A stretch of DNA of 64,000 nt from Steroidobacteraceae bacterium (GTDB taxonomy: Bacteria; Pseudomonadota; Gammaproteobacteria; Steroidobacterales; Steroidobacteraceae). The position numbers and the translations under genes are program-made. Location of the stretch: positions 1-64,000 of the forward strand of contig JANWJS010000033.1 in assembly GCA_025451845.1 (NCBI GenBank). Reading direction: 5' to 3'. Under the pieces are notes generated by a model, which saw nothing but the letters and a program-made list of their open reading frames with translations, did not search any database and was not told the origin of the DNA. Positions within the stretch are counted from its first letter, which is position 1; every line of letters begins with the position of its first letter. Shown here one piece after another: positions 1 to 64,000 of the stretch.

Positions 1-1280
1 CTCGGGCAAGCGCCATCGCAAAGACGGGGCCGGCTGCCGCGGACCCGCCCAGGTTCGCTGTCCATGGGCAGGCCACCTACATCGCGCAGAAGGCGGGCGG
101 GTTTCGATCTCCCTACAGCGGCCGCAACAGCCTGATAGCGGACTCGGATAGCGAAACCACGAGCGCGACGCTCTATCTGGGCGCGCGGCTGTGGAGCGGC
201 GCCGAGCTGTGGGCGGATCCCGAGACGGACCAGGGTTCCGGCCTCGACAATACGGTCGGGCTCGCCGGATTCGCGAACGGCGCGAGCGGCAAGGTCGGCA
301 GCAATCCGCCCTATTTCCGCCTGCAGCGGACATTCTTCCGGCAGACGATCAACTTCGGCGGCGCAACGGTCACTCCTGACGCAGGACCCAACCAGTTCCC
401 CATGCCGGAGTCGTCCGACCGGCTCGTCGTCACGGTGGGCAAGATCAGCGTCGTCGATATCTTCGATACCAACCGCTACGCGCATGATCCTCAAGCAGAC
501 TTTCTCAACTGGTCGGTGATCGATGCCGGCACGTACGACTACGCGGCCGACGCCTGGGGGTACTCGGTGGGCGCCGCGGCCGAGTGGTACCGGGGGGCCT
601 GGAGCTGGCGCAGCGGGCTATTCGATCTCTCGGACGTTCCCAACAGCCCGAGGCTGGAGCCGGGGTTCCACGAGTATCAGATCGATCTCGAGGCGGAGCA
701 CCGTCACGAGCTTCTCGGGCAGCCCGGAAAGGTCGACCTTACCGTCTTCCAGACCCACGGCCGGATGGCGCTACTCCAGGACGCCATCGCTCACGTGGAG
801 CTCACCGGCCTGGCGCCCGATCCGGCGCCGGTGCGGCGCTATCGCAAGCGCGACGGTATTTCTCTGAACATCGAGCAGAAACTCACGTCGAATGTTGGAA
901 TGTTCGCGCGCCTGGGCGATGCCGGCGGGAACGTGGAGACTTACGAATACACCGACATAGACCGGACGGCATCAGCGGGGGTGTCCGTGAGCGGCGGGCC
1001 GTGGCACCGGCCCGGGGATACGGCGGCCGTCGCAGGCGTCGTGAACGCGATTTCTCGAGAGCGCCGGCAGTATCTTGCAGCGGGTGGCCTCGGAATACTG
1101 ATTGGTGACGGGCGGCTGCCCCATGCCGGTCACGAAGACATCCTGGAGACTTACTACCAGCTCGCCGCCATCTCGGCTGTACACGTGACGTTCGATTATC
1201 AGTGGGTGGTGAATCCCGCGTACAACCGTGACCGCGGGCCGGTGTCGATCTTCGCCGTTCGCGTGCACGTCGCCCTGTGA
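1..1280 (+). CDS. OprB-type carbohydrate-selective porin, 5' end outside window
   Basis: Outer-membrane beta-barrel porin for uptake of sugars or polyols. The track starts it at an internal ATG (402), but the frame is open back to the window edge and translates as porin there too (HGQATYIAQKAGGFRSPYSG, then ARLWSGAELWADPE), so about 426 residues are present and the true start lies upstream. The C-terminal strands end in VRVHVAL, typical of a barrel terminus, and the alternating aromatic/charged pattern with FQTHG and MFARLGDAGG fits the OprB/wzi family. It lies 137 bp upstream of the inositol operon in the same direction, so it may be the outer-membrane entry route for that substrate. Family is fairly sure; substrate is inferred from the neighbours. 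Confidence 0.8.
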   Translation, partial: RASAIAKTGPAAADPPRFAVHGQATYIAQKAGGFRSPYSGRNSLIADSDSETTSATLYLGARLWSGAELWADPETDQGSGLDNTVGLAGFANGASGKVGSNPPYFRLQRTFFRQTINFGGATVTPDAGPNQFPMPESSDRLVVTVGKISVVDIFDTNRYAHDPQADFLNWSVIDAGTYDYAADAWGYSVGAAAEWYRGAWSWRSGLFDLSDVPNSPRLEPGFHEYQIDLEAEHRHELLGQPGKVDLTVFQTHGRMALLQDAIAHVELTGLAPDPAPVRRYRKRDGISLNIEQKLTSNVGMFARLGDAGGNVETYEYTDIDRTASAGVSVSGGPWHRPGDTAAVAGVVNAISRERRQYLAAGGLGILIGDGRLPHAGHEDILETYYQLAAISAVHVTFDYQWVVNPAYNRDRGPVSIFAVRVHVAL

Positions 1281-1344
1281 GCCAGAGGCGCGCCCGACCC
1301 TTTCTGCGAACGGGCGAAACCCCACGATCGGGCGGAGCGCGATT

Positions 1345-1391
1345 GGAATGGCAATTCCGAGGAGTACTGTAATAGAATAATAATTGCACAG
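1345..1391 (+). promoter_or_regulatory. Candidate RpiR/IolR operator and promoter region of iolCDEB
   Basis: A perfect inverted repeat GGAA-N6-TTCC (GGAATGGCAATTCC, 1345-1358) lies about 60 bp before iolC. It is followed by an AT-rich tract with outer arms CTGT (1367-1370) and ACAG (1388-1391) around AATAGAATAATAATTG. As recalled, GGAA-N6-TTCC matches the spacing proposed for RpiR-type IolR in rhizobia, and this cluster encodes an RpiR regulator. No clean -35/-10 pair was fixed. That RpiR binds here is inferred. Confidence 0.5.
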
Positions 1392-1417
1392 AGCATGCGG
1401 GCACCCGGAATACGACC

Positions 1418-3340
1418 ATGGCGGAACCGATCGGCGGCCAAGCGCTCGACCTGATCACGGTGGGCCGGTCCTCGGTGGACCTGTACGGCGAGCAGGTCGG
1501 CGGGCGGCTGGAAGACATGGGCTCCTTCGCCAAGTACGTCGGGGGAAGTCCGACGAATACGGCAGTTGGCGCGGCACGACTTGGGTTGCGCGCAGCACTG
1601 CTTACCCGCGTGGGCGACGATCATTTCGGACGCTTCATCCGCGAGGAGCTAGTTCGCTCTGGAGTGGAGGTCTCCGGCGTCATCACGGATCCGCAGCGAC
1701 TGACAGCGCTGGCGGTGCTGGGCATCCGGGACGAGCGGCGCTTTCCACTGCTCTTTTATCGCGAGAACTGTGCCGACATGGCGCTCTGTGAGGCGGATGT
1801 CGAGCCGGCCTTCATCGGCAGCGCCGGCGCCGTGCTCATCAATGGCACACATCTCTCGCAGCCCGGCGTGCACGCCGCGAGCCGCAAGGCAGCGGAGCTG
1901 GCGCGCGCGGCCGGCGGCCGGGTGGTGTTCGACGTCGATTACCGGCCGGTGCTCTGGGGGCTGACCGCACCCGAGGCCGGCGAGAACCGTTTCGTCGCGA
2001 ACACCGCCGTCACCGCCCGGCTGCAGGAGATCGCACCACTTTGCGATCTCATCGTCGGCACGGAGGAGGAGTTTCACATCCTCGGCGGCTCCACCGACAC
2101 GGTGAGCGCGCTGCGCGCGGTGCGCGTGCTGACGTCGGCCGTGCTGGTATGCAAGCTGGGCGCGCAGGGCTGCGTTGCATTCGTAGGGCCCGTGGGAACG
2201 CGGCTCGAGAGCGGCGTGCAGGCACCGGGCTTCGACGTCGAGGTTTTCAACATCCTGGGCGCCGGTGACGCGTTCATGAGCGGCTTCCTGCGCGGCTGGC
2301 TGCGGCGGTTGCCCATCGAGACCTGCTGCCAATACGGCAATGCGTGCGGCGCCATCGTGGTATCACGCCACGGCTGCGCGCCGGCAATGGCCACCTGGCC
2401 GGAGCTCACGGCCTTTCTCGCCGGCCAATGGCCCCGGCGGCTGCGCGAGTCCGAGGAGCTCGAGCACGTGCACCACGCCACCACGCGCGCGCCGCGGCCG
2501 GCGGAGCTGTTGGTCCTGGCGATGGACCACCGTGGCCCGCTGGAAACTCTGGCCGCTGAGCTCGATGCGGGAGAGTCGGCGGTCGAGGCATTGAAGGCGT
2601 TGGCCATCGAGGCTGTCGATCGTGTCGCACGCGGTGATCCGCGGTACGGGATCCTCCTCGACGGCCGATTGGGCCGCCACGGACTGGAGCGCGCCGCCGA
2701 CCATCCGTACTGGATCGGGCGCCCCATCGAGCAGAGCGGCTCCCGCCCGCTGGCCTTCGAGGGGGCGGCGGATGTTGGCTCGACGCTGCGCACCTGGCCG
2801 CAGAATCACGTCGTCAAATGTCTGCTCCGTTATCATCCCGAAGATCCGGAGAGGCTGCGGCAAATGCAGGAGGAGCGCCTGCTCTGCCTGTATAGCGCCT
2901 GCCGCGAGACTCGCCACGAGCTGCTGCTGGAGGTCATCGCCTCGCCGTATGGGGATATCGAGCGGGACACGACCGCGCGGGTGCTCGAGCGCATGTACGA
3001 CCTCGGCATCCGCCCGGACTGGTGGAAGCTCGAGCCTAGCGAGGAGCCGGCAGCGTGGGCCGCGATCCAGGACACGATCGGACGCCGCGACCGCCGGTGC
3101 CGGGGAGTTCTCGTCCTCGGCCTTGCGGCCGAGGCCGCGAGCCTCGCTGCCGCTTTCCGGGCAGCAGCACCGTTCGAGCTGATACGCGGCTTCGCGGTTG
3201 GGCGTACCATCTTCGCCGAGCCTGCCCGGCGGCGGCTCGCCGGCGAGATCGGCGATGCCGAGACGGTGGCCGCGCTCGCCGCCAATCTGCAGACCGTCGT
3301 GGCCGCATGGCGGGAGGCTCGGCCAAATCCGCCGCCTTAA
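1418..3340 (+). CDS. iolC: 5-dehydro-2-deoxygluconokinase fused to DUF2090 (IolC)
   Basis: Bifunctional inositol-catabolism protein, 640 aa. Residues about 8-320 are a PfkB/ribokinase kinase: N-terminal DLITVGRSSVDLYGE, the GGSPTNTA sugar site, and the catalytic/anion-hole GAGDAF near 281-286. It phosphorylates 5-dehydro-2-deoxy-D-gluconate. From about residue 360 comes a DUF2090 domain (AMDHRG, then EVIASPYGD and RPDWWKLEP). This domain is usually fused to IolC in proteobacteria without IolJ and is thought to be the 2-deoxy-5-keto-gluconate-6-phosphate aldolase. No separate iolJ is visible, which fits. First gene of iolCDEB; the ATG at 1418 begins just before the conserved kinase strand. Confidence 0.93.
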   Translation: MAEPIGGQALDLITVGRSSVDLYGEQVGGRLEDMGSFAKYVGGSPTNTAVGAARLGLRAALLTRVGDDHFGRFIREELVRSGVEVSGVITDPQRLTALAVLGIRDERRFPLLFYRENCADMALCEADVEPAFIGSAGAVLINGTHLSQPGVHAASRKAAELARAAGGRVVFDVDYRPVLWGLTAPEAGENRFVANTAVTARLQEIAPLCDLIVGTEEEFHILGGSTDTVSALRAVRVLTSAVLVCKLGAQGCVAFVGPVGTRLESGVQAPGFDVEVFNILGAGDAFMSGFLRGWLRRLPIETCCQYGNACGAIVVSRHGCAPAMATWPELTAFLAGQWPRRLRESEELEHVHHATTRAPRPAELLVLAMDHRGPLETLAAELDAGESAVEALKALAIEAVDRVARGDPRYGILLDGRLGRHGLERAADHPYWIGRPIEQSGSRPLAFEGAADVGSTLRTWPQNHVVKCLLRYHPEDPERLRQMQEERLLCLYSACRETRHELLLEVIASPYGDIERDTTARVLERMYDLGIRPDWWKLEPSEEPAAWAAIQDTIGRRDRRCRGVLVLGLAAEAASLAAAFRAAAPFELIRGFAVGRTIFAEPARRRLAGEIGDAETVAALAANLQTVVAAWREARPNPPP

Positions 3341-3599
3341 CGCCTCTCGGTCCTGAAGGACGGAGATTTCCGCCCATGAGAACACAGACACCCAGGATCA
3401 GGCAGTTGACGTTCCCACTGGAACGCGCTCCGTGTGTGCCCAGCCCACGCGCGGCCGCCGCCACCGCGCCATCGCACCCGCTTTCAGCGGGCCGCTCGAG
3501 AAACAGTTTCATACTCGTCGGCGGCGTGACCGCCGAGAAGGCCAACAGGCTGCGCTTCCTCCCCGGCCCCAGGTCCGGGGTTACCGCGCCGGAGACGTG

Positions 3600-5447
3600 A
3601 TGACGCGGATTCGTCTCACCGCGGCCCAGGCCGCCGTTCGATACCTGGCCAACCAGTTCATCGAGGAAAATGGCGGTCCCGCGCGTTACTTTGCGGGGGC
3701 CTGGGCCATCTTCGGCCATGGCAACGTCGCCGGGCTCGGCGAGGCGCTGCATGCCGCGGGCGGGGCGCTGCCCACCCTTCGCGCGCACAACGAGCAGGCC
3801 ATGGCCCATGCAGCGATCGCGTTCGCGAAAGCCTCACGCCGCCGGCGCGCCATGGTCTGCACCAGCTCCATCGGTCCCGGCGCGCTCAACATGGTCACGG
3901 CCGCCGCCGTCGCTCACGTCAATCGCCTGCCGGTGCTCTTCATGCCGGGCGATGTGTTTGCCGGGCGGGGCCCCGACCCGGTGCTGCAGCAGGTGGAGGA
4001 CTTCGCCGACGGGACGGTGAGCGCCAACGACTGCTTCCGGCCGGTGTCGCGCTACTTCGACCGGATACAGCGCGCCGAGCAGTTGGTCGAGACGCTGCCG
4101 CGAGCCATGGCAACGCTGCTGGACCCTGCGGGCTGCGGCCCCGTCACGCTGGCGTTCTGTCAGGACACGCAGACGGAGGCCTGGGATTTCCCCGCGCGGA
4201 TGCTCGAGCCTGCGAGCTGGTCCATCCGGCGGCCGCCGCCGGATGGCGAGGATCTGCGCCGCGCCGCCGAATATCTACGCGCCGCCCGCGCGCCTCTCGT
4301 GGTGGCCGGCGGCGGCGTGCTCTACTCCGCCGCCGAGGCCGCACTCGATCAATTTGCGCGGGCGACGGGCATTCCTGTCGCCGAGACTCAGGCCGGGCGG
4401 GGCGCCCTCAACTGGGAGCATCCGTGCTCGCTCGGCGCGATCGGCGTGACGGGGACAAGCGCGGCCAATGCGGCCGCAGCGGCGGCCGATGTCGTGCTGG
4501 CGATCGGCACCCGCCTTCAGGATTTCACGACGGCCTCGCGGACGCTGTTCGCCAAATGCACGCAGTTTCTCCAAGTGAACGTCAACGCCTACGACGCGCA
4601 CAAACACGGCTCGGTTGCAATTATCGGCGACGCTCGCGAGGTACTGCAGCAGCTGCGAGAGGCGCTCGCCGGGTATCGTGTACCGCAGGCGTGGAGCGAC
4701 TCGGTAGCAGCCGAGCGTGTCGCGTGGGAAGAAGCCTGGAGTCGTGCGGTGCGTCCACCGGCAGAGCGCGCGGAGCTCCCCTCCGACGCGCAGGTCATCG
4801 GCGCCGTCGGCCGCTGGGCGCGGAACGAGACCACCGTCGTCTGCGCGGCCGGAGGCCTGCCGGGTGAGCTGCACAAGCTGTGGCGGCCCGCACGCGCGGG
4901 CGGCTACCACGTCGAGTACGGATTCTCGTGCATGGGCTACGAGATTGCGGGCGGCCTGGGCGTGAAGCTCGCCGACCCCGACCGCGAGGTCGTGGTCATG
5001 GTCGGCGACGGCAGTTACCTCATGTTGAATTCCGAGATCGCCACTTCCGTGATGCTGGGGCTGAAGCTCGTGATCGTCGTGCTCGACAACCGTGGCTTCG
5101 GCTGCATCAACCGCCTGCAGAAGGCCACGGGCGGCGCCCCATTCAACAACCTGCTGGCCGATTGCGGGCAGAGCGCGGCGCCGGTGGACTTTGCGGCTCA
5201 CGCCGCCGCGCTTGGCGCGCAAAGCGAAAAGGTGATGGACATCGGCGCGTTGTCCACGGCCCTCGACCGCGCTCGCGCAGCGGCGCGCACCTACGTGATC
5301 GTCATCGACACGGACCCGCAGGCTGCGACGAATGGGGGCGGTGCCTGGTGGGACGTAGCGGTGGCCGAGGTGTCCGAGAAAGATTCGGTGCGCGCCGCCC
5401 GCGCGGAATACGACACGCGCCGCAAAGCGCGGTGGGAGAGCCCATGA
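3600..5447 (+). CDS. iolD: 3D-(3,5/4)-trihydroxycyclohexane-1,2-dione hydrolase (IolD)
   Basis: Thiamin-diphosphate enzyme that opens the inositol-derived ring to 5-deoxy-glucuronate, 615 aa. The track begins at 3432, but ATG 3600 is better: it is preceded by GGAG (GGAGACGTGATG) and gives the usual IolD start MTRIRLTAAQAAVRYLANQF. The cofactor-activating Glu is in HNEQAMAHAAIA (about residue 65), and the Mg/ThDP motif GDGSYLMLNSE starts near 469. The 259 bp after iolC hold only a short inverted repeat GTTCC-CACT-GGAAC (3411-3424) and a 74-codon ORF not believed real. The stop overlaps the iolE start as ATGA. Confidence 0.94.
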   Translation: MTRIRLTAAQAAVRYLANQFIEENGGPARYFAGAWAIFGHGNVAGLGEALHAAGGALPTLRAHNEQAMAHAAIAFAKASRRRRAMVCTSSIGPGALNMVTAAAVAHVNRLPVLFMPGDVFAGRGPDPVLQQVEDFADGTVSANDCFRPVSRYFDRIQRAEQLVETLPRAMATLLDPAGCGPVTLAFCQDTQTEAWDFPARMLEPASWSIRRPPPDGEDLRRAAEYLRAARAPLVVAGGGVLYSAAEAALDQFARATGIPVAETQAGRGALNWEHPCSLGAIGVTGTSAANAAAAAADVVLAIGTRLQDFTTASRTLFAKCTQFLQVNVNAYDAHKHGSVAIIGDAREVLQQLREALAGYRVPQAWSDSVAAERVAWEEAWSRAVRPPAERAELPSDAQVIGAVGRWARNETTVVCAAGGLPGELHKLWRPARAGGYHVEYGFSCMGYEIAGGLGVKLADPDREVVVMVGDGSYLMLNSEIATSVMLGLKLVIVVLDNRGFGCINRLQKATGGAPFNNLLADCGQSAAPVDFAAHAAALGAQSEKVMDIGALSTALDRARAAARTYVIVIDTDPQAATNGGGAWWDVAVAEVSEKDSVRAARAEYDTRRKARWESP

Positions 5448-6346
5448 GCGTTCGCTTCGGGGTGAGCCCCATCGCCTGGATCAACGACGACCTGCCCGAG
5501 CTCGGCGGTGAGACACCGGTGGAGACCGTGCTGCGCGATGCCCACGCTTTGGGCTTCGAAGGCATTGAGCTCGGCGGCAAATTCTCCCGTGATCCGGTGC
5601 GGCTCGGAACGCAGCTCAGCACGCACGAGCTCGCGTTGATCGGTGGCTGGTGGTCGGGCGCGCTGCGGGTCCGCTCGGTGGACGAGGAGATCGAGGCGTT
5701 GCAGGCGCACCTGCAGCTCCTCGAGGCTCTCGGCAGCAGCGTGTTCATCATCGCCGAGTGCAGCAACACGGTCCACGGCGACCGGCGGCGGCCGCTCGCG
5801 ACCACCCCGCGCCTGCCCGCTGCGCAGTGGCCGGAATTCGGGGAGCGGTTGAGCGCGCTCGCGCTTTACCTGGAGGATCAGGGCCTGCGCCTCGCTTATC
5901 ACTTTCACTTGGGCACGGTCGTGGATGGTCAGGACGACATCGAGCAGTTCGTCGCTCACACCGACGAGCGCGTCGGCTTCGTGGTCGATACCGGGCACGC
6001 GGCGCTGGGCGGCATCAATGCTGAGCGTCTGATCCGCAGCTACCCTGAACGTGTGACGCACGTGCATGCCAAGGATGTGCGCCGGCAGGTATTCGACGAC
6101 ACCCTGAAAGGCAACGGGAGCTTTCTCGAGGGCGTGCTGGCCGGAATGTTCACCGTACCCGGCGATGGCGATCTTGATTTCCGCGGCGTGGCGCAGGCGC
6201 TGGTCGATATCGGCTACAGCGGCTGGGTCGTGGTCGAGGCGGAGCAGGACCCCGCGCGCGCCGATCCGCGGGCCTATGGCCGGGTGGGTCTCGAGACCGT
6301 GCGCCGGCTCTTCGGGCCGGCTCACCTGGCAGGAGCCCCCCGATGA
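5444..6346 (+). CDS. iolE: Inosose dehydratase (IolE)
   Basis: Converts scyllo-inosose (2-keto-myo-inositol) to the trihydroxycyclohexane-dione used by IolD; a metal-dependent TIM barrel of the xylose-isomerase-like family, 300 aa. The true start is ATG 5444 (overlapping the iolD stop), not 4880. Protein begins MSVRFGVSPIAWINDDLPELGG, the standard IolE N-terminus. Metal and catalytic segments are visible: YHFHLGTVV, VDTGHAALGG near residue 181, and THVHAKDV. It ends ATGA into iolB, so iolD-iolE-iolB are translationally coupled. Confidence 0.94.
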   Translation: MSVRFGVSPIAWINDDLPELGGETPVETVLRDAHALGFEGIELGGKFSRDPVRLGTQLSTHELALIGGWWSGALRVRSVDEEIEALQAHLQLLEALGSSVFIIAECSNTVHGDRRRPLATTPRLPAAQWPEFGERLSALALYLEDQGLRLAYHFHLGTVVDGQDDIEQFVAHTDERVGFVVDTGHAALGGINAERLIRSYPERVTHVHAKDVRRQVFDDTLKGNGSFLEGVLAGMFTVPGDGDLDFRGVAQALVDIGYSGWVVVEAEQDPARADPRAYGRVGLETVRRLFGPAHLAGAPR

Positions 6347-7146
6347 ATCTGCGGGTGCGCCCGACGGCGCCGGATGCGGATGGCCGGGTTGTCGCCGTTA
6401 CGCCCGAGAGCGCGGGCTGGAAATATGTCGGCTTCGAGGTGCGCCGGCTGGCTGCCGGGCAACAGAGCATGCTGACATCGGCAGGCAAGGAGTTCTGCGT
6501 TCTCGTGCTTACGGGAACCGCCGATATAACGGTTGATGATCTCGCCTTTCCGAAGCTCGGCGGCCGCAAGAGCGTCTTCGACGACGCACCGCCCGGTGCG
6601 GTGTATGCGCCGGCCGGCTCCCGCATCCGCGTCCAGGCCGACAGCGACGCCGAGATCGCCCTATGCAGCGCGCCGGCTGCCGCCGCTGGCGGCGCGCGCG
6701 CCGTCTCCGGTGAGCGCATGACACAAGAAGTCAGGGGCCAGGGTACCAACCGCCGCTTCGTGCGCAACATCCTGCCCGAGACCGAGCCGGCCGAGCGGCT
6801 GCTCGTGGTGGAGGTGATCACTCCTGGAGGTCACTGGTCGAGCTATCCGCCGCACAAGCATGACACCGACGCGCCGCCCGCGGAGACCCAACTCGAGGAG
6901 ACGTACTACCATCGTCTGAATCCGCCGCAGGGATTCGCGGTTCAGCGCGTCTACACCGACGATCGCAGCCTGGACGAGACGGTCTGCGTGGAGGACGGGG
7001 ACGTCGTGCTGGTGCCGCGCGGCTACCATCCCGTCGGTGCACCGCACGGCTACGATCTTTACTACCTCAATGTGATGGCCGGGCCGGTGCGGCGTTGGAT
7101 CTACCGGGACGATCCGGCCCACGTGTGGCTCAAGCGCCCCCGCTGA
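6343..7146 (+). CDS. iolB: 5-deoxy-glucuronate isomerase (IolB)
   Basis: Isomerises 5-deoxy-D-glucuronate to 5-dehydro-2-deoxy-D-gluconate, the IolC substrate. 267 aa, normal for this bicupin family. Diagnostic segments are GGHWSSYPPHKHDTD, with LEETYYHRLNPPQGFAVQRVYTDD and then VLVPRGYHPVGAPHGYDLYYLNVMAG, which supply the metal-binding His/Glu set. It starts inside the iolE stop (ATGA), and its 3' end overlaps the convergent iolG by 17 bp. Confidence 0.95.
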   Translation: MNLRVRPTAPDADGRVVAVTPESAGWKYVGFEVRRLAAGQQSMLTSAGKEFCVLVLTGTADITVDDLAFPKLGGRKSVFDDAPPGAVYAPAGSRIRVQADSDAEIALCSAPAAAAGGARAVSGERMTQEVRGQGTNRRFVRNILPETEPAERLLVVEVITPGGHWSSYPPHKHDTDAPPAETQLEETYYHRLNPPQGFAVQRVYTDDRSLDETVCVEDGDVVLVPRGYHPVGAPHGYDLYYLNVMAGPVRRWIYRDDPAHVWLKRPR

Positions 7147-8146
7147 GCGCCACCGGACGCCCGGTGGCGTGGGAGCGCCATGCAGCCTCCGCGAGCTCGA
7201 GCGCGTGGACCCCGTCGGCGAAGCCGACGGCCGGCTCCTCTCCCCGCAGCACCCCGGCGAAATGATCCATCTCCAACCGGTACGCCTCGGCGTAGCGCTC
7301 CAGAAAGAAATTCTGGAACGGCGCGCGGCTGGCGCCCTCCTCGTCCCAGACGGCAACGGCGGTGGTCGTGAAATTGTCGACACGCACGGACCCACCTGAT
7401 CCGAACGCCTCTATGCGCTGGTCGTAGCCATAACCGCTGCGGCGGCTGTTGCTGATGAGGGCCATCCGCCCCGAGGCGGTACGCAGCAGCACCTTCGCGG
7501 TGTCGATATCGTCCGCGGCGCCGATCGCCGGGTCGACCAGACAGGCGCCCATTGCATAGACCTCCACGACCGGCTCCGCGAGCAGCCAGCGCGCCACATC
7601 GAAGTCGTGAATGGTCATGTCTTTGAATAGACCGCCGCTGACCTTGATGTAGCTCACCGGCGGCGGCGCGGGGTCGTGGCTGATGATGTGCAGCGTCTCG
7701 AGGCTGCCGATGGCCCCCGCTTGCAGCTTGTGGCGCAATGCGCGGAAGCTGGGATCGAAACGCCGGTTGAAGCCGAGAAAGAGGCGCGCTTTGGCGAGTG
7801 CTCCGGCTGCCGACCGCGCACGTTCCACGCTGAGGTCGACGGGCTTCTCGCAGAAGATGGCTTTGCCCGCGGCAGCCGCCTGCAGGCAATGCGTGAGATG
7901 TTGGTCGGTCGGGCTGGCGACGATGACGCCCGCGATGGCGGGATCGGCCAGCGCGCTCTCCAGCGTCGTCGCGGTCGCACCGTATCGGGCCGCCAGCGCC
8001 GCGGCGGCGTCGCCGAAGGGATCGACGACATACTTCAGCGCGAGCCCGGGATGCGCCGCCGCATTGGCGGCGTGAATCTTGCCGATCCGGCCGCCGCCGA
8101 GCAGCGCGACAGCGGGGCGAGAAGAGTGCTCGAGTGGCCTGATCAT
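7130..8146 (-). CDS. iolG: Inositol 2-dehydrogenase, Gfo/Idh/MocA family (IolG)
   Basis: NAD-dependent oxidation of myo-inositol to scyllo-inosose, the first pathway step. 338 aa with Rossmann motif LLGGGRIGKIHAANAAAHPG near residue 15, the conserved FCEKPVDLS, and the catalytic GGLFKDMTIHDFDVARWLL. It is convergent with iolB and preceded by the regulator gene, whose end it overlaps (ATGA at 8143-8146), so dehydrogenase and regulator are one transcript. With iolC-E-D-B the route is complete up to the aldolase products; only the methylmalonate-semialdehyde dehydrogenase (iolA) is not in the window. Confidence 0.88.
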   Translation of the reverse strand: MIRPLEHSSRPAVALLGGGRIGKIHAANAAAHPGLALKYVVDPFGDAAAALAARYGATATTLESALADPAIAGVIVASPTDQHLTHCLQAAAAGKAIFCEKPVDLSVERARSAAGALAKARLFLGFNRRFDPSFRALRHKLQAGAIGSLETLHIISHDPAPPPVSYIKVSGGLFKDMTIHDFDVARWLLAEPVVEVYAMGACLVDPAIGAADDIDTAKVLLRTASGRMALISNSRRSGYGYDQRIEAFGSGGSVRVDNFTTTAVAVWDEEGASRAPFQNFFLERYAEAYRLEMDHFAGVLRGEEPAVGFADGVHALELAEAAWRSHATGRPVALSGGA

Positions 8147-9063
8147 GTCTTCTCCCGCGCCGCCTGCCCACGGCGGCCGCTGCCGCCGCGGCCCTCGGGG
8201 CGCGGCTTACGGGTGCTGCGGAAGGCATAGCCGATCACGAGGGTCTGGGCGAGGCACATCGACGCCGCCAGGGAACGGAAGCCGCGGATCTCCGCCTCCT
8301 GCACCCGCAGGACGGTATCGGCCTCCTTGGCGATCTCGCTGACCTCGCTGTCCGTTATGGCGAGCACGGCCGCCTTCTGTGCGTGCGCGGCGCTCACCAC
8401 ATGGATGGTCTCCTCTGCGTACGGCCGATAGCTCACGCCGATCAGAAGGTCATCCGAGGCGATGCCGGCAGCCTGTTGGCGCCAGAGACCTGCGACGCCG
8501 TCGATGAACACGGTGCGTTTCGCGCTCTGCTGCAGCGAATACGCGAGATAGGCGGCGACGGGAAAGGCGCGGCGGACACCGACAACGTACACCGTGTTGG
8601 CCTGCTCCAGCAGCCGGAACGCCGCCGCGAGCTCCGCGGCGCCTACGGTATGGGTGAGTTGCCGCAGCGCGAGATCCGTGCCCTCGGCAAATTCGCGCAG
8701 CAGGCTCGCGGGATCGTTCTGCGGATTTTCCAACCGGTCCAGGGTCTGCCGCACCCGCTCGCCGTAGGCGGCGCCCGGATTGGCCGCGACCAAGTCGGCG
8801 CGAAACACGCGCTGCATCGGGGTCGCGCCATCGAAGCCGAATTGCTTGGCGAAGCGGACGATGGCGGACGGTTGCACGCCGCTGCGCTCCGCTATTACGG
8901 CCAGCGTCTCGAGCGCGACGTCGTTCGGCGCGTCGAGGACGTAATGGGCAAACTGGCGCAGCCGTCCGCTCAACGAGTCATATCGCGCGAGGATCGCCTC
9001 GCGCAGCTCCGCGGCCGTGGTTGGCGCCGTAGCCTGCTGCGGCGCGCGGCTCATGGGTAGCAT
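8143..9063 (-). CDS. RpiR-family transcriptional regulator (probable inositol regulator)
   Basis: 306 aa. N-terminal HTH_6 domain (residues about 20-95; LETLAVIAERSGVQPSAIVRFAKQFGF is the recognition-helix region) and a C-terminal SIS sugar-phosphate-binding domain (VYVVGVRRAFPVAAYLAYSLQQS to ADTVLRVQEAEIRGFRS). SIS-domain RpiR proteins repress inositol genes in rhizobia and release on binding a phosphorylated intermediate, so the same role is likely here. Overlaps iolG by 4 bp and is divergent from the MFS transporter with 105 bp between starts. The tail after SIS (KPRPEGRGGSGRRGQ) is low-complexity and probably disordered. Confidence 0.88.
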   Translation of the reverse strand: MLPMSRAPQQATAPTTAAELREAILARYDSLSGRLRQFAHYVLDAPNDVALETLAVIAERSGVQPSAIVRFAKQFGFDGATPMQRVFRADLVAANPGAAYGERVRQTLDRLENPQNDPASLLREFAEGTDLALRQLTHTVGAAELAAAFRLLEQANTVYVVGVRRAFPVAAYLAYSLQQSAKRTVFIDGVAGLWRQQAAGIASDDLLIGVSYRPYAEETIHVVSAAHAQKAAVLAITDSEVSEIAKEADTVLRVQEAEIRGFRSLAASMCLAQTLVIGYAFRSTRKPRPEGRGGSGRRGQAAREKT

Positions 9064-9100
9064 TGCCTGACGGCGCGCGTCCGGCGCGGGAGCAAGGAGT

Positions 9101-9143
9101 GCTTCATATTTTTCATATTGACAGAAATTAAAATAATCATACC
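9101..9143 (+). promoter_or_regulatory. AT-rich promoter/operator between rpiR-type gene and MFS transporter
   Basis: In an otherwise GC-rich region this tract reads TTCATATTTTTCATATTGACAGAAATTAAAATAATC. It has a tandem TTCATATT repeat, an arm pair TTTC-N9-GAAA and a TTGACA hexamer (9118-9123) directly followed by GAAATT. TTGACA(GC)GAAATT recurs upstream of the TonB receptor and of the second MFS gene, there with two extra bases. A good -10 at 17 bp from TTGACA is not obvious. Confidence 0.45.
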
Positions 9144-9168
9144 ATCGGTCGCCGGGAGGTTAACAGCC

Positions 9169-10599
9169 ATGCTCCGCGGTGCCCTCGAGTCGCCAGACGG
9201 CTCGCCGACGATCCCCACAGCGGTGAGCCGGCGGTTGCGGCGGCGGCTGCTCCTGATCAGCCTGGTCGCGACCCTCGGCGGCCTGCTCTTCGGGTACGAC
9301 ACCGGCGTGGTGAACGGTGCGCTCCTATACATGGGTCGCGACCTGCGGCTGACACCGGCCGATGAGGGCTTGATCACCGCCGCGCTGCTGTTGGGGGCGG
9401 CGCTCGGATCGCTCCTCGCCGGCAGGCTCGCGGACCGGATCGGCCGCCGGCACACCCTGTGGCTGTTGGGCGGCACCTTCGTCGCCGGAGCGATCGCCTG
9501 CGCCCTGGCGCCCGACCGCTCGGCGCTCGCCGCATTCCGCTTTCTGCTCGGGCTCGCCGTCGGTGGCGCGTCCGTCGTCGTGCCAACCTATCTCGCGGAG
9601 CTCGCCCCACCCGCCATCCGCGGCCGGCTGGTGACGCAGAACGAGCTGATGATCGTCTCGGGTCAACTGCTCGCCTTTGCCGTCAATGCCGTGATCGCCC
9701 ATGGATGGGGTGAATCGCATACTGTCTGGCGCTGGATGTTGGGGGTGGCCGCGCTGCCGGGCATCGCACTCGGCGTCGGCTCCGTGTTTCTGCCGGAGAG
9801 CCCGCGCTGGCTGATCGCGCGGGCCCGCTCCGCCGAGGCGGAGGCGGTGCTCGGCCAGCTGCGCCCGCCCGAAACGGCGGCGCTCGAGGCGCGCTCCATC
9901 GCCGCTCTCGCCGCGGCGGAGGCCGCCTCCGATATCCAGGGCTGGGCGGCGCTGCGCATCCCCTGGGTAAGAGCTGTGCTGCTGGTCGGCATCGGCATCG
10001 GCATCGTTCAGCAGGTGACCGGCGTCAACTCCATTATGTACTACGGCACGCAGATCCTGTCGCGGTCCGGTCTCGGGATCCAGGGCGCGCTGCTCGCCAA
10101 TGTGCTGAACGGGGTCATTTCCGTGCTCGCCACGTTCATCGGCATCGCGCTCGTCGGCCGGACCGGCAGGCGGCCCATGCTGGTCATCGGACTCATCGGC
10201 ACGACCTCCTCGCTCCTGCTGCTGGGGGTCGTGTCGCTGCTCTTCCAGCCCTCCCCCTCGCTCGCGTATCTCGTGCTCGCCGCCATGTCGCTCTTCCTCT
10301 GCTTCCAGCAGGGGTTCGTCTCGCCGGTGACCTGGCTGCTCCTCTCTGAGATCTTCCCACTCAAGGTACGCGGCCTCGGCATGGGCGGGGCCACCCTGGT
10401 GCTCTGGGGCGCGAATTTCGTGGTCGCCTTCTCCTTCCCGCAGCTCGTGGCGCGGTTCGGAGTCTCCTCGACCTTCTTCGGCTTCGTAGTGGTGGGACTC
10501 CTCGCCGTCGCGTTCTCGGCCCGCTACGTGCCTGAAACCGGCGGCCGCTCGCTGGAGGCGATCGAGGAGCTGCTGCAGCGGCGTTATACGGACCCTTAG
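9169..10599 (+). CDS. MFS sugar-porter, probable myo-inositol:H+ symporter
   Basis: 476 aa, 12 predicted membrane segments, major facilitator sugar-porter subfamily. Signature segments are GGLLFGYDTGVVNGALL, GRLADRIGRRHTL, PESPRWLIARARS, QQVTGVNSIMYYGTQI and the C-terminal PETGGRSLEAIEELL. The track uses TTG 9118, but GGGAGG at 9154-9159 sits 9 bp before ATG 9169, so 9169 is chosen. Position next to the regulator and iolG makes inositol the likely substrate (IolT/ITR-like); the sequence alone does not exclude hexoses. Confidence 0.85.
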   Translation: MLRGALESPDGSPTIPTAVSRRLRRRLLLISLVATLGGLLFGYDTGVVNGALLYMGRDLRLTPADEGLITAALLLGAALGSLLAGRLADRIGRRHTLWLLGGTFVAGAIACALAPDRSALAAFRFLLGLAVGGASVVVPTYLAELAPPAIRGRLVTQNELMIVSGQLLAFAVNAVIAHGWGESHTVWRWMLGVAALPGIALGVGSVFLPESPRWLIARARSAEAEAVLGQLRPPETAALEARSIAALAAAEAASDIQGWAALRIPWVRAVLLVGIGIGIVQQVTGVNSIMYYGTQILSRSGLGIQGALLANVLNGVISVLATFIGIALVGRTGRRPMLVIGLIGTTSSLLLLGVVSLLFQPSPSLAYLVLAAMSLFLCFQQGFVSPVTWLLLSEIFPLKVRGLGMGGATLVLWGANFVVAFSFPQLVARFGVSSTFFGFVVVGLLAVAFSARYVPETGGRSLEAIEELLQRRYTDP

Positions 10600-10620
10600 A
10601 CCAGACGCAGGGCTTGCGTC

Positions 10621-10637
10621 CGCCGCCACAGGCGGCG
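10621..10637. terminator. GC hairpin between convergent genes
   Basis: CGCCGCC-ACA-GGCGGCG forms a 7-bp stem with a 3-nt loop between the convergent MFS and TonB-receptor genes. There is no T-tract, so intrinsic termination is uncertain; it could serve both transcripts or simply be structure. Confidence 0.3.
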
Positions 10638-10711
10638 AGCGGGGAGCGACAAGCCGGCTTTTGGCTCGCCGCGCCCTGGCCGGGCAGGATGCCCGGATCC
10701 CGCGCCATCAG

Positions 10712-13435
10712 CTAGAACTTGTAGGTCGCGGAGAGATTGACCTCCCTACCCTCGTAGGGACGGGCCAGAACGACGTTGCCAACACCGATCGCGCGGCCGA
10801 ACTCGCGTGCATTGCCCTCGGTCAATGCGATCGCGTTCGTCAGGTTGGTCCCCTGCACCCGAAACGTCCAGTTATTGCCCAGATCGGTCAGGATACCGCC
10901 GCTCAGCATGTTGTAGGTGCCCAGAGGCTGCTGACCGTAGGTGTCGTTGAAGCGCTGACCCACGTGCTCGAAGGTGAGCCAGGCGGTCACGTCGCCCCAA
11001 GGAACGTTCGCGGAATAGCTCGGCGTCAAGCGGACCTGGAACTTCGGCTGCCGTTGCAGCGGCGCGCCATTGATGAACACGCACTGATGATTGCCGTAGA
11101 TGTCGATGAACGCCAGGCACGAGCGGTTGTTCGTGTAGTGGCCGTCCATGTAATCGCCCACGATCCGCAGCGTGAGTCCAGCGAACGGTCCGATGTAGCC
11201 GTCCACGTCGAAGCCGTTGGCCGTCGATCCGTAAGTGCCATATCCGCCCGCAATGGGCACGCCGGAGAGATCGGATTCCTGGTAGAAGATGCCGTCGAAG
11301 GTGCGGTGGTAGCCGCTGAGGTCGAGATACAGGTAGTGAGCCTGAAACTTGTAGCCGACCTCGTAGTTGTGCGCAGTCTCGATCGGGTGGAACGTAGGCG
11401 GCTTGTTGTGGGCGGTGTTCGCGATGTCGTCGAAGGCCAGGAAATGAACGCCGTTATTGACCCGCACGTAAGCGCTCATGTTGCTCGAGAAGGTGTAGTT
11501 CAACCCGGCAGTGAACGTAGTCTTCGTGCGCGCATAGTGCTCGAAATCGAAGGTGCCGTTGCAGATGGGCACCTTGTTGTCGTACACGTCGAAGGTCGAG
11601 CCGAGCTGCTGATTGCTGGTCTGGCAGGTGCGCTGGTGCAGGTCGATGTGCTCGAGGCGAGCGCCGGCGTCGACCAGCACCGGCCCGAGGCGCCAGCTGT
11701 CGCTGAAATAGGGCGCGATATTGCGGCCATCGCCATGGCGCCCGGGGGTGTTGTAAGTGCCGTTCTCGTTGACGATGCCCTGGGGGCTGGTGAGATTATA
11801 GGTCTGGCCGATTTGGCCGCCGTTTGCGGCGTTTCCCACGTAGTTCAGGGCGATCATCCGGGCATTGGATGTGGCCGTCATCAGCGCGCTGTCCGCCGCC
11901 CATTTGTCGTTGTCGGTGTAGAACGCCACGTACACCCCGGCGGTCAGCGAATTGCCGTCGAAGATCTCGCGGGTCACCCGGAACTCGTCGGTGACGTTCT
12001 GTATCGATTTCTGGATCAGGTGGTAGCTCATCTGCACGACGTTCGCGGAGAGCGGCACGGGCGCTCCGCTGCCGGCATAGGTCGCCTGGATGCCGTAGGC
12101 GTTCGGGTCGAATCCCTTGCCGCCGTTCAGGTTGTTTCCGTCTATGGGAGTGGTGCCGGCGGCACCACTGCACCAGCCGGTCGGCTCCGGCACCTTGCAG
12201 CCGTAAAGATACATGCTCAGGGGGCGCGGGTTGGGACCGGAGAACCACCCGTTGGTATCGAGGCCGCCGCCGTCGGCGAGGAAGCCGTTGTGCAATGTCC
12301 AGCCGCCGATGTGCTGATCGTAATTGACGCCGAAGTAGTAGAGGTTGCTGCCGCGGCCGTTGGCGAGATTCGCGTTCATGAAGCCGCCGCTGAAGGGATC
12401 GGCGAGCGTCAGATTCTGGTTGGCGTAGCCGTTGAACGTGCCGGTGAGCGGATTGAAACCCGGATAGCCGGAGAGCGATCCGCTCGGGCTCTGGACCAAC
12501 GGGATGGGTGTGATGTACTCGTCTTTTTCATCGAGCGCGCGCGCCCATGCCGTCACCGTACCCCCGCTGATGTCGTGCGTCAGGGTGGCGGTGAACTGAC
12601 CGCCGTCGATAGCGTCGAACTGCGGGTCGCGAACCCCGTGTGACACGTTGTAATAGCCGCCCGCGCTGCCATACCAGCCGTCGGCGATCTTGAAGCCGTC
12701 GTAGGCGTCGCCACGCCACATGCCCTCGGTCCCATACGTGGCCTCCACCAGCCCGCCCGGTGAGTTCTTGCCGTTCTTGAGGATGTAATTGGCTGTGCCG
12801 CCGAACTGGCCGGGGCCGAACACCACGGAGGGTCCGCCCTGCACCACCTCGACACGCTCGATCGTCTCATCGAGACGGTACAGCGAGCTCGAATCCATGT
12901 AGGCGAGGTTGGGCGCACCGTAGAGCGGCAGGCCCTGGATCATGTTGGTGAAGAACGGCGAATCGCCACCGCTCGGGTAGCCTGCCACCTCGATGTTGGC
13001 GCCGGTCTGGCCACCCGAGGCCTCCGGCCAGATGCCGGGGGCTATCTTGAGGATGTCGGCGGAGCTGAGCGGGTTCGACTCCTTGATCAGCTCGCTATCG
13101 GCGGCGACGACGTTGTAGCTCGCATCGAGCTTTCTCACCTGTGTCGCGGTGGCGGTCACCACGACTTCCTGCAGGTTCTGTGAAGTCTGCGCCGAGCCGA
13201 CGGGCTGCGTGGACGGCGCGTTCTGCGCGCCAGCCGCCGCGTTCTGCGCATGCGCCGGAACCGCCAGGCCGGTCCCGCCGAGAATGCCGGCGACTACGGC
13301 TGCGACGCTGCCCGCACGGGGGCCCCTGAAGCGGGAGCGCTGCCAGGTCGCGGAAGGGGAACTGATGCTGTCGGCAAGGCGGTGCGACGGCCGGACGGAC
13401 TGCGCGCTCTTGCCGGGCACTCTGTTGGTTCTCAT
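10712..13435 (-). CDS. TonB-dependent receptor
   Basis: Outer-membrane active transporter, about 907 aa. N-terminus has a long basic region, a signal sequence (SVAAVVAGILGGTGLAVPAHAQ), a TonB-box-like LQEVVVTATA, a plug domain (NPLSSADILKIAPGIWPEASGG to VEVVQGGPSVVFGPGQFGGTANYILK) and a 22-strand barrel ending LSATYKF. The track starts at TTG 13453; ATG 13435 sits about 9 bp after GGGGGAG and is preferred, with ATG 13441 as the alternative. Divergent from the glycoside cassette, with a matching promoter element 43-50 bp upstream. Likely imports the oligosaccharide or glycoside used by that cassette; the substrate is not readable from sequence. Confidence 0.88.
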   Translation of the reverse strand: MRTNRVPGKSAQSVRPSHRLADSISSPSATWQRSRFRGPRAGSVAAVVAGILGGTGLAVPAHAQNAAAGAQNAPSTQPVGSAQTSQNLQEVVVTATATQVRKLDASYNVVAADSELIKESNPLSSADILKIAPGIWPEASGGQTGANIEVAGYPSGGDSPFFTNMIQGLPLYGAPNLAYMDSSSLYRLDETIERVEVVQGGPSVVFGPGQFGGTANYILKNGKNSPGGLVEATYGTEGMWRGDAYDGFKIADGWYGSAGGYYNVSHGVRDPQFDAIDGGQFTATLTHDISGGTVTAWARALDEKDEYITPIPLVQSPSGSLSGYPGFNPLTGTFNGYANQNLTLADPFSGGFMNANLANGRGSNLYYFGVNYDQHIGGWTLHNGFLADGGGLDTNGWFSGPNPRPLSMYLYGCKVPEPTGWCSGAAGTTPIDGNNLNGGKGFDPNAYGIQATYAGSGAPVPLSANVVQMSYHLIQKSIQNVTDEFRVTREIFDGNSLTAGVYVAFYTDNDKWAADSALMTATSNARMIALNYVGNAANGGQIGQTYNLTSPQGIVNENGTYNTPGRHGDGRNIAPYFSDSWRLGPVLVDAGARLEHIDLHQRTCQTSNQQLGSTFDVYDNKVPICNGTFDFEHYARTKTTFTAGLNYTFSSNMSAYVRVNNGVHFLAFDDIANTAHNKPPTFHPIETAHNYEVGYKFQAHYLYLDLSGYHRTFDGIFYQESDLSGVPIAGGYGTYGSTANGFDVDGYIGPFAGLTLRIVGDYMDGHYTNNRSCLAFIDIYGNHQCVFINGAPLQRQPKFQVRLTPSYSANVPWGDVTAWLTFEHVGQRFNDTYGQQPLGTYNMLSGGILTDLGNNWTFRVQGTNLTNAIALTEGNAREFGRAIGVGNVVLARPYEGREVNLSATYKF

Positions 13436-13483
13436 CGGCATGCACTCCCCCAATGACCAGTGGCGGGAGCATACTGTAATGAA

Positions 13484-13518
13484 AATTTCGCTGTCAAGAT
13501 CATTGGAACAGGCATTTT
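13484..13518 (-). promoter_or_regulatory. Shared promoter/operator element, copy next to TonB receptor
   Basis: Plus strand: AATTTCGCTGTCAA (13484-13497), 7 bp, GGAA (13505-13508), N6, TTTT (13515-13518). Read toward the receptor on the minus strand it contains TTGACAGCGAAATT. The flanking TACTGTAAT (13472-13480) also occurs upstream of iolC. A second copy with identical internal spacing faces the MFS gene 310 bp away. Confidence 0.55.
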
Positions 13519-13806
13519 GAGGCGACGGGAGCGGCTACGCTACCGCGCAATTGTTTCCGAGCGACTACAATTCGATGGGACGATGTTCGGTGGCCGCGCG
13601 AGGCGCGCAGGCCGGAGCCGCGGCGCCCGCTCGAGCCCGACGTGTAATCAAGGGCTTAGCATTGAAAGGGCTGGAGATGAGCTTCATCGGGCCCGACTTC
13701 ATCGCCGCGCCCGGGCCCATGGAAGCGGCGCGTCGCGCTGACCGACGTCGGGGTCATGGCGCTCGCGTGCAGCAACCGCGAAGCCGCGCGGCGGCGCGCT
13801 CCGCGC

Positions 13807-13841
13807 GAAACAAATATTCCACGGCTTTTGACAGCGAAATT
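13807..13841 (+). promoter_or_regulatory. Shared promoter/operator element, copy next to glycoside cassette
   Basis: Plus strand TTGACAGCGAAATT (13828-13841), the exact complement of the 14-mer at 13484-13497. The complement of GGAA-N6-TTTC lies at 13807-13820, again separated by 7 bp. TTGACA may serve as the -35; a convincing -10 was not found. It lies 112 bp before the MFS start, in the same relative orientation as the other copy has to its gene. Confidence 0.55.
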
Positions 13842-13952
13842 GCCATGCAATAACCTTCGCGCGATGCGATTGCGGGCGACACCACCGGACCGGCTGCGAT
13901 GCACCGCGCTCGCGCTCTACGACTGAGGCACCCTCTCGTGCTGACGAACACC

Positions 13953-15176
13953 ATGAAGCTGCGCTTGAACGCGATGATGTTCATGGAGTTCTTTACGTGG
14001 GGCGGGTGGTTCGTCACCATGGGAAGCTTTCTCACCGGCAACCTGCACACCACGGGGGCGCAGAACGGGATCGCCTATTCGACGCAGGCGTGGGGCGCGA
14101 TCATCGCGCCCTTCCTCGTGGGCCTGATCGCCGATCGCTATTTTCACGCGGAACGGCTGCTCGGCATCATCCACATCGCCGGCGGCGTGCTGATGCTGAT
14201 GCTGGCGCGCGCGCATGACTTCGCGCACTTCTATCCGTACCTGCTGGCGTACATGATTATCTACATGCCTACGCTGGCGCTGGTCAATGCAGTCTCATTC
14301 CGGCAGATGGACGTGCCGGCGCGGGACTTCCCCAAGGTGCGCGTATGGGGAACGATCGGGTGGATCGTCGCGGGCCTGCTGATCAGCTACGTGTTTGGAT
14401 GGGACTCGCCCGGGCCGCTCGCGCAGGGTGCACTGCAGCATACCTTCGCGATGTGCGCCGTGAGCTCCTTCTTGCTCGGCGTTTATAGCTTCACGCTGCC
14501 GCGCACTCCGCCGCTCGGCGCTACCCAAGGGAGGCGGAGCCTGGGCAGTGTGCTCGGCTTCGATGCTTTGGAGATGCTGCGCGAGCGCAATTTCGCCGTT
14601 TTCTTCTTCGCCTCGATCCTGATCTGCGTACCGCTCGCGTTTTATTATTCGGACGCCAACCAGTTCCTGACCGAGATCCATATTGCGCACGCGGCGGGAA
14701 AGCAGACGCTGGGGCAGGCGTCAGAGCTCTGCTTCATGCTGCTACTGCCACTCTTTCTCAAGCGTTACGGAATGAAGACGACGCTGCTCATAGGCATGGT
14801 CGCGTGGGCATGCCGATATGCGCTCTTCTCGCTCGGAGATGCCTCGCACCTGGAGTGGCTGCTGCTCGTCGGGATCGCCCTGCACGGGCCCTGCTATGAC
14901 TTCTTCTTCGTCTCCGGCCAGATCTACACGGATACCCGCGCCGGCCCGCAGAGACAGGCGGCCGCTCAGGGGCTCATCACGCTGGCCACCTACGGTGTCG
15001 GGATGCTGATCGGATTCTCCGCCGCAGGCTTCATCACCGACCGCTACAGCGTGGCGGCCGGCCACGACTGGGTCACTGTCTGGGCCTATCCCGCGGTGTT
15101 TGCGTTCGCGGTGGCGGTGCTCTTCCTATTCTGGTTCCGCAACGAGCGGCTCGCGCATGCCATCCCCCAGCACTAG
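13953..15176 (+). CDS. MFS transporter, nucleoside:H+ symporter-like (NupG/YegT type)
   Basis: 407 aa, 12 predicted membrane segments. Starts [27 protein letters not shown], the typical N-terminus of the nucleoside:H+ symporter family, with [27 protein letters not shown] in the middle and [24 protein letters not shown] near the end. ATG 13953 is chosen over the track start 13899 because conserved sequence begins there. Relatives often sit beside sugar isomerase, oxidoreductase and DUF1080 genes and probably carry sugars or glycosides rather than nucleosides. First gene of a five-gene plus-strand cassette. Confidence 0.8.
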
Positions 15177-15231
15177 CCCCGGCCCGGGTGGGCCGGCAAG
15201 CACGGCCGCCGGCTCGTTCCGGCCGCGGCCC

Positions 15232-16443
15232 ATGAAACTCAGCATCCTCACGGCGGCGCTGCAGGAGCTGACTCCCCGGGATCTGCGGGAAGCGGATCCC
15301 GATCTCGCCATCGAGGAGTGGCTGGCGTTCGCAGCGCAGATCGGCGCGCCGAACATCGAGCTGTCATGCGCCCTGCACCCCACGCAGAGCGACGTTCCGG
15401 CCGCGGCGCTGCTCGATCCGGTCGCCAACACGCTGGATCTGCGCAAACCCTTCACGCCGGCTCGGGCGGCGCGGACGCAGAGCGCGATGCGCGCCACCGG
15501 CGTGGGCCTCTCGGAGCTCGGCTACTTCGACAATATGCTGGCGGCCGACGAAAAGGCGCGCGCGACCAAACACGAACTGATGCTCCGCGTCTTCGATGCC
15601 GCGGTACTGCTGCATTGCGACGCGGTAGTAGGCTTCGTCGGACGCAACCCGAGGATCGGCCTGGACGCCAACCTCGATATGTTCGAGGAGATATTCGTTC
15701 CGCTGCTGCGGGAAGCCAAGGCACGGGGGCTGACGTATCTGGTAGAGCAGTGCCCGATGCCGGGATGGACCGTCTCGGATTCATGGCACAACCAGATCGC
15801 CTATGCGCCCGGCCCCTGGATCGCGCTCCACCGCATCTGCGAGCGGCACGGCGTCGGCGATCAGTTCCGCATTCATTACGATCCCTCGCACGCGATCCTC
15901 ATGGGGCAGGACTCGCGCTCGGTATTCCAGTATCTGCGGGACTGCGGCTACGCCTTCCTCATTCAGCGTTTTCACGTCAAGGGACAGGTGATCGACTCGC
16001 GCGGCATCGCTGCGTGGGGCTATGGCGGCCAGACAATGCAGCGGGGTGACCGCGACGGCGACACGCCACGCGCCAATCCCGCCGAGCAGCTCAACGCCTG
16101 GAAGAAGCAGACGGTTTTCTCGGAGCACGAGCTGCCGGGAACCGCGCGCCACGACCCCCTTGCCTACCTGCAGAACCGGTCCGTGGACTGGCTGGACCAC
16201 CAGCTCGCGGCCCGGGAGCTTCTGGATCTCGATCCGGAGCGGACCTATCTCGTGTTGGAGCATGAGTACCCCAAGGCGCGGGTGCAGGATAAGGCGCTCC
16301 TGGGACCGATTCTCGCCGGCTCGCTCGCTTTTGCGCGTGCGATCGACGAGGCGGCGGCCGCAATGTATGCCTTGCAGCACGAGGTGCTGCCGGCGCGGGG
16401 CATCCCGGCCCAGGGCTTCGGCAGGGAAGCCTACCGAACATGA
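15232..16443 (+). CDS. Sugar phosphate isomerase/epimerase-like TIM barrel protein
   Basis: 403 aa, xylose-isomerase-like AP-endonuclease-2 fold. Visible segments are [59 protein letters not shown] (likely metal Glu), [16 protein letters not shown] (Asp/His ligands), [12 protein letters not shown] and LVLEHEYPK. Members act as metal-dependent isomerases, epimerases or lyases on keto sugars. The track start 15100 overlaps the previous gene; ATG 15232 opens the conserved domain. The cassette suggests it processes a 3-keto sugar or glycoside; the exact reaction is unknown. Confidence 0.75.
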
Positions 16444-16471
16444 GCTGACTTCAGCGAAGGAGCATTGATCG

Positions 16472-18274
16472 ATGCCATTCGTGACTGCAAGCACGCAACG
16501 CGAAGCCTACGACGTCATCATCGTAGGGTCCGGCGCAGGTGGAGGACAGGCCGCCTACACCTTATGCATGGAAGGCGTGCGCGTGCTGATGCTCGAGGCC
16601 GGCCGCCGGTACACACCGGCGAGCGAGAGCCCGATGTTTCAGACCCCGGACATGGCGCCCCTCGGCGGCGCGAGCACTCCCGATAAGAATAAGGGCTTTT
16701 ACGACGCCACGCTGGATGGCGGTTGGGATGTGCCCGGCGAGCCTTACGTGTCCGTCCCCGACAAGTGGGGAGCGCAGTTCACCTGGTGGCGGGCCAGGAT
16801 GCTCGGCGGCCGCACCAACCATTGGGGCCGGATATCGCTGCGCAATGGTCCGTATGATTTCAAGCCCCGCAGCCGCGACGGGCTCGGGTTCGACTGGCCG
16901 ATCACCTATGACGACGTCGCGCCCTACTACGACAAGGTGGAGATGCTGATCGGCGTCTACGGCGGCGAGACTTCGCTCGAGAACACGCCGGCCGGACCCG
17001 GCGGGATTCTGCTGCCGCCGCCGAAGCCGATCGTCAGCGATCACCTCCTCATGAAGCGCGCCCCGCGGCTCGGCATCCCGGTGCTGCCGGGGCGGCGAGC
17101 GGTCCTGACGCGTGCTCAGGACCACCGTACCCTCCCAGGCAAGTTGCACCCGGGCAATGCGCGAGCACAGCAGATCCTCGCGGAGGCGATGCGCAAACGC
17201 TCGCCCTGCCTGTGGGCAACGCCATGTGGGCGCGGCTGCGCCGTGGCCGCGAACTACCAGTCCACCACCGTGCATCTACCGCCGGCCCTCGCCACTGGCA
17301 ATCTCGACATCATCACGAACGCGATGGTGTATGAAGTCACGATGGGCAAGAACGGGCGGGCGAACGGCGTTAGATTCGTCGACTCCACAACGGGCCGCCA
17401 CGAGCATGCCGCCGGCCGAGCGGTCGTGCTCGGTGCGAGCGCGTGCGAGAGTGCACGCATCCTGCTCAACTCCCAGAGCGGGCAGTTCCCAAATGGGTTG
17501 GCAAACTCCAGCGGACGCGTCGGCCGTTACGTATTGGATACCGTCGGCAGCTCCGTGAGCGCACAGATCCCGTTGCTCGAGAGTCTGCCGCCCCTCAATG
17601 AGGACGCCGCCGATGGACTGCAGGTCTATGTGCCCTGGTGGCTGTACGAGGAGCAGCTTGCGCATAAGCTCCCGTTCCCACGCGGCTATCACGTCGAGTA
17701 CGGCGGCGGCAAGGGGATGCCCTCCGTCGGGACGTTCGCCGGGCTCGAGTGGCTGACGGGCGGCAGCTACGGGAAGAAGTTCAAGGAGGATGCCCGGCGA
17801 TATTACGGCTCGTTCGTGTACCTGGACGGGCGGGGCGCCATGGTGCCGAACGACAATTCTTATGTCGACATCGATCCCAAGGTGAAGGATAAGTTCGGCA
17901 TCCCGGTGCTGCGCTTCCACTGGCAATGGGGCGATTACGAACAGCGCCAGGCAGTTCACATGCAGCAGACCTTCGGCGCCCTCGTGGCGGCCATGGGCGG
18001 ACGTCTGCAATCACCGATCATCACCGATCCGGTGCAGGCGATCGCCCCTGGCGGATACATGATCCACGAGGTCGGCGGCACCATCATGGGGGCAGAGCCG
18101 CGCAGCTCGGTCACCAACAGGTGGTCGCAGACATGGGACGTGCCGAACCTCTTCGTTGCCGACGGCGGCGTGTTCCCCTACAACGCGGACAAGAACCCGA
18201 CCCTGACCATCATGGCGCTGGCGTGGCGCATGTCCGATCACATCCTGGAACGGATGCGGAGGCGTGAGATATGA
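16472..18274 (+). CDS. GMC-family FAD oxidoreductase
   Basis: 600 aa. FAD-binding VIIVGSGAGGGQAAYTLCMEGVRVLMLEAG at the N-terminus, WWRARMLGGRTNHWGR, the C-terminal IHEVGGTIMGAEPRSSVTN near residue 531 and NPTLTIMALAWRMSDHI near 573 (GMC catalytic His/Asn region). Good ribosome site GAAGGAG before ATG 16472. Its stop overlaps the next gene (ATGA), which encodes a gluconate-2-dehydrogenase subunit-3-like protein, the usual partner for export and electron transfer in glucoside 3-dehydrogenases. Probable role is oxidation of a sugar hydroxyl, likely C3 of a glycoside. No cytochrome subunit is linked here, unlike the second GMC complex. Confidence 0.85.
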   Translation: MPFVTASTQREAYDVIIVGSGAGGGQAAYTLCMEGVRVLMLEAGRRYTPASESPMFQTPDMAPLGGASTPDKNKGFYDATLDGGWDVPGEPYVSVPDKWGAQFTWWRARMLGGRTNHWGRISLRNGPYDFKPRSRDGLGFDWPITYDDVAPYYDKVEMLIGVYGGETSLENTPAGPGGILLPPPKPIVSDHLLMKRAPRLGIPVLPGRRAVLTRAQDHRTLPGKLHPGNARAQQILAEAMRKRSPCLWATPCGRGCAVAANYQSTTVHLPPALATGNLDIITNAMVYEVTMGKNGRANGVRFVDSTTGRHEHAAGRAVVLGASACESARILLNSQSGQFPNGLANSSGRVGRYVLDTVGSSVSAQIPLLESLPPLNEDAADGLQVYVPWWLYEEQLAHKLPFPRGYHVEYGGGKGMPSVGTFAGLEWLTGGSYGKKFKEDARRYYGSFVYLDGRGAMVPNDNSYVDIDPKVKDKFGIPVLRFHWQWGDYEQRQAVHMQQTFGALVAAMGGRLQSPIITDPVQAIAPGGYMIHEVGGTIMGAEPRSSVTNRWSQTWDVPNLFVADGGVFPYNADKNPTLTIMALAWRMSDHILERMRRREI

Positions 18275-18933
18275 CCGACAGGCGTACGACCATCAAGCTG
18301 GTCATCGCGGCGGCGACCGCGCTGCCGGCGCTGCGTGCCCGCGCGAACTACAAACAAAATCTGGAGCCGGGTGCGTCCTCACCCGGATCCCTGCGGCAGT
18401 TCGAGCCTACGATGCAGGGATACGGCCCCGATCCGGATCTGGTCAGGGCTTATGAGAAGGGCGCCTTCTGGCCGTTGACCCTGAATGTGCAGCAGCGGCA
18501 GCTCGCCGCGGCGCTCTGCGACCTCATCATTCCCCGGGACGAGCACTCACCGTCGGCTTCCGCGGTGGGAGTGGTGGACTTCATCGACGAGTGGATCAGC
18601 GCCCCCTATCCACAGCAGCGTGGGGACCGCGTTACGGTGTTGCGCGGATTCGCCTGGCTGGATGAGGAGGCCCGGCATCGTTTCGGGCAGCCGTTCGCGA
18701 AGCTGCACGAGGCGCAGCAGCGCAAGATCTGCGACGGGATCTGCGACATCAGCCGCGCCCCCGCGGCACTGCAGGAACCGGCGCAGTTCTTCGCCGCTTA
18801 TCGCAACCTGACTGCCGCAGGGTTCTATACGACTCTGGCCGGCCGCAAGGACGTCCAGTACATCGGCAACGTGGCGCTCACCCATTTCGACGGGCCGCCC
18901 GTCGAGTTACTCAAAAAGCTGGGACTATCATGA
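18271..18933 (+). CDS. Gluconate 2-dehydrogenase subunit 3-like protein
   Basis: 220 aa. N-terminus DRRTTIKLVIAAATALPALRARA is a twin-arginine-type signal, which can export the folded FAD partner. Mature part contains LAAALCDLIIPRDEHSPSASAVGVVDFIDEWIS and AAGFYTTLAGRKDVQYIGNVALTHFDGPP, characteristic of the gamma subunit of sugar dehydrogenases. Overlaps the GMC gene by 4 bp at its start and the DUF1080 gene by 4 bp at its end, so these three are coupled. Role is the small chaperone/export subunit of the dehydrogenase. Confidence 0.85.
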   Translation: MTDRRTTIKLVIAAATALPALRARANYKQNLEPGASSPGSLRQFEPTMQGYGPDPDLVRAYEKGAFWPLTLNVQQRQLAAALCDLIIPRDEHSPSASAVGVVDFIDEWISAPYPQQRGDRVTVLRGFAWLDEEARHRFGQPFAKLHEAQQRKICDGICDISRAPAALQEPAQFFAAYRNLTAAGFYTTLAGRKDVQYIGNVALTHFDGPPVELLKKLGLS

Positions 18934-19685
18934 ACGTGTTTCGCGCGCAGGCAATGCACGGTATGTGGCGGCTCGCTCTGCCGCTGACCCTGGTACTGTC
19001 GTTGGGTGGTGCATCGCTCGCAACGGCGCAGGCTCCTCCCGCGGTGCACCACGGTGCCCAACAGAGGGAGTTACCGCAGGGCGAAGGCGCCTGGCAGAAC
19101 TTGATACAGGACAGCTCCGCTCCGCTGTTGCGCGGTTGGCAACATCCTGGGCTGCCTGCCGGGTGGACCATCGAGAATGGCGTGCTCTGCAAGAGCGGAC
19201 CGGTGGACGATCTGCAGTCCACGCGAACTTATAAGGACTTCGAGCTGGAGCTCGATTGGAAGATCGGCAAGGAAGGCAACAGCGGCATCTTCTATCGGGC
19301 CACGCACCAGTACGACGAGATCTACTGGAGCGGGCCCGAATACCAGCTTCTCGACGACGCGAATGCCGCGGACGGCAAGAACCGGCTCACGGCGGCAGGA
19401 TCGGTGTACGCCATGTATCCTTCGCCGGCCGGCGTGGTGCATCCTTATGGCCGCTGGAACAGGGCCCGCATCATCGTGCGCGGCCATCACGTCGAGTACT
19501 GGATGAACGGGCGCCGGATCGTTGCTTACGAGCTGGGAAGTGTCGACTGGAAGAAGCGCGACGCCGCCTCGAAGTTCTCGGCTTATCCAGGCTACGGTCT
19601 GGCACCCGAGGGCTTGATCGGGATCCAGGGAAACCACCCTGGCGCCGTCTCAATCCGCCACATGCGCATCCGGATACTGCCCTAG
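18930..19685 (+). CDS. Secreted DUF1080 (3-keto-disaccharide hydrolase-like) protein
   Basis: 251 aa, concanavalin-like jelly-roll domain. N-terminal signal sequence (MWRLALPLTLVLSLGGASLATAQA) places it in the periplasm or outside. Domain signatures are FELELDWKIGKEGNSGIFYRATH, YWSGPEYQLLDD, YGRWNRARIIVRGHHVEYWMNGRRIVAYE and GLIGIQGNHPGAVSIRHMRIR. DUF1080 proteins have been shown to cleave 3-keto-glycosides. As last gene of a cassette with a sugar oxidase module it fits as the bond-cleaving enzyme after C3 oxidation. Start overlaps the preceding stop (ATGA). Confidence 0.83.
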   Translation: MNVFRAQAMHGMWRLALPLTLVLSLGGASLATAQAPPAVHHGAQQRELPQGEGAWQNLIQDSSAPLLRGWQHPGLPAGWTIENGVLCKSGPVDDLQSTRTYKDFELELDWKIGKEGNSGIFYRATHQYDEIYWSGPEYQLLDDANAADGKNRLTAAGSVYAMYPSPAGVVHPYGRWNRARIIVRGHHVEYWMNGRRIVAYELGSVDWKKRDAASKFSAYPGYGLAPEGLIGIQGNHPGAVSIRHMRIRILP

Positions 19686-19738
19686 CATCCTTGCCGCGAT
19701 GGAGCGGCCGGCGCACCCGCCCGCAATTCGAGCCCTCG

Positions 19739-20143
19739 CTAGAGATGTCCGATCTGCGCGGGCGGCTGGGTCCAGTTGTCGTGCAGCCCGTCGGAATAGC
19801 GGATGGGACCGCTGAGGAGCTCTTCCGGCGATGCATCGTCGAGCGTGGCGACAAAAACGCACACGAACGACCCACCCATGTAGTCGGCCTCGCCGCGCGC
19901 ATGCGTGCGAACACCGCAGCGGGCACAGTGATACTTCACGGGCGCCTGAGCATGTTTGTGGTATGCCACGCCCTCCTGCGAGCCGTCCGCCAGGCGGAAT
20001 GCTTCGGGCTTGACGTAGGTGCCCCAGGCCCGGGCCTTGACACAGAACGTGCAATTGCAACGCCCGGTCCCCCGAGTCAGATCGATATCGGCCTCGTAGC
20101 GGATGGCGCCGCAATGGCAGCTGCCGCGGAACGTCTTGAGCAT
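19739..20143 (-). CDS. GFA-family zinc protein (CENP-V/GFA domain)
   Basis: 134 aa, one GFA domain. Zinc-binding cysteines are visible in SCHCGAIRYEAD (residues 8-15), RCNCTFCVK, and YHCARCGVRTHARGE. The family is named for glutathione-dependent formaldehyde activation, but most members have no proven activity. Ribosome site GGAGA lies before ATG 20143. Divergent from a MarR-type regulator, with a palindrome between them, so it is the likely target of that regulator. Confidence 0.88.
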   Translation of the reverse strand: MLKTFRGSCHCGAIRYEADIDLTRGTGRCNCTFCVKARAWGTYVKPEAFRLADGSQEGVAYHKHAQAPVKYHCARCGVRTHARGEADYMGGSFVCVFVATLDDASPEELLSGPIRYSDGLHDNWTQPPAQIGHL

Positions 20144-20164
20144 GTGGAACTCTCCTGCGATCTA

Positions 20165-20180
20165 TGACAGTATGCTGTCA
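20165..20180. promoter_or_regulatory. Palindromic operator 1 of the MarR/GFA pair
   Basis: TGACAG-TATG-CTGTCA, a 16-bp inverted repeat between the divergent GFA and MarR genes, ending 2 bp before the MarR start codon. A possible -10 (TATGCT, 20171-20176) for a leaderless MarR message lies within it. A second copy lies 37 bp downstream inside the MarR reading frame. Confidence 0.65.
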
Positions 20181-20182
20181 CT

Positions 20183-20677
20183 ATGAGCAGTCTACGAGAT
20201 AGACAGCATGCTGTCAACAAAGACGGTGACATTCCCGCGCGTACTCCCGCAGGGGACGCTTTCAGTGCCCTCGCCGTCCTGATCCTTCGCCTCGGCGGTC
20301 ACCTCGCCGGCGCGGGCGACGATCTGGCGCGCCCGAGCGGCCAGACGAGCGCGCGCTGGCAGGTCTTGGCCGCGGTGGAAAATCAGATGGCCACCGTGGC
20401 GCAAATTGCGCGCTCACTCGGCCTTGCACGGCAGAGTGTGCAGCGGATCGCGGACGTCCTGGCTCGGGAAGGCCTGGCGAAGTACCAGGAAAATCCCGGC
20501 CATCGGCGCGCAAAGCTGCTGCGGCTCCTGCCCCGGGGCCGTCATGTGCTGCGAGCCATTCAGGCCGCGCAACAGCCTTGGGCTGACCGACTGGGCGCCG
20601 CAATCGGGGAGGCGGACCTGCGCCGGGCGAGCGCGATTCTGCAGCGCCTGCTACAGGTGCTCGCCGAGACCGAGTGA
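20183..20677 (+). CDS. MarR-family transcriptional regulator
   Basis: 164 aa winged-helix regulator: TSARWQVLAAVENQMATVAQIARSLGLARQSVQRIADVLAREGLAKYQENPGHRRAKLLRLLPRG is the MarR DNA-binding core. No other in-frame start exists before the core, so ATG 20183 is used although palindrome 1 ends at 20180 and leaves no room for a ribosome site. The message is therefore probably leaderless. The second operator copy lies within codons 7-11. Probably represses itself and the divergent GFA gene. Confidence 0.87.
   Translation: MSSLRDRQHAVNKDGDIPARTPAGDAFSALAVLILRLGGHLAGAGDDLARPSGQTSARWQVLAAVENQMATVAQIARSLGLARQSVQRIADVLAREGLAKYQENPGHRRAKLLRLLPRGRHVLRAIQAAQQPWADRLGAAIGEADLRRASAILQRLLQVLAETE
20202..20215. 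promoter_or_regulatory. Palindromic operator 2, inside the MarR coding region
   Basis: GACAGCATGCTGTC, a perfect 14-bp palindrome. It shares GACAG(T/C)ATGCTGTC with the 20165-20180 site, with centres 36 bp apart. Binding here would block early elongation or leaderless initiation of the regulator gene. Confidence 0.6.
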
Positions 20678-20697
20678 GCCGTTATTTCGTTGCGAAA

Positions 20698-21333
20698 TCA
20701 GTTGCGGACTTGCACGGTTCCGTCGCCGAAGGCAGCGGCGGCGAACTCCGGTAGCTGCTCCGCCCAGGCGGACAACGCGCGCAGATGCGGGTACGCCGCA
20801 TCCTTGACGGTGCCGGGCTGTATTCGCCGATTGAAATCCCAGGCCACCGCCGTCGCCACTTCGGCAGCGCCGACACCCCGCGCAGCATGCCGCGGGGGTC
20901 GGTTGGCGAGCTCCGCCTCGAGCTCGCCGAACGCGGCATGCATCTGGCTCAGCACCCGGGCGACCCAGGGCTCGTGCTGCTTTTCCGGAGGACGCAGGTT
21001 GCGCTCGTAGACGAGCTGCACGCTCTTCTCGCACGCGGCGAGCGCCAGCCCGATAGTACGCAGCGCGGCCTGCCGGTCCGCCAGCTCACGCGGCATCAGG
21101 GACCTGGGGGCGGCGAGCGCCTCCGCATAATCCAGGATGAGCGTGGAATCCATGAGCACCGTGCCGTCATCGCATACCAATGTCGGCGCCTTCACGACGG
21201 GATTGATCGCGCGGAACTGATCGAACGTGCGGAATACCGAAAGCGAGCGGTGCTCGAACGGCACTCCGAGCAGCTGCAGTGAGATCGCCACGCGGCGGAC
21301 GTAGGGCGAATCGAGCATGCCGATGAGCTGCAT
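20698..21333 (-). CDS. Glutathione S-transferase family protein
   Basis: 211 aa. Thioredoxin-like N-terminal domain (MQLIGMLDSPYVRRVAISLQLLGVPFEHRSLSVF, then NPVVKAPTLVCDDGTVLMDSTLILDYAEAL, with the glutathione-binding DS pair) and an all-helical C-terminal domain. ATG 21333 is chosen instead of 21396 because the domain begins there and TGGAG lies 7-8 bp upstream. Serine in DSPY probably plays the catalytic role. Its 3' end faces the MarR gene with 20 bp between them; substrate unknown. Confidence 0.85.
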   Translation of the reverse strand: MQLIGMLDSPYVRRVAISLQLLGVPFEHRSLSVFRTFDQFRAINPVVKAPTLVCDDGTVLMDSTLILDYAEALAAPRSLMPRELADRQAALRTIGLALAACEKSVQLVYERNLRPPEKQHEPWVARVLSQMHAAFGELEAELANRPPRHAARGVGAAEVATAVAWDFNRRIQPGTVKDAAYPHLRALSAWAEQLPEFAAAAFGDGTVQVRN

Positions 21334-21430
21334 ACCGCACTCCAGTGGGGGACCGGCAGCCGGTTCAGCGCCGGATCTTTCCGGATACGATAGCACCCCG
21401 GAACAGGCGATCGATCATCCTCGCTAGCCT

Positions 21431-21952
21431 ATGCGAAAGTCCGCGCTTCGTTTTCCGGCCACCATCAGGATCAGGGGGATCAATCCCTACGTGGCGGTCA
21501 GTAAGCGCCGCGCGGGGCAGTTGCAGGAGGATTGGCGCCGGCCGATGCCGGTGCGCGTCCGCGTAAACGGCAAGCCGGCACGAAAGCCGTGGCGCATCAA
21601 CCTGATGCCGGCGGGAAATGGCAGCTTCTTTCTCTACCTGCACAACTCAGTCCGGGAAGCATCTGCGACGCGCGTCGGGGATCGCGTCACGGTGGAACTC
21701 CAATTCGACCGATCCTACCGTAATGGACCTCTGCATCCGCTGCCTCGCTGGTTCGGCGCGGCGCTGAGCGCCAATCCGCGGGCAAAGCTGAATTGGAGCA
21801 GGCTCACTCCCAGCCGCCGGAAAGAAATCCTCAGGTACTTCGCGGCTCTGAAGTCGGATGACGCCAGGCAACGCAATCTGGTGCGCGCGATGACGGCGCT
21901 GTCGGGAGCGCCAGCCCGATTCATGGCCCGGAGTTGGAGCGAGGGGAAATAG
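21431..21952 (+). CDS. YdeI/OmpD-associated family protein with DUF1905 domain
   Basis: 173 aa. Residues about 5-95 form the DUF1905 beta-barrel (LRFPATIRIRGINPYVAVS, MPVRVRVNGKPARKPWRINLMPAGNGSFFLYLHNSVREASATRVGDRVTVELQFD). The C-terminal LSRLTPSRRKEILRYFAALKSDDARQRNL-like part matches the bacteriocin-protection YdeI/OmdA helix pair. Proposed functions in this family are envelope stress or antimicrobial-peptide resistance, without a firm biochemical role. Its last 32 bp overlap the convergent SRPBCC gene. Confidence 0.78.
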   Translation: MRKSALRFPATIRIRGINPYVAVSKRRAGQLQEDWRRPMPVRVRVNGKPARKPWRINLMPAGNGSFFLYLHNSVREASATRVGDRVTVELQFDRSYRNGPLHPLPRWFGAALSANPRAKLNWSRLTPSRRKEILRYFAALKSDDARQRNLVRAMTALSGAPARFMARSWSEGK

Positions 21953-22334
21953 GCGCGACCGCCCGGGCCTGAAGCGCGCCACGCATGGCTGTTGCGCCCG
22001 CGTTCAGCATGGACTCCAGAACGGGTGCCGCGCTTGCAGGCAGGAAGTCGGCCGTCCACTCCACGCGAGAGCCTCCTGCGGCGCGCGCATGCACTTGTAC
22101 GCACCCGTTGTAATGAGTGAGGGGACTGTCCGCAGCTTTCGCGGTCCAGACCAGCCTGCGCAGCGAGTCCGAAGAGCTGACGATCGGCTCCTCGACGATA
22201 CGTCCGTTGGCGAACGTCACGCGGCGTCCACCCGGGACCAAGCGGGTATGCAGCGCACCGACATCGCGTATCGCGTCCCACACCACATCAGGGTTCGCGT
22301 CCGTCAAAACCTCTTTCGTGATCGAGCCCATCAT
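21921..22334 (-). CDS. SRPBCC-family protein (polyketide cyclase/START-like)
   Basis: 137 aa. MGSITKEVLTDANPDVVWDAIRDVGALHTRLVPG is the typical first strand and helix of the ligand-binding SRPBCC fold, followed by VTFANGRIVEEPIVSSSDSLRRLVWTAKA and SRVEWTADFLPASAAPVLESMLNAGATAMRGAL. Such proteins bind hydrophobic small molecules, and nothing here points to a ligand. 3' end overlaps the YdeI-like gene by 32 bp. Confidence 0.8.
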   Translation of the reverse strand: MMGSITKEVLTDANPDVVWDAIRDVGALHTRLVPGGRRVTFANGRIVEEPIVSSSDSLRRLVWTAKAADSPLTHYNGCVQVHARAAGGSRVEWTADFLPASAAPVLESMLNAGATAMRGALQARAVAPISPRSNSGP

Positions 22335-22722
22335 TCACCTCATGGAGGAATTCAGTGCGATTCTAAGGTGGCTGCGCCGCGCGCCTCTTGGGAAAAATTG
22401 CTGGTTTCCCGGGTGTCCCCCCCCTTTGGCGGCGCTGCGAGGCAGAATGGCCCGGACGGCCCCTCAGTTGACCCCTGCTGGACGGCAGAGCATTCTGTGA
22501 AGCCACCATGAGCGATGCAGGCGCGACGGCAGCCGAGCTCAAGGAGGGCTCCTCCATTCGCGTCGGCCCCCTTCAGGCTGCCACCGTCCCTGCCGGGGTC
22601 GTGCATCGCACGATCAGCGTGGGCCGGACGGTCAATCTGTCCTTCGAGAGGGCTCGAGCTGAAACGGTCTTTTTGGACGAATAGAAAGCCCGCGCTGCCG
22701 CAACGCGCTTCGAGGTAACGCC
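22335..22722. other. 388-bp region with one short ORF
   Basis: Between the SRPBCC gene and a methyltransferase. Holds the short ORF at 22508-22684 annotated separately. The rest shows no conserved promoter or repeat beyond a C-run (CCCCCCCC) near 22420; the longer ORFs over it (22117-22500, 22352-22834 minus) look like shadows. Confidence 0.5.
22508..22684 (+). pseudogene. Short ORF resembling a cupin C-terminal fragment
   Basis: 58 codons, below the track cutoff. Translation GSSIRVGPLQAATVPAGVVHRTISVGRTVNLSFERARAETVFLDE resembles the last strands of a small cupin/3-hydroxyanthranilate-like barrel (VPAGVVHRT, then NLSFE, ETVFLD), but the metal-binding first half is absent. Ends 38 bp before the methyltransferase. 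Either a decayed cupin gene or a small independent protein; the match is judged by eye. Confidence 0.35.
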
Positions 22723-23583
22723 ATGAGTCTCCTCGCCACCGACGAACGCAATGCAGATCAGGTCGCGTACTGGAATGGCCCCCCCGGCGAGCGCTGGCGG
22801 GCGCGGCAGCAGGACCAGGATACCCTCCTGGCACCCGTTACGGACGTGCTGCTCCAGCGCGCGGCACCCGCGGCTGGTGAAAGGGCGCTCGATATCGGCT
22901 GCGGGTGCGGCACCACGAGTATCGAGCTCGCTCGGCGCGTCATGCCCGGCGGCCGGGTGGTCGGGGTCGATATCTCCGCGCCGATGCTGCAGCGGGCCGG
23001 GGAGCGCGCACCCGCAGATCTGCCCGTCGATTTCATCATGGCGGATGCGACCGCCTATCGTTTCGATCCCGCCGCCGCCGACCTCCTCTTCTCCCGCTTC
23101 GGTGTCATGTTTTTCGCGGAGCCGCAGAAGTCATTCGCCAACATGCGGCGCGGACTGCGCCGCGGAGCGCGGCTTGCCTTCGCCTGTTGGCGCGAGCCGC
23201 GAAAGAATCCCTGGCTGATGCTGCCGCTCGAGGAGGCATGCCGGCATGTGCCGCGCCCGCCGGCACCCGGACCGGAAGAGCCGGGTCCGTTCGCCTTCGC
23301 GGACGAGCGCCGCGTTCGCGGCATCCTCGACCAGGCGGGTTTCCGTGAAGTCAGGCTCGAGCCTGTCGATCTCGCGCTCGACATCGGCGTGGGCCGCGGA
23401 CTCGAAGCGGCCGTGGAGACGGTGACGGGAATGGGTCCCGCGAGCCGTGCGCTGGAAGGCCAGCCGCCAGACCTGCGGACCGCGGCGGCCCAATCCATTC
23501 GGGCGGCGCTGGCGCGATTTCAGGTGGGCAACACCGTTGCGCTGCCTGGTGCCGTCTGGATCGTCAGCGCAATGAGCGCCTGA
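22723..23583 (+). CDS. Class I SAM-dependent methyltransferase
   Basis: 286 aa. N-terminal ADQVAYWNGPPGERWRARQQDQD is typical of a methyltransferase subgroup annotated with UbiE-like proteins. Motif I is RALDIGCGCGTTSIELAR and motif II VVGVDISAPML; then ADATAYRFDPAAADLLFSRFGVMFFAEPQKSFANMRRGLRRGARLAFACWR follows the usual order. The C-terminal cap (DERRVRGILDQAGFREVRLEPVD) decides the substrate, which is not recognisable. Confidence 0.85.
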   Translation: MSLLATDERNADQVAYWNGPPGERWRARQQDQDTLLAPVTDVLLQRAAPAAGERALDIGCGCGTTSIELARRVMPGGRVVGVDISAPMLQRAGERAPADLPVDFIMADATAYRFDPAAADLLFSRFGVMFFAEPQKSFANMRRGLRRGARLAFACWREPRKNPWLMLPLEEACRHVPRPPAPGPEEPGPFAFADERRVRGILDQAGFREVRLEPVDLALDIGVGRGLEAAVETVTGMGPASRALEGQPPDLRTAAAQSIRAALARFQVGNTVALPGAVWIVSAMSA

Positions 23584-23641
23584 GCCTGCGTCCATCCTTG
23601 CTTGCTGGCCAGGCAGGAGCGGCATCATAGAGATATCCGGC

Positions 23642-23720
23642 ATGGCTGACTTGAAGAACCGGGTAACGTTGGTCACCGGGACGATCGCGGTCAACGGCGG
23701 TGCTCTCCTCCTGACAGCTG
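23642..23720 (+). pseudogene. Possible truncated short-chain dehydrogenase start
   Basis: MADLKNRVTLVTGTIAVNGG looks like the first strand of an SDR enzyme (xLKNRVTLVTGA), but the glycine motif is broken and the frame turns into arginine-rich noise that overlaps the minus-strand membrane gene. No remainder of an SDR is visible. Probably a remnant, or chance similarity over about 13 residues. Confidence 0.25.
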
Positions 23721-23747
23721 CCCGCGGCTTCGCAGGCTCGAGCAGCC

Positions 23748-24140
23748 TTACGCGCTTTCGGGGATGCCGGCGGACGCCGGGCGCCGCCCGATGCGGCGGG
23801 CGAGCCCATGGCCGAGCCCCATGGCGATGAGGCCGACGAGCAGATGAATCACCTGGATCACCCAGTGATCGGATCCCGGAAGGAGGCGCGACTGCATCAC
23901 GCCGAGCGCCGGTACGATGAGGCTCCAGATGAGGACGACGAGCGCGAACACCCGGGCTTTAGGGAGGGCAAAGCCCAGCGCCGCAAGCACCCAGAGACAG
24001 ATGACGAACAGCAAGCCGATGAACATATGGACCGGCCGCAGTGACAGCGCGTGGCCCGTCCAGAAGAGGATCCCGAGCACTACCAGAGTGATACCGAACA
24101 GACTGATGAGTAAGCGCGCGACGAGAACGGTGTACTTCAC
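23748..24140 (-). CDS. Small integral membrane protein
   Basis: 130 aa with four hydrophobic segments: VARLLISLFGITLVVLGILFW, MFIGLLFVICLWVLAALGFAL, VFALVVLIWSLIVPALGVM and VIQVIHLLVGLIAMGLGHGLA, then a basic tail (ARRIGRRPASAGI). Not assigned to a named family. It follows the VOC gene on the same strand by 15 bp and is likely co-transcribed. Function unknown. Confidence 0.65.
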   Translation of the reverse strand: MKYTVLVARLLISLFGITLVVLGILFWTGHALSLRPVHMFIGLLFVICLWVLAALGFALPKARVFALVVLIWSLIVPALGVMQSRLLPGSDHWVIQVIHLLVGLIAMGLGHGLARRIGRRPASAGIPESA

Positions 24141-24155
24141 GGCAGCAGCGGCGGC

Positions 24156-25121
24156 TCAGTATTGAGGATCGGCCGCGGTGAAAGACGAGCAGCAGGGCTT
24201 GCCGATGGCGTGCAGCTCCATGATCTCGGCGCGCGTGCCGTCGGGATCGAGCAGGTTGAGCTGCCACTTCGCGTCGCGGCCGATCTTGGGCAGGTTGGTC
24301 TGATCGTCCAGCCGGTTGCCGTTCCAGAGAAGGGTGTACGCCGCTTCGGCGCTCGCAACTCCGAGCGAGAAGTGATCGAGCACACCGGCATCCGCCTTGC
24401 TCATCCCGGGCGGGATGCCGCGACTTCCAGGCGAGCCCACCAGCATGTACTCGAGCCAGTCGGTGCCATCGGGCACCTGCTGCGAAATCCAAACGGGCTT
24501 GTCGTCGGTCATGCCGCCGAACCAATACGGCTTGAAGCCCAGGATGGCGCGATAGAACGTGTCCTCGCGCGCCCGATCGTGGACTATGAATCCGACATGG
24601 ATGATGTGCCGTGAGAGGAGATTGACGGCGATCGCGGGAGGATGCGCTGGCGGCTGCACGAATTGAACGCGGTTGCCCTCCGGGTCCTGCACCTCGAACC
24701 AACGGCTGCCGTCGCTTCCTTGCCGCACGCGCGCCGCAACGGCAATGCCCTTCGAGCGCAGGTATCGGCGCAGGCCATCCGCGTCCGCCGTGGCGAAAGC
24801 GACGTGATCGAGCCGGCTTATCGAACTCCAACCCGGCGGCAGCGGCAAAACTTCAACGAACTGCGTCGGTGCGAAATAGTAGCGCGTGCCGCGCGAGGTC
24901 TCCGGATCCAGACCCTTGGCCGCACCGAGGTCGTGCGCGTAGAAATGCCCGCTTGCGGCAGGATCCGATGCGTAAACAGCAATGTGAGAGACACCCGTGA
25001 TGGGCGGACGAGCAGTCGAGGCGGCATAGGCAAGCGGACTCAGGCATACAGCGAGCACCGCTGAGATGTATCGGCAGGACACAGCGCCTCTGGGGTTCGG
25101 AGCTTTGGTCCACTCTACCAT
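24156..25121 (-). CDS. Exported VOC-superfamily (glyoxalase/dioxygenase-like) protein
   Basis: About 321 aa with two VOC modules: ITGVSHIAVYASDPAASGHFYAHDLGAAKG to WFEVQDPEGNRVQFVQPP, and HIIHVGFIVHDRAREDTFYRAILGFKPYWF to WQLNLLDPDGTRAEIMELHA, with the usual metal His/Glu positions. The N-terminal stretch YISAVLAVCLSPLAYAAS resembles a signal peptide, so it may be periplasmic. Start is uncertain: 25166 would run into the divergent hydrolase, ATG 25121 is used, and a GTG at 25082 behind AGAGG is also possible. The DPEGNR and DPDGTR motifs make the family secure; reaction unknown. Confidence 0.8.
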   Translation of the reverse strand: MVEWTKAPNPRGAVSCRYISAVLAVCLSPLAYAASTARPPITGVSHIAVYASDPAASGHFYAHDLGAAKGLDPETSRGTRYYFAPTQFVEVLPLPPGWSSISRLDHVAFATADADGLRRYLRSKGIAVAARVRQGSDGSRWFEVQDPEGNRVQFVQPPAHPPAIAVNLLSRHIIHVGFIVHDRAREDTFYRAILGFKPYWFGGMTDDKPVWISQQVPDGTDWLEYMLVGSPGSRGIPPGMSKADAGVLDHFSLGVASAEAAYTLLWNGNRLDDQTNLPKIGRDAKWQLNLLDPDGTRAEIMELHAIGKPCCSSFTAADPQY

Positions 25122-25134
25122 GTAACATGCCATC

Positions 25135-25830
25135 ATGACGGCCCCGGAGAGCGAACGCCTGACCATTGATGTCGGTGCAGACCATCACGTGTCCGGTCTG
25201 TTCGACCGCCCGCGCGCAGCACGAGCCTTGTGCATCCTGGCGCACGGTGCCGGCGCGGGGATGGAGCATCCCTCGATGCAAGCCGTTGCAACCGGGCTCG
25301 CGGCGCGCAGCATTGCGACCCTGCGTTATCAATTCCCGTATATGGAGCAACGGAGCCGGCGGCCAGACCCTCCCGCGGTGTGCCACGCGACCGTTCGCGC
25401 CGCCGTTGCGCAGGCGGGGCGGCTCGCGCCGGACCTGCCGCTCATCGCCGGAGGCCGATCGTTCGGCGGACGCATGACGTCGCAAGCACAGGCGCAGTCT
25501 CCGCTGGCAGGGGTCCGCGGGCTCGTGTTCCTGGCGTTCCCATTGCATCCCGCCGGTCGACCCGGCGCGGAACGCGCCGCACACCTGCAGGAGGTCAGCA
25601 TCCCCATGCTCTTCATTCAAGGAACGCGCGACGAGCTCGCGGATCCGAGTTTGCTCCGGGCGCTCGTCGAGCGCCTCGGTTCGCGCGCCACCCTACATCT
25701 GCTCGAGGATGCCGATCATGGCTTCCACATTCCCGCCCGAAGCGGCCGGAAAGACGTCGACGTGCGCGACGATGCGCTGAATGCAGTGCGTACCTGGCTG
25801 GACTGCATCGCCGGCTCGCGGCCAAGCTGA
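25135..25830 (+). CDS. Alpha/beta-hydrolase, KANL3/Tex30-like family
   Basis: 231 aa. Oxyanion segment ALCILAHGAGAGMEHPSMQ, nucleophile elbow GGRSFGGRMTSQAQ (Ser), Asp region LFIQGTRDELAD and catalytic His in LLEDADHGFHIP. The HGAGAGM and GRSFGGRM motifs define the Tex30/KANL3-like group. Nearly overlaps the divergent VOC gene, leaving 13 bp between starts. Substrate unknown. Confidence 0.84.
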   Translation: MTAPESERLTIDVGADHHVSGLFDRPRAARALCILAHGAGAGMEHPSMQAVATGLAARSIATLRYQFPYMEQRSRRPDPPAVCHATVRAAVAQAGRLAPDLPLIAGGRSFGGRMTSQAQAQSPLAGVRGLVFLAFPLHPAGRPGAERAAHLQEVSIPMLFIQGTRDELADPSLLRALVERLGSRATLHLLEDADHGFHIPARSGRKDVDVRDDALNAVRTWLDCIAGSRPS

Positions 25831-26224
25831 GCTGCTGAGATACCCGTTGCAATAGCCTCCTGGCGCGGGCGGAGTTTGCTACCTTCCTCGCTCGAGCGCA
25901 GACGCGACGCGGTGTTCCTCATCCGATCCTCGGCGCGGAGACTCCAGCATTCATGCTGGAGGAAGCGCCGCCTCCCTGTTGCAAGATATCGCGGACCTGG
26001 GTTAATATACAGCTCGTCGGTATATCGGCTATCAGGCCCCCGGCGGGTGATCGACGATTTTTCGGGCGGCTCGCGGCAAGCGAGTGCAACGACACGGTGG
26101 TTTCGACTGCGAGTGTGCGTTGGGTAAGGGCACATGGTTGTTTCCGGGCTAGAACGTTAGCCCCCTGATTCTGGAAATCCCCTCCCTTGAGGGAGGGGAA
26201 GACGTTAAAGCAGGGTCGAGAGCA
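25831..26224. other. 394-bp intergenic region with two inverted repeats
   Basis: No credible gene. It contains a palindrome CTCCAGCAT-TC-ATGCTGGAG (25942-25961) and a stem-loop just before the sorbosone-dehydrogenase-like gene (26179-26198). Base composition is lower in GC between about 25980 and 26110 than in its neighbours, which may mark the promoter of the downstream gene. Confidence 0.5.
26179..26198. repeat. Stem-loop CCCCTCCC-TTGA-GGGAGGGG
   Basis: Perfect 8-bp stem with a TTGA tetraloop, 27 bp upstream of the next start codon. Such short GC palindromes are typical of REP-like dispersed elements; no second copy is seen in the window. It could also be a 5' leader hairpin. No T-tract follows. 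Confidence 0.45.
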
Positions 26225-28009
26225 ATGCGAGCCACAGACACGGTTTACGGAGTCCTATTGGCCGCGGCGACAGCTTTTCTCCTGCTGTCAGGGCCGCAAA
26301 TCGCGCAAGCGCAAAGCACGCGTTCCGGTAACGTATCCCGCACGGCGTGCCCGAACGACGCGGGACTCAAGCTTCCCACCGGCTTTTGCGCGAGCATTTT
26401 TGCCGACGATCTGGGCCATGTCCGCCATATGGTGGCGGCGCCGGACGGCGTGCTGTATGTCAACACCTGGAGTGGCGGTCATTCCGCCAACTCGCCGCCG
26501 GCGTCCGGCGGATTCCTGATCGCTCTGCAGGATACGACCGGCCGAGGCAGGGCCAACGTCATCCGCCGCTTCGGCGCGACACCCGCGACCGGCGGGCGCG
26601 GCGGCACCGGCATCGCGCTGTACCACGGCTATCTCTACGCCGAGCTCAATGACCGGGTCGTCCGTTACCGGATCTCCCCGGCCTCGATAGTGCCCACGGG
26701 TCCGGCGGAGACGGTCCTCTCCGGCCTGCCCCTGACGGGCGACCACCCGATGCATCCATTTGCAATAGACGCCGACGGTTGGCTCTACGTCGATTCTGCC
26801 AGCCCGAGCAACTCCTGCCAGAAGGAGAATCGGAAGCTCGAATCTCCCGGCGTCTATCCCTGCCCGGAGCTGACGACGCGCGGCGGGATTTGGCGTTACA
26901 GCGCGAACAAATTGCAGCAGAAGTTCTCGGCCGCCGGCCGCTATGCCACCGGCATCCGCAACGCGGACGGCATCGCGGTCGATGCCACCGGCCACAATGT
27001 GTACTCGACTCAGCATGGCCGGGATCAGCTCGGGCAGAACTGGCCGAAGCTGTTCACGCCGCAGGAAGGCGCCTATCTGCCCGCCGAGGAGCTGCTGCAC
27101 ATCGTGCGCGGGGGTGATTACGGCTGGCCCTACTGCTACTACGACGGCGCGCAGCGCAAGCTCATGCTCGCGCCCGAATATGGTGGCAACGGCAGGACGA
27201 TCGGGCTCTGCGCGCACATGCTCGACCCCATCGCCGCGTTCCCGGCGCACTGGGCGCCCAACGACGTCTCCTTCTACAACGGCAAGCAATTTCCGTCACA
27301 TTACCGAGGCGGCGCATTCCTCGCTTTCCATGGATCGTGGAACCGTGCACCGTTTCCGCAGCAAGGTTATGACGTGGTATTCCAACCTCTCGCAAACGGC
27401 GAGGCAGCGGCCAACTGCGAGATATTCGCCGATGGATTCGCGGGAGGAGAGAAAGGTGCGGGCGCTGCCCACCGTCCTTCGGGTTTGGCAGTTGGGCCTG
27501 ACGGCGCACTTTACGTATCGGATGATGTGAAGGGACGTATCTACAGGATCGTGTACCGGGGCGGCTCAGGCGGGGAAGCGTCGGGAATCACTGAATGCCC
27601 GGGGGCGACCGCTCTTGGCGGCACGGCGGGGTCCGCCAACCCATTGCCGCCGGAGGGTATCCATCCGCACGCCGGAACGAGCGCGAGCCTCCCGGTGCCG
27701 CGGGGCGCCACGCGGGGGATGCTCGTGCTCGGCGATCGCATCTTTCACGGCGAGGCGGCTTCGGGCACCTGCGCCGGCTGCCATGGCGCGGACGGCAAAG
27801 GCACTCCGCTCGGCCCGAATCTCACTTCCGGCAAGTGGCTGTGGAGCGACGGCAGTCTGGCGGGTATCACGCGGACGGTCCGTCGTGGCGTGCAGAAGCC
27901 CAAGCAATACCGCAGCCCCATGCCCGCGATGGGCGGAGCGCAGCTCGATCAGCGACAGATCGCGGCCGTAGCGGCGTACGTCTGGGGACTGGGACACGCC
28001 AGTCACTGA
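26225..28009 (+). CDS. Sorbosone dehydrogenase-like beta-propeller fused to cytochrome c
   Basis: 594 aa, exported (signal LLAAATAFLLLSGPQIAQAQ). Residues about 45-460 form a PQQ-type sugar/sorbosone dehydrogenase propeller: FADDLGHVRHMVAAPDGVLYVNTW, ATGIRNADGIAVDATGHNVYSTQHGRDQL, HIVRGGDYGWPYCYYDG, FHGSWNRAP and PSGLAVGPDGALYVSDDVKGRIYRIVY. A C-terminal class I cytochrome c follows, with heme site CAGCH at 516-520 and axial Met in PMPAMGG. It should oxidise an aldose or aldehyde in the periplasm and pass electrons through its own heme. Its end overlaps the convergent CoA-transferase gene by 7 bp. Confidence 0.87.
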   Translation: MRATDTVYGVLLAAATAFLLLSGPQIAQAQSTRSGNVSRTACPNDAGLKLPTGFCASIFADDLGHVRHMVAAPDGVLYVNTWSGGHSANSPPASGGFLIALQDTTGRGRANVIRRFGATPATGGRGGTGIALYHGYLYAELNDRVVRYRISPASIVPTGPAETVLSGLPLTGDHPMHPFAIDADGWLYVDSASPSNSCQKENRKLESPGVYPCPELTTRGGIWRYSANKLQQKFSAAGRYATGIRNADGIAVDATGHNVYSTQHGRDQLGQNWPKLFTPQEGAYLPAEELLHIVRGGDYGWPYCYYDGAQRKLMLAPEYGGNGRTIGLCAHMLDPIAAFPAHWAPNDVSFYNGKQFPSHYRGGAFLAFHGSWNRAPFPQQGYDVVFQPLANGEAAANCEIFADGFAGGEKGAGAAHRPSGLAVGPDGALYVSDDVKGRIYRIVYRGGSGGEASGITECPGATALGGTAGSANPLPPEGIHPHAGTSASLPVPRGATRGMLVLGDRIFHGEAASGTCAGCHGADGKGTPLGPNLTSGKWLWSDGSLAGITRTVRRGVQKPKQYRSPMPAMGGAQLDQRQIAAVAAYVWGLGHASH

Positions 28010-29199
28010 TCGACGGGCGGCCGCGGCCGCCACGCCCCGCGCCGGTCGCCGGCGCTGTCCAAGCGGGGCGCGGGCCGTGACGGGCTGGTGCGCGAGCGCG
28101 AAAAGCGGATCGGTGTCGCGAGGCCCGGGATCGAGGCGCCGTGGTAGCCTTCCGCAGCACAGGCGATCACCATGCCGCGCGCGCGCGTGTTGGGATCACT
28201 CAGCGCGTCGGCCACGGTATTGATGGGTCCCGAGGGAACTCTGGCCGCCTGCAGTCGCGCGAGCGCTTGCGCGCGCGTCAGCACTGCGAGATGCGGCGCG
28301 AGGGCCTGCTCCAAAGCGGAGCGGTTGCGCACCCGGGCATCGTTGGCAGCGAATCGCGGATCGTTTGCCAGCGCGGCACAGCCCAGAGCTTCGCACAAGC
28401 AGCGAAACTGCGCATCGTTGCCCACCGCGATGACGATGAAGCCGTCCGCGGCGCGAAACTCCTGGTAGGGAGTGATGTTGGGATGGGCATTACCCATGCG
28501 CGTCGGCGTCAGATTGCCTATCAGGCTGTTCATCGCCTGATTGGCCAGAATACCTATCGTCGAATCGAGCAGCGCGACATCCACGTGTTGCCCACGGCCG
28601 GAGCGCGCACGCTCCGCCAGTGCCGCCTGGATGCCGATCAGTCCATATAGGCCCGTGACGATGTCGGCAACAGCGATGCCGACCTTCTGGGGCGGACGCC
28701 CCGGCTCTCCCGTGATATCCATCAGCCCGCTCATCGCCTGAGCCACGAAATCGTAGCCGGGCCGATCCGCATAGCGTCCGTCCTGACCAAAGCCGCTGAT
28801 CGAGCAGTACACGAGGGCGGGATTGATGCGTGCCAGGCTGGTGTAGTCGAGGCCGAATCTCTCGAGACCGCCCACCTTGAAGTTCTCGATGAGCACGTCT
28901 GCCTCGCGCGCAAGCTCCACCACGCGTTCGCGTTCCTGCGCCGCGCGGAAATCGAGCACGAGCGATTCCTTGCCGCGGTTGCAGGCGTGGAAGTAGGCCG
29001 CATCGGCCGCCGAGCCGTCGGCATTCGTGAGAAAAGGCGGTCCCCAGCGACGGGTCTCGTCGCCTTCGGGCGATTCGACCTTGATGACCTCGGCGCCGAG
29101 GTCGGCCAATATCTGGCCGATCCAGGGCCCGGCCAGCACGCGCGCCAGCTCCAGCACGCGAAGGCCCGCATAAGGGGGGTCAGTTCGTTCTGAGTGCAC
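28003..29199 (-). CDS. CaiB/BaiF-type class III CoA-transferase
   Basis: 398 aa. Family signatures are YAGLRVLELARVLAGPWIGQILADLGAEVIKVESPEGDETRRWGPPF, KESLVLDFRAAQERERVVELAREADVLIENFKVGGLERFGLDY, ALVYCSISGFGQDGRYADRPGYDFVAQAMSGLMDITG and GRGQHVDVALLDSTI. GTG 29199 is preferred to 29364 because GAGGTGA precedes it and the extra N-terminal 55 residues are unlike the family. Transfers CoA between carboxylic acids; substrate unknown. The C-terminal tail after PIRFSRS is arginine/proline-rich and atypical. Confidence 0.85.
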   Translation of the reverse strand: MHSERTDPPYAGLRVLELARVLAGPWIGQILADLGAEVIKVESPEGDETRRWGPPFLTNADGSAADAAYFHACNRGKESLVLDFRAAQERERVVELAREADVLIENFKVGGLERFGLDYTSLARINPALVYCSISGFGQDGRYADRPGYDFVAQAMSGLMDITGEPGRPPQKVGIAVADIVTGLYGLIGIQAALAERARSGRGQHVDVALLDSTIGILANQAMNSLIGNLTPTRMGNAHPNITPYQEFRAADGFIVIAVGNDAQFRCLCEALGCAALANDPRFAANDARVRNRSALEQALAPHLAVLTRAQALARLQAARVPSGPINTVADALSDPNTRARGMVIACAAEGYHGASIPGLATPIRFSRSRTSPSRPAPRLDSAGDRRGAWRPRPPVDQ

Positions 29200-29447
29200 G
29201 CGGATCACCTCGCGAGGATTATGCCACTGCGCCAGTGCCACCTTCTCTGCGCGTGGCTCCCTTGACGCTTCATCAATGCCCCTCAGACAGTTGCCGGGGC
29301 TCGCCTCGCCCCTGCCAGCTCTCGCCTCATCGCTTTTCGCCGGCGGCCGGCGGCGTTGGTTCATTGCGGCGCATTATCGAGTTCGATAAGCTCGTTTGAA
29401 GCCAAAATTTCCGCCGGCCGCACAGCATGGCGTAAAGGGGAGCATGA

Positions 29448-32400
29448 ATGACGAAGGTATTTGCCGAAGCGCAGCGGCTCGCCCGCGGCAGGTCTTGGGT
29501 TGCGGCTCTTGCGGCCCTGGTCCTGGCGCTCACGGCGAGCGCCCACGCCGCGGCGCCGCACAAATTTCTCGACGGCAAGCTCACCTGGCGCAGCATCGGA
29601 CCGAACATCGGCGGGCGGGTCGTCGCGGTTGCAGGCGTGCCCAGCCAGCGCGACTTGTTCTACATCGGGGGCGTCGACGGCGGGGTCTGGAAGAGCACCG
29701 ATTATGGCGTCGCCTGGCAAAACCTTACCGACGGCAAATGGCCATCGGCAAGCGACAGCGTCGGCGCCATCGCGGTTGCACCGTCGAATGCCAATGTGCT
29801 TTACGTGGGTACCGGCGAGACGGACATCCGCAATGACATGATCACCGGGGACGGCGTATTCAAGTCCGTCGACGCCGGCAAGACCTGGAAATATGCGGGC
29901 CTTCGGGATACGCGCACGATCAGCGCCATAGCGGTCGACCCGCACGATCCGAACATCGTCTACGCAGCGTCGATGGGACACGTCTTCGCGCCCAATCCCG
30001 ACCGCGGCGTCTTCAAATCGACTGACGGCGGCAATACCTGGCGCAAAATCCTTTTCGTCGATGACCAGACCGGCGCCATCGACCTCGTGATGAATCCACG
30101 CGATTCCAACGTCCTGTACGCGGCGATGTGGCAGGCGCAGCGCACACCCTGGTCGCTCGATGACGGCGGCCCGGGGAGCGGCTTGTACAAGAGCACCGAC
30201 GGCGGCGCCCATTGGTCGAACATCTCGCGCCGTTCCGGTTTGCCGGGCGGTGTCCTCGGCCGAATCGGCGTGGACGTGGCAGCGAGCAATCCTAACATCG
30301 TCTTTGCGATCGTTCAGGCCAAGGACGGCGGCGTATTCCGGTCGGCCGATGCCGGCGCAACCTGGAAGCGAGTCAACGACCACTGGAGCCTGCGCCAGCG
30401 GGGGTTCTACTACATGAGCGTCTACGTCGATCCGACGAACCCGAAAACCCTGTACGTGCCGAACGTCGACGGGCTATGGGTCTCGCATGATGGCGGCAAG
30501 GGGTTTTCGCTGCTGCACATGAGGCACGGTGACGATCACTCCGTGTGGATCAACCCCACGGACCCGAAGGTTCTGCTGGCCGGGAATGACGGCGGCGGGA
30601 CAGTATCGACTGACGGCGGCGAGACCTGGAGCACCGAGCAAAATCAGCCGACGGGCCAGTTCTATCATGTCGCGCTCGACGACGAATTCCCGTTCAACGT
30701 CTATGGCGCGCAGCAGGACGCGGGCTCTTACCAAGGGCCGAGCGCAATGCCGGGAGGCGCTATAACGACCGCCGCATGGCATGATGTCGCGCTCGGCGAG
30801 AGCACCTTTATCGCGCCACAGCCGCATTCTCCCGACATCACTTACGGCAGCGACTACTACACGCTGATGCAGCAGTACGACCGCGCCACCGGTGCGCGGA
30901 GATCGGTGAGTCCATGGCCGCAATACCTCGACGGCGTTTCTTCGGCCGAGATGAAATACCGCTTCGGCTGGACTCATCCGATATTCTTCTCACCGGACGA
31001 CCCGCAGACCCTCTTTCTGGCCTCCCAGTATGTGATGACGAGCACCGACGGCGGCCGCACCTGGAACGTCATCAGCCCGGATCTGACACGCAACGATCCG
31101 GCCACCGAGAAGCCGAGCGGCGGGCCCGTCGATCTGGACCAGACCGGGGCGGAGATCTTTCCGGACATCTCCGCCCTTGCGGTTTCAACCGCCGACTCGC
31201 ATGTCATATGGGCGGGGTCTCAGGACGGCTTGGTTCATGTGACGGTTGACGGCGGCCAGCACTGGCAGGAAGTAACGCCGCCGCAGCTTACGCAGTGGGC
31301 AGAGATCTCGTCGATAGAGCCGTCGCACGCCGCGGCGGGCACGGCTTACCTCACGGCTTCGCGCTACATGTGGGACGACTATCGCCCCTACGTGCTCGAG
31401 ACCATGGACTTTGGCCGGCATTGGGTGGTTCTGACGGATGGCTTGCCAGCCGACGAGTCCACGTTCGTCATCAGGCAGGACCCCGACGATGTCGCGCTCC
31501 TTTTCCTCGGAACCGCCAACACGGTGTACACCAGCTTCGACGGCGGCCGGCACTGGCGGCCCCTCGGCCTGAACCTGCCGCACGTCGAAGTGCGCGACCT
31601 CGCGATCGATGCCCGGGAGGGTGAGCTGGTGGCCGCAACGCACGGCCGCTCCTTCTGGATCCTCGACGACCTCGCCCTGCTCGAGCAGTTGTCCCGGGAC
31701 GGGCAGCCGGCGGCGGACTCGGCCCACCTTTATGCGCCGCAGACCGCTTGGCTGACGAGTGCGTACGGACAGAGCGACGAGGCCAAGTACCTCGGTCCGA
31801 TCGGCCTGAACCCGCCGTTCGGCGCGACCGTGTTCTTCCACATCCCGGCGAATTATGACGGCAAGACCCCGGTCAGCCTCCGGTTCCTCGACGATCGAGG
31901 CCACGTGGTACGGGAATTCCCTCTTCATCTGAAGAAGAAGACTCCCAAACTGGGCTCGGTCGTGCGCGACAACCTGTTGCCCTCCCAGCAGAAACGGAAT
32001 GCGGATGAGAAGTTGACGGCGATCTCCCCGGGCATGAACAGCCTGCAATGGGATCTTCGCTACGCCGACGCGACGGATGTGCTCGGGTTCGAGCCGCCGG
32101 AGGAGACCGACGACGAGGTTGCGGACGCGCGCGGACCGTTGGTCAATCCGGGCCGCTACACGGTCGTTCTCCAGTATGGCCACCAGTCGCCCCAACAGAC
32201 GTTCGCGGTCGATCTCGACCCGCGGCTGCATACGACACCCGCGGCGCTGCAACAGCATCTTGGGATGCAACTCGCGCTGCACGAGGCCGTGGACGCTCTC
32301 GACCGGCAGATCGATGCCGCCATCACGGTCCGGCAGCGTCTTGCTCGGGCGGTCGCCACGCATCAGCTCGCCTCGGCCAGAGCGGCGCCGGCGCTCGACG

Positions 32401-32639
32401 CCCTCGACCAAGCAGTCGACGCGGTCGTGCAGCGCAAGGTTCGCTCGAGCGAGGGCGACGTGATGAACGAGATCCGGCTGCGGAGTTTTCTCGCCTACCT
32501 GCAGTCGGACATCGGTCTGGACTATGGCCCCCCGAATGCGGCGCAGACTGCCGCCTGCGATCGTCTGGAAAGTGAGGCACGCAGCGGGGAGGCCAGACTG
32601 CGGGCCGCCGCCGCGGCCGGCGAGCGCCTGCTCCACTAG
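29448..32639 (+). CDS. Large secreted BNR/Asp-box repeat protein (VPS10/sialidase-like propeller)
   Basis: 1063 aa, exported (AALAALVLALTASAHAAAP). Many Asp-box repeats define tandem beta-propellers: KSTDGGNTWRK, KSTDGGAHWSN, RSADAGATWKR, STDGGETWS and TSTDGGRTWNV. A C-terminal third from about residue 780 (YAPQTAWLTSAYGQSD to helical DRQIDAAITVRQRLARAVATHQL) contains an immunoglobulin-like strand region and an amphipathic helical tail. Proteins of this layout are often called glycosyl hydrolases, but no sialidase arginine triad can be assigned, so enzyme activity is unproven. GGGGAG precedes ATG 29448. Convergent with a TonB receptor. Confidence 0.8.
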   Translation: MTKVFAEAQRLARGRSWVAALAALVLALTASAHAAAPHKFLDGKLTWRSIGPNIGGRVVAVAGVPSQRDLFYIGGVDGGVWKSTDYGVAWQNLTDGKWPSASDSVGAIAVAPSNANVLYVGTGETDIRNDMITGDGVFKSVDAGKTWKYAGLRDTRTISAIAVDPHDPNIVYAASMGHVFAPNPDRGVFKSTDGGNTWRKILFVDDQTGAIDLVMNPRDSNVLYAAMWQAQRTPWSLDDGGPGSGLYKSTDGGAHWSNISRRSGLPGGVLGRIGVDVAASNPNIVFAIVQAKDGGVFRSADAGATWKRVNDHWSLRQRGFYYMSVYVDPTNPKTLYVPNVDGLWVSHDGGKGFSLLHMRHGDDHSVWINPTDPKVLLAGNDGGGTVSTDGGETWSTEQNQPTGQFYHVALDDEFPFNVYGAQQDAGSYQGPSAMPGGAITTAAWHDVALGESTFIAPQPHSPDITYGSDYYTLMQQYDRATGARRSVSPWPQYLDGVSSAEMKYRFGWTHPIFFSPDDPQTLFLASQYVMTSTDGGRTWNVISPDLTRNDPATEKPSGGPVDLDQTGAEIFPDISALAVSTADSHVIWAGSQDGLVHVTVDGGQHWQEVTPPQLTQWAEISSIEPSHAAAGTAYLTASRYMWDDYRPYVLETMDFGRHWVVLTDGLPADESTFVIRQDPDDVALLFLGTANTVYTSFDGGRHWRPLGLNLPHVEVRDLAIDAREGELVAATHGRSFWILDDLALLEQLSRDGQPAADSAHLYAPQTAWLTSAYGQSDEAKYLGPIGLNPPFGATVFFHIPANYDGKTPVSLRFLDDRGHVVREFPLHLKKKTPKLGSVVRDNLLPSQQKRNADEKLTAISPGMNSLQWDLRYADATDVLGFEPPEETDDEVADARGPLVNPGRYTVVLQYGHQSPQQTFAVDLDPRLHTTPAALQQHLGMQLALHEAVDALDRQIDAAITVRQRLARAVATHQLASARAAPALDALDQAVDAVVQRKVRSSEGDVMNEIRLRSFLAYLQSDIGLDYGPPNAAQTAACDRLESEARSGEARLRAAAAAGERLLH

Positions 32640-32728
32640 AGATTGCGCTGACGCGCGCATCGGGAGGGCCCGCGAATAAGGGCGCGCAGCCAGGAAGCTC
32701 GCGCGCCGGGCGCCAGACCAAGGCGCAA

Positions 32729-35662
32729 TCACGGCAGCTCGTACTTCAGATTGACATAGAAGCTGCGCAAAGTCGGGTCCGAAAACAGCGCGTCGTAGCC
32801 CGCCGCAAAATTATTTTGCTGCGAGTTGCTGAATGGCGGATCCGTGTTGAGCAGGTTGCGAATACCCACCAGCACGGTCAGGCCGGAAATCGGCTTATAG
32901 GACGCGTAGGTATCCCAGATCGACTGGCTGCCCACCTTTCGCGATGGACCCGAATTGGTCGGCCCGACACCGAACTGGTCGGTGTACGACGAGTAAAACC
33001 GGTTGGAGAGCCCCGCGCCCCACCTGTTTCCCGGACTGATCCAGTCGACCCTCAGCTCGTGTTGCCACCTCAGGGCCGGCTGGTAGAGGTTGCCGCCATT
33101 GTAGGCGCCGACCAAGCTGAGAACAGGCCCGCCAGCGAACTGCTGCAGCCGAAACTGCGTGACCGAGGTGCCTTCCAGGTCCTCGCGGAACACTCCAATG
33201 GGGGTGTGCTGCAAATACTGGACGCTCAGATCGAACCCGTCGGTCGTGATGTATCCGGTATTCTGCTCGGTGAGCAAGATATACCCACAGGTTGGGCGCG
33301 TGTAAGGAAGACAGTTCGCGGGCTCGTCGATCGACGGAGTGAGCGTCCCCTGATCGTTCGTCACGATGTAGCTCGAGAATGCGTCCGGATTGTTGTACAC
33401 GGCCTGTGCCGGAATGTGCCCGATGGTGTTTTTGAGGAGGATCCGGTAGTAGTCCAGCGTAATGCCCAGATCCTTCACCGGCGCGAGGACCACGCCGAAG
33501 TCGAAATTCTCCGATGTCTCCGGCGTCAACTTGGGGTTACCGCCGTTCAAGCCCAATCCTTGCGCATTGCAGGTCGGTTGACTCCACTCCGCGTTGTAGT
33601 TGCCGGGCGTGCAGAAGGGGTTTCCGGATCCCATGGTGCCGCCGGTCGAGGCGGCCAGGAAATTCGGCGAATACAGATTGAAGAGCGTGGGCGCTCGAAA
33701 GCCGGTGGACGCAGACCCTCGGAAGGTCACGTAGTGGGACGGCTGATAGCGCAGCGTGACCTTGCCGTTGTTGGTGGTGCCGAAATCGCTGTATCGGTCC
33801 TGACGATCCGATATGTCGACATCGAGGTTCCTGGACATCGGCACATCCAGCTCGGCGAAGAGCGCCTGTGCCGTACGACTCCCTTCGATCGCAAAGTCCG
33901 TGAGGCCGGTTGCGGCGACCAGGAGGTCGTTGAGCGGAGTGGTGGCGTCTGAGTAGCTGTCGCCGCTCGCGCTGAAGCCGATCGCCAGGACGGCGTCATG
34001 ATCGGCGTGGAACGCATCGCCCAATGCATGGCTGGCATTGCCGTCGACGCTCCATCGTCTCATTTTACCTGACTGGTACACGCCATTGACGTAACTGCTG
34101 TTGATCAGGGCCTGGCCGGCCGCGCTCTGCGGTCCGAAGGGGTTGATCAGATTGCTGAGGATCTGCTGGCCGCTGACGGGGTCGGTCGTGGGCGCCAGCA
34201 GCGCCTCATTGGGCCAGCCCCCGGTTTCGGCGTCCGAGTTCAGGTTTTGGCTGTAATTGAGATTGAGCTTGTAATCCCAGCCGCCGTTCTGTCCGGCAAA
34301 GGTCACCAAAGCCCTCTCCTCGGTATTGATGTTGTCGCTGAAGCGGCTGTTGTTGGGGTCGGTCCAGACGGCTGTAATGGGGCCGCCCAGAGCCGGCGGC
34401 CCGGTGCATGCTCCGGCATAGGTCTCGCACGTCAGTCCAGCTCCCGTGGGGTAGTATGTCGGGTCAGCCTGGGGCGTCATCTCGAAGGCATAGAACATGG
34501 GACCGGCATAGCCAGTCGCCTTCGAGCGGGTATAGAAGTACTGAACGGTCAGCGTATTGTTTTCCGGAAGTTCCTTGGTGAAGGACAGCAACCCTGACGC
34601 CTCGTCCGACTTCGGAACCAGGTCCGTCGCAGCGGAGTACCGGTACGCGCAATTGCCGAAATACGTGGTCAGGAAAGGATTGCCCGCGCAGGCCGGAAAG
34701 CCGGGCTGCCAGTAGCTTCCGTTGGCATCGACGATGGTCGCGGGCCAGGTGCCTGGATTGTTGGTACTGGCCCAACCCAGATCCGGGTAAAAGCCCTCGG
34801 CTGAAAAGGAGCGCTGCGTCGCCCTCAGCTCCTGTTGCCAGCTGTAACTACCCGTGAGCATGACGTTATAGCCATCCCTCAACAGGTCTCCGTGCCCTAC
34901 GGTGAAATTGACGTCACCGGAGCCGCCGCCCGCTTCCTGCGGGTGGTCGGCACTGGCGGCGATTTCCGCCCCTTGGTAATTCCGCTTGGTGATAAAGTTG
35001 ATGACGCCGGCGATGGCATCGGAGCCGTACAGGGACGAAGCGCCGTCCCGCAGCACCTGGAGGTTGTCGATCGCAGAGAAGGGTATGCCGCTCAAATCGA
35101 CGGCGCTGCCGGCGCTGTTGGAGTTGAAAGCATTGCCGGCCAGCCGCTGGCCATCCAGGAGCACCAGGGTGCGGGAGCCGCCCAGGCCGCGCAGATCGGC
35201 GTAAGTACCCCCTCCGCTGAACGATCCTACGGATGCGGCAATATTGATGGTCGGGCTGTTCGATGTGATCGTGTTCAGTGCTTGCTCTACATTCACGATG
35301 CCCATGTTCTGGAGCGCGGTCGACTTCACGATCGTGATGGCTTCTGCGGTTTCGGCGGACGGCCTCGCGATGAGGGTGCCGGTGATCACTACCGTTTGCA
35401 GGCTCAGGGGCGCGGTTAAGGTGCTGCTGGCGGGCGGCGGCGGGGTCGTCTGCGCGAGCAGGATGGTCGCCTTCGCCGTATTCCCCTTCGCAGTGGCCGC
35501 CTTGGCTGTCTGGTTTTTCCCGGAGACCACTTGCTTCACGTTCGGCTGTGCGGCGGCTGCCTGCGACGCATGCGCCGCCATAACCCCCGCTCCGCACAAT
35601 GCTATGGCGCCTGCAGCAAGGGCGTGTTTGACGGCGAGCGCGAGATCGGAATTCGATTTCAT
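32729..35662 (-). CDS. TonB-dependent receptor (large, carbohydrate/peptide type)
   Basis: 977 aa. Signal sequence HALAAGAIALCGAGVMAAHASQAAAAQ, an Ala/Lys/Thr-rich linker, TonB-box-like LQTVVITGTLIARP, plug (STALQNMGIVNVEQALNTITSNSPT to ASSLYGSDAIAGVINFITKRNY) and a barrel ending RSFYVNLKYELP. The plug with GTYADLRGLGGSRTLVLLDGQRL is typical of receptors for large substrates in Caulobacter/Xanthomonas-like bacteria. GGAG lies 6 bp before ATG 35662. An extensive hairpin occupies its leader. Convergent partner is the BNR protein; a joint role in breaking down and importing one polymer is possible but unproven. Confidence 0.9.
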   Translation of the reverse strand: MKSNSDLALAVKHALAAGAIALCGAGVMAAHASQAAAAQPNVKQVVSGKNQTAKAATAKGNTAKATILLAQTTPPPPASSTLTAPLSLQTVVITGTLIARPSAETAEAITIVKSTALQNMGIVNVEQALNTITSNSPTINIAASVGSFSGGGTYADLRGLGGSRTLVLLDGQRLAGNAFNSNSAGSAVDLSGIPFSAIDNLQVLRDGASSLYGSDAIAGVINFITKRNYQGAEIAASADHPQEAGGGSGDVNFTVGHGDLLRDGYNVMLTGSYSWQQELRATQRSFSAEGFYPDLGWASTNNPGTWPATIVDANGSYWQPGFPACAGNPFLTTYFGNCAYRYSAATDLVPKSDEASGLLSFTKELPENNTLTVQYFYTRSKATGYAGPMFYAFEMTPQADPTYYPTGAGLTCETYAGACTGPPALGGPITAVWTDPNNSRFSDNINTEERALVTFAGQNGGWDYKLNLNYSQNLNSDAETGGWPNEALLAPTTDPVSGQQILSNLINPFGPQSAAGQALINSSYVNGVYQSGKMRRWSVDGNASHALGDAFHADHDAVLAIGFSASGDSYSDATTPLNDLLVAATGLTDFAIEGSRTAQALFAELDVPMSRNLDVDISDRQDRYSDFGTTNNGKVTLRYQPSHYVTFRGSASTGFRAPTLFNLYSPNFLAASTGGTMGSGNPFCTPGNYNAEWSQPTCNAQGLGLNGGNPKLTPETSENFDFGVVLAPVKDLGITLDYYRILLKNTIGHIPAQAVYNNPDAFSSYIVTNDQGTLTPSIDEPANCLPYTRPTCGYILLTEQNTGYITTDGFDLSVQYLQHTPIGVFREDLEGTSVTQFRLQQFAGGPVLSLVGAYNGGNLYQPALRWQHELRVDWISPGNRWGAGLSNRFYSSYTDQFGVGPTNSGPSRKVGSQSIWDTYASYKPISGLTVLVGIRNLLNTDPPFSNSQQNNFAAGYDALFSDPTLRSFYVNLKYELP

Positions 35663-36101
35663 TGAATTCTCCGATTGAGTGTAGGTCTCTTGGCCTTACT
35701 GGCGTTTGCCTGGAAGAACTGTGGACTGGGGCCGGACCGGCCGGGCTGATGCCCGCCGGCCCGCTGTTCTTCGGGAACTGATGTTGTATCCTTACTACAC
35801 AATACCGATTGGTAAAGTATGTGACCGGGCACCTGCGGATGTCAATAGAGATTCTGCTGTTGCTTTGCTGACCTACTCGGACGTAGCGCGGAGGGTTTCG
35901 CGGCCGTGCGGCATGGTAGTCTGCGCCGTCGAGCCCAGGCGGCGCCGGCACGAAAACTCTTGTGCGATGTGCATACGCACCCGGCAGATCCGGGTACGCC
36001 GCACCGCTTGGCGTCCGCAGCGGAAGCGCGGGATCACGGGCAAAGGATGCGGCCGTCAGCGTAGGCGGCGGGATTTCCGGATTACCGGCGAGTGAAGCGG
36101 G
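35663..36101. other. 439-bp upstream region of TonB receptor
   Basis: No credible gene; the ORFs at 35706-36095 and 35962-36669 plus are shadows. Contains the leader hairpin (35713-35772) and an AT-richer tract 35781-35830 (TTGTATCCTTACTACACAATACCGATTGGTAAAG) that probably holds the receptor promoter and a TTGT-N11-ACAA operator-like site. Confidence 0.45.
35713..35772 (-). promoter_or_regulatory. Extended hairpin in TonB-receptor 5' leader
   Basis: Nested inverted repeats: GAAGAAC (35713-35719) with GTTCTTC (35766-35772), GGGCCGG (35729-35735) with CCGGCCC (35756-35762), and an inner CGGGC-TGAT-GCCCG. It ends about 50 bp before the receptor start. Such a structure could attenuate transcription or mask translation. 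No T-tract, so not a standard terminator. Confidence 0.45.
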
Positions 36102-36554
36102 TTATGCCGTCGGATTCGGACCGGAATACCGGCGCTGGAGCTTCTTGAGGCTCCCATCCCATCCGAATGTGTGGCCGCGCGCTGAAGCCTCGCTCACGAG
36201 AGCGGAGTGGATCAGGGTGAGCTCCGTCCCGGTGTCGATTGCACGCAATCGGAATTCGACCTTCGAGACGTTTTCCCTTTCGTCGGGCTCCCCGCCCACG
36301 GCCCAGCGCCAGCTCAGGACGACATGCGTGGGCTTGACGATCTCGAGAAATTCCCCGGTACACTCATTCTCGCAACCATCGGAGGTACGGAAGCTCACCC
36401 GGAAGCGTCCATTCACGCGCGCATCTGCCACTGCGGACAGGGCCGGCTGCTCTTCAGGTCCCCACCACGATGCGATTCCGTCCGCGGTCACAAGTGCGTC
36501 GAAAACAATCGCGGGCCGAGCAGCAATACGCCGTACGAGGACAGCTTCCGTCAT
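36102..36554 (-). CDS. SRPBCC/AHSA1-like protein
   Basis: 150 aa. Begins VLVRRIAARPAIVFDALVTADGIASWWGPEE, the classic AHSA1/activator-of-Hsp90-like start, and continues with GRFRVSFRTSDGCENECTGEFLEIVKPTHVVLSWRWAVG and ELTLIHSALVSEASARGHTFGWDGSLKKLQRRY. Overlaps the ArsR gene by 4 bp (ATGA). ArsR plus SRPBCC pairs are common; the partner probably binds a small lipophilic ligand. The function of such pairs is largely unknown. Confidence 0.87.
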   Translation of the reverse strand: MTEAVLVRRIAARPAIVFDALVTADGIASWWGPEEQPALSAVADARVNGRFRVSFRTSDGCENECTGEFLEIVKPTHVVLSWRWAVGGEPDERENVSKVEFRLRAIDTGTELTLIHSALVSEASARGHTFGWDGSLKKLQRRYSGPNPTA

Positions 36555-36907
36555 TTGCTGCCCTCCTCTGCTTCCCGTTCCTTCGCTTCAGCATAGCGAG
36601 CCAGCCGGTCCAGACTCTTCGACCAGAAGAGGCGATGGCGTTCGAGCCAGTCCATTGCGACCTTCATAGAGCCTGCCTCGATTTCCACCCAGACCGTCCG
36701 GCCGGTTTTGGCCCGGCGAACGAGACCGACATCCGCAAGGATGGCGACGTGCTTCAACACCGCGGGCAAGGTCATGCCAAAGGGCTGCGCCAGATCGCTG
36801 ATGGAGAGTCTTGTCTCTCCTTCCAGTCGGGCAAGCATGCAGCGTCGGGTCGGGTCGCTCAGCGCGGCGAATATCCGGTCGAGGCGCTCATGGTTACACC
36901 TTACCAT
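36551..36907 (-). CDS. ArsR-family transcriptional regulator
   Basis: 118 aa winged helix: ERLDRIFAALSDPTRRCMLARLEGETRLSISDLAQPFGMTLPAVLKHVAILADVGLVRRAKTGRTVWVEIEAGSM. It lacks the classic ELCVCDL metal-binding Cys set, so it is not a metal sensor of the ArsR/SmtB core type. ATG 36907 replaces the track TTG 36943. That TTG is actually part of a TTGACA promoter hexamer, and no ribosome site precedes the ATG, so a leaderless message is likely. Coupled to the downstream SRPBCC gene. Confidence 0.88.
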   Translation of the reverse strand: MVRCNHERLDRIFAALSDPTRRCMLARLEGETRLSISDLAQPFGMTLPAVLKHVAILADVGLVRRAKTGRTVWVEIEAGSMKVAMDWLERHRLFWSKSLDRLARYAEAKEREAEEGSK

Positions 36908-36914
36908 CGAGTGA

Positions 36915-36943
36915 AGTATGGTGGCCGCGAGGAGGCCTGTCAA
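36915..36943 (-). promoter_or_regulatory. Sigma-70 promoter of the ArsR operon (leaderless)
   Basis: On the minus strand TTGACA (36943-36938), 17 bp, CATACT (36920-36915). The ATG of the ArsR gene begins 8 bp after the -10, which is where transcription should start. Spacing is ideal and the -35 is consensus. Confidence 0.65.
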
Positions 36944-37041
36944 GAAAGGCGAACGACGTCACGCCCGGCCGGCGAGGAGCCGGTATGGGGTTAGTCGAGC
37001 GCAGCGAGGTGAGCGCCTGGCGTTGGGGCGTTGGATCGCCG

Positions 37042-38595
37042 CTAATGAACCGGAGCGGCCCGACCGCCGCCGGTGCCCGGCCGCACCCAGATGAGCAGGG
37101 GCAGCAGTGCGAGGAACACGATGCCGAGCAGCTTGAAATCGTCCAGGTACGACAGTAGGGTCGCCTGCTGTATGGCGTATTGATAGATCGTGGCCAACGT
37201 CGTCGGCGAATCGGGCGTGCTCCCGAGCGATGCGGCGAGGCGATGCGTAAAATCGGTATAAGCCGGATTCATCCCCTGCAGCAGTTCCACGATCCGGCTC
37301 TGATGAAACTGTTCCCGGCGGGTGAGCACGGTCGAGGCCAGGGAGATGCCGATGCTGCCGCCGAAGTTGCGCGCGAGGTTGATCAGGGCCGAGGCGTTGT
37401 CGGTCTTCCCGGCCGGAACATCGCGGAACGCGAGGGTGTTGATCGGGATGAAGAGAAACGCCAGCGAAGCGGCCTGCAGCATGCGGGCGAGCACCAGCCA
37501 GCCGAACGAGATGCCGAGGTAGAAGTTCGTCATCCAGAGCAGGCTCAGACCCCCGACCGCGAGGCCGACGGCGATCAGCAGGCGCAGGTCCACCTTGTTG
37601 AGAGCCCGGCCCACCAGCGGCAGCAGCGCGATCATGACGAATCCGCCTGGCGTCAGCACCATGCCCGCATCCACCGCCCGATAGCCCATGAGGCTCTGGG
37701 TGTAGGCCGGGATCAGGTAGGTGCTGCCCAGCAGCATGAAGCCGAGCATCAGCATCAGGCCGAAGGCCACCGCAAAGTTGCGATCCAGCAGCAGCCGCAC
37801 ATCGACCAGAGGCTCGTCGCATTTGAGCTCGCGCCGGATGAGGAGGACGAAGGCAAGCGCCGATACCAGCGCGAGCACCGTGATGACCGGGGAAGAGAAC
37901 CAGTCGACCTCCTGACCGCGATCGAGCACCACCTGCAAGCAACCGAGGCTCAAGGCGACGAATCCGAAGCCGGTCCAGTCCATCGCCGATTGCTTGCGGG
38001 AGCCCCGGTCCGGAGCACGCTCATGAATCAAAGCGCTCACCAGTGCGAAGACACCGATGCCAACCGGAACGTTGATGAAGAAGATCCAGCGCCAGTCGTA
38101 ACTGTCCGTGATCCACCCGCCGAGCGTCGGGCCAATCGTCGGAGCGACTACGGCGGCGATGCCGTAGATCGCCGTTGCCATGCCCCGTCTCTCGGGCGGA
38201 AAGCTGTCTGTGAGGATGGCCTGGCCGACCGGCTGCAGTCCGCCACCGAATGCGCCCTGGGCCGCGCGCAGCAGAACGAGAGCGGCGAGGTTCGGCGCCA
38301 GGCCACACAGGAGCGATGCCAGGGTAAAGCCCGAAATGCACGTCAGAAAGAACCGCTTGCGCCCGAAGCGGGCGGAGAGCCAGCCGGAGATCGGCATCAC
38401 TGCCGCGTTGGTGACCAGATAGCTGGTCAGCACCCAGGTGGACTCGTCCTGGCTGGAGGAGAGCGCGCCGGCGATATGAGGCAGTGATACGTTGGCGATG
38501 GAGATATCCATGATTTCCATGAACGCCGCCAGCGCAACCACCGGTGCGATGATCCACGAGCCCATGGCACTGCGCTCCCCTGTGGCGGCGTTCAC
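37042..38595 (-). CDS. DHA2-family (EmrB/QacA) 14-TM drug:H+ antiporter
   Basis: 517 aa, inner-membrane pump of a tripartite efflux system. N-terminal IIAPVVALAAFMEIMDISIANVSLPHIAGALSSSQDESTWVLTSYLVTNAAVMPISGWL carries the conserved D-x-T/S-x-x-N-V-A/S-L-P motif. GRKRFFLTCISGF and LQPVGQAILTDSFPPERRGMATAIYGIAAVVAPTIGPTLGGWITDSYDWRWIFFINVPVG match the EmrB motif C. Last gene of MarR-NodT-HlyD-DHA2; its start overlaps the HlyD stop by 4 bp. Confidence 0.93.
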   Translation of the reverse strand: MNAATGERSAMGSWIIAPVVALAAFMEIMDISIANVSLPHIAGALSSSQDESTWVLTSYLVTNAAVMPISGWLSARFGRKRFFLTCISGFTLASLLCGLAPNLAALVLLRAAQGAFGGGLQPVGQAILTDSFPPERRGMATAIYGIAAVVAPTIGPTLGGWITDSYDWRWIFFINVPVGIGVFALVSALIHERAPDRGSRKQSAMDWTGFGFVALSLGCLQVVLDRGQEVDWFSSPVITVLALVSALAFVLLIRRELKCDEPLVDVRLLLDRNFAVAFGLMLMLGFMLLGSTYLIPAYTQSLMGYRAVDAGMVLTPGGFVMIALLPLVGRALNKVDLRLLIAVGLAVGGLSLLWMTNFYLGISFGWLVLARMLQAASLAFLFIPINTLAFRDVPAGKTDNASALINLARNFGGSIGISLASTVLTRREQFHQSRIVELLQGMNPAYTDFTHRLAASLGSTPDSPTTLATIYQYAIQQATLLSYLDDFKLLGIVFLALLPLLIWVRPGTGGGRAAPVH

Positions 38596-39797
38596 GGCAC
38601 GCTGCGCTCCGCCGTGCCCGCGAACAGGGAAGCGCCGCTGGCGCGCAGGTTCGCAGTGACGATGTCTTCGATCATCCGGTCCGCGCCGGAGTCCTGATCG
38701 GTATAGACGTTGGTGCGCTGTGAGGCGTGCCAGGCCGGCCTGCGCGACAAGGCGGACCCGTCACGATCCCGTACGCTTACGTCGATGTTCGCGGACAAGC
38801 CGAGGAAGAGCGGGTGCCGGGCCAGCTCCCCGGGCTCCAGACCGATGCGCACCGGTAGACGCTGCACAATCTTGATCCAGTTGCCCGAGGCGTTCTGCGT
38901 CGGCAGAACCGCGAGCGCGCTGCCGGTACCCGCGGTGAGCCCCAGTACGTTGCCGTGGTACTCGACATGCGAGCCGTACATGTCCACCGAGACCTGCACG
39001 GGCTGACCGATGCGCAGGTCGCCGAGCTGGTTCTCCTTGAAGTTGGCATCGACCCACATCGAGCTGACGGGCACGACCGCCAGCATCTGCGTCGACGGCG
39101 TGACCTGCTCGCCCAGCTCGATGGAGCGGCGCACCACGTAACCGGATACCGGTGCCAGAACGCGCGTGCGGGAGAGCGCCAGCCAGGAGGCCCGCAGATT
39201 GGCCTCGGCCTGCAACACTCGCGGGTGGGTTGCGGGCGTCGTGCCCGCGATCGCAGCCTGAGTGCTGGCCAGCGTCGCCCGCGCCTGCTTCAGGGCAGCA
39301 CGGGCGCTGCGCACCGCGTTCTCATCGTGTTCCAGCGTCTCGAGGGAGACGCCATGGACGCTCTGCAGCGAGCGGTCGCGGGTGAGATCCTCATCCGACT
39401 GACTCAACTGCGTCTGCTCGGCGGATACCCGCGCGGCATCGCGCCGCGCCTCGGCGAACAGCTGCGCGACTTCCCGCACCGTCTCGCCGAGACCGGCCTT
39501 TGCCTGCGCCAATGCGATCTGCGCGTCACGCGGATCGAGCTCGACCAGAACCTGTCCGCGCCGCACGTACTGCGTCTCATCGGTGTTGATGGCGATGACC
39601 GTGCCGGCGATCTGCGGCGTCAGGCGAACGAGGTTGCCGTTCACATACGCGTCGTCGGTGGTGACATGGTTTCTCATGAAGAGGGCGTAGTAGCCGCCGA
39701 TGGCGACCAGGCCCACGACCCCTGCGAGCACGAGGAGTCCCCGCCGCACCAGCTTGCTGCGTTGCGCGGGCGCTTTTTCGGATTGCTGCTCAGTCAT
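38592..39797 (-). CDS. HlyD/EmrA-type membrane fusion protein
   Basis: 401 aa periplasmic adaptor. One N-terminal membrane anchor (LLVLAGVVGLVAIGGYYALFM), barrel-sandwich segment VTTDDAYVNGNLVRLTPQIAGTVIAINTDETQYVRRGQVLVELDPRD, an alpha-helical hairpin (EVAQLFAEARRDAARVSAEQTQLSQ), and TRVLAPVSGYVVRRSIELGEQVTPSTQMLAVVP. ATG 39797 (MTEQQSEKAP) follows AGGAGCA and is used instead of 39875. Links the DHA2 pump to the NodT outer-membrane channel. Confidence 0.93.
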   Translation of the reverse strand: MTEQQSEKAPAQRSKLVRRGLLVLAGVVGLVAIGGYYALFMRNHVTTDDAYVNGNLVRLTPQIAGTVIAINTDETQYVRRGQVLVELDPRDAQIALAQAKAGLGETVREVAQLFAEARRDAARVSAEQTQLSQSDEDLTRDRSLQSVHGVSLETLEHDENAVRSARAALKQARATLASTQAAIAGTTPATHPRVLQAEANLRASWLALSRTRVLAPVSGYVVRRSIELGEQVTPSTQMLAVVPVSSMWVDANFKENQLGDLRIGQPVQVSVDMYGSHVEYHGNVLGLTAGTGSALAVLPTQNASGNWIKIVQRLPVRIGLEPGELARHPLFLGLSANIDVSVRDRDGSALSRRPAWHASQRTNVYTDQDSGADRMIEDIVTANLRASGASLFAGTAERSVP

Positions 39798-41511
39798 GGC
39801 TGCTCCTTGAAAGGGGCGGGTTGTAGTGATCGGATTTCGACGGGGCGGGCGCGGCGCTGAGGGGCACGCGATCACGGGTATTCCACCAGCCGCCGCCGAG
39901 CGCGCGGAACAGTGTCGCGGTGTCGGTGAAGCGCTGCACGTCGGCCTGCACCTGGGTCAGCGCGGCACTCTGGTACTGCTGCTCGGCGGTCAGCACCTGG
40001 AGCTCGGTGTACTTGCCCGCACGATATTCCGCGGCCGCGAGCTCCTGATTGGAGCGCGCCGCCCGGAGCGCGCGGTTGTGTGCGGAGTAGCTGTCGGAGT
40101 CGTGCTGCAACGCCTGCAAGGCGTCCGCCACTTCCACGAATGCGGCGATGACGGTGCCCTGGTACCGCGAGAGTGCCTGCGCGTAGCGCTGTCTGGCTTC
40201 GTCAGCCCGGGCCGCGAGAGTGCCGCCGTGGAACAGCGGTGCGGCGAGGCCGAGGCCGGCCGACCAGACGCCACCCGGCTGAGTGAAGAGCTCGTCGAGG
40301 TGGGTGGTCTGCTGGGCGTATTGCGCGGAAAGGGTCAACTGCGGCAGCCGCGCAGCCTCGGCTACGCCGATCTCGGCGCTGGCCGCGTGCAGGCCCGCCT
40401 GCGCCGCGAGGACATCGGGGCGCTGTTGGACCAGGGCGGACGGCACCGAGACCGGCAACTGAGTGGGTAGGGTGAAATCGGCCAGAGTCAGTGCCGGCAT
40501 ACGGAACTGATCCGGTGTCTCGCCGGCGAGACGCGCGAGCGTATCGCGGTAGGCGTCGCGCTGCTGCTCGAGGCTGGGGAGTGTCGCGCGCACGTTCTCG
40601 AGCTGCGTTTCCGCTTGCAGCGTGTCGCTGTGGATGATCTTGCCGGCGTTTTCCAACTGCGCGGTGAGCTCGTACTGCGCCTGCAGCTCGCTCGCCAGCG
40701 AGCGGGTCACTTCAATCTGCGCGCCAACGGCCGCGTAATCGAAGGCGGTGAGAACCACCTGGTCGACCAGCGTCACGTAAGTATCACGGAGCTGATCACG
40801 CGCCGCCGCTGTCTGCGCCTGCTGGGATTCGATCGAGCGGCGTACGCCGCCGAAGAGATCCAGGTTGTAGGCCAACGACGGGCCGATCTCATAGCGGTTG
40901 CCGGTCGCGTCGAGCGCTTTCACCGGTCCGTAGAGCTCGCTGCCGTTGATGTGCGCCCGGCCGATTTGGCCCGTGGCGTCGATCTGCGGCAGAGCCGTGC
41001 CCGACACGGCTCTCAGCTCGTCCTGCGCGGCAGCGAGACCGTGACGGGCGCCTTGGAGGTCCGGGCTGTTTGCCAGCGCCTGATGCACCAACCGATCGAG
41101 AGGAGCGGAACGGAAGAGCTGGTACCAATCGCCCGCGACTTCGCCGCCATACACGAAGCTTTGAGTCCCGCCGGCAGGCGGCACGGAACGCGAGTAGGCG
41201 GCTGTCGCCGGGTCGGGGCGCACGAAATCGGGACCCACCGTGCACCCGGCCGTGAGCGCAGCCGCGGCGCCCGAGACCAGCATCCGACGCCAGGCGATTG
41301 CCGGACGTCTTGCCGAGCGGATTGCTGCACGGGCGCGCCCCCCGGCCAACTCCTGCGCGTGGCGATGCCGGTACAGCCAGACGAGGAGTGCAATCAGCGT
41401 GCCCCCCGGCAGCAGGAACTCCAGAAGTGCATACGGACCCACCGCCTTCAACAACGCCAGGCCCTTTGCGGTCCACGCGGCACGCGCCGCCGACACGTTG
41501 GTCGAGATCAT
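39790..41511 (-). CDS. NodT-family outer-membrane efflux lipoprotein with N-terminal membrane extension
   Basis: 573 aa. Residues from about 90 on are a TolC-like RND/MFS outer-membrane factor: lipobox LTAGC (Cys 90), TVGPDFVRPDPA, GDWYQLFRSAPLDRLVHQALANSPDLQGARHGLAAAQ, FGGVRRSIESQQAQTAAARDQLRDTYVTLV and QQRPDVLAAQAGLHAASAEIGVA. Before the lipobox is an unusual 76-residue extension with its own membrane helix, AVGPYALLEFLLPGGTLIALLVWLYRHRHA, homologous to the separate small protein at 50213-50488. An internal ATG at 41283 (MLVSGAAAALTAGC) could start a conventional, if short, lipoprotein signal. It overlaps the MarR gene by 4 bp. Family secure; the extension is anomalous. Confidence 0.88.
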   Translation of the reverse strand: MISTNVSAARAAWTAKGLALLKAVGPYALLEFLLPGGTLIALLVWLYRHRHAQELAGGRARAAIRSARRPAIAWRRMLVSGAAAALTAGCTVGPDFVRPDPATAAYSRSVPPAGGTQSFVYGGEVAGDWYQLFRSAPLDRLVHQALANSPDLQGARHGLAAAQDELRAVSGTALPQIDATGQIGRAHINGSELYGPVKALDATGNRYEIGPSLAYNLDLFGGVRRSIESQQAQTAAARDQLRDTYVTLVDQVVLTAFDYAAVGAQIEVTRSLASELQAQYELTAQLENAGKIIHSDTLQAETQLENVRATLPSLEQQRDAYRDTLARLAGETPDQFRMPALTLADFTLPTQLPVSVPSALVQQRPDVLAAQAGLHAASAEIGVAEAARLPQLTLSAQYAQQTTHLDELFTQPGGVWSAGLGLAAPLFHGGTLAARADEARQRYAQALSRYQGTVIAAFVEVADALQALQHDSDSYSAHNRALRAARSNQELAAAEYRAGKYTELQVLTAEQQYQSAALTQVQADVQRFTDTATLFRALGGGWWNTRDRVPLSAAPAPSKSDHYNPPLSRSSHD

Positions 41512-42077
41512 TTGGCATCTCCTGTTCGCGAGCGCCGCACCCGCCGCGGCTGCGAAGCGGCCGGCCGCGCGCCGCCCCGCGAGCGCGACGCCGCCTGCGG
41601 CTCTGGTGCCGGAGTCTGCTGCACCGCGTCCTGCAGACGGCCCATCATTCGCTGCAGGAGCATGATCAGCGTGTCGAGCTCCTGCCGCGAGAAGGGCGCG
41701 ACCAGCGAGTTCAACAGCTCGACTACGATGCGCTTGCCGGCCTGCAGGTATCGGCGGCCCTCGGATGTGAGAGCGATCTCCACCACTCGCCGGTCGCGTT
41801 CGGTCCGCTCACGGCGCACCAGGCCCTCTTCCTCGAGATCGTCGACGATCCGCGTCAGGGCGCCCATGTCGTGGCAGGTCTGCGCGCTCAGCTCCGTCGC
41901 CGTCAGGCGCTCGAAGCGGCCCAGGTTCGCAATCACCATCCACTGCGTGAACGAGACCCGCTCGGCCGCGAAGCGGCGCTCCGCGAGCTGCGACATCAGT
42001 CCGCCGCAGCGCTTCACCAGAAAGCCGATGCTGTTGGGGGCTTCGAGTGTGTCGACGGTGTAGAACGGATCGGTCAT
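41508..42077 (-). CDS. MarR/EmrR-type repressor of the efflux operon
   Basis: 189 aa. Winged-helix core RVSFTQWMVIANLGRFERLTATELSAQTCHDMGALTRIVDDLEEEGLVRRERTERDRRVVEIALTSEGRRYL, with the wing DRRVVEIALT typical of MarR. The C-terminal tail (AVQQTPAPEPQAASRSRGGARPAASQPRR) is disordered and basic. First gene of the four-gene efflux operon, overlapping NodT (ATGA). Its promoter carries palindromes that should be its own operators; inducers are usually the pumped aromatic compounds. Confidence 0.92.
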   Translation of the reverse strand: MTDPFYTVDTLEAPNSIGFLVKRCGGLMSQLAERRFAAERVSFTQWMVIANLGRFERLTATELSAQTCHDMGALTRIVDDLEEEGLVRRERTERDRRVVEIALTSEGRRYLQAGKRIVVELLNSLVAPFSRQELDTLIMLLQRMMGRLQDAVQQTPAPEPQAASRSRGGARPAASQPRRVRRSRTGDAK

Positions 42078-42390
42078 GGTTGCTCTCGCAATATTTGCGC
42101 AAATAATATTTGCTTAAACAAATATTGTCAAGGGCATCGAAATACGGGCCGATGGGCACCCCTGGCGGGCGGGCGGGGGGCGCCTCTGCGCCGAGATCAG
42201 GTCCGGCCACCCAGCGTAAGCTCAACCGGAGTTACGCCGCTGGCATGCCAAAAGGCCGGGGGTGCCGGAAGGGGCGGGAGGGGGCGGGTCGGAAGGCCAG
42301 GGACGTATTGAATTGATCGGCTGGCGGTCCGGGGTCGGCGGCAGGCGCCAGGCGCCGCCTCTGGGGGCGCGGCGCGTGCCGTGAAATCAG
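42078..42390. other. 313-bp region upstream of the efflux operon
   Basis: Holds the MarR operon promoter and operators (42090-42131). From about 42132 to 42390 I see nothing but GC-rich sequence with G-runs (GGGCGGGCGGGGGG near 42170); the ORFs there are compositional noise. Confidence 0.5.
42090..42131 (-). promoter_or_regulatory. MarR-regulated sigma-70 promoter with two palindromic operators
   Basis: On the minus strand TTGACA (42131-42126), exactly 17 bp, TATTAT (42108-42103), a near-consensus promoter. The spacer is AATATTTG-CTTAAA-CAAATATT (42105-42126 read on plus), an almost perfect 22-bp palindrome. A second palindrome TATTTGCGCAAATA (42092-42105) covers the -10 and start site. A repressor bound here would exclude RNA polymerase. 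Confidence 0.8.
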
Positions 42391-42609
42391 CTACCTGCGG
42401 TTGAGCGCAACCAATCGGGACTGGTAGCTGAAATTGCCGCACCGGACCTGTCCTGCCGGCACGAGCTGCCCACTCGATGCCGAGCAGTCACTGTGTGCGA
42501 CGATCGGCACCGGATGCGCGAACGCCATGGGGGCGGTGACGAGAGCAGCGCCAACGAGCGTGATGGCAAGGGCACTGGCGGCGAAGGCGGCTTTCTGGAT
42601 GGCGTTCAT
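42391..42609 (-). CDS. Small secreted protein
   Basis: 72 aa. Signal peptide MNAIQKAAFAASALAITLVGAALVTAPMAFA, then a short mature part HPVPIVAHSDCSASSGQLVPAGQVRCGNFSYQSRLVALNRR with two cysteines that could pair. AAGGAGA precedes ATG 42609 by a good distance, so this start is preferred to 42642 and expression is likely. No family recognised. Confidence 0.65.
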   Translation of the reverse strand: MNAIQKAAFAASALAITLVGAALVTAPMAFAHPVPIVAHSDCSASSGQLVPAGQVRCGNFSYQSRLVALNRR

Positions 42610-42700
42610 GATGTCTTCTCCTTTGTTACACCCCAAGAACACCGCTGCGCGCCAGAAGTTACAGCCCTCCGCGCCCTGGATTGCGCCCCTCGAGCCTTCC

Positions 42701-43486
42701 TCAGGCGGGGCGGCGGAAATACGCAGCCGGGGTCCTTCCCAGCGTTTTGCGAAACATGGAAATGAACGCGCTCGGCGTGCTGTACCCGGCTTCGAGCGCT
42801 GCGTGAGTCACCTTGGCCCCCCCGGCGAGGAGTTGCATTGCCTTCATCAGGCGCAGTTGCTGCCGCCACTTTCCGACCGACATCCCGAGATCACGCTGGA
42901 AGAGCCGCTCTATGGTTCGTTTGCTCGCACCCGCGATCGCACAAACCCGGCCGAGCGGCCGGCTTTCCGCGGGCCGGCCCAACAGCGCCTTCGCCACTCT
43001 CTGGGCTCTCGGGTCAGTGGGATTCGGCAGCCGCAGAGGTACGGTCTGAACCGCCTCCATTTGATCGAGTATCAGGTCGATCAGATGCCTTTGCCGGCGC
43101 AGGTGCGCGCTCAGTCCGGGGAACTCGCAGGCGTGGAGAATCAGCTCTTTCAGCAGAGGCGATACGTTCACGACGCAACACGTCCGCGGCAGGCCCTTGG
43201 CCAGACCTGGCTCGAGATAGAGCGTACGCATCGCCACGGCGCCGCACATTATGATCTGGTGCCGCACTCCGGCTGGTATCAAGACCGCGCGATTCGTCGG
43301 CACGACCCACTCGCCTGCCTTGGCTCGAACCGTCATGACGCCGCGTGATGCGTAGACGAGCTGATCGCGTCGATGCGAATGGAGCGGGACCAGGTGTCCT
43401 GGCGCGTAGTCGCGCGTGAGCGTGGTAATGCTTGCGCGGCGGCGCGTGCTCCGGGAAGCCGTCCGCAGCAGTCGCTTTTTCGACAT
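42701..43486 (-). CDS. AraC-family transcriptional regulator
   Basis: 261 aa. N-terminal cupin sensor (DYAPGHLVPLHSHRRDQLVYASRGVMTVRAKAGEWVVPTNRAVLIPAGVRHQI) and C-terminal double HTH (LGRVCAIAGASKRTIERLFQRDLGMSVGKWRQQLRLMKAMQLLAGGAKVTHAALEAGYSTPSAFISMFRKTLGRTPAAYF). ATG 43486 (MSKKRLLR) is preferred to the track start, which has an arginine-rich prefix. It lies 121 bp downstream of the triheme cytochrome gene, same strand; control of that complex or of the small secreted protein is possible. Confidence 0.88.
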   Translation of the reverse strand: MSKKRLLRTASRSTRRRASITTLTRDYAPGHLVPLHSHRRDQLVYASRGVMTVRAKAGEWVVPTNRAVLIPAGVRHQIIMCGAVAMRTLYLEPGLAKGLPRTCCVVNVSPLLKELILHACEFPGLSAHLRRQRHLIDLILDQMEAVQTVPLRLPNPTDPRAQRVAKALLGRPAESRPLGRVCAIAGASKRTIERLFQRDLGMSVGKWRQQLRLMKAMQLLAGGAKVTHAALEAGYSTPSAFISMFRKTLGRTPAAYFRRPA

Positions 43487-43607
43487 ATTGCGCGACAATA
43501 TCGAATGTGCGGAACGGCCGCAACGCCTGGTGTTGCCTGACTCTCGCCGGCTGCGGGTCATGCGGCCGAGCCGCTCCCGCTAGCATCCAGGTGGGGCAGG
43601 ATCGCGG

Positions 43608-44879
43608 TCAGCGTGCGCCCGAATCCTGGCCCTGGCCGCTCTCGCGAACGGAATGCACGGCGGACTCGGTAACCGAACCCGCGGCGTGGCCCCAGCTGTT
43701 GCGCACGTAGCTCGCCACCGCCGCGACCTGGACATCATTCAGCTGCCACGCATAGGAGGGCATTTGCGGCCCCGTCGGCTCTTCCCGAGTCGCCACGCTC
43801 GCCGCTCCATGCAAGATCACCTGCACCACAGTCGTCGGTTCGCGGGAAGCGACCGCCGCGGAGCCGGCGAGATCGGGGATGAGATACGGAACCCCGCTGC
43901 CGTCGATCTTGTGGCAGCCGGAGCAGACGTCGCGATAGATGGCGGCCCCGGCGACCATGACCGGGTCGCTGGCCGGCAGCGGCGCCTGTCGTTGCGATAC
44001 GCTCTCTTCGCCTTTGAGATACGTCGCGATCGCAGCGAGGTCTTGAGCGTTCATCCCCGAGCTCGAGTCCTTCACCTCCTCGGCCATGGGACCCGATGCG
44101 GCGTCGAACCGGTTGTGGCCGGTCTTGAGGTACGCGACGATATCTTCGGCGGTCCAGGCGGCGAGGCCGTGCTGCGCATCGCCGGTGAGATCGGGCGCAA
44201 ACCAACCCTCGAGCGCGTACCCCTGCAGCGCACGGTGCTGCTCATCGCCGCCCAGGAGCGTTTTCGGGGTATGACAGGCGCCACAATGACCGGGCCCAGA
44301 GACGATATAACTGCCCCGGTTCCAGGCGGCTGACCTGTCCGGGTGGGGCTGCCATTCACCGGGCCGGTAGTACAGCCAGTCCCAGAAGATCATGCTCGCG
44401 CGGATGGAGAACGGGAAAGGCAATCGGTCCGAAACAACAGCGTGATGCACCGGCTTTACGGTGTTGAGATAGGCCCGTATAGCGCCCAGATCGGCCACGG
44501 ACATACGCGCGAAGTAAGGGAAGGGCATCGCGGGATAGAGCCGCTTGCCATTGGGCATCCGTCCGCGACGGACCGCCTCATCGAATTGCTGCGCAGTCCA
44601 GTTTCCAATACCCGTCTGCGCATCCGGCGTGATGTTTGGAGCAACCACGGTACCGAATGGCGTCGCAACTGGACGTCCGCCGCCGAAGGGGCTGTCGCTT
44701 CGCCTGGGATCAGCGTGGCACGCGGTGCAATCGCCCAGGGTCACGAGATAACGCCCACGCTGGATGAGGTCGAAATTCTGTCGATTGGCGTGGCCGTCGC
44801 CCTGCGCGCGCGAGCAGGCAGAGAGTGAGGCCGCGAGCAGCGCCATTGCCAACAGGAGCTTGCGGGCGCAGCTGAGCAT
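43608..44879 (-). CDS. Triheme cytochrome c subunit of membrane-bound dehydrogenase
   Basis: 423 aa. Lipoprotein-type signal with Cys 22 (LAASLSACS) and three heme sites, CTACH (51-55), CGACH (199-203) and CSGCH (319-323), with Met-containing ligand loops (RRGRMPNGKRLYPAMPF, DAASGPMAEEV, GPQMPSYAW). This is the electron-transfer subunit of alcohol/gluconate/sugar dehydrogenases. It sits 4 bp after the GMC subunit and completes the three-subunit complex with the small subunit upstream; electrons should go to ubiquinone at the periplasmic face. Confidence 0.92.
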   Translation of the reverse strand: MLSCARKLLLAMALLAASLSACSRAQGDGHANRQNFDLIQRGRYLVTLGDCTACHADPRRSDSPFGGGRPVATPFGTVVAPNITPDAQTGIGNWTAQQFDEAVRRGRMPNGKRLYPAMPFPYFARMSVADLGAIRAYLNTVKPVHHAVVSDRLPFPFSIRASMIFWDWLYYRPGEWQPHPDRSAAWNRGSYIVSGPGHCGACHTPKTLLGGDEQHRALQGYALEGWFAPDLTGDAQHGLAAWTAEDIVAYLKTGHNRFDAASGPMAEEVKDSSSGMNAQDLAAIATYLKGEESVSQRQAPLPASDPVMVAGAAIYRDVCSGCHKIDGSGVPYLIPDLAGSAAVASREPTTVVQVILHGAASVATREEPTGPQMPSYAWQLNDVQVAAVASYVRNSWGHAAGSVTESAVHSVRESGQGQDSGAR

Positions 44880-44883
44880 GTCC

Positions 44884-46662
44884 TTACGCGTGCACGAGGG
44901 GACCGGGACTCTTCAAATAGCGGGTTCGGATCGCTTCCGCCGACCAGTACGCGAGCGCCGCGACCGTGCCGGTCGGGTTGTAGCCGGCATTCTGCGGAAA
45001 GGCACTGGCGCCGATCACGAAGAGGTTCGGCACGTCCCAACTCTGCAGGTAGCGATTGAGCGCGCTCGTCTTCGGGTCGGTGCCCATGATGGCGCCGCCG
45101 CACAGATGAGTGGTCTGATAGTCGCCAATGTCGTAGGGTGCCCTGCGATACTGCTTGTCCATCTGCCGCGCGCCCATGGCCTGGAAGATCTCGGCGAAGC
45201 GGTCGGTGAGAAAGCGATTCTGCTTGAGCTCGTTGTCGTGAAAGTCCATGGTGATGCGCACGAGCGGGCGGCCGAAGCGGTCCTTGTACGTAGGGTCGAG
45301 ATCCAGGTACACATCGCGGTAGCTGTACATGCTGCCGTGAACACCGGTGCCGGGTTTGGTCGCGCTCAGGTAGTTCTCCTTAACGGCCTGCTTCCATTTC
45401 GCGCCCCATTTCGGCGTGCCGGGCGGCACGGGCGTGGTCTCGATGGGTCGGCCGTTCGTCTGCACCTGTCCCATGTAGCCGCCACCCACGAAGCCGTGAG
45501 GTCCGTGATCGAAATTGTCGCCGTTGAACTCGTCGATGCACATCCCGATGGCACCGGAGGCGATGAAGGGATTGAAGATGAACTTCTTCGGATCGAAGAA
45601 GCTCACCACGTCGGAGATGGTCTGGTGCGTGAAGTTGCGTCCGATGACGCCGCGGTTGGCGACGGGATCGTACCGCTGCCCGATGTTCGAAAGCATCAGC
45701 AGCTGGACATTGAATATCGTGTACGCGCAGACCAGCACGAGGTCTGCGGGCTGCTCCCATTCCTGACCACTCGTGTCGACGAATGTCACCCCCGTGGCCC
45801 GGCGCCCGCTCGGATCGAGGTTGATGCGCGTGACCTCGCATCGATCGCGCGCGACGAAATTCGCTTTGCGCACCAGGACCGGGAGGATGGTGGTCTGCGG
45901 GCTCGCCTTCGAGTAATTGCCGCAGCCAAACCATTCGCAGAACCCGCAGTAGCTGCACGGCCCCTGACGCACGCCGAGCGGATTGCGATATTCTCGTGAG
46001 AGATTACCGGAAGGCTGGGGGAAAGGCCGATAGCCGAGCGTCCGCGCCGCTTGGGCGAATAGCGTGTGGCTGAAAGGCTGCGGCTGCGGCGGATTGGGAT
46101 AGGCGCGCGAGCGCGGCCCCTCGAAGGGGTTGCCGCCCTCCAGTATCTGTCCTTGGAGATTGCCCGCCTGACCACAGGTGCCGCAGAGGTACTCGAAGCG
46201 GTCGTAATGCGGCTCGAGCTCCGCGTAAGTGACGCCCCAGTCCTGGATGGTCATGTCAGCGGGTAGAAACCGTGCACCGTAGCGCTGCGTAAGATGCGTA
46301 CGCAACACGAAATCGGTGGGTAGAAAGCGCCAGGTCTCCGCGTTCCAGTGGACTCCACCTCCGCCCACCCCGTTGGGGGGCATGAACGCGCCCCAGTTGC
46401 GGATGGGCAGCCCCGTCTGGCTCATCTTGTTGCGGAAGGTGAATGTCGTCTGCGCCGGCTGCAGGAAGAGCTCGTGACGGATGCGGTAGCGCAGCTCGTC
46501 CTGCGCCCAATTCGGCGGGTAGTCCGTCGCGGCCGCGCGCCAGGGTCCCCGCTCTATCGCTGCCACCTCGAGACCCGCGTCCGTGAGCTCGTTCGCGAGA
46601 ATCGACCCGGTCCATCCCAGCCCGACGATGACCACATCTTTGCGCGGAAGTCTGCGGGCCAT
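44884..46662 (-). CDS. GMC-family FAD dehydrogenase, large subunit
   Basis: 592 aa. FAD motif DVVIVGLGWTGSILANELTDAGLEVAAIERG, then WGAFMPPNGVGGGGVHWNAETWRF, a cysteine-rich stretch CSYCGFCEWFGCGNYSKASP that could bind an iron-sulfur cluster as in fructose/gluconate dehydrogenases, HLCGGAIMGTDPKTSALNRYLQSWDVPNLFVIGASAFPQNAGYNPTGTVAALAYW at the C-terminus (GMC His/Asn). No signal peptide, so it is presumably carried out by the Tat signal of the small subunit 7 bp upstream. Periplasmic oxidation of a polyol or sugar acid is likely. Confidence 0.9.
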   Translation of the reverse strand: MARRLPRKDVVIVGLGWTGSILANELTDAGLEVAAIERGPWRAAATDYPPNWAQDELRYRIRHELFLQPAQTTFTFRNKMSQTGLPIRNWGAFMPPNGVGGGGVHWNAETWRFLPTDFVLRTHLTQRYGARFLPADMTIQDWGVTYAELEPHYDRFEYLCGTCGQAGNLQGQILEGGNPFEGPRSRAYPNPPQPQPFSHTLFAQAARTLGYRPFPQPSGNLSREYRNPLGVRQGPCSYCGFCEWFGCGNYSKASPQTTILPVLVRKANFVARDRCEVTRINLDPSGRRATGVTFVDTSGQEWEQPADLVLVCAYTIFNVQLLMLSNIGQRYDPVANRGVIGRNFTHQTISDVVSFFDPKKFIFNPFIASGAIGMCIDEFNGDNFDHGPHGFVGGGYMGQVQTNGRPIETTPVPPGTPKWGAKWKQAVKENYLSATKPGTGVHGSMYSYRDVYLDLDPTYKDRFGRPLVRITMDFHDNELKQNRFLTDRFAEIFQAMGARQMDKQYRRAPYDIGDYQTTHLCGGAIMGTDPKTSALNRYLQSWDVPNLFVIGASAFPQNAGYNPTGTVAALAYWSAEAIRTRYLKSPGPLVHA

Positions 46663-46669
46663 GGACCGC

Positions 46670-47422
46670 TCACCGCTGCCGCGGCGTCCAGTCTGCGCGC
46701 CCGCCGATGCTGACGGGCGGCAACGGGTAACGCTCGTTATGGCGGCTCACCCAGTCGCGGTAGTCATACCGTGCGCCGGGGAAGCCGATCATTTTCCACG
46801 CACACATGTCACGGTTGCCGCCATAGATCGGGTCGGCGAAGAAGCCGTCCTGGATGTCCTTCAACAGCGTGGTGAAGAACTGCTTCGCGTCGACCCCCGA
46901 CATGTCCACGGTGCCGCCTTCCAGGCCATGCAGCATCTCATCCTGCTGTTCGGGCGCGAGCTCGGCGAAGTGCTTGCCGCGCGGCATCCCGCTCCCCCGT
47001 CCTTCCCGGCAGTATTGGTCGATGGCCTGGAGGGCCGCGCGGTAGGTCTGAGCGGGTGTCTTGGAGGATTGGGGCCCTTGCTGTTCCGCACCTTGAATGA
47101 ACGGACCGCGCTCGTAGAGCCCTTCGGCGCTGCCGTAGGCTCCCGCGAGCTGCCGGTCGAGGAAGACCACGCAGCCCGCGTCCTTGCCGCCCGGGGTCTG
47201 CGAATCCGGCGGAATGATGCGATCGGCCAAGGCTTCTATGGTAGGCAGCTCCTCCGGTGTGAAGAACTGCCAGGGCCCGGGCTCGACCCGCGGCGGCGGC
47301 GAGGCCGTATCCGGCCGCCATGGAAGCTCCCCCTTGATGACACCCGCTCGCGCCGCCGCTCCGCCGACGAGTGCGAGCGCAGCGCCGGTAAGGACATCAC
47401 GTCGTCGAATGCCGTCGCTCAT
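46670..47422 (-). CDS. Gluconate 2-dehydrogenase subunit 3-like small subunit, Tat-exported
   Basis: 250 aa. Twin-arginine signal GIRRRDVLTGAALALVGGAAARAG, then FFTPEELPTIEALADRIIPPDSQTPGGKDAGCVVFLDRQLAGAYG and FFTTLLKDIQDGFFADPIYGGNRDMCAWKMIGFPGARYDYRDWV, the family signature. First gene of the small-GMC-cytochrome operon. Divergent from AsmA. Confidence 0.9.
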   Translation of the reverse strand: MSDGIRRRDVLTGAALALVGGAAARAGVIKGELPWRPDTASPPPRVEPGPWQFFTPEELPTIEALADRIIPPDSQTPGGKDAGCVVFLDRQLAGAYGSAEGLYERGPFIQGAEQQGPQSSKTPAQTYRAALQAIDQYCREGRGSGMPRGKHFAELAPEQQDEMLHGLEGGTVDMSGVDAKQFFTTLLKDIQDGFFADPIYGGNRDMCAWKMIGFPGARYDYRDWVSRHNERYPLPPVSIGGRADWTPRQR

Positions 47423-47548
47423 GACACACCTTGGAGAGGGACGCCTGTGCTAACGCCACGTTTGTGGAAAGGTTCCGGCCCTGCCTCAGGGGGAGTCTGG
47501 AGATCGACCTGCTACAATCCAGTTGTCCAGCCCTCGGAGGTGCGTGCC

Positions 47549-49231
47549 ATGCGAGTCTTGCGAATCATCGGCATCGTCATCGGCTGCAGCGTCGTGGTGC
47601 TCATTGCCGCGGTGATCGCGCTCTGGCTGACCCTCAATCCCAACGCCTACAAGGGGCGCATCGAAGCGGCTGTCCGGACCTCCACCGGCCGCGACCTTTC
47701 CCTGTCCGGCAACATCCGCCTGGCGATCTTCCCATCGCTCGCCCTGGAGCTCGGGCCTGCGACCCTGGGGAACCCGCCGGGCTTCCGTTCGTCCCAGCCC
47801 TTCGCGTCGCTGCAGCGCGTCGCGCTTCGCGTACGCGTGCTCCCTCTCCTTCACCACCAGATCGACGTCGGGCGCATCGAGATCGACGGACTCGATCTGC
47901 GGCTGCTGAAGAATGCGCAGGGTCAGGGTAACTGGTCGATGCCCGCCGGGAAAACGCCGGTACCGGCTCCACAGAGCTCGGGGTCGCAAATGACGCTCGG
48001 CGCGATCGCAGGCGTCGTCGTGAAGAACAGCCGCGTCAGCTACCAGGAAATGGTGGCCGATCACGTGAGCGTCACCGTAGGCCATGTAGCCAGCGGCGTC
48101 CCGGTACCCGTCAAGTGGAATCTCGACCTCACCTCCGGCGCCGGAGCACGGCCGATCGCCTTGTCGGGTAACGCCACGCTGCAATATGACGCCAAGACCG
48201 CGCACCTGTCGGCTCTCGATGCCCGAATCGATGATTCGACATTACGCGGCAATGCTGCGGTGACCAACCTCGCCTCGGGCGCGATGAGCTTTGATCTGTC
48301 GATCGATCGCATGGACCTGGACCGCTATCTCAATGCCGCGCCCAGGAAGGCGGGCGCGCAACCCGCGCCGCCACCCCCTGCGGCACAGAATCAACAGCCG
48401 ACCGAGCTGCCCACGAGTGCGCTCAAAACACTGCAACTGAACGGCAAGGCCGCAATCGGCGCTGCCACGATCTACGGCATGAAGCTTTCACAGGTCAAGG
48501 TCGGCCTGACTGCCGACGGCGGGGTGCTGCACATTTTGCCCGCAACGGCAATGCTCTACGGCGGCACCTCCAAGGGGGAGGTAACGCTCGACGCACACGG
48601 CAACGTGCCGGTGCTGCATCTCGGTGAGAGCTTGTCCGGTGTCGACATCCAGCCCTTGCTCACGGACTTCGCCAAGCTCAATCGGGTCTCGGGCCGCGGG
48701 AATGTCACCCTGAATCTCACGGCGCACGGCAACACGACCGCCGCCCTGATGAGCTCCCTCGACGGACAGGCCGCAGTGAACCTCACGAATGGCGCCATCC
48801 AGGGCATCGACCTCTGGTCCGCCATCAACAGTGCGGTGGCACTCGCCGAGAGGCGCTCACTGCCCGCCACGGGAGGCGGCAACAGCACGCGTTTTGACGC
48901 CTTCAAGGCTTCTGCCCACCTGGCGAATGGCGTCGCGACCACGAAGGATCTCAACATCGCTTCCGGCGATCTGCGCGTCACGGGACAAGGCACCGCCAGT
49001 CTGGTCACGGAGGCCATCGCTTACCACTTGAATGCGGCCATCCTGAAAGGAGCCGCGGCGAGCGCCGCGCTGGCCAACGTTCCCCTCGTCGTCACCGGAA
49101 CCATGAAGAGCCCCAGCGTACGCCCCGATACGCAGTCCCTGGTCAAATCGGTGGCGCAACAGCAGCTGCAGAAGCACAAGGGCGAGGTCGAGAACAAGCT
49201 GCGCGGCGTGCTGAAGGGGCTGATCCACTGA
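47549..49231 (+). CDS. AsmA-family protein
   Basis: 560 aa. N-terminal anchor VLRIIGIVIGCSVVVLIAAVIALWLTLNPNAYKGRIEAAVRTSTGRDLSLSGNIRLAIFPSLALELGPATLGNPPGF is the standard AsmA opening, and the C-terminal AVNLTNGAIQGIDLWSAINSAVALAE with VATTKDLNIASGDLRVTGQGTASL is the AsmA C-domain. The track start (46583) is antisense to the small subunit; CGGAGG at 47535-47540 fixes ATG 47549. Such proteins help lipid transport and outer-membrane assembly across the periplasm. Confidence 0.9.
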   Translation: MRVLRIIGIVIGCSVVVLIAAVIALWLTLNPNAYKGRIEAAVRTSTGRDLSLSGNIRLAIFPSLALELGPATLGNPPGFRSSQPFASLQRVALRVRVLPLLHHQIDVGRIEIDGLDLRLLKNAQGQGNWSMPAGKTPVPAPQSSGSQMTLGAIAGVVVKNSRVSYQEMVADHVSVTVGHVASGVPVPVKWNLDLTSGAGARPIALSGNATLQYDAKTAHLSALDARIDDSTLRGNAAVTNLASGAMSFDLSIDRMDLDRYLNAAPRKAGAQPAPPPPAAQNQQPTELPTSALKTLQLNGKAAIGAATIYGMKLSQVKVGLTADGGVLHILPATAMLYGGTSKGEVTLDAHGNVPVLHLGESLSGVDIQPLLTDFAKLNRVSGRGNVTLNLTAHGNTTAALMSSLDGQAAVNLTNGAIQGIDLWSAINSAVALAERRSLPATGGGNSTRFDAFKASAHLANGVATTKDLNIASGDLRVTGQGTASLVTEAIAYHLNAAILKGAAASAALANVPLVVTGTMKSPSVRPDTQSLVKSVAQQQLQKHKGEVENKLRGVLKGLIH

Positions 49232-49353
49232 TGACGTCACCGGCTCAAGTCCATCCGATGGTCTTCGGAACTCCTTTGGATCGAAGGTAATACGGCAAAG
49301 CCTTCGCAAGGTTCGGGAACCCTCTGCCATCAGCGCGCTAGAAGCGCGGTTCA

Positions 49354-50292
49354 ATGGTTGCTGCCTGCCGGGCTTTTGCCCGGGCGCGAAGCGTGCTCCA
49401 GGCAGCCTCCGTGGCGACGATCCGCATCGGCATCTCGGGCTGGCGCTACGCGCCTTGGCGCGGACCTTTCTATCCGCCGGTACTCCCGCAGCACGCCGAG
49501 CTCCAGTATGCATCGCGCCGCTTCGCGACGATCGAGATCAATGGGTCGTTCTATTCCCTGCAGCGGCCCCAAAGCTATGCGCAGTGGTACGCGCAGACCC
49601 CGGCCGGCTTCGTATTCAGCCTCAAAGGGGGCCGCTACATCACGCACATGCTGCGGCTGCGCGCGATCGAGGAGCCGCTCGCCAACTTCTTCGCCTCCGG
49701 GGTGTTCAACCTGCGGGAGAAGCTCGGGCCGATCCTGTGGCAGTTCCCGCCTAATTTCCAATACGACCGGGAACGGCTGGAGCGCTTCTTTCGCCTGTTG
49801 CCGCGGGACACGGACGCGGCTCTCGCACTGGCGCGGCGCCGGTCGGCATGGATGAAGGGCCGGGTGCGCCTCGCGATCGACACGCGGCGTCCGCTTCGCC
49901 ATGCGGTGGAAGTCAGGCATGAAAGTTTTCTCGACCCGTCATTCATCGATCTATTGCGCGAGCAGCGGATAGCGCTCGTCATCGCCGATACCGCCGGGCA
50001 GTGGCCGATGGCGCAGGATGTGACGGCCGATTTCATCTATGTGCGGCTGCACGGGGACAAGGAGCTGTACCGAAGTGGCTATTCTGACAAGGCGCTATCC
50101 CGCTGGGCGCAGCGCATCCGCGCGTGGCATGAAGGCCCGGAGCCGCGGGACGTGTACTGCTACTTCGATAACACGGACGTGAAGCTCCGAGCCCCCGTCG
50201 ACGCGCAGAGTCTCATGCACAAGCTGAGGATCGCGTGGCACGGCGATCAAAACGCTCTCGAGCGGCGAGCGGGCGCTCGGCTGTCCCGGTAA
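49354..50292 (+). CDS. DUF72 family protein
   Basis: 312 aa, TIM-barrel-like DUF72. Signatures are IRIGISGWRYAPWRGPFYPPVLPQHAELQYASRRFATIEINGSFYSLQRPQSYAQWYAQTPAGFVFSLKGGRYITHM, GPILWQFPPNFQYD, AVEVRHESFLDPSFIDLLREQRIALVIADTAG, FIYVRLHGDKELY and DVYCYFDNTD. Function unknown for the family. The start is uncertain: the first 20 residues are extra and an in-frame GTG/ATG nearer VATIRIGISGW may be used. Last 80 bp overlap the opposite small membrane gene. Confidence 0.87.
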   Translation: MVAACRAFARARSVLQAASVATIRIGISGWRYAPWRGPFYPPVLPQHAELQYASRRFATIEINGSFYSLQRPQSYAQWYAQTPAGFVFSLKGGRYITHMLRLRAIEEPLANFFASGVFNLREKLGPILWQFPPNFQYDRERLERFFRLLPRDTDAALALARRRSAWMKGRVRLAIDTRRPLRHAVEVRHESFLDPSFIDLLREQRIALVIADTAGQWPMAQDVTADFIYVRLHGDKELYRSGYSDKALSRWAQRIRAWHEGPEPRDVYCYFDNTDVKLRAPVDAQSLMHKLRIAWHGDQNALERRAGARLSR

Positions 50293-50488
50293 TGATTCCG
50301 GCACAAGCGCGGATGACCGATCGCACCCATTCGTTGCGGCGGCAGAACCAGATGACGAGCGCGATCAGCGTGCCTCCCGGCAAAATGAGCTCGATGGCAG
50401 CGTAGGGCCCGAGCGCGCGCAGCAGCGCACCGATCCGTGGCAGGGCTGCGCCCGCAGGCGGCATCGCGAGTTGTGTCGCATCGCTCAT
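50213..50488 (-). CDS. Small single-pass membrane protein, LPGGTLIAL family
   Basis: 91 aa. One hydrophobic segment in ALLRALGPYAAIELILPGGTLIALVIWFCRRNEW; the rest is basic and probably cytoplasmic. The motif GPYAxxExxLPGGTLIALxxWxxR is shared with the N-terminal extension of the NodT protein at 39790-41511 (16 identical in 22). AGAGG stands 9 bp before ATG 50488. Its last 27 codons overlap the DUF72 gene antisense. Function unknown; recurrence of the motif argues that it is a real gene. Confidence 0.65.
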   Translation of the reverse strand: MSDATQLAMPPAGAALPRIGALLRALGPYAAIELILPGGTLIALVIWFCRRNEWVRSVIRACAGIITGTAERPLAARERFDRRATRSSACA

Positions 50489-50634
50489 GACTGGTCAACC
50501 TCTGCAGTACCGGTGCTCATCGCCTACGATGTAAGGTACCGCCGCTCGGGCCGACCCTGGGAGTGACAAATGTGACGGGATTCGGAGGACCCTGCGCGGC
50601 GCCAGGGCCGGTGGCGCCGGCCGGGCCCATCGGC

Positions 50635-50661
50635 TGTCACAGCCGGCCTCCTTCATGCGTC
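50635..50661 (+). promoter_or_regulatory. ECF41-type promoter of the sigma factor gene
   Basis: TGTCACA (50635-50641), 16 bp, CGTC (50658-50661), 32 bp before the sigma-factor ATG. This is the recognised ECF41 promoter pattern. An identical-spacing copy stands before the next gene, so the sigma factor probably drives both. Confidence 0.8.
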
Positions 50662-50693
50662 TCAGGTGAGGAAGCCGCATTCAAGGTACGCAA

Positions 50694-51575
50694 ATGCAGG
50701 ACCGTTTCGGCGAATTCCAGCGACATCGGCCGCGGCTGTTCGGCATCGCCTACCGCATGCTCGGCTCGCGTACGGACGCCGAGGATGTGCTGCAGGATGC
50801 TTACCTGCGCTGGCATCGAGGCGCTTCGGAAGAGCTGCGGTCTGCCGAAGCCTGGCTCGTGACCGCGGTCACCCGGCTATGCATCGACCGGCTGCGGGCG
50901 GCGCGCACGGAGCGGGAGCGATACGTAGGACCCTGGCTTCCCGAGCCTCTGATCGGCGATAGCGCGCCAGCCGCAGATGCCCGGGCCGAGCTGTCCTCCA
51001 GCCTCTCGATCGCCTTCCTCGTGGTGCTCGAGCAACTCGAGCCGGACGAGCGCGCCGCTTTCTTGCTGCATGAAGTGTTCGACTCGGGTTACGCCGACAT
51101 CGCGCAGATCCTCGGCAAGAGCGAGGTGGCCTGCCGCCAGATCGTGAGTCGCGCCCGCAAACGGGTGCGCGGGCAGAAGCCGCGCGCGCAGGTGAGCGAT
51201 GCGGCACGCCGCTCCCTTCTTCAGCGTTTTGCCGACGCGATTCAAACGCAGGATAAGACGGCGCTCCTGGAACTCGTCGCCGACAAGGCAAGTTGGACTT
51301 CCGACGGCGGCGGCCGGGCGCGCGCCGCGCTCAAGGTGATTCACGGCCGAGAGCGTGTCGTTCGCTTTGCGCTCGGGGTGCTGGGGCGGTACGCGGACCA
51401 GTTCGGGTTCGAGATGACTGCCGTCAATGGCGAGCCCGCGCTCGCGGTAACCGTGCGAGGCAAGCTCTTTTCGGTCATCACGGTGCGCACGGACGGAACG
51501 CGCATATTGGACGTTTACACGGTGGTGAATCCGGACAAGCTGGCCGCGCCTGCGACCGAGGCGCATGGCCGATGA
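50694..51575 (+). CDS. ECF41-family RNA polymerase sigma factor with SnoaL-like C-terminal domain
   Basis: 293 aa. Sigma region 2 (EFQRHRPRLFGIAYRMLGSRTDAEDVLQDAYLRWH, residues 7-41) and region 4 (LEQLEPDERAAFLLHEVFDSGYADIAQILGKSEVACRQIVSRARKRV) are joined by a linker with the ECF41 hallmark YVGPWLPEPL (77-86). The C-terminal NTF2/SnoaL-like domain has the hallmark GGGRARAAL and ends VVNPDKLA. ECF41 members lack a classical anti-sigma factor and are tuned by this C-terminal domain. They usually neighbour a carboxymuconolactone decarboxylase, oxidoreductase or epimerase, as here. Confidence 0.93.
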   Translation: MQDRFGEFQRHRPRLFGIAYRMLGSRTDAEDVLQDAYLRWHRGASEELRSAEAWLVTAVTRLCIDRLRAARTERERYVGPWLPEPLIGDSAPAADARAELSSSLSIAFLVVLEQLEPDERAAFLLHEVFDSGYADIAQILGKSEVACRQIVSRARKRVRGQKPRAQVSDAARRSLLQRFADAIQTQDKTALLELVADKASWTSDGGGRARAALKVIHGRERVVRFALGVLGRYADQFGFEMTAVNGEPALAVTVRGKLFSVITVRTDGTRILDVYTVVNPDKLAAPATEAHGR

Positions 51576-51576
51576 C

Positions 51577-51603
51577 TGTCACACGAAGCCATTCCGTCGC
51601 GTC
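51577..51603 (+). promoter_or_regulatory. ECF41-type promoter of the AhpD-like gene
   Basis: TGTCACA (51577-51583), 16 bp, CGTC (51600-51603), 33 bp before ATG 51637 and immediately after the sigma-factor stop. Same sequence, spacing and distance as the site before the sigma gene. Confidence 0.82.
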
Positions 51604-51636
51604 TATAGCACAGAGCGCCAATCCAGCCAGGAGATC

Positions 51637-52137
51637 ATGATGAAACCGCGTATCGACTCTCGCCGCGTCAATCCCAAGGTCCGGCAGCAGCTGCTGGCGA
51701 TTGGGGCCTACCTGCATCGCTCCAGCCTGGGCAGCCGGCTGCTGCACCTCGTCGAGATACGTGCCTCCCAGATCAATGGCTGCGCACAGTGTCTTGACAT
51801 GCATACTCAGGACGCTCGCGCCGAGGGCGAGTCCGAGCAGCGTCTCTACACGCTCGCTGCCTGGCGCGAGACGCCGTTCTTCGATGACCGCGAGCGCGCC
51901 GCGCTCGAATGGACCGAGACGGTGACGCTCGTTGCCGAGACTCGAGTGCCGGATGAAGTTTACGATCGCGTCAGGCAGCACTTCAGCGAACAGGAGATGA
52001 TCGATCTCACCCTCGCCGTAACGCAGATCAACATGTGGAACCGTCTCAATGTCGCCTTCCGCACAGTGGCCGGAAACTATCGTGCGGGCATGTACAAAGA
52101 ATGGATGACAGCGGCCGAAGGATCGACGGCGGCGTGA
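51637..52137 (+). CDS. AhpD-like carboxymuconolactone decarboxylase family protein
   Basis: 166 aa, all-helical. Redox motif CAQCLDMHTQDA (Cys 49, Cys 52, His 56) is the CxxCxxxH site of alkylhydroperoxidase-like members, so thiol peroxidase or disulfide activity is likelier than decarboxylation. Continues RETPFFDDRERAALEWTETVTLVAETRVPDEVYDRVRQHFSEQEMIDLTLAVTQINMWNRLNVAFR. The track start 51565 overlaps the sigma gene and its promoter; AGGAG places the start at ATG 51637 (or 51640). Direct target of the ECF41 sigma factor by promoter match. Confidence 0.92.
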   Translation: MMKPRIDSRRVNPKVRQQLLAIGAYLHRSSLGSRLLHLVEIRASQINGCAQCLDMHTQDARAEGESEQRLYTLAAWRETPFFDDRERAALEWTETVTLVAETRVPDEVYDRVRQHFSEQEMIDLTLAVTQINMWNRLNVAFRTVAGNYRAGMYKEWMTAAEGSTAA

Positions 52138-52188
52138 GCGCCCGTTCCGCCGCACCGGGACAGCCAGACGCCGACCCGGTGCCGCCAG

Positions 52189-52941
52189 TCACCTGCTCCC
52201 GATTGCCTCCATGCGTTCCTGAAATCTCTTGCGATAGCGCCGGCTCAACCGCAGTCGCGCGTTGGATCTCAATACCACTTCGTACTCACCACCGGCCTGC
52301 AGCTCCAGGCCGCGCACCCGATCCAGGCGGACGATGGTCGAGCGGTGAATACGGACGAATCTCTCATCACCCAGATCCTGCTCGAGCTCGGACAGCGATC
52401 GCCGCAGGATGTGGATGTCGCTACCCACGTGCAAGCAGGCGTAGTAACCAGCGGCCTCGATCCAGTCGATATCCCCCACGCTCAAGAACAGCACCTGGCC
52501 TTGGCTTCGAACTATGAGCCGCTCCACCGTCGGCGGTTTCGGCGCCAGGTAGTAGGCGAGCCTCTCCTTGGCACGATTCAAAGCGCGCCCGAAGCGCGCA
52601 TCGTCGAATGGCTTCAACAAGTAGTCGAGCGCGCCCGCCTCGAAGGCCCGCAGCGCATATTCGTCGTACGCGGTCACGAAAACGATCGCGGGCGGCAGAT
52701 CGGCGCCCAGGAGCTCCACTACGTCGAAGCCGTCGCATTCGGGCATCTGGACGTCGAGGAACACGAGGTCGGGCTTCGACCTCCTGATCTCTGCAAGGGC
52801 ATCGAGCCCGGACGGGCATTCGGCAATCGACTCAATGCCTGGATCGCGGCGCAGCAGGACTGTCAGGTTGCGTCGCGCCAATGCTTCGTCGTCGACTACG
52901 AGCGCCCGTATGCCGGGCTGTCGTTTCTCGATGGACGACAT
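52189..52941 (-). CDS. LytTR-type response regulator
   Basis: 250 aa. Receiver domain IRALVVDDEALARRNLTVLL to ALDYLLKPFDDARFGRAL, with phospho-Asp in LVFLDVQMPECDG and the switch residues T (FVTAYDE) and K (LLKPF). C-terminal LytTR DNA-binding domain from about 145 (RLIVRSQGQVLFLSVGDIDWIEAAGYYACLHVGS to RFVRIHRSTIVRLDRVRGLELQAGGEYEVVL). Starts directly after the sensor kinase stop, so the pair is one operon. Confidence 0.93.
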   Translation of the reverse strand: MSSIEKRQPGIRALVVDDEALARRNLTVLLRRDPGIESIAECPSGLDALAEIRRSKPDLVFLDVQMPECDGFDVVELLGADLPPAIVFVTAYDEYALRAFEAGALDYLLKPFDDARFGRALNRAKERLAYYLAPKPPTVERLIVRSQGQVLFLSVGDIDWIEAAGYYACLHVGSDIHILRRSLSELEQDLGDERFVRIHRSTIVRLDRVRGLELQAGGEYEVVLRSNARLRLSRRYRKRFQERMEAIGSR

Positions 52942-54042
52942 CTATTCTTCCCGGTAAGGCAGCGTTACCTGTACCTCCACGCCGCCGGGATTGGCGCGCC
53001 GCAGCTGCAGCTCGGACTCGTTGCCGTGGAGGATCTGCAAGCGCGTGCGCAAATTGCGGATGCCGACGCCAGTCTTCTGCGTCGCCTCCCAATCGGCCGG
53101 CAAGACAGGACCGTCGTTGTAGACACTCAGGCAAAGGTGGCTGTTCTGACGTGCACCGGCGACACGCACCGCCCCGCCGGCGACACGCTTGGCAATGCCG
53201 TGCTTGATGGCATTCTCCACCAGCGGCTGCAGCAGCAGGTTGGGAACCTGCGCCCGCAGCAGATCGGCGGGAATGTCCATGCTCACCTGCAGCCGCTCGC
53301 CGAAGCGAATCTTCTGGATATCGAGGTAGCGCTGCAGATATTCGACTTCTTCCTGCAGCGCTACCTGCGACCTGTGGGAATCCTCCGAGGAGCGCCGCAG
53401 AAACTCGCTCAGCCCGACGATCATGCTGACGGCGGCGTCGTTCAGGTGGTCACGCACGAGGCCGGCGATGGAGTTGAGTGCGTTGTACATGAAGTGCGGC
53501 TCGATCTGCCGGCGCAGTGCCGCGAGCTGCGCCTTCGAGAGCTCCTCATTCAGCCGTGCGGCCTCGGTCATCTGCCGCGCCATGCTTGCCCGCGCGTCCA
53601 CTGCGAGCGTAACGCTGATCATCAGCGCGTACGCAATCAGGTACGTGAGACTCTGGTAGAGCAGCGTCATCGTCCACGTGTCCAGGAAGGCCGGCCTCTG
53701 TGGGTAGCCCCAAGGGTTGAAGATCATTTGGACCACTGCACACCATGTTCCCGCGGCAGCGGCAACAGCAGCGAAGACCGCCAGGTGCACGCTGATCGTG
53801 CGGATGCCCGCGCCACGGACTATCGGATAGCGCCGTGCCACATGCATCACGAATGGAGTGGCCAGCGCCCAGGGCAGCCAGGATGCGAATTCGGTCGCGA
53901 ACGGCAGCCAGAAAGACGGATGCTTGCCGGATGCAGCCATGGAGAACACTGTTTGACTGGCGTCGCATAGCGCGCCGGCGGACCAGAGCGCGGCAATCCA
54001 GGCCCAACCGGTCGCGCGCACGCCGCTTTGAGCTGAGGTCAT
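52942..54042 (-). CDS. LytS/YehU-type sensor histidine kinase
   Basis: 366 aa. Membrane part of about four hydrophobic segments (WLPWALATPFVMHVA, TISVHLAVFAAVAAAAGTWCAVV, LLYQSLTYLIAYALMISVTLAV), then the His_kinase domain LRRQIEPHFMYNALNSIAGLVRDHLNDAAVSMI with the phospho-His in EPHFMYN, and a HATPase (PNLLLQPLVENAIKHGIAK, GVGIRNLRTRL). ATG 54042 is preferred to GTG 54051. Partner of the LytTR regulator; signal unknown. It is divergent from a TonB receptor. Confidence 0.9.
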   Translation of the reverse strand: MTSAQSGVRATGWAWIAALWSAGALCDASQTVFSMAASGKHPSFWLPFATEFASWLPWALATPFVMHVARRYPIVRGAGIRTISVHLAVFAAVAAAAGTWCAVVQMIFNPWGYPQRPAFLDTWTMTLLYQSLTYLIAYALMISVTLAVDARASMARQMTEAARLNEELSKAQLAALRRQIEPHFMYNALNSIAGLVRDHLNDAAVSMIVGLSEFLRRSSEDSHRSQVALQEEVEYLQRYLDIQKIRFGERLQVSMDIPADLLRAQVPNLLLQPLVENAIKHGIAKRVAGGAVRVAGARQNSHLCLSVYNDGPVLPADWEATQKTGVGIRNLRTRLQILHGNESELQLRRANPGGVEVQVTLPYREE

Positions 54043-54180
54043 GGCGATCACTCTACGCCAAAATGGGCTGCTGCGAACTCACCCCTGCAGCGAATCGCCG
54101 GTCTCGTGCAGCGAGCGGTCTTCGGCGGCATCGGCCGTTGCACCTACACTGCGGCCCCGGATCCCAGCTCAGGTGGCGAT

Positions 54181-56151
54181 GTGTCGGCTCATCCAAGCGA
54201 AGGCGCGTTCCTGCGGCGATTTTCCCTTACCGTCGCCTCTCTTGCCTTGATTCTGCATGCGGCCGCGGCACGTGCCCAGCACGCCTCCGACAATCCGGTC
54301 GCCTCCGCCCAGGATGCATTTGGATTGACTCTGGGACTGGAATCGATCGGCCTGTACGGCCCGGGTGGAGTGCGGGGCTACAGCCCACAGGCGGCCGGCA
54401 ATGTACGGATTGAAGGTCTTTATTTCGATGAGCAGGGCGGGCTTTCCAATCGCGTCATCGAGGGGTCGGCCATCCGGGTCGGCGTCAGCGAGATCGGCTA
54501 CGCCTTTCCTGCGCCGACCGGCATCGTGGACTATGAGCTGCGCCGCCCCGGGAACGGAACGCCGAGCGCCACCATCATTGTCAACGGCGGCCCGTACGAT
54601 GCGTGGGGCGTCAGCATCGACGGCAGTCTGCCGCTGGCGGGCAAAAAGTTGCTTTTGCCGATCGGCGTGAGCACCGAGGTCAGCACGCTAACCCCATTTG
54701 TACAAACTTCCGGATACACGTCGCGGGTGACGACTGCAGGCGCGACCCCACAATGGTCGCCGAATGACAGGGTGACGGTACGGGCTCTGCTCGACTGGCA
54801 GGAGACCCGGGATGCGAAGACATTTCCGCTCTTCTTCACCGCCGGTGATTACTTCCCGCCGCCGATTCACACTGGCTACTTGGGCCAGAATTGGGCCCGA
54901 GGGCGCAGCTCGACAGAAACCCTGGGCGGGCTCATTGCCGCGCGGCTGAGTCAGGACTGGACGCTCAACGCCGGAGTGTTTCGTTCGACAGCGGACAATC
55001 CCACGAGCTTCGCGGATTTGTACACCGACATCCAACGGGACGGCCAGGCGGAGCATCTGGTGATGGCCTATCCGGATCAAAGCACCTCTTCCACTTCCGG
55101 AGAACTGCGCCTGACGGGCCGCTGGGGCACGGGCGATTGGCATCACGAGCTCATCCTGCTGGCGCGCGGCCGTAATGTCCTGGCGCGCTACGGCGGCGCC
55201 GATGTCGTCGATCTGGGTCCGGACGGCGTCGCCGCCGAGCCCCAGGTGCCCGAGCCGACTTTCACGTATTCGCCGCTCACCAACGATCGCACGAAGCTCT
55301 GGACAGCCGGCTCCGCGTATCACATCGACTGGGACCGGTTTGCCGAGCTCGAGTTGGGGATACAGAAGGAAAACTACCGCAAAACCGTCGCCTCTCCCGG
55401 GATCCCGGATAGCAAGCTATCGGATCACCCCCTGCGCGCCTACGGCAACTCAGCCCTCGTGCTGACGCGTCGCTTGACGCTTTACGCGGGGTACTCCCAG
55501 GGGCTCGAAGATTCCGGTGCAGCGCCCAGCTTCGCGCAGAACGGCGGCGCCGTCCTGCCCGCGTCCCGGACCTGGCAGGTGGAATCGGGCGTCCGTTATC
55601 TCGTGACGCCCCGATTGAAGCTCATTGCCGGAGTCTATGAGCTGCAAAAGCCCTATTTCAACCTGGATGCGAATAGTGTCGACCGGCAGCTGGGCGTACA
55701 GCGAGCCAAGGGCGCGGAGCTGTCGATTTCAGGCCAACGAATCGACCATTTCGATATCAACGTCGGCATTCTCGTCGACAAGATCAGCATCATCGGAACA
55801 GACTTGGCCGCCGCGGGGGTGGGCCCCGTGGCTCTCGGGCAGCCGCGCCTGACGTACTCGGCCAACATCGATTACACGATCCCGTGGTGGTCGGCCGTCA
55901 CGCTGGACCTCGCGGCGACGCATTTCGGCAAAGCACCGGCCACGGTGGATAACGGTCTCTACGCGCCCGCGGTCACCTGGCTGAACGTCGGCGGGCGATA
56001 CGAATTCACCGTGCTGGGCAAGAACAGCACCCTGCGCGTGCAGATCCAGAACGCATCGGATTCCTACTGGTGGACCATCGCCAACACGCCCGGCGACTTC
56101 CTGTTTCCCGGCAGGCGTACGGTCTTCGCGTACCTCACGACAGATCTTTGA
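54181..56151 (+). CDS. TonB-dependent receptor, small type
   Basis: About 656 aa, shorter than the other receptors in the window. Signal sequence FLRRFSLTVASLALILHAAAARAQ; plug-like start DAFGLTLGLESIGLYGPGGVRGYSPQAAGNVRIEGLYFDEQGGLSNRVIEGSAIRVGVSEIGYAFPAPTGIVDYELR; barrel to the end RTVFAYLTTDL. No clear TonB box is visible and the plug is short. Start is uncertain: the track uses GTG 54106, while GTG 54181 gives a normal signal peptide. Divergent from the LytS/LytTR pair by 64-138 bp, which suggests regulation by it. Substrate unknown, possibly a siderophore-like compound. Confidence 0.82.
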   Translation: MSAHPSEGAFLRRFSLTVASLALILHAAAARAQHASDNPVASAQDAFGLTLGLESIGLYGPGGVRGYSPQAAGNVRIEGLYFDEQGGLSNRVIEGSAIRVGVSEIGYAFPAPTGIVDYELRRPGNGTPSATIIVNGGPYDAWGVSIDGSLPLAGKKLLLPIGVSTEVSTLTPFVQTSGYTSRVTTAGATPQWSPNDRVTVRALLDWQETRDAKTFPLFFTAGDYFPPPIHTGYLGQNWARGRSSTETLGGLIAARLSQDWTLNAGVFRSTADNPTSFADLYTDIQRDGQAEHLVMAYPDQSTSSTSGELRLTGRWGTGDWHHELILLARGRNVLARYGGADVVDLGPDGVAAEPQVPEPTFTYSPLTNDRTKLWTAGSAYHIDWDRFAELELGIQKENYRKTVASPGIPDSKLSDHPLRAYGNSALVLTRRLTLYAGYSQGLEDSGAAPSFAQNGGAVLPASRTWQVESGVRYLVTPRLKLIAGVYELQKPYFNLDANSVDRQLGVQRAKGAELSISGQRIDHFDINVGILVDKISIIGTDLAAAGVGPVALGQPRLTYSANIDYTIPWWSAVTLDLAATHFGKAPATVDNGLYAPAVTWLNVGGRYEFTVLGKNSTLRVQIQNASDSYWWTIANTPGDFLFPGRRTVFAYLTTDL

Positions 56152-56272
56152 GCAGACGCGAGACGCATGCCGCATCGCGCTCGAGTCGGGTGGGCGGGGG
56201 ATGTCGATCTCGATCACGGCCGCTGAGGCTCGCTGCACCAGTAACTCGCGGTACACCACGGACTTCTCGAGG

Positions 56273-56788
56273 TCACTTCTTCCCTGGGAGGGGCAGGTGA
56301 CGCGGGGCGACGGGGGTGGATTGCACGATGGACGTGGTGGTCTGTCCATAGACCAGAAACTGGTCGAGGATGACATCCAGGTTGTCCAGGGAATCGAGGC
56401 CTACTTTCAATATGAAACAGTCCTCGCCCGTGATGCGATGACACTCCATGACCTGCGGCAGGGACACGGCCAGCTCCGCAATTTTGGGTAGCTTGCCAGG
56501 CATGGGGCGCACGCGAATGAACGCGACGATGGGATAGCCCAAGGCAGCGTGATCGATCTCGAGCCGGCACCCCTGAATGACCCCCGCCTCTTCCATGCGT
56601 TGGATCCGCTCGCGGGTGGCAGGGGCGGACATGCCTACGCGTCGCGCCAACTCAGAGACGCTGATACGCGGATCATTCTCGAGCAGAGCCAGAATCTGGA
56701 CGTTGCGCGCGTCCCGAAGGAGAGGCGCAATCTGAAGGAGATTTCCGCTATTTTCCTTCAAATTGACTGACTTTCTTGCTTGTGCCAT
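56273..56788 (-). CDS. Lrp/AsnC-family transcriptional regulator
   Basis: 171 aa. HTH DARNVQILALLENDPRISVSELARRVGMSAPATRERIQRMEEAGVIQGCRLEIDHAALGYPIVAFIRVRP, then the RAM ligand-binding domain (AELAVSLPQVMECHRITGEDCFILKVGLDSLDNLDVILDQFLVYGQTTTSIVQSTPVAPRHLPL). Divergent from an EamA exporter by at most 50 bp, which is a frequent pairing for amino-acid export. Confidence 0.93.
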   Translation of the reverse strand: MAQARKSVNLKENSGNLLQIAPLLRDARNVQILALLENDPRISVSELARRVGMSAPATRERIQRMEEAGVIQGCRLEIDHAALGYPIVAFIRVRPMPGKLPKIAELAVSLPQVMECHRITGEDCFILKVGLDSLDNLDVILDQFLVYGQTTTSIVQSTPVAPRHLPLPGKK

Positions 56789-56837
56789 CTAGATTGGGAT
56801 TCAAATCGTGACGACGGGTTGCGATTATGCGCTCACC

Positions 56838-57731
56838 ATGAGCCCCGTGCCAGTTCCCGCCGTTCGGCAGAGCAATCCGCCTGCGGTCTCCTTCGTCATC
56901 GAGCGCGTCCCGCCGCAGGCGTACTTTCTGGTCAGCGCGGTGTTCCATTACCTCGGTCCCGCCTTCGCGGTTCTCTTGTTTGCGCACGTTGACCCGCTCG
57001 GCGTGGCGTGGCTGCGGATCGCGAGTGCGGCCGCCATCTTCGCCGGGTGGCGCCGGCCGTGGCGCTACTACCGCGGCCTCCAAGCTGCCGCAAAGCGCAA
57101 TGTGCTGATGCTCGGGAGCGTTCTGGCGTTGATGAACGTCTGCTTCTATCTCGCGATCGCTCGCCTGCCGCTCGGTACCGTCGGCGCGATCGAGTTCGCG
57201 GGTCCGATCGGTCTCGCTGCGCTCGGCATGCGGTCCAAACGGAATTTCGCGGCTCTCGCCCTAGCGGTGTCCGGCGTATATGTGCTGACCCATGTGCGGC
57301 TCGCCGGTCAGCCGCTCGGCTTCGCTTTCGCCTTCGCCGACTGTGCCCTCTTCGTCCTCTACATCATTCTCGGCCATCGCATCGCGGCCGATGGCGGCGC
57401 GGCCGGAATCGACCGCCTGGGGTTCGCCATGCTCGTCGCGATGGTAGTCGCCTTCCCCGTTGGGATTCGACAGGCGCTGCCGGCGTTCGCGAGCCCGCTC
57501 CTACTTGCGGCGGGTGTCGGGGTTGGTGTCAGCTCCTCCGTGATCCCATACGTATGCGACCAACTTGCCATGGCCCGGCTGCCACGGGCGACGTTCGCCC
57601 TTCTGCTCGCAATCCTTCCCGCCATGGCGTGCCTGATCGGGGCTGTGGTCTTGCATCAGCTTCCGACTTCGGCGGAAATTGCCGGCATCGCGCTCGTCAT
57701 AGGCGGGGTCGTGCTCCACCGCGCCAGCTAG
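56838..57731 (+). CDS. EamA/RhtA-type exporter
   Basis: 297 aa, about ten membrane segments in two EamA repeats (FLVSAVFHYLGPAFAVLLFAHVDPLGVAWLRIASAAAIF; VLMLGSVLALMNVCFYLAIARLPLGTVGAIEFAGPIGLAAL; ALFVLYIILGHRIAADG; SSSVIPYVCDQLAMARLPRATFALLLAILPAMACLIGAVVLHQLP). The segments match threonine/homoserine exporter RhtA. The track starts at GTG 56808; ATG 56838 is an alternative nearer to the family start. Likely controlled by the divergent Lrp regulator. Substrate by analogy: amino acids. Confidence 0.88.
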   Translation: MSPVPVPAVRQSNPPAVSFVIERVPPQAYFLVSAVFHYLGPAFAVLLFAHVDPLGVAWLRIASAAAIFAGWRRPWRYYRGLQAAAKRNVLMLGSVLALMNVCFYLAIARLPLGTVGAIEFAGPIGLAALGMRSKRNFAALALAVSGVYVLTHVRLAGQPLGFAFAFADCALFVLYIILGHRIAADGGAAGIDRLGFAMLVAMVVAFPVGIRQALPAFASPLLLAAGVGVGVSSSVIPYVCDQLAMARLPRATFALLLAILPAMACLIGAVVLHQLPTSAEIAGIALVIGGVVLHRAS

Positions 57732-57750
57732 AGGCTGTGCAACGCATCCA

Positions 57751-58419
57751 CTAGCGCCGATGGGTCCTGCGGGCGACTGCAAGATGGACGGCCGCATCGG
57801 CTGTCGCTTCGAGTACTTCGCGAGAATCGCCCGCGCGGGCGCGCAGGGCCAGGGAATTCATGACACCGCACAGAACGCGCGCGAGCGCGGCGAGATCGAT
57901 GTCCGTCGACAACTCGCCTTGCTGCACCGCCTCTCGCAGACGAGTCTCCATCAGCTCGTCGAGCTCATGCAGCCCAGCGGCGAAGATGGCGCGAACCCTC
58001 GAGTCGTGGACGGCCTCCGTCGCCGCGGTCCCAATGAGATAACAGCCGCGCGCGCCATGGGAGCCCGCCATGTAGATCGCGATGGCATGGGCAAAGAGGC
58101 CCCGCAGGGCCTCTTGAAGAGATCGCTCCGGCCGGAGCTCCTCCTTCATCGCCGCGCGTCCAAACTCGCGGTAGCGATCCAGCGTGCTCAAGTAGAGCCG
58201 ATGTTTGTCCCCGAAAGCTCCGTAGAGACTCGGTCGGTTCATGCCAGTAGCGTCGACCAGGTCGTCCAGCGACGTCCCGGTATATCCGGTGTCCCAAAAG
58301 GCATCGCGAGCCTCGGCGAGAGCTTGGTCGGCGTCATAAGCGCGGGGTCGCCCTCGCAACCGGGGAGCCTGCCTCTGTGCGCCATGCGGGGAGCGCACCG
58401 CCCGCTTTTTTTGTACCAT
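57751..58419 (-). CDS. TetR/AcrR-family regulator
   Basis: 222 aa. HTH RPRAYDADQALAEARDAFWDTGYTGTSLDDLVDATGMNRPSLYGAFGDKHRLYLSTLDRY, with the family's C-terminal ligand domain (GARGCYLIGTAATEAVHDSRVRAIFAAGLHEL). The start codon is embedded in an 18-bp palindrome, so autorepression is likely. Divergent from a GST gene, which carries a second copy of the operator. Confidence 0.93.
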   Translation of the reverse strand: MVQKKRAVRSPHGAQRQAPRLRGRPRAYDADQALAEARDAFWDTGYTGTSLDDLVDATGMNRPSLYGAFGDKHRLYLSTLDRYREFGRAAMKEELRPERSLQEALRGLFAHAIAIYMAGSHGARGCYLIGTAATEAVHDSRVRAIFAAGLHELDELMETRLREAVQQGELSTDIDLAALARVLCGVMNSLALRARAGDSREVLEATADAAVHLAVARRTHRR

Positions 58420-58428
58420 ATGGTATAA
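58411..58428. promoter_or_regulatory. TetR operator 1, overlapping the tetR start codon
   Basis: TTGTACC-ATAT-GGTATAA, an 18-bp inverted repeat with central TACCATATGGTA. It contains the TetR-gene ATG (58417-58419). Same pattern as operator 2 at 58463-58480. Confidence 0.75.
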
Positions 58429-58462
58429 ATATCTTGACGGCGAGACGTTTCGTGGTCAATTA

Positions 58463-58480
58463 TTATACCAGACAGTATAA
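58463..58480. promoter_or_regulatory. TetR operator 2, upstream of GST
   Basis: TTATACC-AGAC-AGTATAA, 18 bp, matching operator 1 as TTRTACC-N4-GGTATAA with one arm mismatch. 27 bp before the GST start, it probably blocks the GST promoter. Centres of the two sites are 52 bp apart, about five helical turns. Confidence 0.72.
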
Positions 58481-58507
58481 AATTTGATCGGCCATCCGGA
58501 GAACCCC

Positions 58508-59251
58508 ATGCAACTCTATGTCGCACCGCTCGCCTGTTCTGCCGCCACGCGCATCGCTCTCTACGAGGCTGGTGGCACTGCGGAATTCGTCTATGTCGAC
58601 ATTCACACGAATCCCCGCGTCAGAGTGCTCCCGGACGGCGCGGACTACTTCGCAGTCAATCCAATGGGGCAGGTTCCCGCGCTCAGGACCGCCGCGGGCG
58701 AGATCCTCACCGAGAACCCCGTCGTTCTGCAGTATGTCGCGGATTCGTATCCCGAGGCGCAGCTCGCGCCCCGCAGCGGAATCGAACGTTATCGCCTGCA
58801 GCAGTGGCTCAATTTCATCGCCACGGAATTGCACAAGGCGACGTTCATTCCGCTTCTCGACCGCAGCAGCCCCGACGGCGCGAAGGCGTTCGCGCGTCAG
58901 AAGCTGCCGGTCCGATTCGGTCACCTCGACGGTCATCTCGCGGGGCGCGCTTTCCTGCTCAATGCGTTCAGCGTCGCCGATGCCTACCTGGTGACTGTCC
59001 TCAACTGGGCGCCGTATGCCGGCGTCGACCTCGCGGAATGGCCCCGGGTGAACGCTTACTTCCGGACGCTCTCGCAACGGCCGGCAGTGGCCCGGGCGTT
59101 GGCCGAGGAAGCCGACGCGTTCGCCGCAGAACAGGGACGGCGTCGGGCCTTGCGTCGTGGTCAGCCTACGCGGGAACTTCAGTCGGCGATACCGCTTGGG
59201 GAGGCGCGATCGGAGGAATGCCGGTCGCTGGCGCCGCTTGGCTCGCAATGA
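58508..59251 (+). CDS. Glutathione S-transferase (GstA-like)
   Basis: 247 aa. N-terminal MQLYVAPLACSAATRIALYEAGGTAEFVYVDIHTN with the catalytic-type Cys/Ser (ACS), NPMGQVPALRTAAGEILTENPVVLQYVAD, and C-terminal helical domain with GRAFLLNAFSVADAYLVTVLNWAPYAGVDLAEWPRVNAYFRTLSQRPAVARAL. The last 30 or so residues (RRALRRGQPTRELQSAIPLG) exceed the family length. CGGAGAA gives ATG 58508. Likely detoxification gene induced through the divergent TetR regulator. Confidence 0.92.
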   Translation: MQLYVAPLACSAATRIALYEAGGTAEFVYVDIHTNPRVRVLPDGADYFAVNPMGQVPALRTAAGEILTENPVVLQYVADSYPEAQLAPRSGIERYRLQQWLNFIATELHKATFIPLLDRSSPDGAKAFARQKLPVRFGHLDGHLAGRAFLLNAFSVADAYLVTVLNWAPYAGVDLAEWPRVNAYFRTLSQRPAVARALAEEADAFAAEQGRRRALRRGQPTRELQSAIPLGEARSEECRSLAPLGSQ

Positions 59252-59341
59252 GGAACGCATGCGCAGACACTCATGCGGCGCTTGCGCGTGGCACCTGTCA
59301 GACCTTCTCGACGGCGATGCGCGCGCCCATCGTCTCCCGGC

Positions 59342-60979
59342 TCATTCGCGAGCGGCAGGATCAGGATGGGCAGAAACCGAGGTTGTCACCCCGCGAAGAA
59401 TGTCCCGCAGCAGATTGGGATCCACCGGCTTGGTCACGTGCGTGGTGAATCCCGCTTCGACCGCGCGGAGTTTATCTTCCTGCTGCCCCCAGCCTGTGAT
59501 GGCGACCATGCAGATCTCCACGCCGCCGCGCTGCTGTCGGATTGCCTTCGCGGCCGCGTATCCATTCATCTCCGGCATTCCGATGTCCAGCAGCACCACG
59601 TCAGGTCGGAAGGTCTCGGCGCCGAGAACGGCGGCGCGTCCACCATACACCGTCCTAACCTCATAACCCTCCATGGAGAGCAGCATGGAGAGGCTGTCGG
59701 CTGCGTCGCGATTGTCATCGGCTATCAGCACGCGCAGCTGCCCGTAGGGGATCACCGCGGGTCCCGCTTCCACGGGCGCTTCGATCTCGCGAGCCGGCTC
59801 GAATGGCAGCGCAATGAGGAATCGGCTCCCTTTACCTGCTCCGTCACTATGCGCCTCGACGGTCCCTCCGTGCAGCTCGGCCAGGCCTTTCACGAGCGCG
59901 AGGCCCACTCCCAGCCCTCCCTCCGAACGGCCGATTGCCGAAGGGACCTGCGAAAACATGGTGAACAGGCCGCCGAGCTGCTCTGGCAGGATGCCGATGC
60001 CATTGTCCTGGACCGCGATCATCAGGCGCTCGTCGAGCCGTGCCGTCAGCTCGATACGACCGCCAGCATCGGTGTATTTGGCGGCATTGGTCAGCAGGTT
60101 GGAGACCGCCTGTGCCAGCCGAACGGGATCGGCGACGAAAGGTGGAATATCGGCCGGCACCAGGATACCGAGCTCGTGTCTTTTCTTGTCGAGCAGCGGC
60201 CGTGCGGTCTCCACCGCAGCTTCCACGATGCCTCGTATCGAGCAAGCCTGCCTGCGCAGCTGCAACTTGCCCTGCGTGATGCGCGTCAGCTCGAGAAGAT
60301 CGTCCAGGAGCGAGGCCATATGCGCCGACTGGCGCTGGATCACACTCTGCGTCCACCGCAGCTGCATGGAAGTGAGTCGGGGCGAGGCAAGAACCTCAGC
60401 CGCATTGCGGATCGGCGCGAGCGGATTGCGCAGCTCGTGAGAAAGCGTGGCGAGAAAGGCGTCCTTGCGCCGGTCTGCGTCCCGAAGCGCGGCGATGGCG
60501 AGCCGGAGCCGCTCCTCGCTCGCGCGCAGCGCTGTCTCGCGTGCCTGCTGCGCTTCGAGAAGGTCACGAACCTGGTACTGCCGGCACCTTGAACGCAGCG
60601 CCACCTCGATGCTGCTCAACAGGGTCGCCGCGCCGAGCGGCCGCTCCAAGAGCGTGATGCCTCCCGAGGCGGCAGCGATGCGATCGAGGCGATCCGCGGC
60701 GCGCTCGCCGGCCGTCATGAGGATGATCACGGGCAGCTCGGACCATGCCGGTTGCTGATCGAGCTTCGGGAGCAAGGCGGTGATCTGCTCCCGCTCCAGA
60801 GACTCCTCGGTGAGCAGTAAGGCTCCGGCTCCCTTCTCGACTTGCACGCCGGCATCGCGCAGCCCGCTACAGACGTGCGCGAGGTGCCCGCGGGATTCCA
60901 ACAGCTCGACGATCGCCGGCGCGTCCCGTCCCACCGGCGCGACGATCAGGATTCGAAGTGCCAGCGCTTCATGGGTCAT
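59342..60979 (-). CDS. Hybrid histidine kinase with degenerate N-terminal receiver and C-terminal receiver
   Basis: 545 aa, no membrane segment. Residues 1-130 resemble a receiver fold (ALRILIVAPVGRDAPAIVELLESRGHLAHVCSG to VIILMTAGERAADRLDR) but the phospho-Asp position is lost. HisKA with FLATLSHELRNPLAPIRNAAEVL and HATPase (NLLTNAAKYTDAGGRIEL, DNGIGILPEQLGGLFTMFSQ, GGLGVGLALVKGLAELHGGTVEA). Then a complete receiver (VLIADDNRDAADSLSMLLS, VVLLDIGMPEMNG, MVAITGWGQ, THVTKPVDPNLL). Overlaps the KaiC-like gene by 11 bp, so it probably receives the KaiC-like protein's signal. No DNA-binding output domain. Confidence 0.93.
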   Translation of the reverse strand: MTHEALALRILIVAPVGRDAPAIVELLESRGHLAHVCSGLRDAGVQVEKGAGALLLTEESLEREQITALLPKLDQQPAWSELPVIILMTAGERAADRLDRIAAASGGITLLERPLGAATLLSSIEVALRSRCRQYQVRDLLEAQQARETALRASEERLRLAIAALRDADRRKDAFLATLSHELRNPLAPIRNAAEVLASPRLTSMQLRWTQSVIQRQSAHMASLLDDLLELTRITQGKLQLRRQACSIRGIVEAAVETARPLLDKKRHELGILVPADIPPFVADPVRLAQAVSNLLTNAAKYTDAGGRIELTARLDERLMIAVQDNGIGILPEQLGGLFTMFSQVPSAIGRSEGGLGVGLALVKGLAELHGGTVEAHSDGAGKGSRFLIALPFEPAREIEAPVEAGPAVIPYGQLRVLIADDNRDAADSLSMLLSMEGYEVRTVYGGRAAVLGAETFRPDVVLLDIGMPEMNGYAAAKAIRQQRGGVEICMVAITGWGQQEDKLRAVEAGFTTHVTKPVDPNLLRDILRGVTTSVSAHPDPAARE

Positions 60980-62480
60980 CGGTGTGCATCATCCGCGCGC
61001 TGTCGCCCACAAAGACGGGTGACCCGCTCAGTATGTGCCGGAACTCACTCAGCGGGCGGCCGACGCGGACGCCACGGCCGGGCTCCAGCAGGAACTCCCG
61101 AATCGTCCGCTCATGCGGGCCGCTGCGCTTCTTGATCACCGACAGTGCCGTGCGGATGGAACCCGACACCTCGAAGAATCGCAGGTTCAGCACGGTATCG
61201 GCCAGGTAGCTGATGTCCAGTGGCGCGTTGCTTGCGAGTATTCCATGCAGCGTGAGGACGAAAATCGTGAGGACGCCGCACTGATTGAGATAGGTGGACA
61301 GCTCGTGCAGTTGGGTGATGAGGTAACGCTCTCCCGGCATCGCGTTCAAATAGCCGTTCAGGGTGTCGATGACGATCAGTTTGCTGCCGCTATTCACGCC
61401 TCGAGTCACCCGATCGGCGAACTCTCCGGGCGAGATCTCCGCAGGGTCGATCTGCTGCAACGTAATCAGTCCCTCGCGCACAAAGCGGGCGAGCTCCAGC
61501 CCGAGCTGGTCAGCACGATGAAGGATGATCCCGACCGTCTCATCGAAGCAGAAAAGATGGCTTCGCTCACCGCACCGGGCACGCTGCGTGGCGTATTGCA
61601 GTGCCAGAGTCGACTTACCGGTACCCGCCTGCCCTTGAATGAGCGTCGTGCTGCCGGCGTCGAGGCCGCCGCCCAGCAGGGTGTCCAACTCCCCCGATCC
61701 GCTCGGCACCGGCTCGCGGCGGAAGTTGGTGCGATGGTCCGCGGCCGTCAGGCGGGGAAAGACCCGCAGCCCGCCGGTCTCGATGATGTAGTCGTGATAG
61801 CCTTCCCGAAACTGCAGGCCCCGCACCTTCATGATCCGCAGACGGCGGCGCGACCTCCCGTACTCGGGCGAGAGCTGTTCCATTTCGACCACGCCGTGCG
61901 CAATGCTCAAGACGTGCGGATCGGGGCCGATGCGGTTCGAATCCATCTTGTCGTCCAGCAACAGCACGGTCGCGCCCAGGAGCGTGAGCTCCTGCTTGAG
62001 ACTCAGAAGCTGCCTGCGATAGCGCAGCGGGGTCTCGGCCAGCAGACGGAACTCGGACAAGGAGTCGAACACCACGCGCGCGGGATTGTGCTTGCGAACT
62101 TCCGCCAGGATCAGGCCGGCGATCCTGTTGAGCTCGAGCTCCGATGAGTGAAAGACGGTCGTCTGGGATTCCGGCCGAAGCATCGAGTCGATGGCGGACA
62201 GCTCGAGGAGCGGGATCTGCTCGAGCGACCAGCCGTGGGAAACCGCGACCTTCTCCAGCTCCGCTCTGGTTTCGGAAAGCGTGATGTAAAAGGCCGGTTC
62301 GCCGCAACGCAGCCCTTCGCGCAGGAACTGCAGCGCAAACGTCGTTTTGCCGGAACCCGGGTCGCCCTGGACGAGGTAGAAGCAGTTCCGCGGCAATCCA
62401 CCGCCGATGAGAGTGTCGAAGCCGTCGATTCCCGTGCGGCACAACTCGGCGCCGGCCGGGGGAAACTGAGCGCTGGTCAT
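60969..62480 (-). CDS. KaiC-like RecA-fold ATPase with two KaiC domains
   Basis: 503 aa, the size of cyanobacterial KaiC. CI domain P-loop GDPGSGKTT at 39-47 and CII P-loop GQAGTGKST at 283-291, with C-terminal VIKKRSGPHERTIREFLLEPGRGVRVG matching KaiC's end. The KaiC phosphorylation pair Ser-Thr aligns to Ser 424-Tyr 425 (LDISYLADT); the catalytic EE pairs read SE (69-70) and DE (313-314). So autophosphorylation, if any, differs from the clock protein. ATG 62480 is used; a TTG 25 codons upstream is the alternative. No kaiA or kaiB is visible; the downstream gene is the hybrid kinase. Confidence 0.9.
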   Translation of the reverse strand: MTSAQFPPAGAELCRTGIDGFDTLIGGGLPRNCFYLVQGDPGSGKTTFALQFLREGLRCGEPAFYITLSETRAELEKVAVSHGWSLEQIPLLELSAIDSMLRPESQTTVFHSSELELNRIAGLILAEVRKHNPARVVFDSLSEFRLLAETPLRYRRQLLSLKQELTLLGATVLLLDDKMDSNRIGPDPHVLSIAHGVVEMEQLSPEYGRSRRRLRIMKVRGLQFREGYHDYIIETGGLRVFPRLTAADHRTNFRREPVPSGSGELDTLLGGGLDAGSTTLIQGQAGTGKSTLALQYATQRARCGERSHLFCFDETVGIILHRADQLGLELARFVREGLITLQQIDPAEISPGEFADRVTRGVNSGSKLIVIDTLNGYLNAMPGERYLITQLHELSTYLNQCGVLTIFVLTLHGILASNAPLDISYLADTVLNLRFFEVSGSIRTALSVIKKRSGPHERTIREFLLEPGRGVRVGRPLSEFRHILSGSPVFVGDSARMMHTDDP

Positions 62481-62578
62481 GCGGAACGTCGTCGCGGTTA
62501 ACTGGTAAGTCGGATGACAGCTACTGAGTTTCGGTGAGAGATTCCCTACACTCAAGCCGCTTCATAAGCTTGGCCATA

Positions 62579-64000
62579 TCACCCCCGTGGGCTCCATCCC
62601 TGTATCGCCAGGCGCGCACGCGCAAGCGTCTGGCGAAGTGCCTCTGGGAGATCGGCCTCCTGCATCGCCCTGTCAATGGCTTCCAGTGCTGCGTGCCCAC
62701 CTTTCAAGACGAATGGATCACCCAGTCCGCAAAGCTCCACCAGGCCCATCGCCCCGAGCATCGCCAAGTCCGGCTCCTCCGTGATCCATTCGACGAACTG
62801 CTTCTGCCAGAATGATGCCGCCGAGGATTTCGCCAACAGGCGCACCGCTTCCAGGACTCGAGCCGGCGACAGCACCGAGTCGGTTGCGGCGAAATCGGCG
62901 GACGGTACCCCTTCCTGCCGCATCCAGGACTTGAGGGTGTACGGTACGGCAACTGCAAAGATGGCCAAAACGTGGGCCAAGGGCCGAGTGTGCGGCCCCT
63001 GGTCCCAGCAGAGCGAGCTTCCGCAGGTACGCAGCAGTCTCAAAAGCTCGCCCGAGGCCGCCCGCGCCGGGCCTGCGTCCTCGTCTGCGGGCGCTGTCAG
63101 CAGGTGGTCACCCCAACGTGCGAACGCGTCGAGCGTCAACTCCCAAAGGCGCGCGTCTGTTGAATGCCGAGGCAGCGAGGCACATACGGCCGCCAGTCCA
63201 GGGCCCAGCGCCGAGCAGGGGGCGCTCAACAGTGCCTGGGCGGAGAGGTGAACGATCTGCGCATCGTCGAGCTCCAAGCCTTTCGACACCATGGCGCGCT
63301 CCACGGGATCCAGCTCCCCGGTCGCGCACAGCGCGCCCAGTTCCATCTCGAACAGACGCGTCCCCGGCAGGGATCTCTGAATCGTCTCATGCCAGCGCTG
63401 GATATTCTGTTCGCGAAGCTCCGACAGGAGTGTTGGGAGGATCGCGCCGAGGGGGCCATCCGCCACCTCTTGGTTGATGAGCGACCACGCCTCGTCAGGA
63501 TGACGTCCGATGAATTCCTTCAAATACACTCCGACCCGCGGCTGCAGCGGCTGTCCGGGCAGCTCGCTGACTGCGGACACAAACAGCGCCGACCAGGCCG
63601 ATGAGTCGTGGCAAAGGAGGTCGAGCCGATCGAACAGCTCCTTGGCGAGGTCACCGGCGCGCGCGGCCGACGGCTCCATGACAGGGAGCAGATGCTCGCG
63701 CCGCCGGTGGGGCTCGATGGATTCATCCAACGGGACCGGGAAGATGGGCAGCGCGGTAGCATGCAGCGCCTTCCAGAACGAGTAGGTCGCTGCCTCAGGC
63801 AGCGCCTCGAGAATCCGGCTGCCGCCACGGCGAATGAAGAGCTCGGCGCCGTCCGTCCACCACTGCCATCCCTGCTGTTCGACTGCAGCTCGTACCGGCA
63901 GATGAGCCGTTTCCGCACCGAGCTTGCCGAAGGTGGCCACCAGAAGATCCAGCTCCCGCTCGAGCTGTGGCTCCCACCGCCGTACCGCCTCACCGGTGAG
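62579..64000 (-). CDS. Unidentified large protein, N-terminus beyond window end
   Basis: 473 residues present. The track starts it at GTG 63940, but the frame stays open to 64000 (TGEAVRRWEPQLERELDLLVATFGKLG), so the true start is outside. Predominantly helical, Leu/Ala-rich and with helix-turn-helix spacing reminiscent of HEAT or TPR-like repeats (ERAMVSKGLELDDAQIVHLSAQALLSAP; LWELTLDAFARWGDHLLTAP; SFWQKQFVEWITEEPDLAMLGAMGLVELCGLGD). No catalytic motif is visible. Sequence WWTDGAELFIRRGGSRILEALPEAATYSFW near the start is distinctive. It ends 98 bp before the KaiC-like gene on the same strand. Function not assigned. Confidence 0.7.
   Translation of the reverse strand, partial: LTGEAVRRWEPQLERELDLLVATFGKLGAETAHLPVRAAVEQQGWQWWTDGAELFIRRGGSRILEALPEAATYSFWKALHATALPIFPVPLDESIEPHRRREHLLPVMEPSAARAGDLAKELFDRLDLLCHDSSAWSALFVSAVSELPGQPLQPRVGVYLKEFIGRHPDEAWSLINQEVADGPLGAILPTLLSELREQNIQRWHETIQRSLPGTRLFEMELGALCATGELDPVERAMVSKGLELDDAQIVHLSAQALLSAPCSALGPGLAAVCASLPRHSTDARLWELTLDAFARWGDHLLTAPADEDAGPARAASGELLRLLRTCGSSLCWDQGPHTRPLAHVLAIFAVAVPYTLKSWMRQEGVPSADFAATDSVLSPARVLEAVRLLAKSSAASFWQKQFVEWITEEPDLAMLGAMGLVELCGLGDPFVLKGGHAALEAIDRAMQEADLPEALRQTLARARLAIQGWSPRG

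Follow-up and report, generated by a model that had tools for sequence, protein, structure and literature searches.

Tandem IolR-type operators predicted at the promoters of a TonB-dependent receptor gene and a glycoside cassette beside a myo-inositol catabolic locus in a Steroidobacteraceae bacterium

The question raised by this locus is why the promoters of a TonB-dependent receptor (TBDR) gene and of a glycoside cassette carry the same 14-mer, AATTTCGCTGTCAA, at 13484-13497 (plus strand) and 13828-13841 (minus strand) of the window, the whole stretch of 64,000 nucleotides analysed here. As the preliminary description had claimed, both copies are followed by the N7-GGAA-N6-TTT spacing and have the same orientation relative to the gene, reading TTGACAGCGAAATT in the gene direction at the TBDR and at the cassette. 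Each 14-mer is part of a longer tandem element (13475-13519 and 13806-13850, respectively); the promoter regions of iolC and of rpiR/sugar porter display the same tandem layout as well, without the 14-mer. We consider it highly probable, from sequence comparison, that each element is a promoter-operator module and that both belong to a local myo-inositol (IolR) regulon that is coordinately repressed by an IolR-like RpiR protein. The TBDR and the glycoside-oxidation genes are probably induced together with the myo-inositol breakdown pathway. Shared control by one regulator, as first suggested, is thus retained, while the inositol operon in the left part of the window had been missed. Also absent from the preliminary description were the identity of TTGACA as a -35 box, that of GGAA-N6-TTTC as a degenerate IolR operator, and the occurrence of the same tandem at iolC and at rpiR/sugar porter.

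Genes iolC, D, E, B and G, together with an RpiR-family gene, mark the cluster as a myo-inositol catabolic locus, and it is because these iol genes and the RpiR regulator adjoin that operators at the TBDR and the cassette find an explanation. Homologues of the window's RpiR protein are encoded next to iol genes both within the family and among sphingomonads; those of the sphingomonads are 51-59% identical to it, which lends indirect support to a possible orthology with Caulobacter CC1297. The sugar-porter MFS transporter is a probable inositol permease, and its true start is probably the ATG at 9169, since the listed TTG start at 9118 coincides with the -35 hexamer. The cassette comprises genes for an MFS transporter (nucleoside-permease-like), a TIM-barrel isomerase, a GMC oxidoreductase, a gluconate-2-dehydrogenase subunit 3 and a 3-keto-disaccharide hydrolase.

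Table 1 Coordinates of the genes, putative operators and promoter hexamers in the window.
Feature	Position	Strand	Basis, score or remark
iolC-aldolase, iolD, iolE, iolB and iolG	1418..8146	+ (iolG, -)	NCBIfam, all above curated cut-offs
RpiR-family regulator (HTH_6 + SIS), proposed IolR	8146..9063	-	Pfam
Sugar-porter MFS transporter	9118..10599	+	TIGR00879, above cut-off
TonB-dependent receptor (TBDR)	10712..13453	-	Pfam plug and barrel
Gfo/Idh/MocA oxidoreductase gene remnant, 148 bp	13652..13799	+	74% identity over 148 bp to the 5' end of the intact gene
Glycoside cassette	13899..19685	+	Family and domain matches
iolC operon promoter, putative tandem TGGAATGGCAATTCCG + TAGAATAATAATTGCA, 29 bp apart	1344..1388	+	Best tandem in the window
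rpiR/sugar-porter divergent promoter, putative tandem TGCTTCATATTTTTCA + TAAAATAATCATACCA, 29 bp apart, TTGACA between	9100..9144		Third-best tandem
TBDR promoter, predicted -10 TATGCT	13468-13473		18-bp spacer to -35
TBDR promoter, putative downstream operator CGAAATTTTCATTACA	13475..13490	-	Score 14.9, rank 5 of 63,985 positions; in -35/-10 spacer
TBDR promoter, predicted -35 TTGACA	13492..13497	-	Sigma-70 consensus scan with -10, 10/12 matches
TBDR promoter, putative upstream operator CAAAATGCCTGTTCCA	13504..13519	-	Score 11.3, rank 7; contains GGAA-N6-TTTT
Cassette promoter, putative upstream operator CGAAACAAATATTCCA	13806..13821	+	Score 18.6, rank 2 of 63,985
Cassette promoter, predicted -35 TTGACA	13828..13833	+	Read from sequence
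Cassette promoter, putative downstream operator CGAAATTGCCATGCAA	13835..13850	+	Weak: score 2.3, rank 63; in -35/-10 spacer
Cassette promoter, predicted -10 TAACCT	13851-13856		17-bp spacer; poor, 3/6 matches

In the gene direction, each element places the -35 hexamer TTGACA between two degenerate 16-bp IolR-type operators (TGGAA-N6-TTCCA) that are offset by 29 bp. The receptor element reads CAAAATGCCTGTTCCA-ATGATC-TTGACA-G-CGAAATTTTCATTACA and the cassette element CGAAACAAATATTCCA-CGGCTT-TTGACA-G-CGAAATTGCCATGCAA. The downstream operator begins with GCGAAATT and lies inside the -35/-10 spacer, and the GGAA-N6-TTT(T/C) noticed at the outset is the upstream operator of each element. That of the TBDR has a single good half-site only, and the downstream site of the cassette is the one weak member among the eight tandem operators of the window. 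The -35 hexamer of the cassette is a perfect match to the sigma-70 consensus; its -10 was missed by the promoter consensus scan. Upstream of iolC, a perfect operator core, GGAATGGCAATTCC, occupies 1345-1358 and is followed by a second site 29 bp later. An ECF-type -35, GGAAC, was also considered and set aside, as it points away from the receptor gene.

Because a motif should not be fitted to the finding that it supports, a palindromic matrix was derived from 58 sites of other genomes, in part closely related to one another, with the window and its nearest relative excluded. The four best 29-bp tandems of the window are those of iolC (33.4), the TBDR (26.1), rpiR/sugar porter (23.1) and the cassette (20.9), and the next best reaches 2.8. 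In 150 simulated windows, the 29-bp tandems stayed at or below 15.5, so that none reached 20.9; a control locus with a distant RpiR gene scores 22.1 as well. The operators predicted at the TBDR and cassette promoters are degenerate and form 29-bp tandems above background. The composite of 14-mer and N7-GGAA-N6-TTT occurs at two places only in the 64 kb, and was absent from 100 shuffles with three mismatches allowed. It could be argued that the match reflects chance together with a common -35 hexamer, given that the sigma-70 -35 consensus accounts for six of the 14 shared bases. However, the independent matrix and the fixed 29-bp offset select the same places, and relatives conserve these; with the matrix and the simulated windows against it, we reject chance as having a negligible probability.

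The exact 14-mer is found at two places only in the whole genome (4,398,083 bp), upstream of the TBDR gene and the cassette. Neither a 14-mer common across the chromosome nor a lack of conservation among relatives, either of which would have refuted the preliminary description, was observed. No match with one mismatch exists in the whole genome, and nine are found with two mismatches. A tandem pattern written post hoc from the three clearest promoters is restricted, at zero mismatches in the whole genome, to the iolC, TBDR and cassette promoters of this cluster, and gave no match there with one mismatch. A looser pattern, using the strongest matrix positions at 29 bp, picks eleven places in the genome, namely iolC and the TBDR at their scores of 33.4 and 26.1 and others of at most 14.6. 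Scanning the genome for single sites (TGGAA-N6-TTCCA, one mismatch) returned 87 places versus 51 for the reversed control, and is therefore too unspecific for finding unlinked targets. One single IolR-type site of the window, at 21693-21708 inside an ORF, has a score of 15.2 (rank 4) and no 29-bp tandem partner.

The closest comparison can be made with the nearest relative, REEB272 (L030, and L128 from the same contig), the only close relative with the cassette, in which the RpiR protein is 94% identical, the gene order is shared with the window, and the cassette follows the same order at 72-92% identity. In REEB272 an intact 1.2-kb gene (L128, 8820-10058), a Gfo/Idh/MocA oxidoreductase gene by Pfam, separates the receptor from the cassette, and both elements are kept, each adjoining its own gene. 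Their retention despite the intervening gene supports a function for the conserved elements. The TBDR downstream operator CGAAATTTTCATTACA and the -35 and -10 hexamers are identical there, and the TBDR upstream operator scores 13.7. The cassette upstream operator is CAGAACAAATATTCCA, and the downstream one keeps its position and its 29-bp offset at a score of -0.1; the rpiR/sugar-porter tandem scores 22.6. Beyond the 148-bp remnant, the window has lost the oxidoreductase gene through a deletion that ends just short of the cassette operator. The same comparison bears on whether a miniature mobile element of 358 bp ends in the 14-mers as its terminal inverted repeats, an idea prompted by exact inverted repeats that face each other 330 bp apart. 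Yet the genome holds no other exact or one-mismatch copy, the flanking bases show no target duplication, and in REEB272 the same repeats flank an intact gene; on these grounds this reading is scarcely credible and was rejected.

Conservation extends beyond this pair. In G034, of the same genus, a 73% identical TBDR lies beside iolC, and the layout of its promoter is the same, with TGATTTATTTATTCCA, TTGACA and TGGAGTTTTCATTGCA, at 30 bp. Among the other genomes, whose RpiR genes mostly lie next to iol genes, 16 site pairs are spaced at exactly 30 bp, seven at 20 bp and six at 60 bp, compared with 0.4 pairs expected at 28-32 bp; the pairs are in part dependent, as these genomes include close relatives. 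In relatives the tandems, usually at 30 bp, are located at iol promoters and also in the interval that separates a phytase gene from an MFS gene. A search for the TBDR across the class returned one distant homologue only. The promoter regions of 29 more distant TBDRs score at most 12.2, versus 26-29 for three TBDRs in iol clusters, a comparison in which orthology and the presence of the regulator are confounded. TBDR homologues outside iol clusters (L087-L091, L103, L105, L112) carry another, TGACATCGATATCA-like dyad and probably answer to a different regulator.

That other TBDR homologues of the genus bear another dyad, TGACATCGATATCA, lends some weight to the view that the 14-mer is the site of another regulator, for example a LacI-family protein that recognises TTGACAGCG half-sites in the promoters of sugar genes; TGACAGCG resembles a half-site of some LacI-family operators. 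However, the 14-mer is not a dyad, G034 has the GCG replaced while TTGACA and both IolR-type operators are kept, and the iolC and rpiR promoters share the tandem and not the 14-mer. We regard control by another regulator as very unlikely, and a LacI-type operator was rejected for its lack of a dyad and the unconserved GCG. The reading with the best support is that a single regulator, probably the RpiR protein through predicted binding, controls both the TBDR and the cassette.

We tentatively propose the following mechanism, in which protein binding, repression rather than activation, the oligomeric state and the ligand are inferred. When inositol is absent, the RpiR-family protein would occupy both operators on nearly the same face of the helix, probably in the form of a tetramer (two dimers); the 29-30 bp offset corresponds to about three helical turns. 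Bound to an operator within the -35/-10 spacer and to another immediately upstream of the -35 box, the tetramer would block RNA polymerase and keep it off the promoter. Binding of a sugar-phosphate-like inositol intermediate in the SIS domain would release RpiR, and this release would jointly induce the receptor, the sugar porter, the iol enzymes and the glycoside cassette. Such a scheme resembles the IolR regulon of Caulobacter crescentus and other alphaproteobacteria (PMC2597717), in which an RpiR/SIS gene likewise lies beside the iol genes, the palindrome is the same, and catabolic and transport genes are controlled alike. In Caulobacter, the RpiR-type IolR controls iol promoters via GGAA-N6-TTCC, and deletion of iolR, or mutation of one of the two iolC sites, derepresses them (PMC2597717). 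There too, a promoter may hold more than one site, with those of iolC 59 bp apart (PMC2597717), whereas the tandems described here are tighter, at 29-30 bp around the -35 box. The present regulon would also differ in belonging to a gammaproteobacterium, in including a TonB-dependent receptor and a glycoside-oxidation cassette among its targets, and in pairing an MFS transporter with a TBDR for uptake instead of an ABC transporter.

The main rival is that the RpiR protein binds these elements and activates, the upstream operator setting the ligand-bound protein beside RNA polymerase, as proposed for pneumococcal NanR. NanR, also of the RpiR family, is an activator; its tetramer, which is stabilised by the ligand, has been proposed to connect a full site with a half site (PMC12713135), and the upstream operators here are indeed placed just upstream of the -35 box. 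Both systems share an RpiR protein, a near-palindromic site and a tetramer proposed to span two DNA sites; however, in NanR a full site is combined with a half site (PMC12713135), whereas the two sites described here flank the -35 region or overlap it. A protein bound at the downstream operator, within the -35/-10 spacer, would block the polymerase, the perfect -35 hexamers should not need the help of an activator, and the Caulobacter IolR is a repressor. Activation thus appears improbable, and repression by the IolR-like protein remains our preferred reading. The tandem layout recurs, at 29-30 bp as well as at 20 and 60 bp, and offers a direct test of two-site binding by RpiR proteins.

If the regulon is as predicted, RpiR-type IolR control extends to a gammaproteobacterial family, and the receptor and the cassette, which annotation alone could not place, can be given a regulator, a class of inducer and a likely class of substrate (inositol or conjugates of it). 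3-Keto-disaccharide hydrolases act on glycosides jointly with GMC-type dehydrogenases (PMC9007349), and the cassette, like the lacABC-type 3-keto-glycoside pathway of Caulobacter (GMC dehydrogenase and DUF1080 hydrolase, PMC9007349), unites a GMC oxidoreductase, a 3-keto-disaccharide hydrolase, a sugar isomerase and a transporter. In contrast to that pathway, it adjoins the inositol pathway, apparently under its operators, and no link to lactose is indicated. In two genomes of a related genus, a phytase gene and a divergent MFS gene (Pfam on L136) have a strong 30-bp tandem in the interval between them (L136, 16697-16742; L138, 3297-3342), which suggests phytate use under inositol control; the regulon elsewhere thus appears to include an enzyme that frees inositol from a conjugate. 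By analogy with this phytase, we raise the tentative and rather doubtful possibility that the cassette frees myo-inositol from a glycoside such as galactinol, taken up via the co-regulated TonB receptor. The cassette would then be the glycoside counterpart of the tandem-bearing phytase. Within the literature collection searched, nothing relevant connected IolR to a TonB receptor, to a cassette of this kind or to phytase, nor galactinol to 3-keto oxidation. IolR-type single sites are also present upstream of TBDRs that are unrelated to that of the window and lie near iolR-type genes, in a Sphingobium MAG (L034, 6092) and in G002 (L041, 7664).
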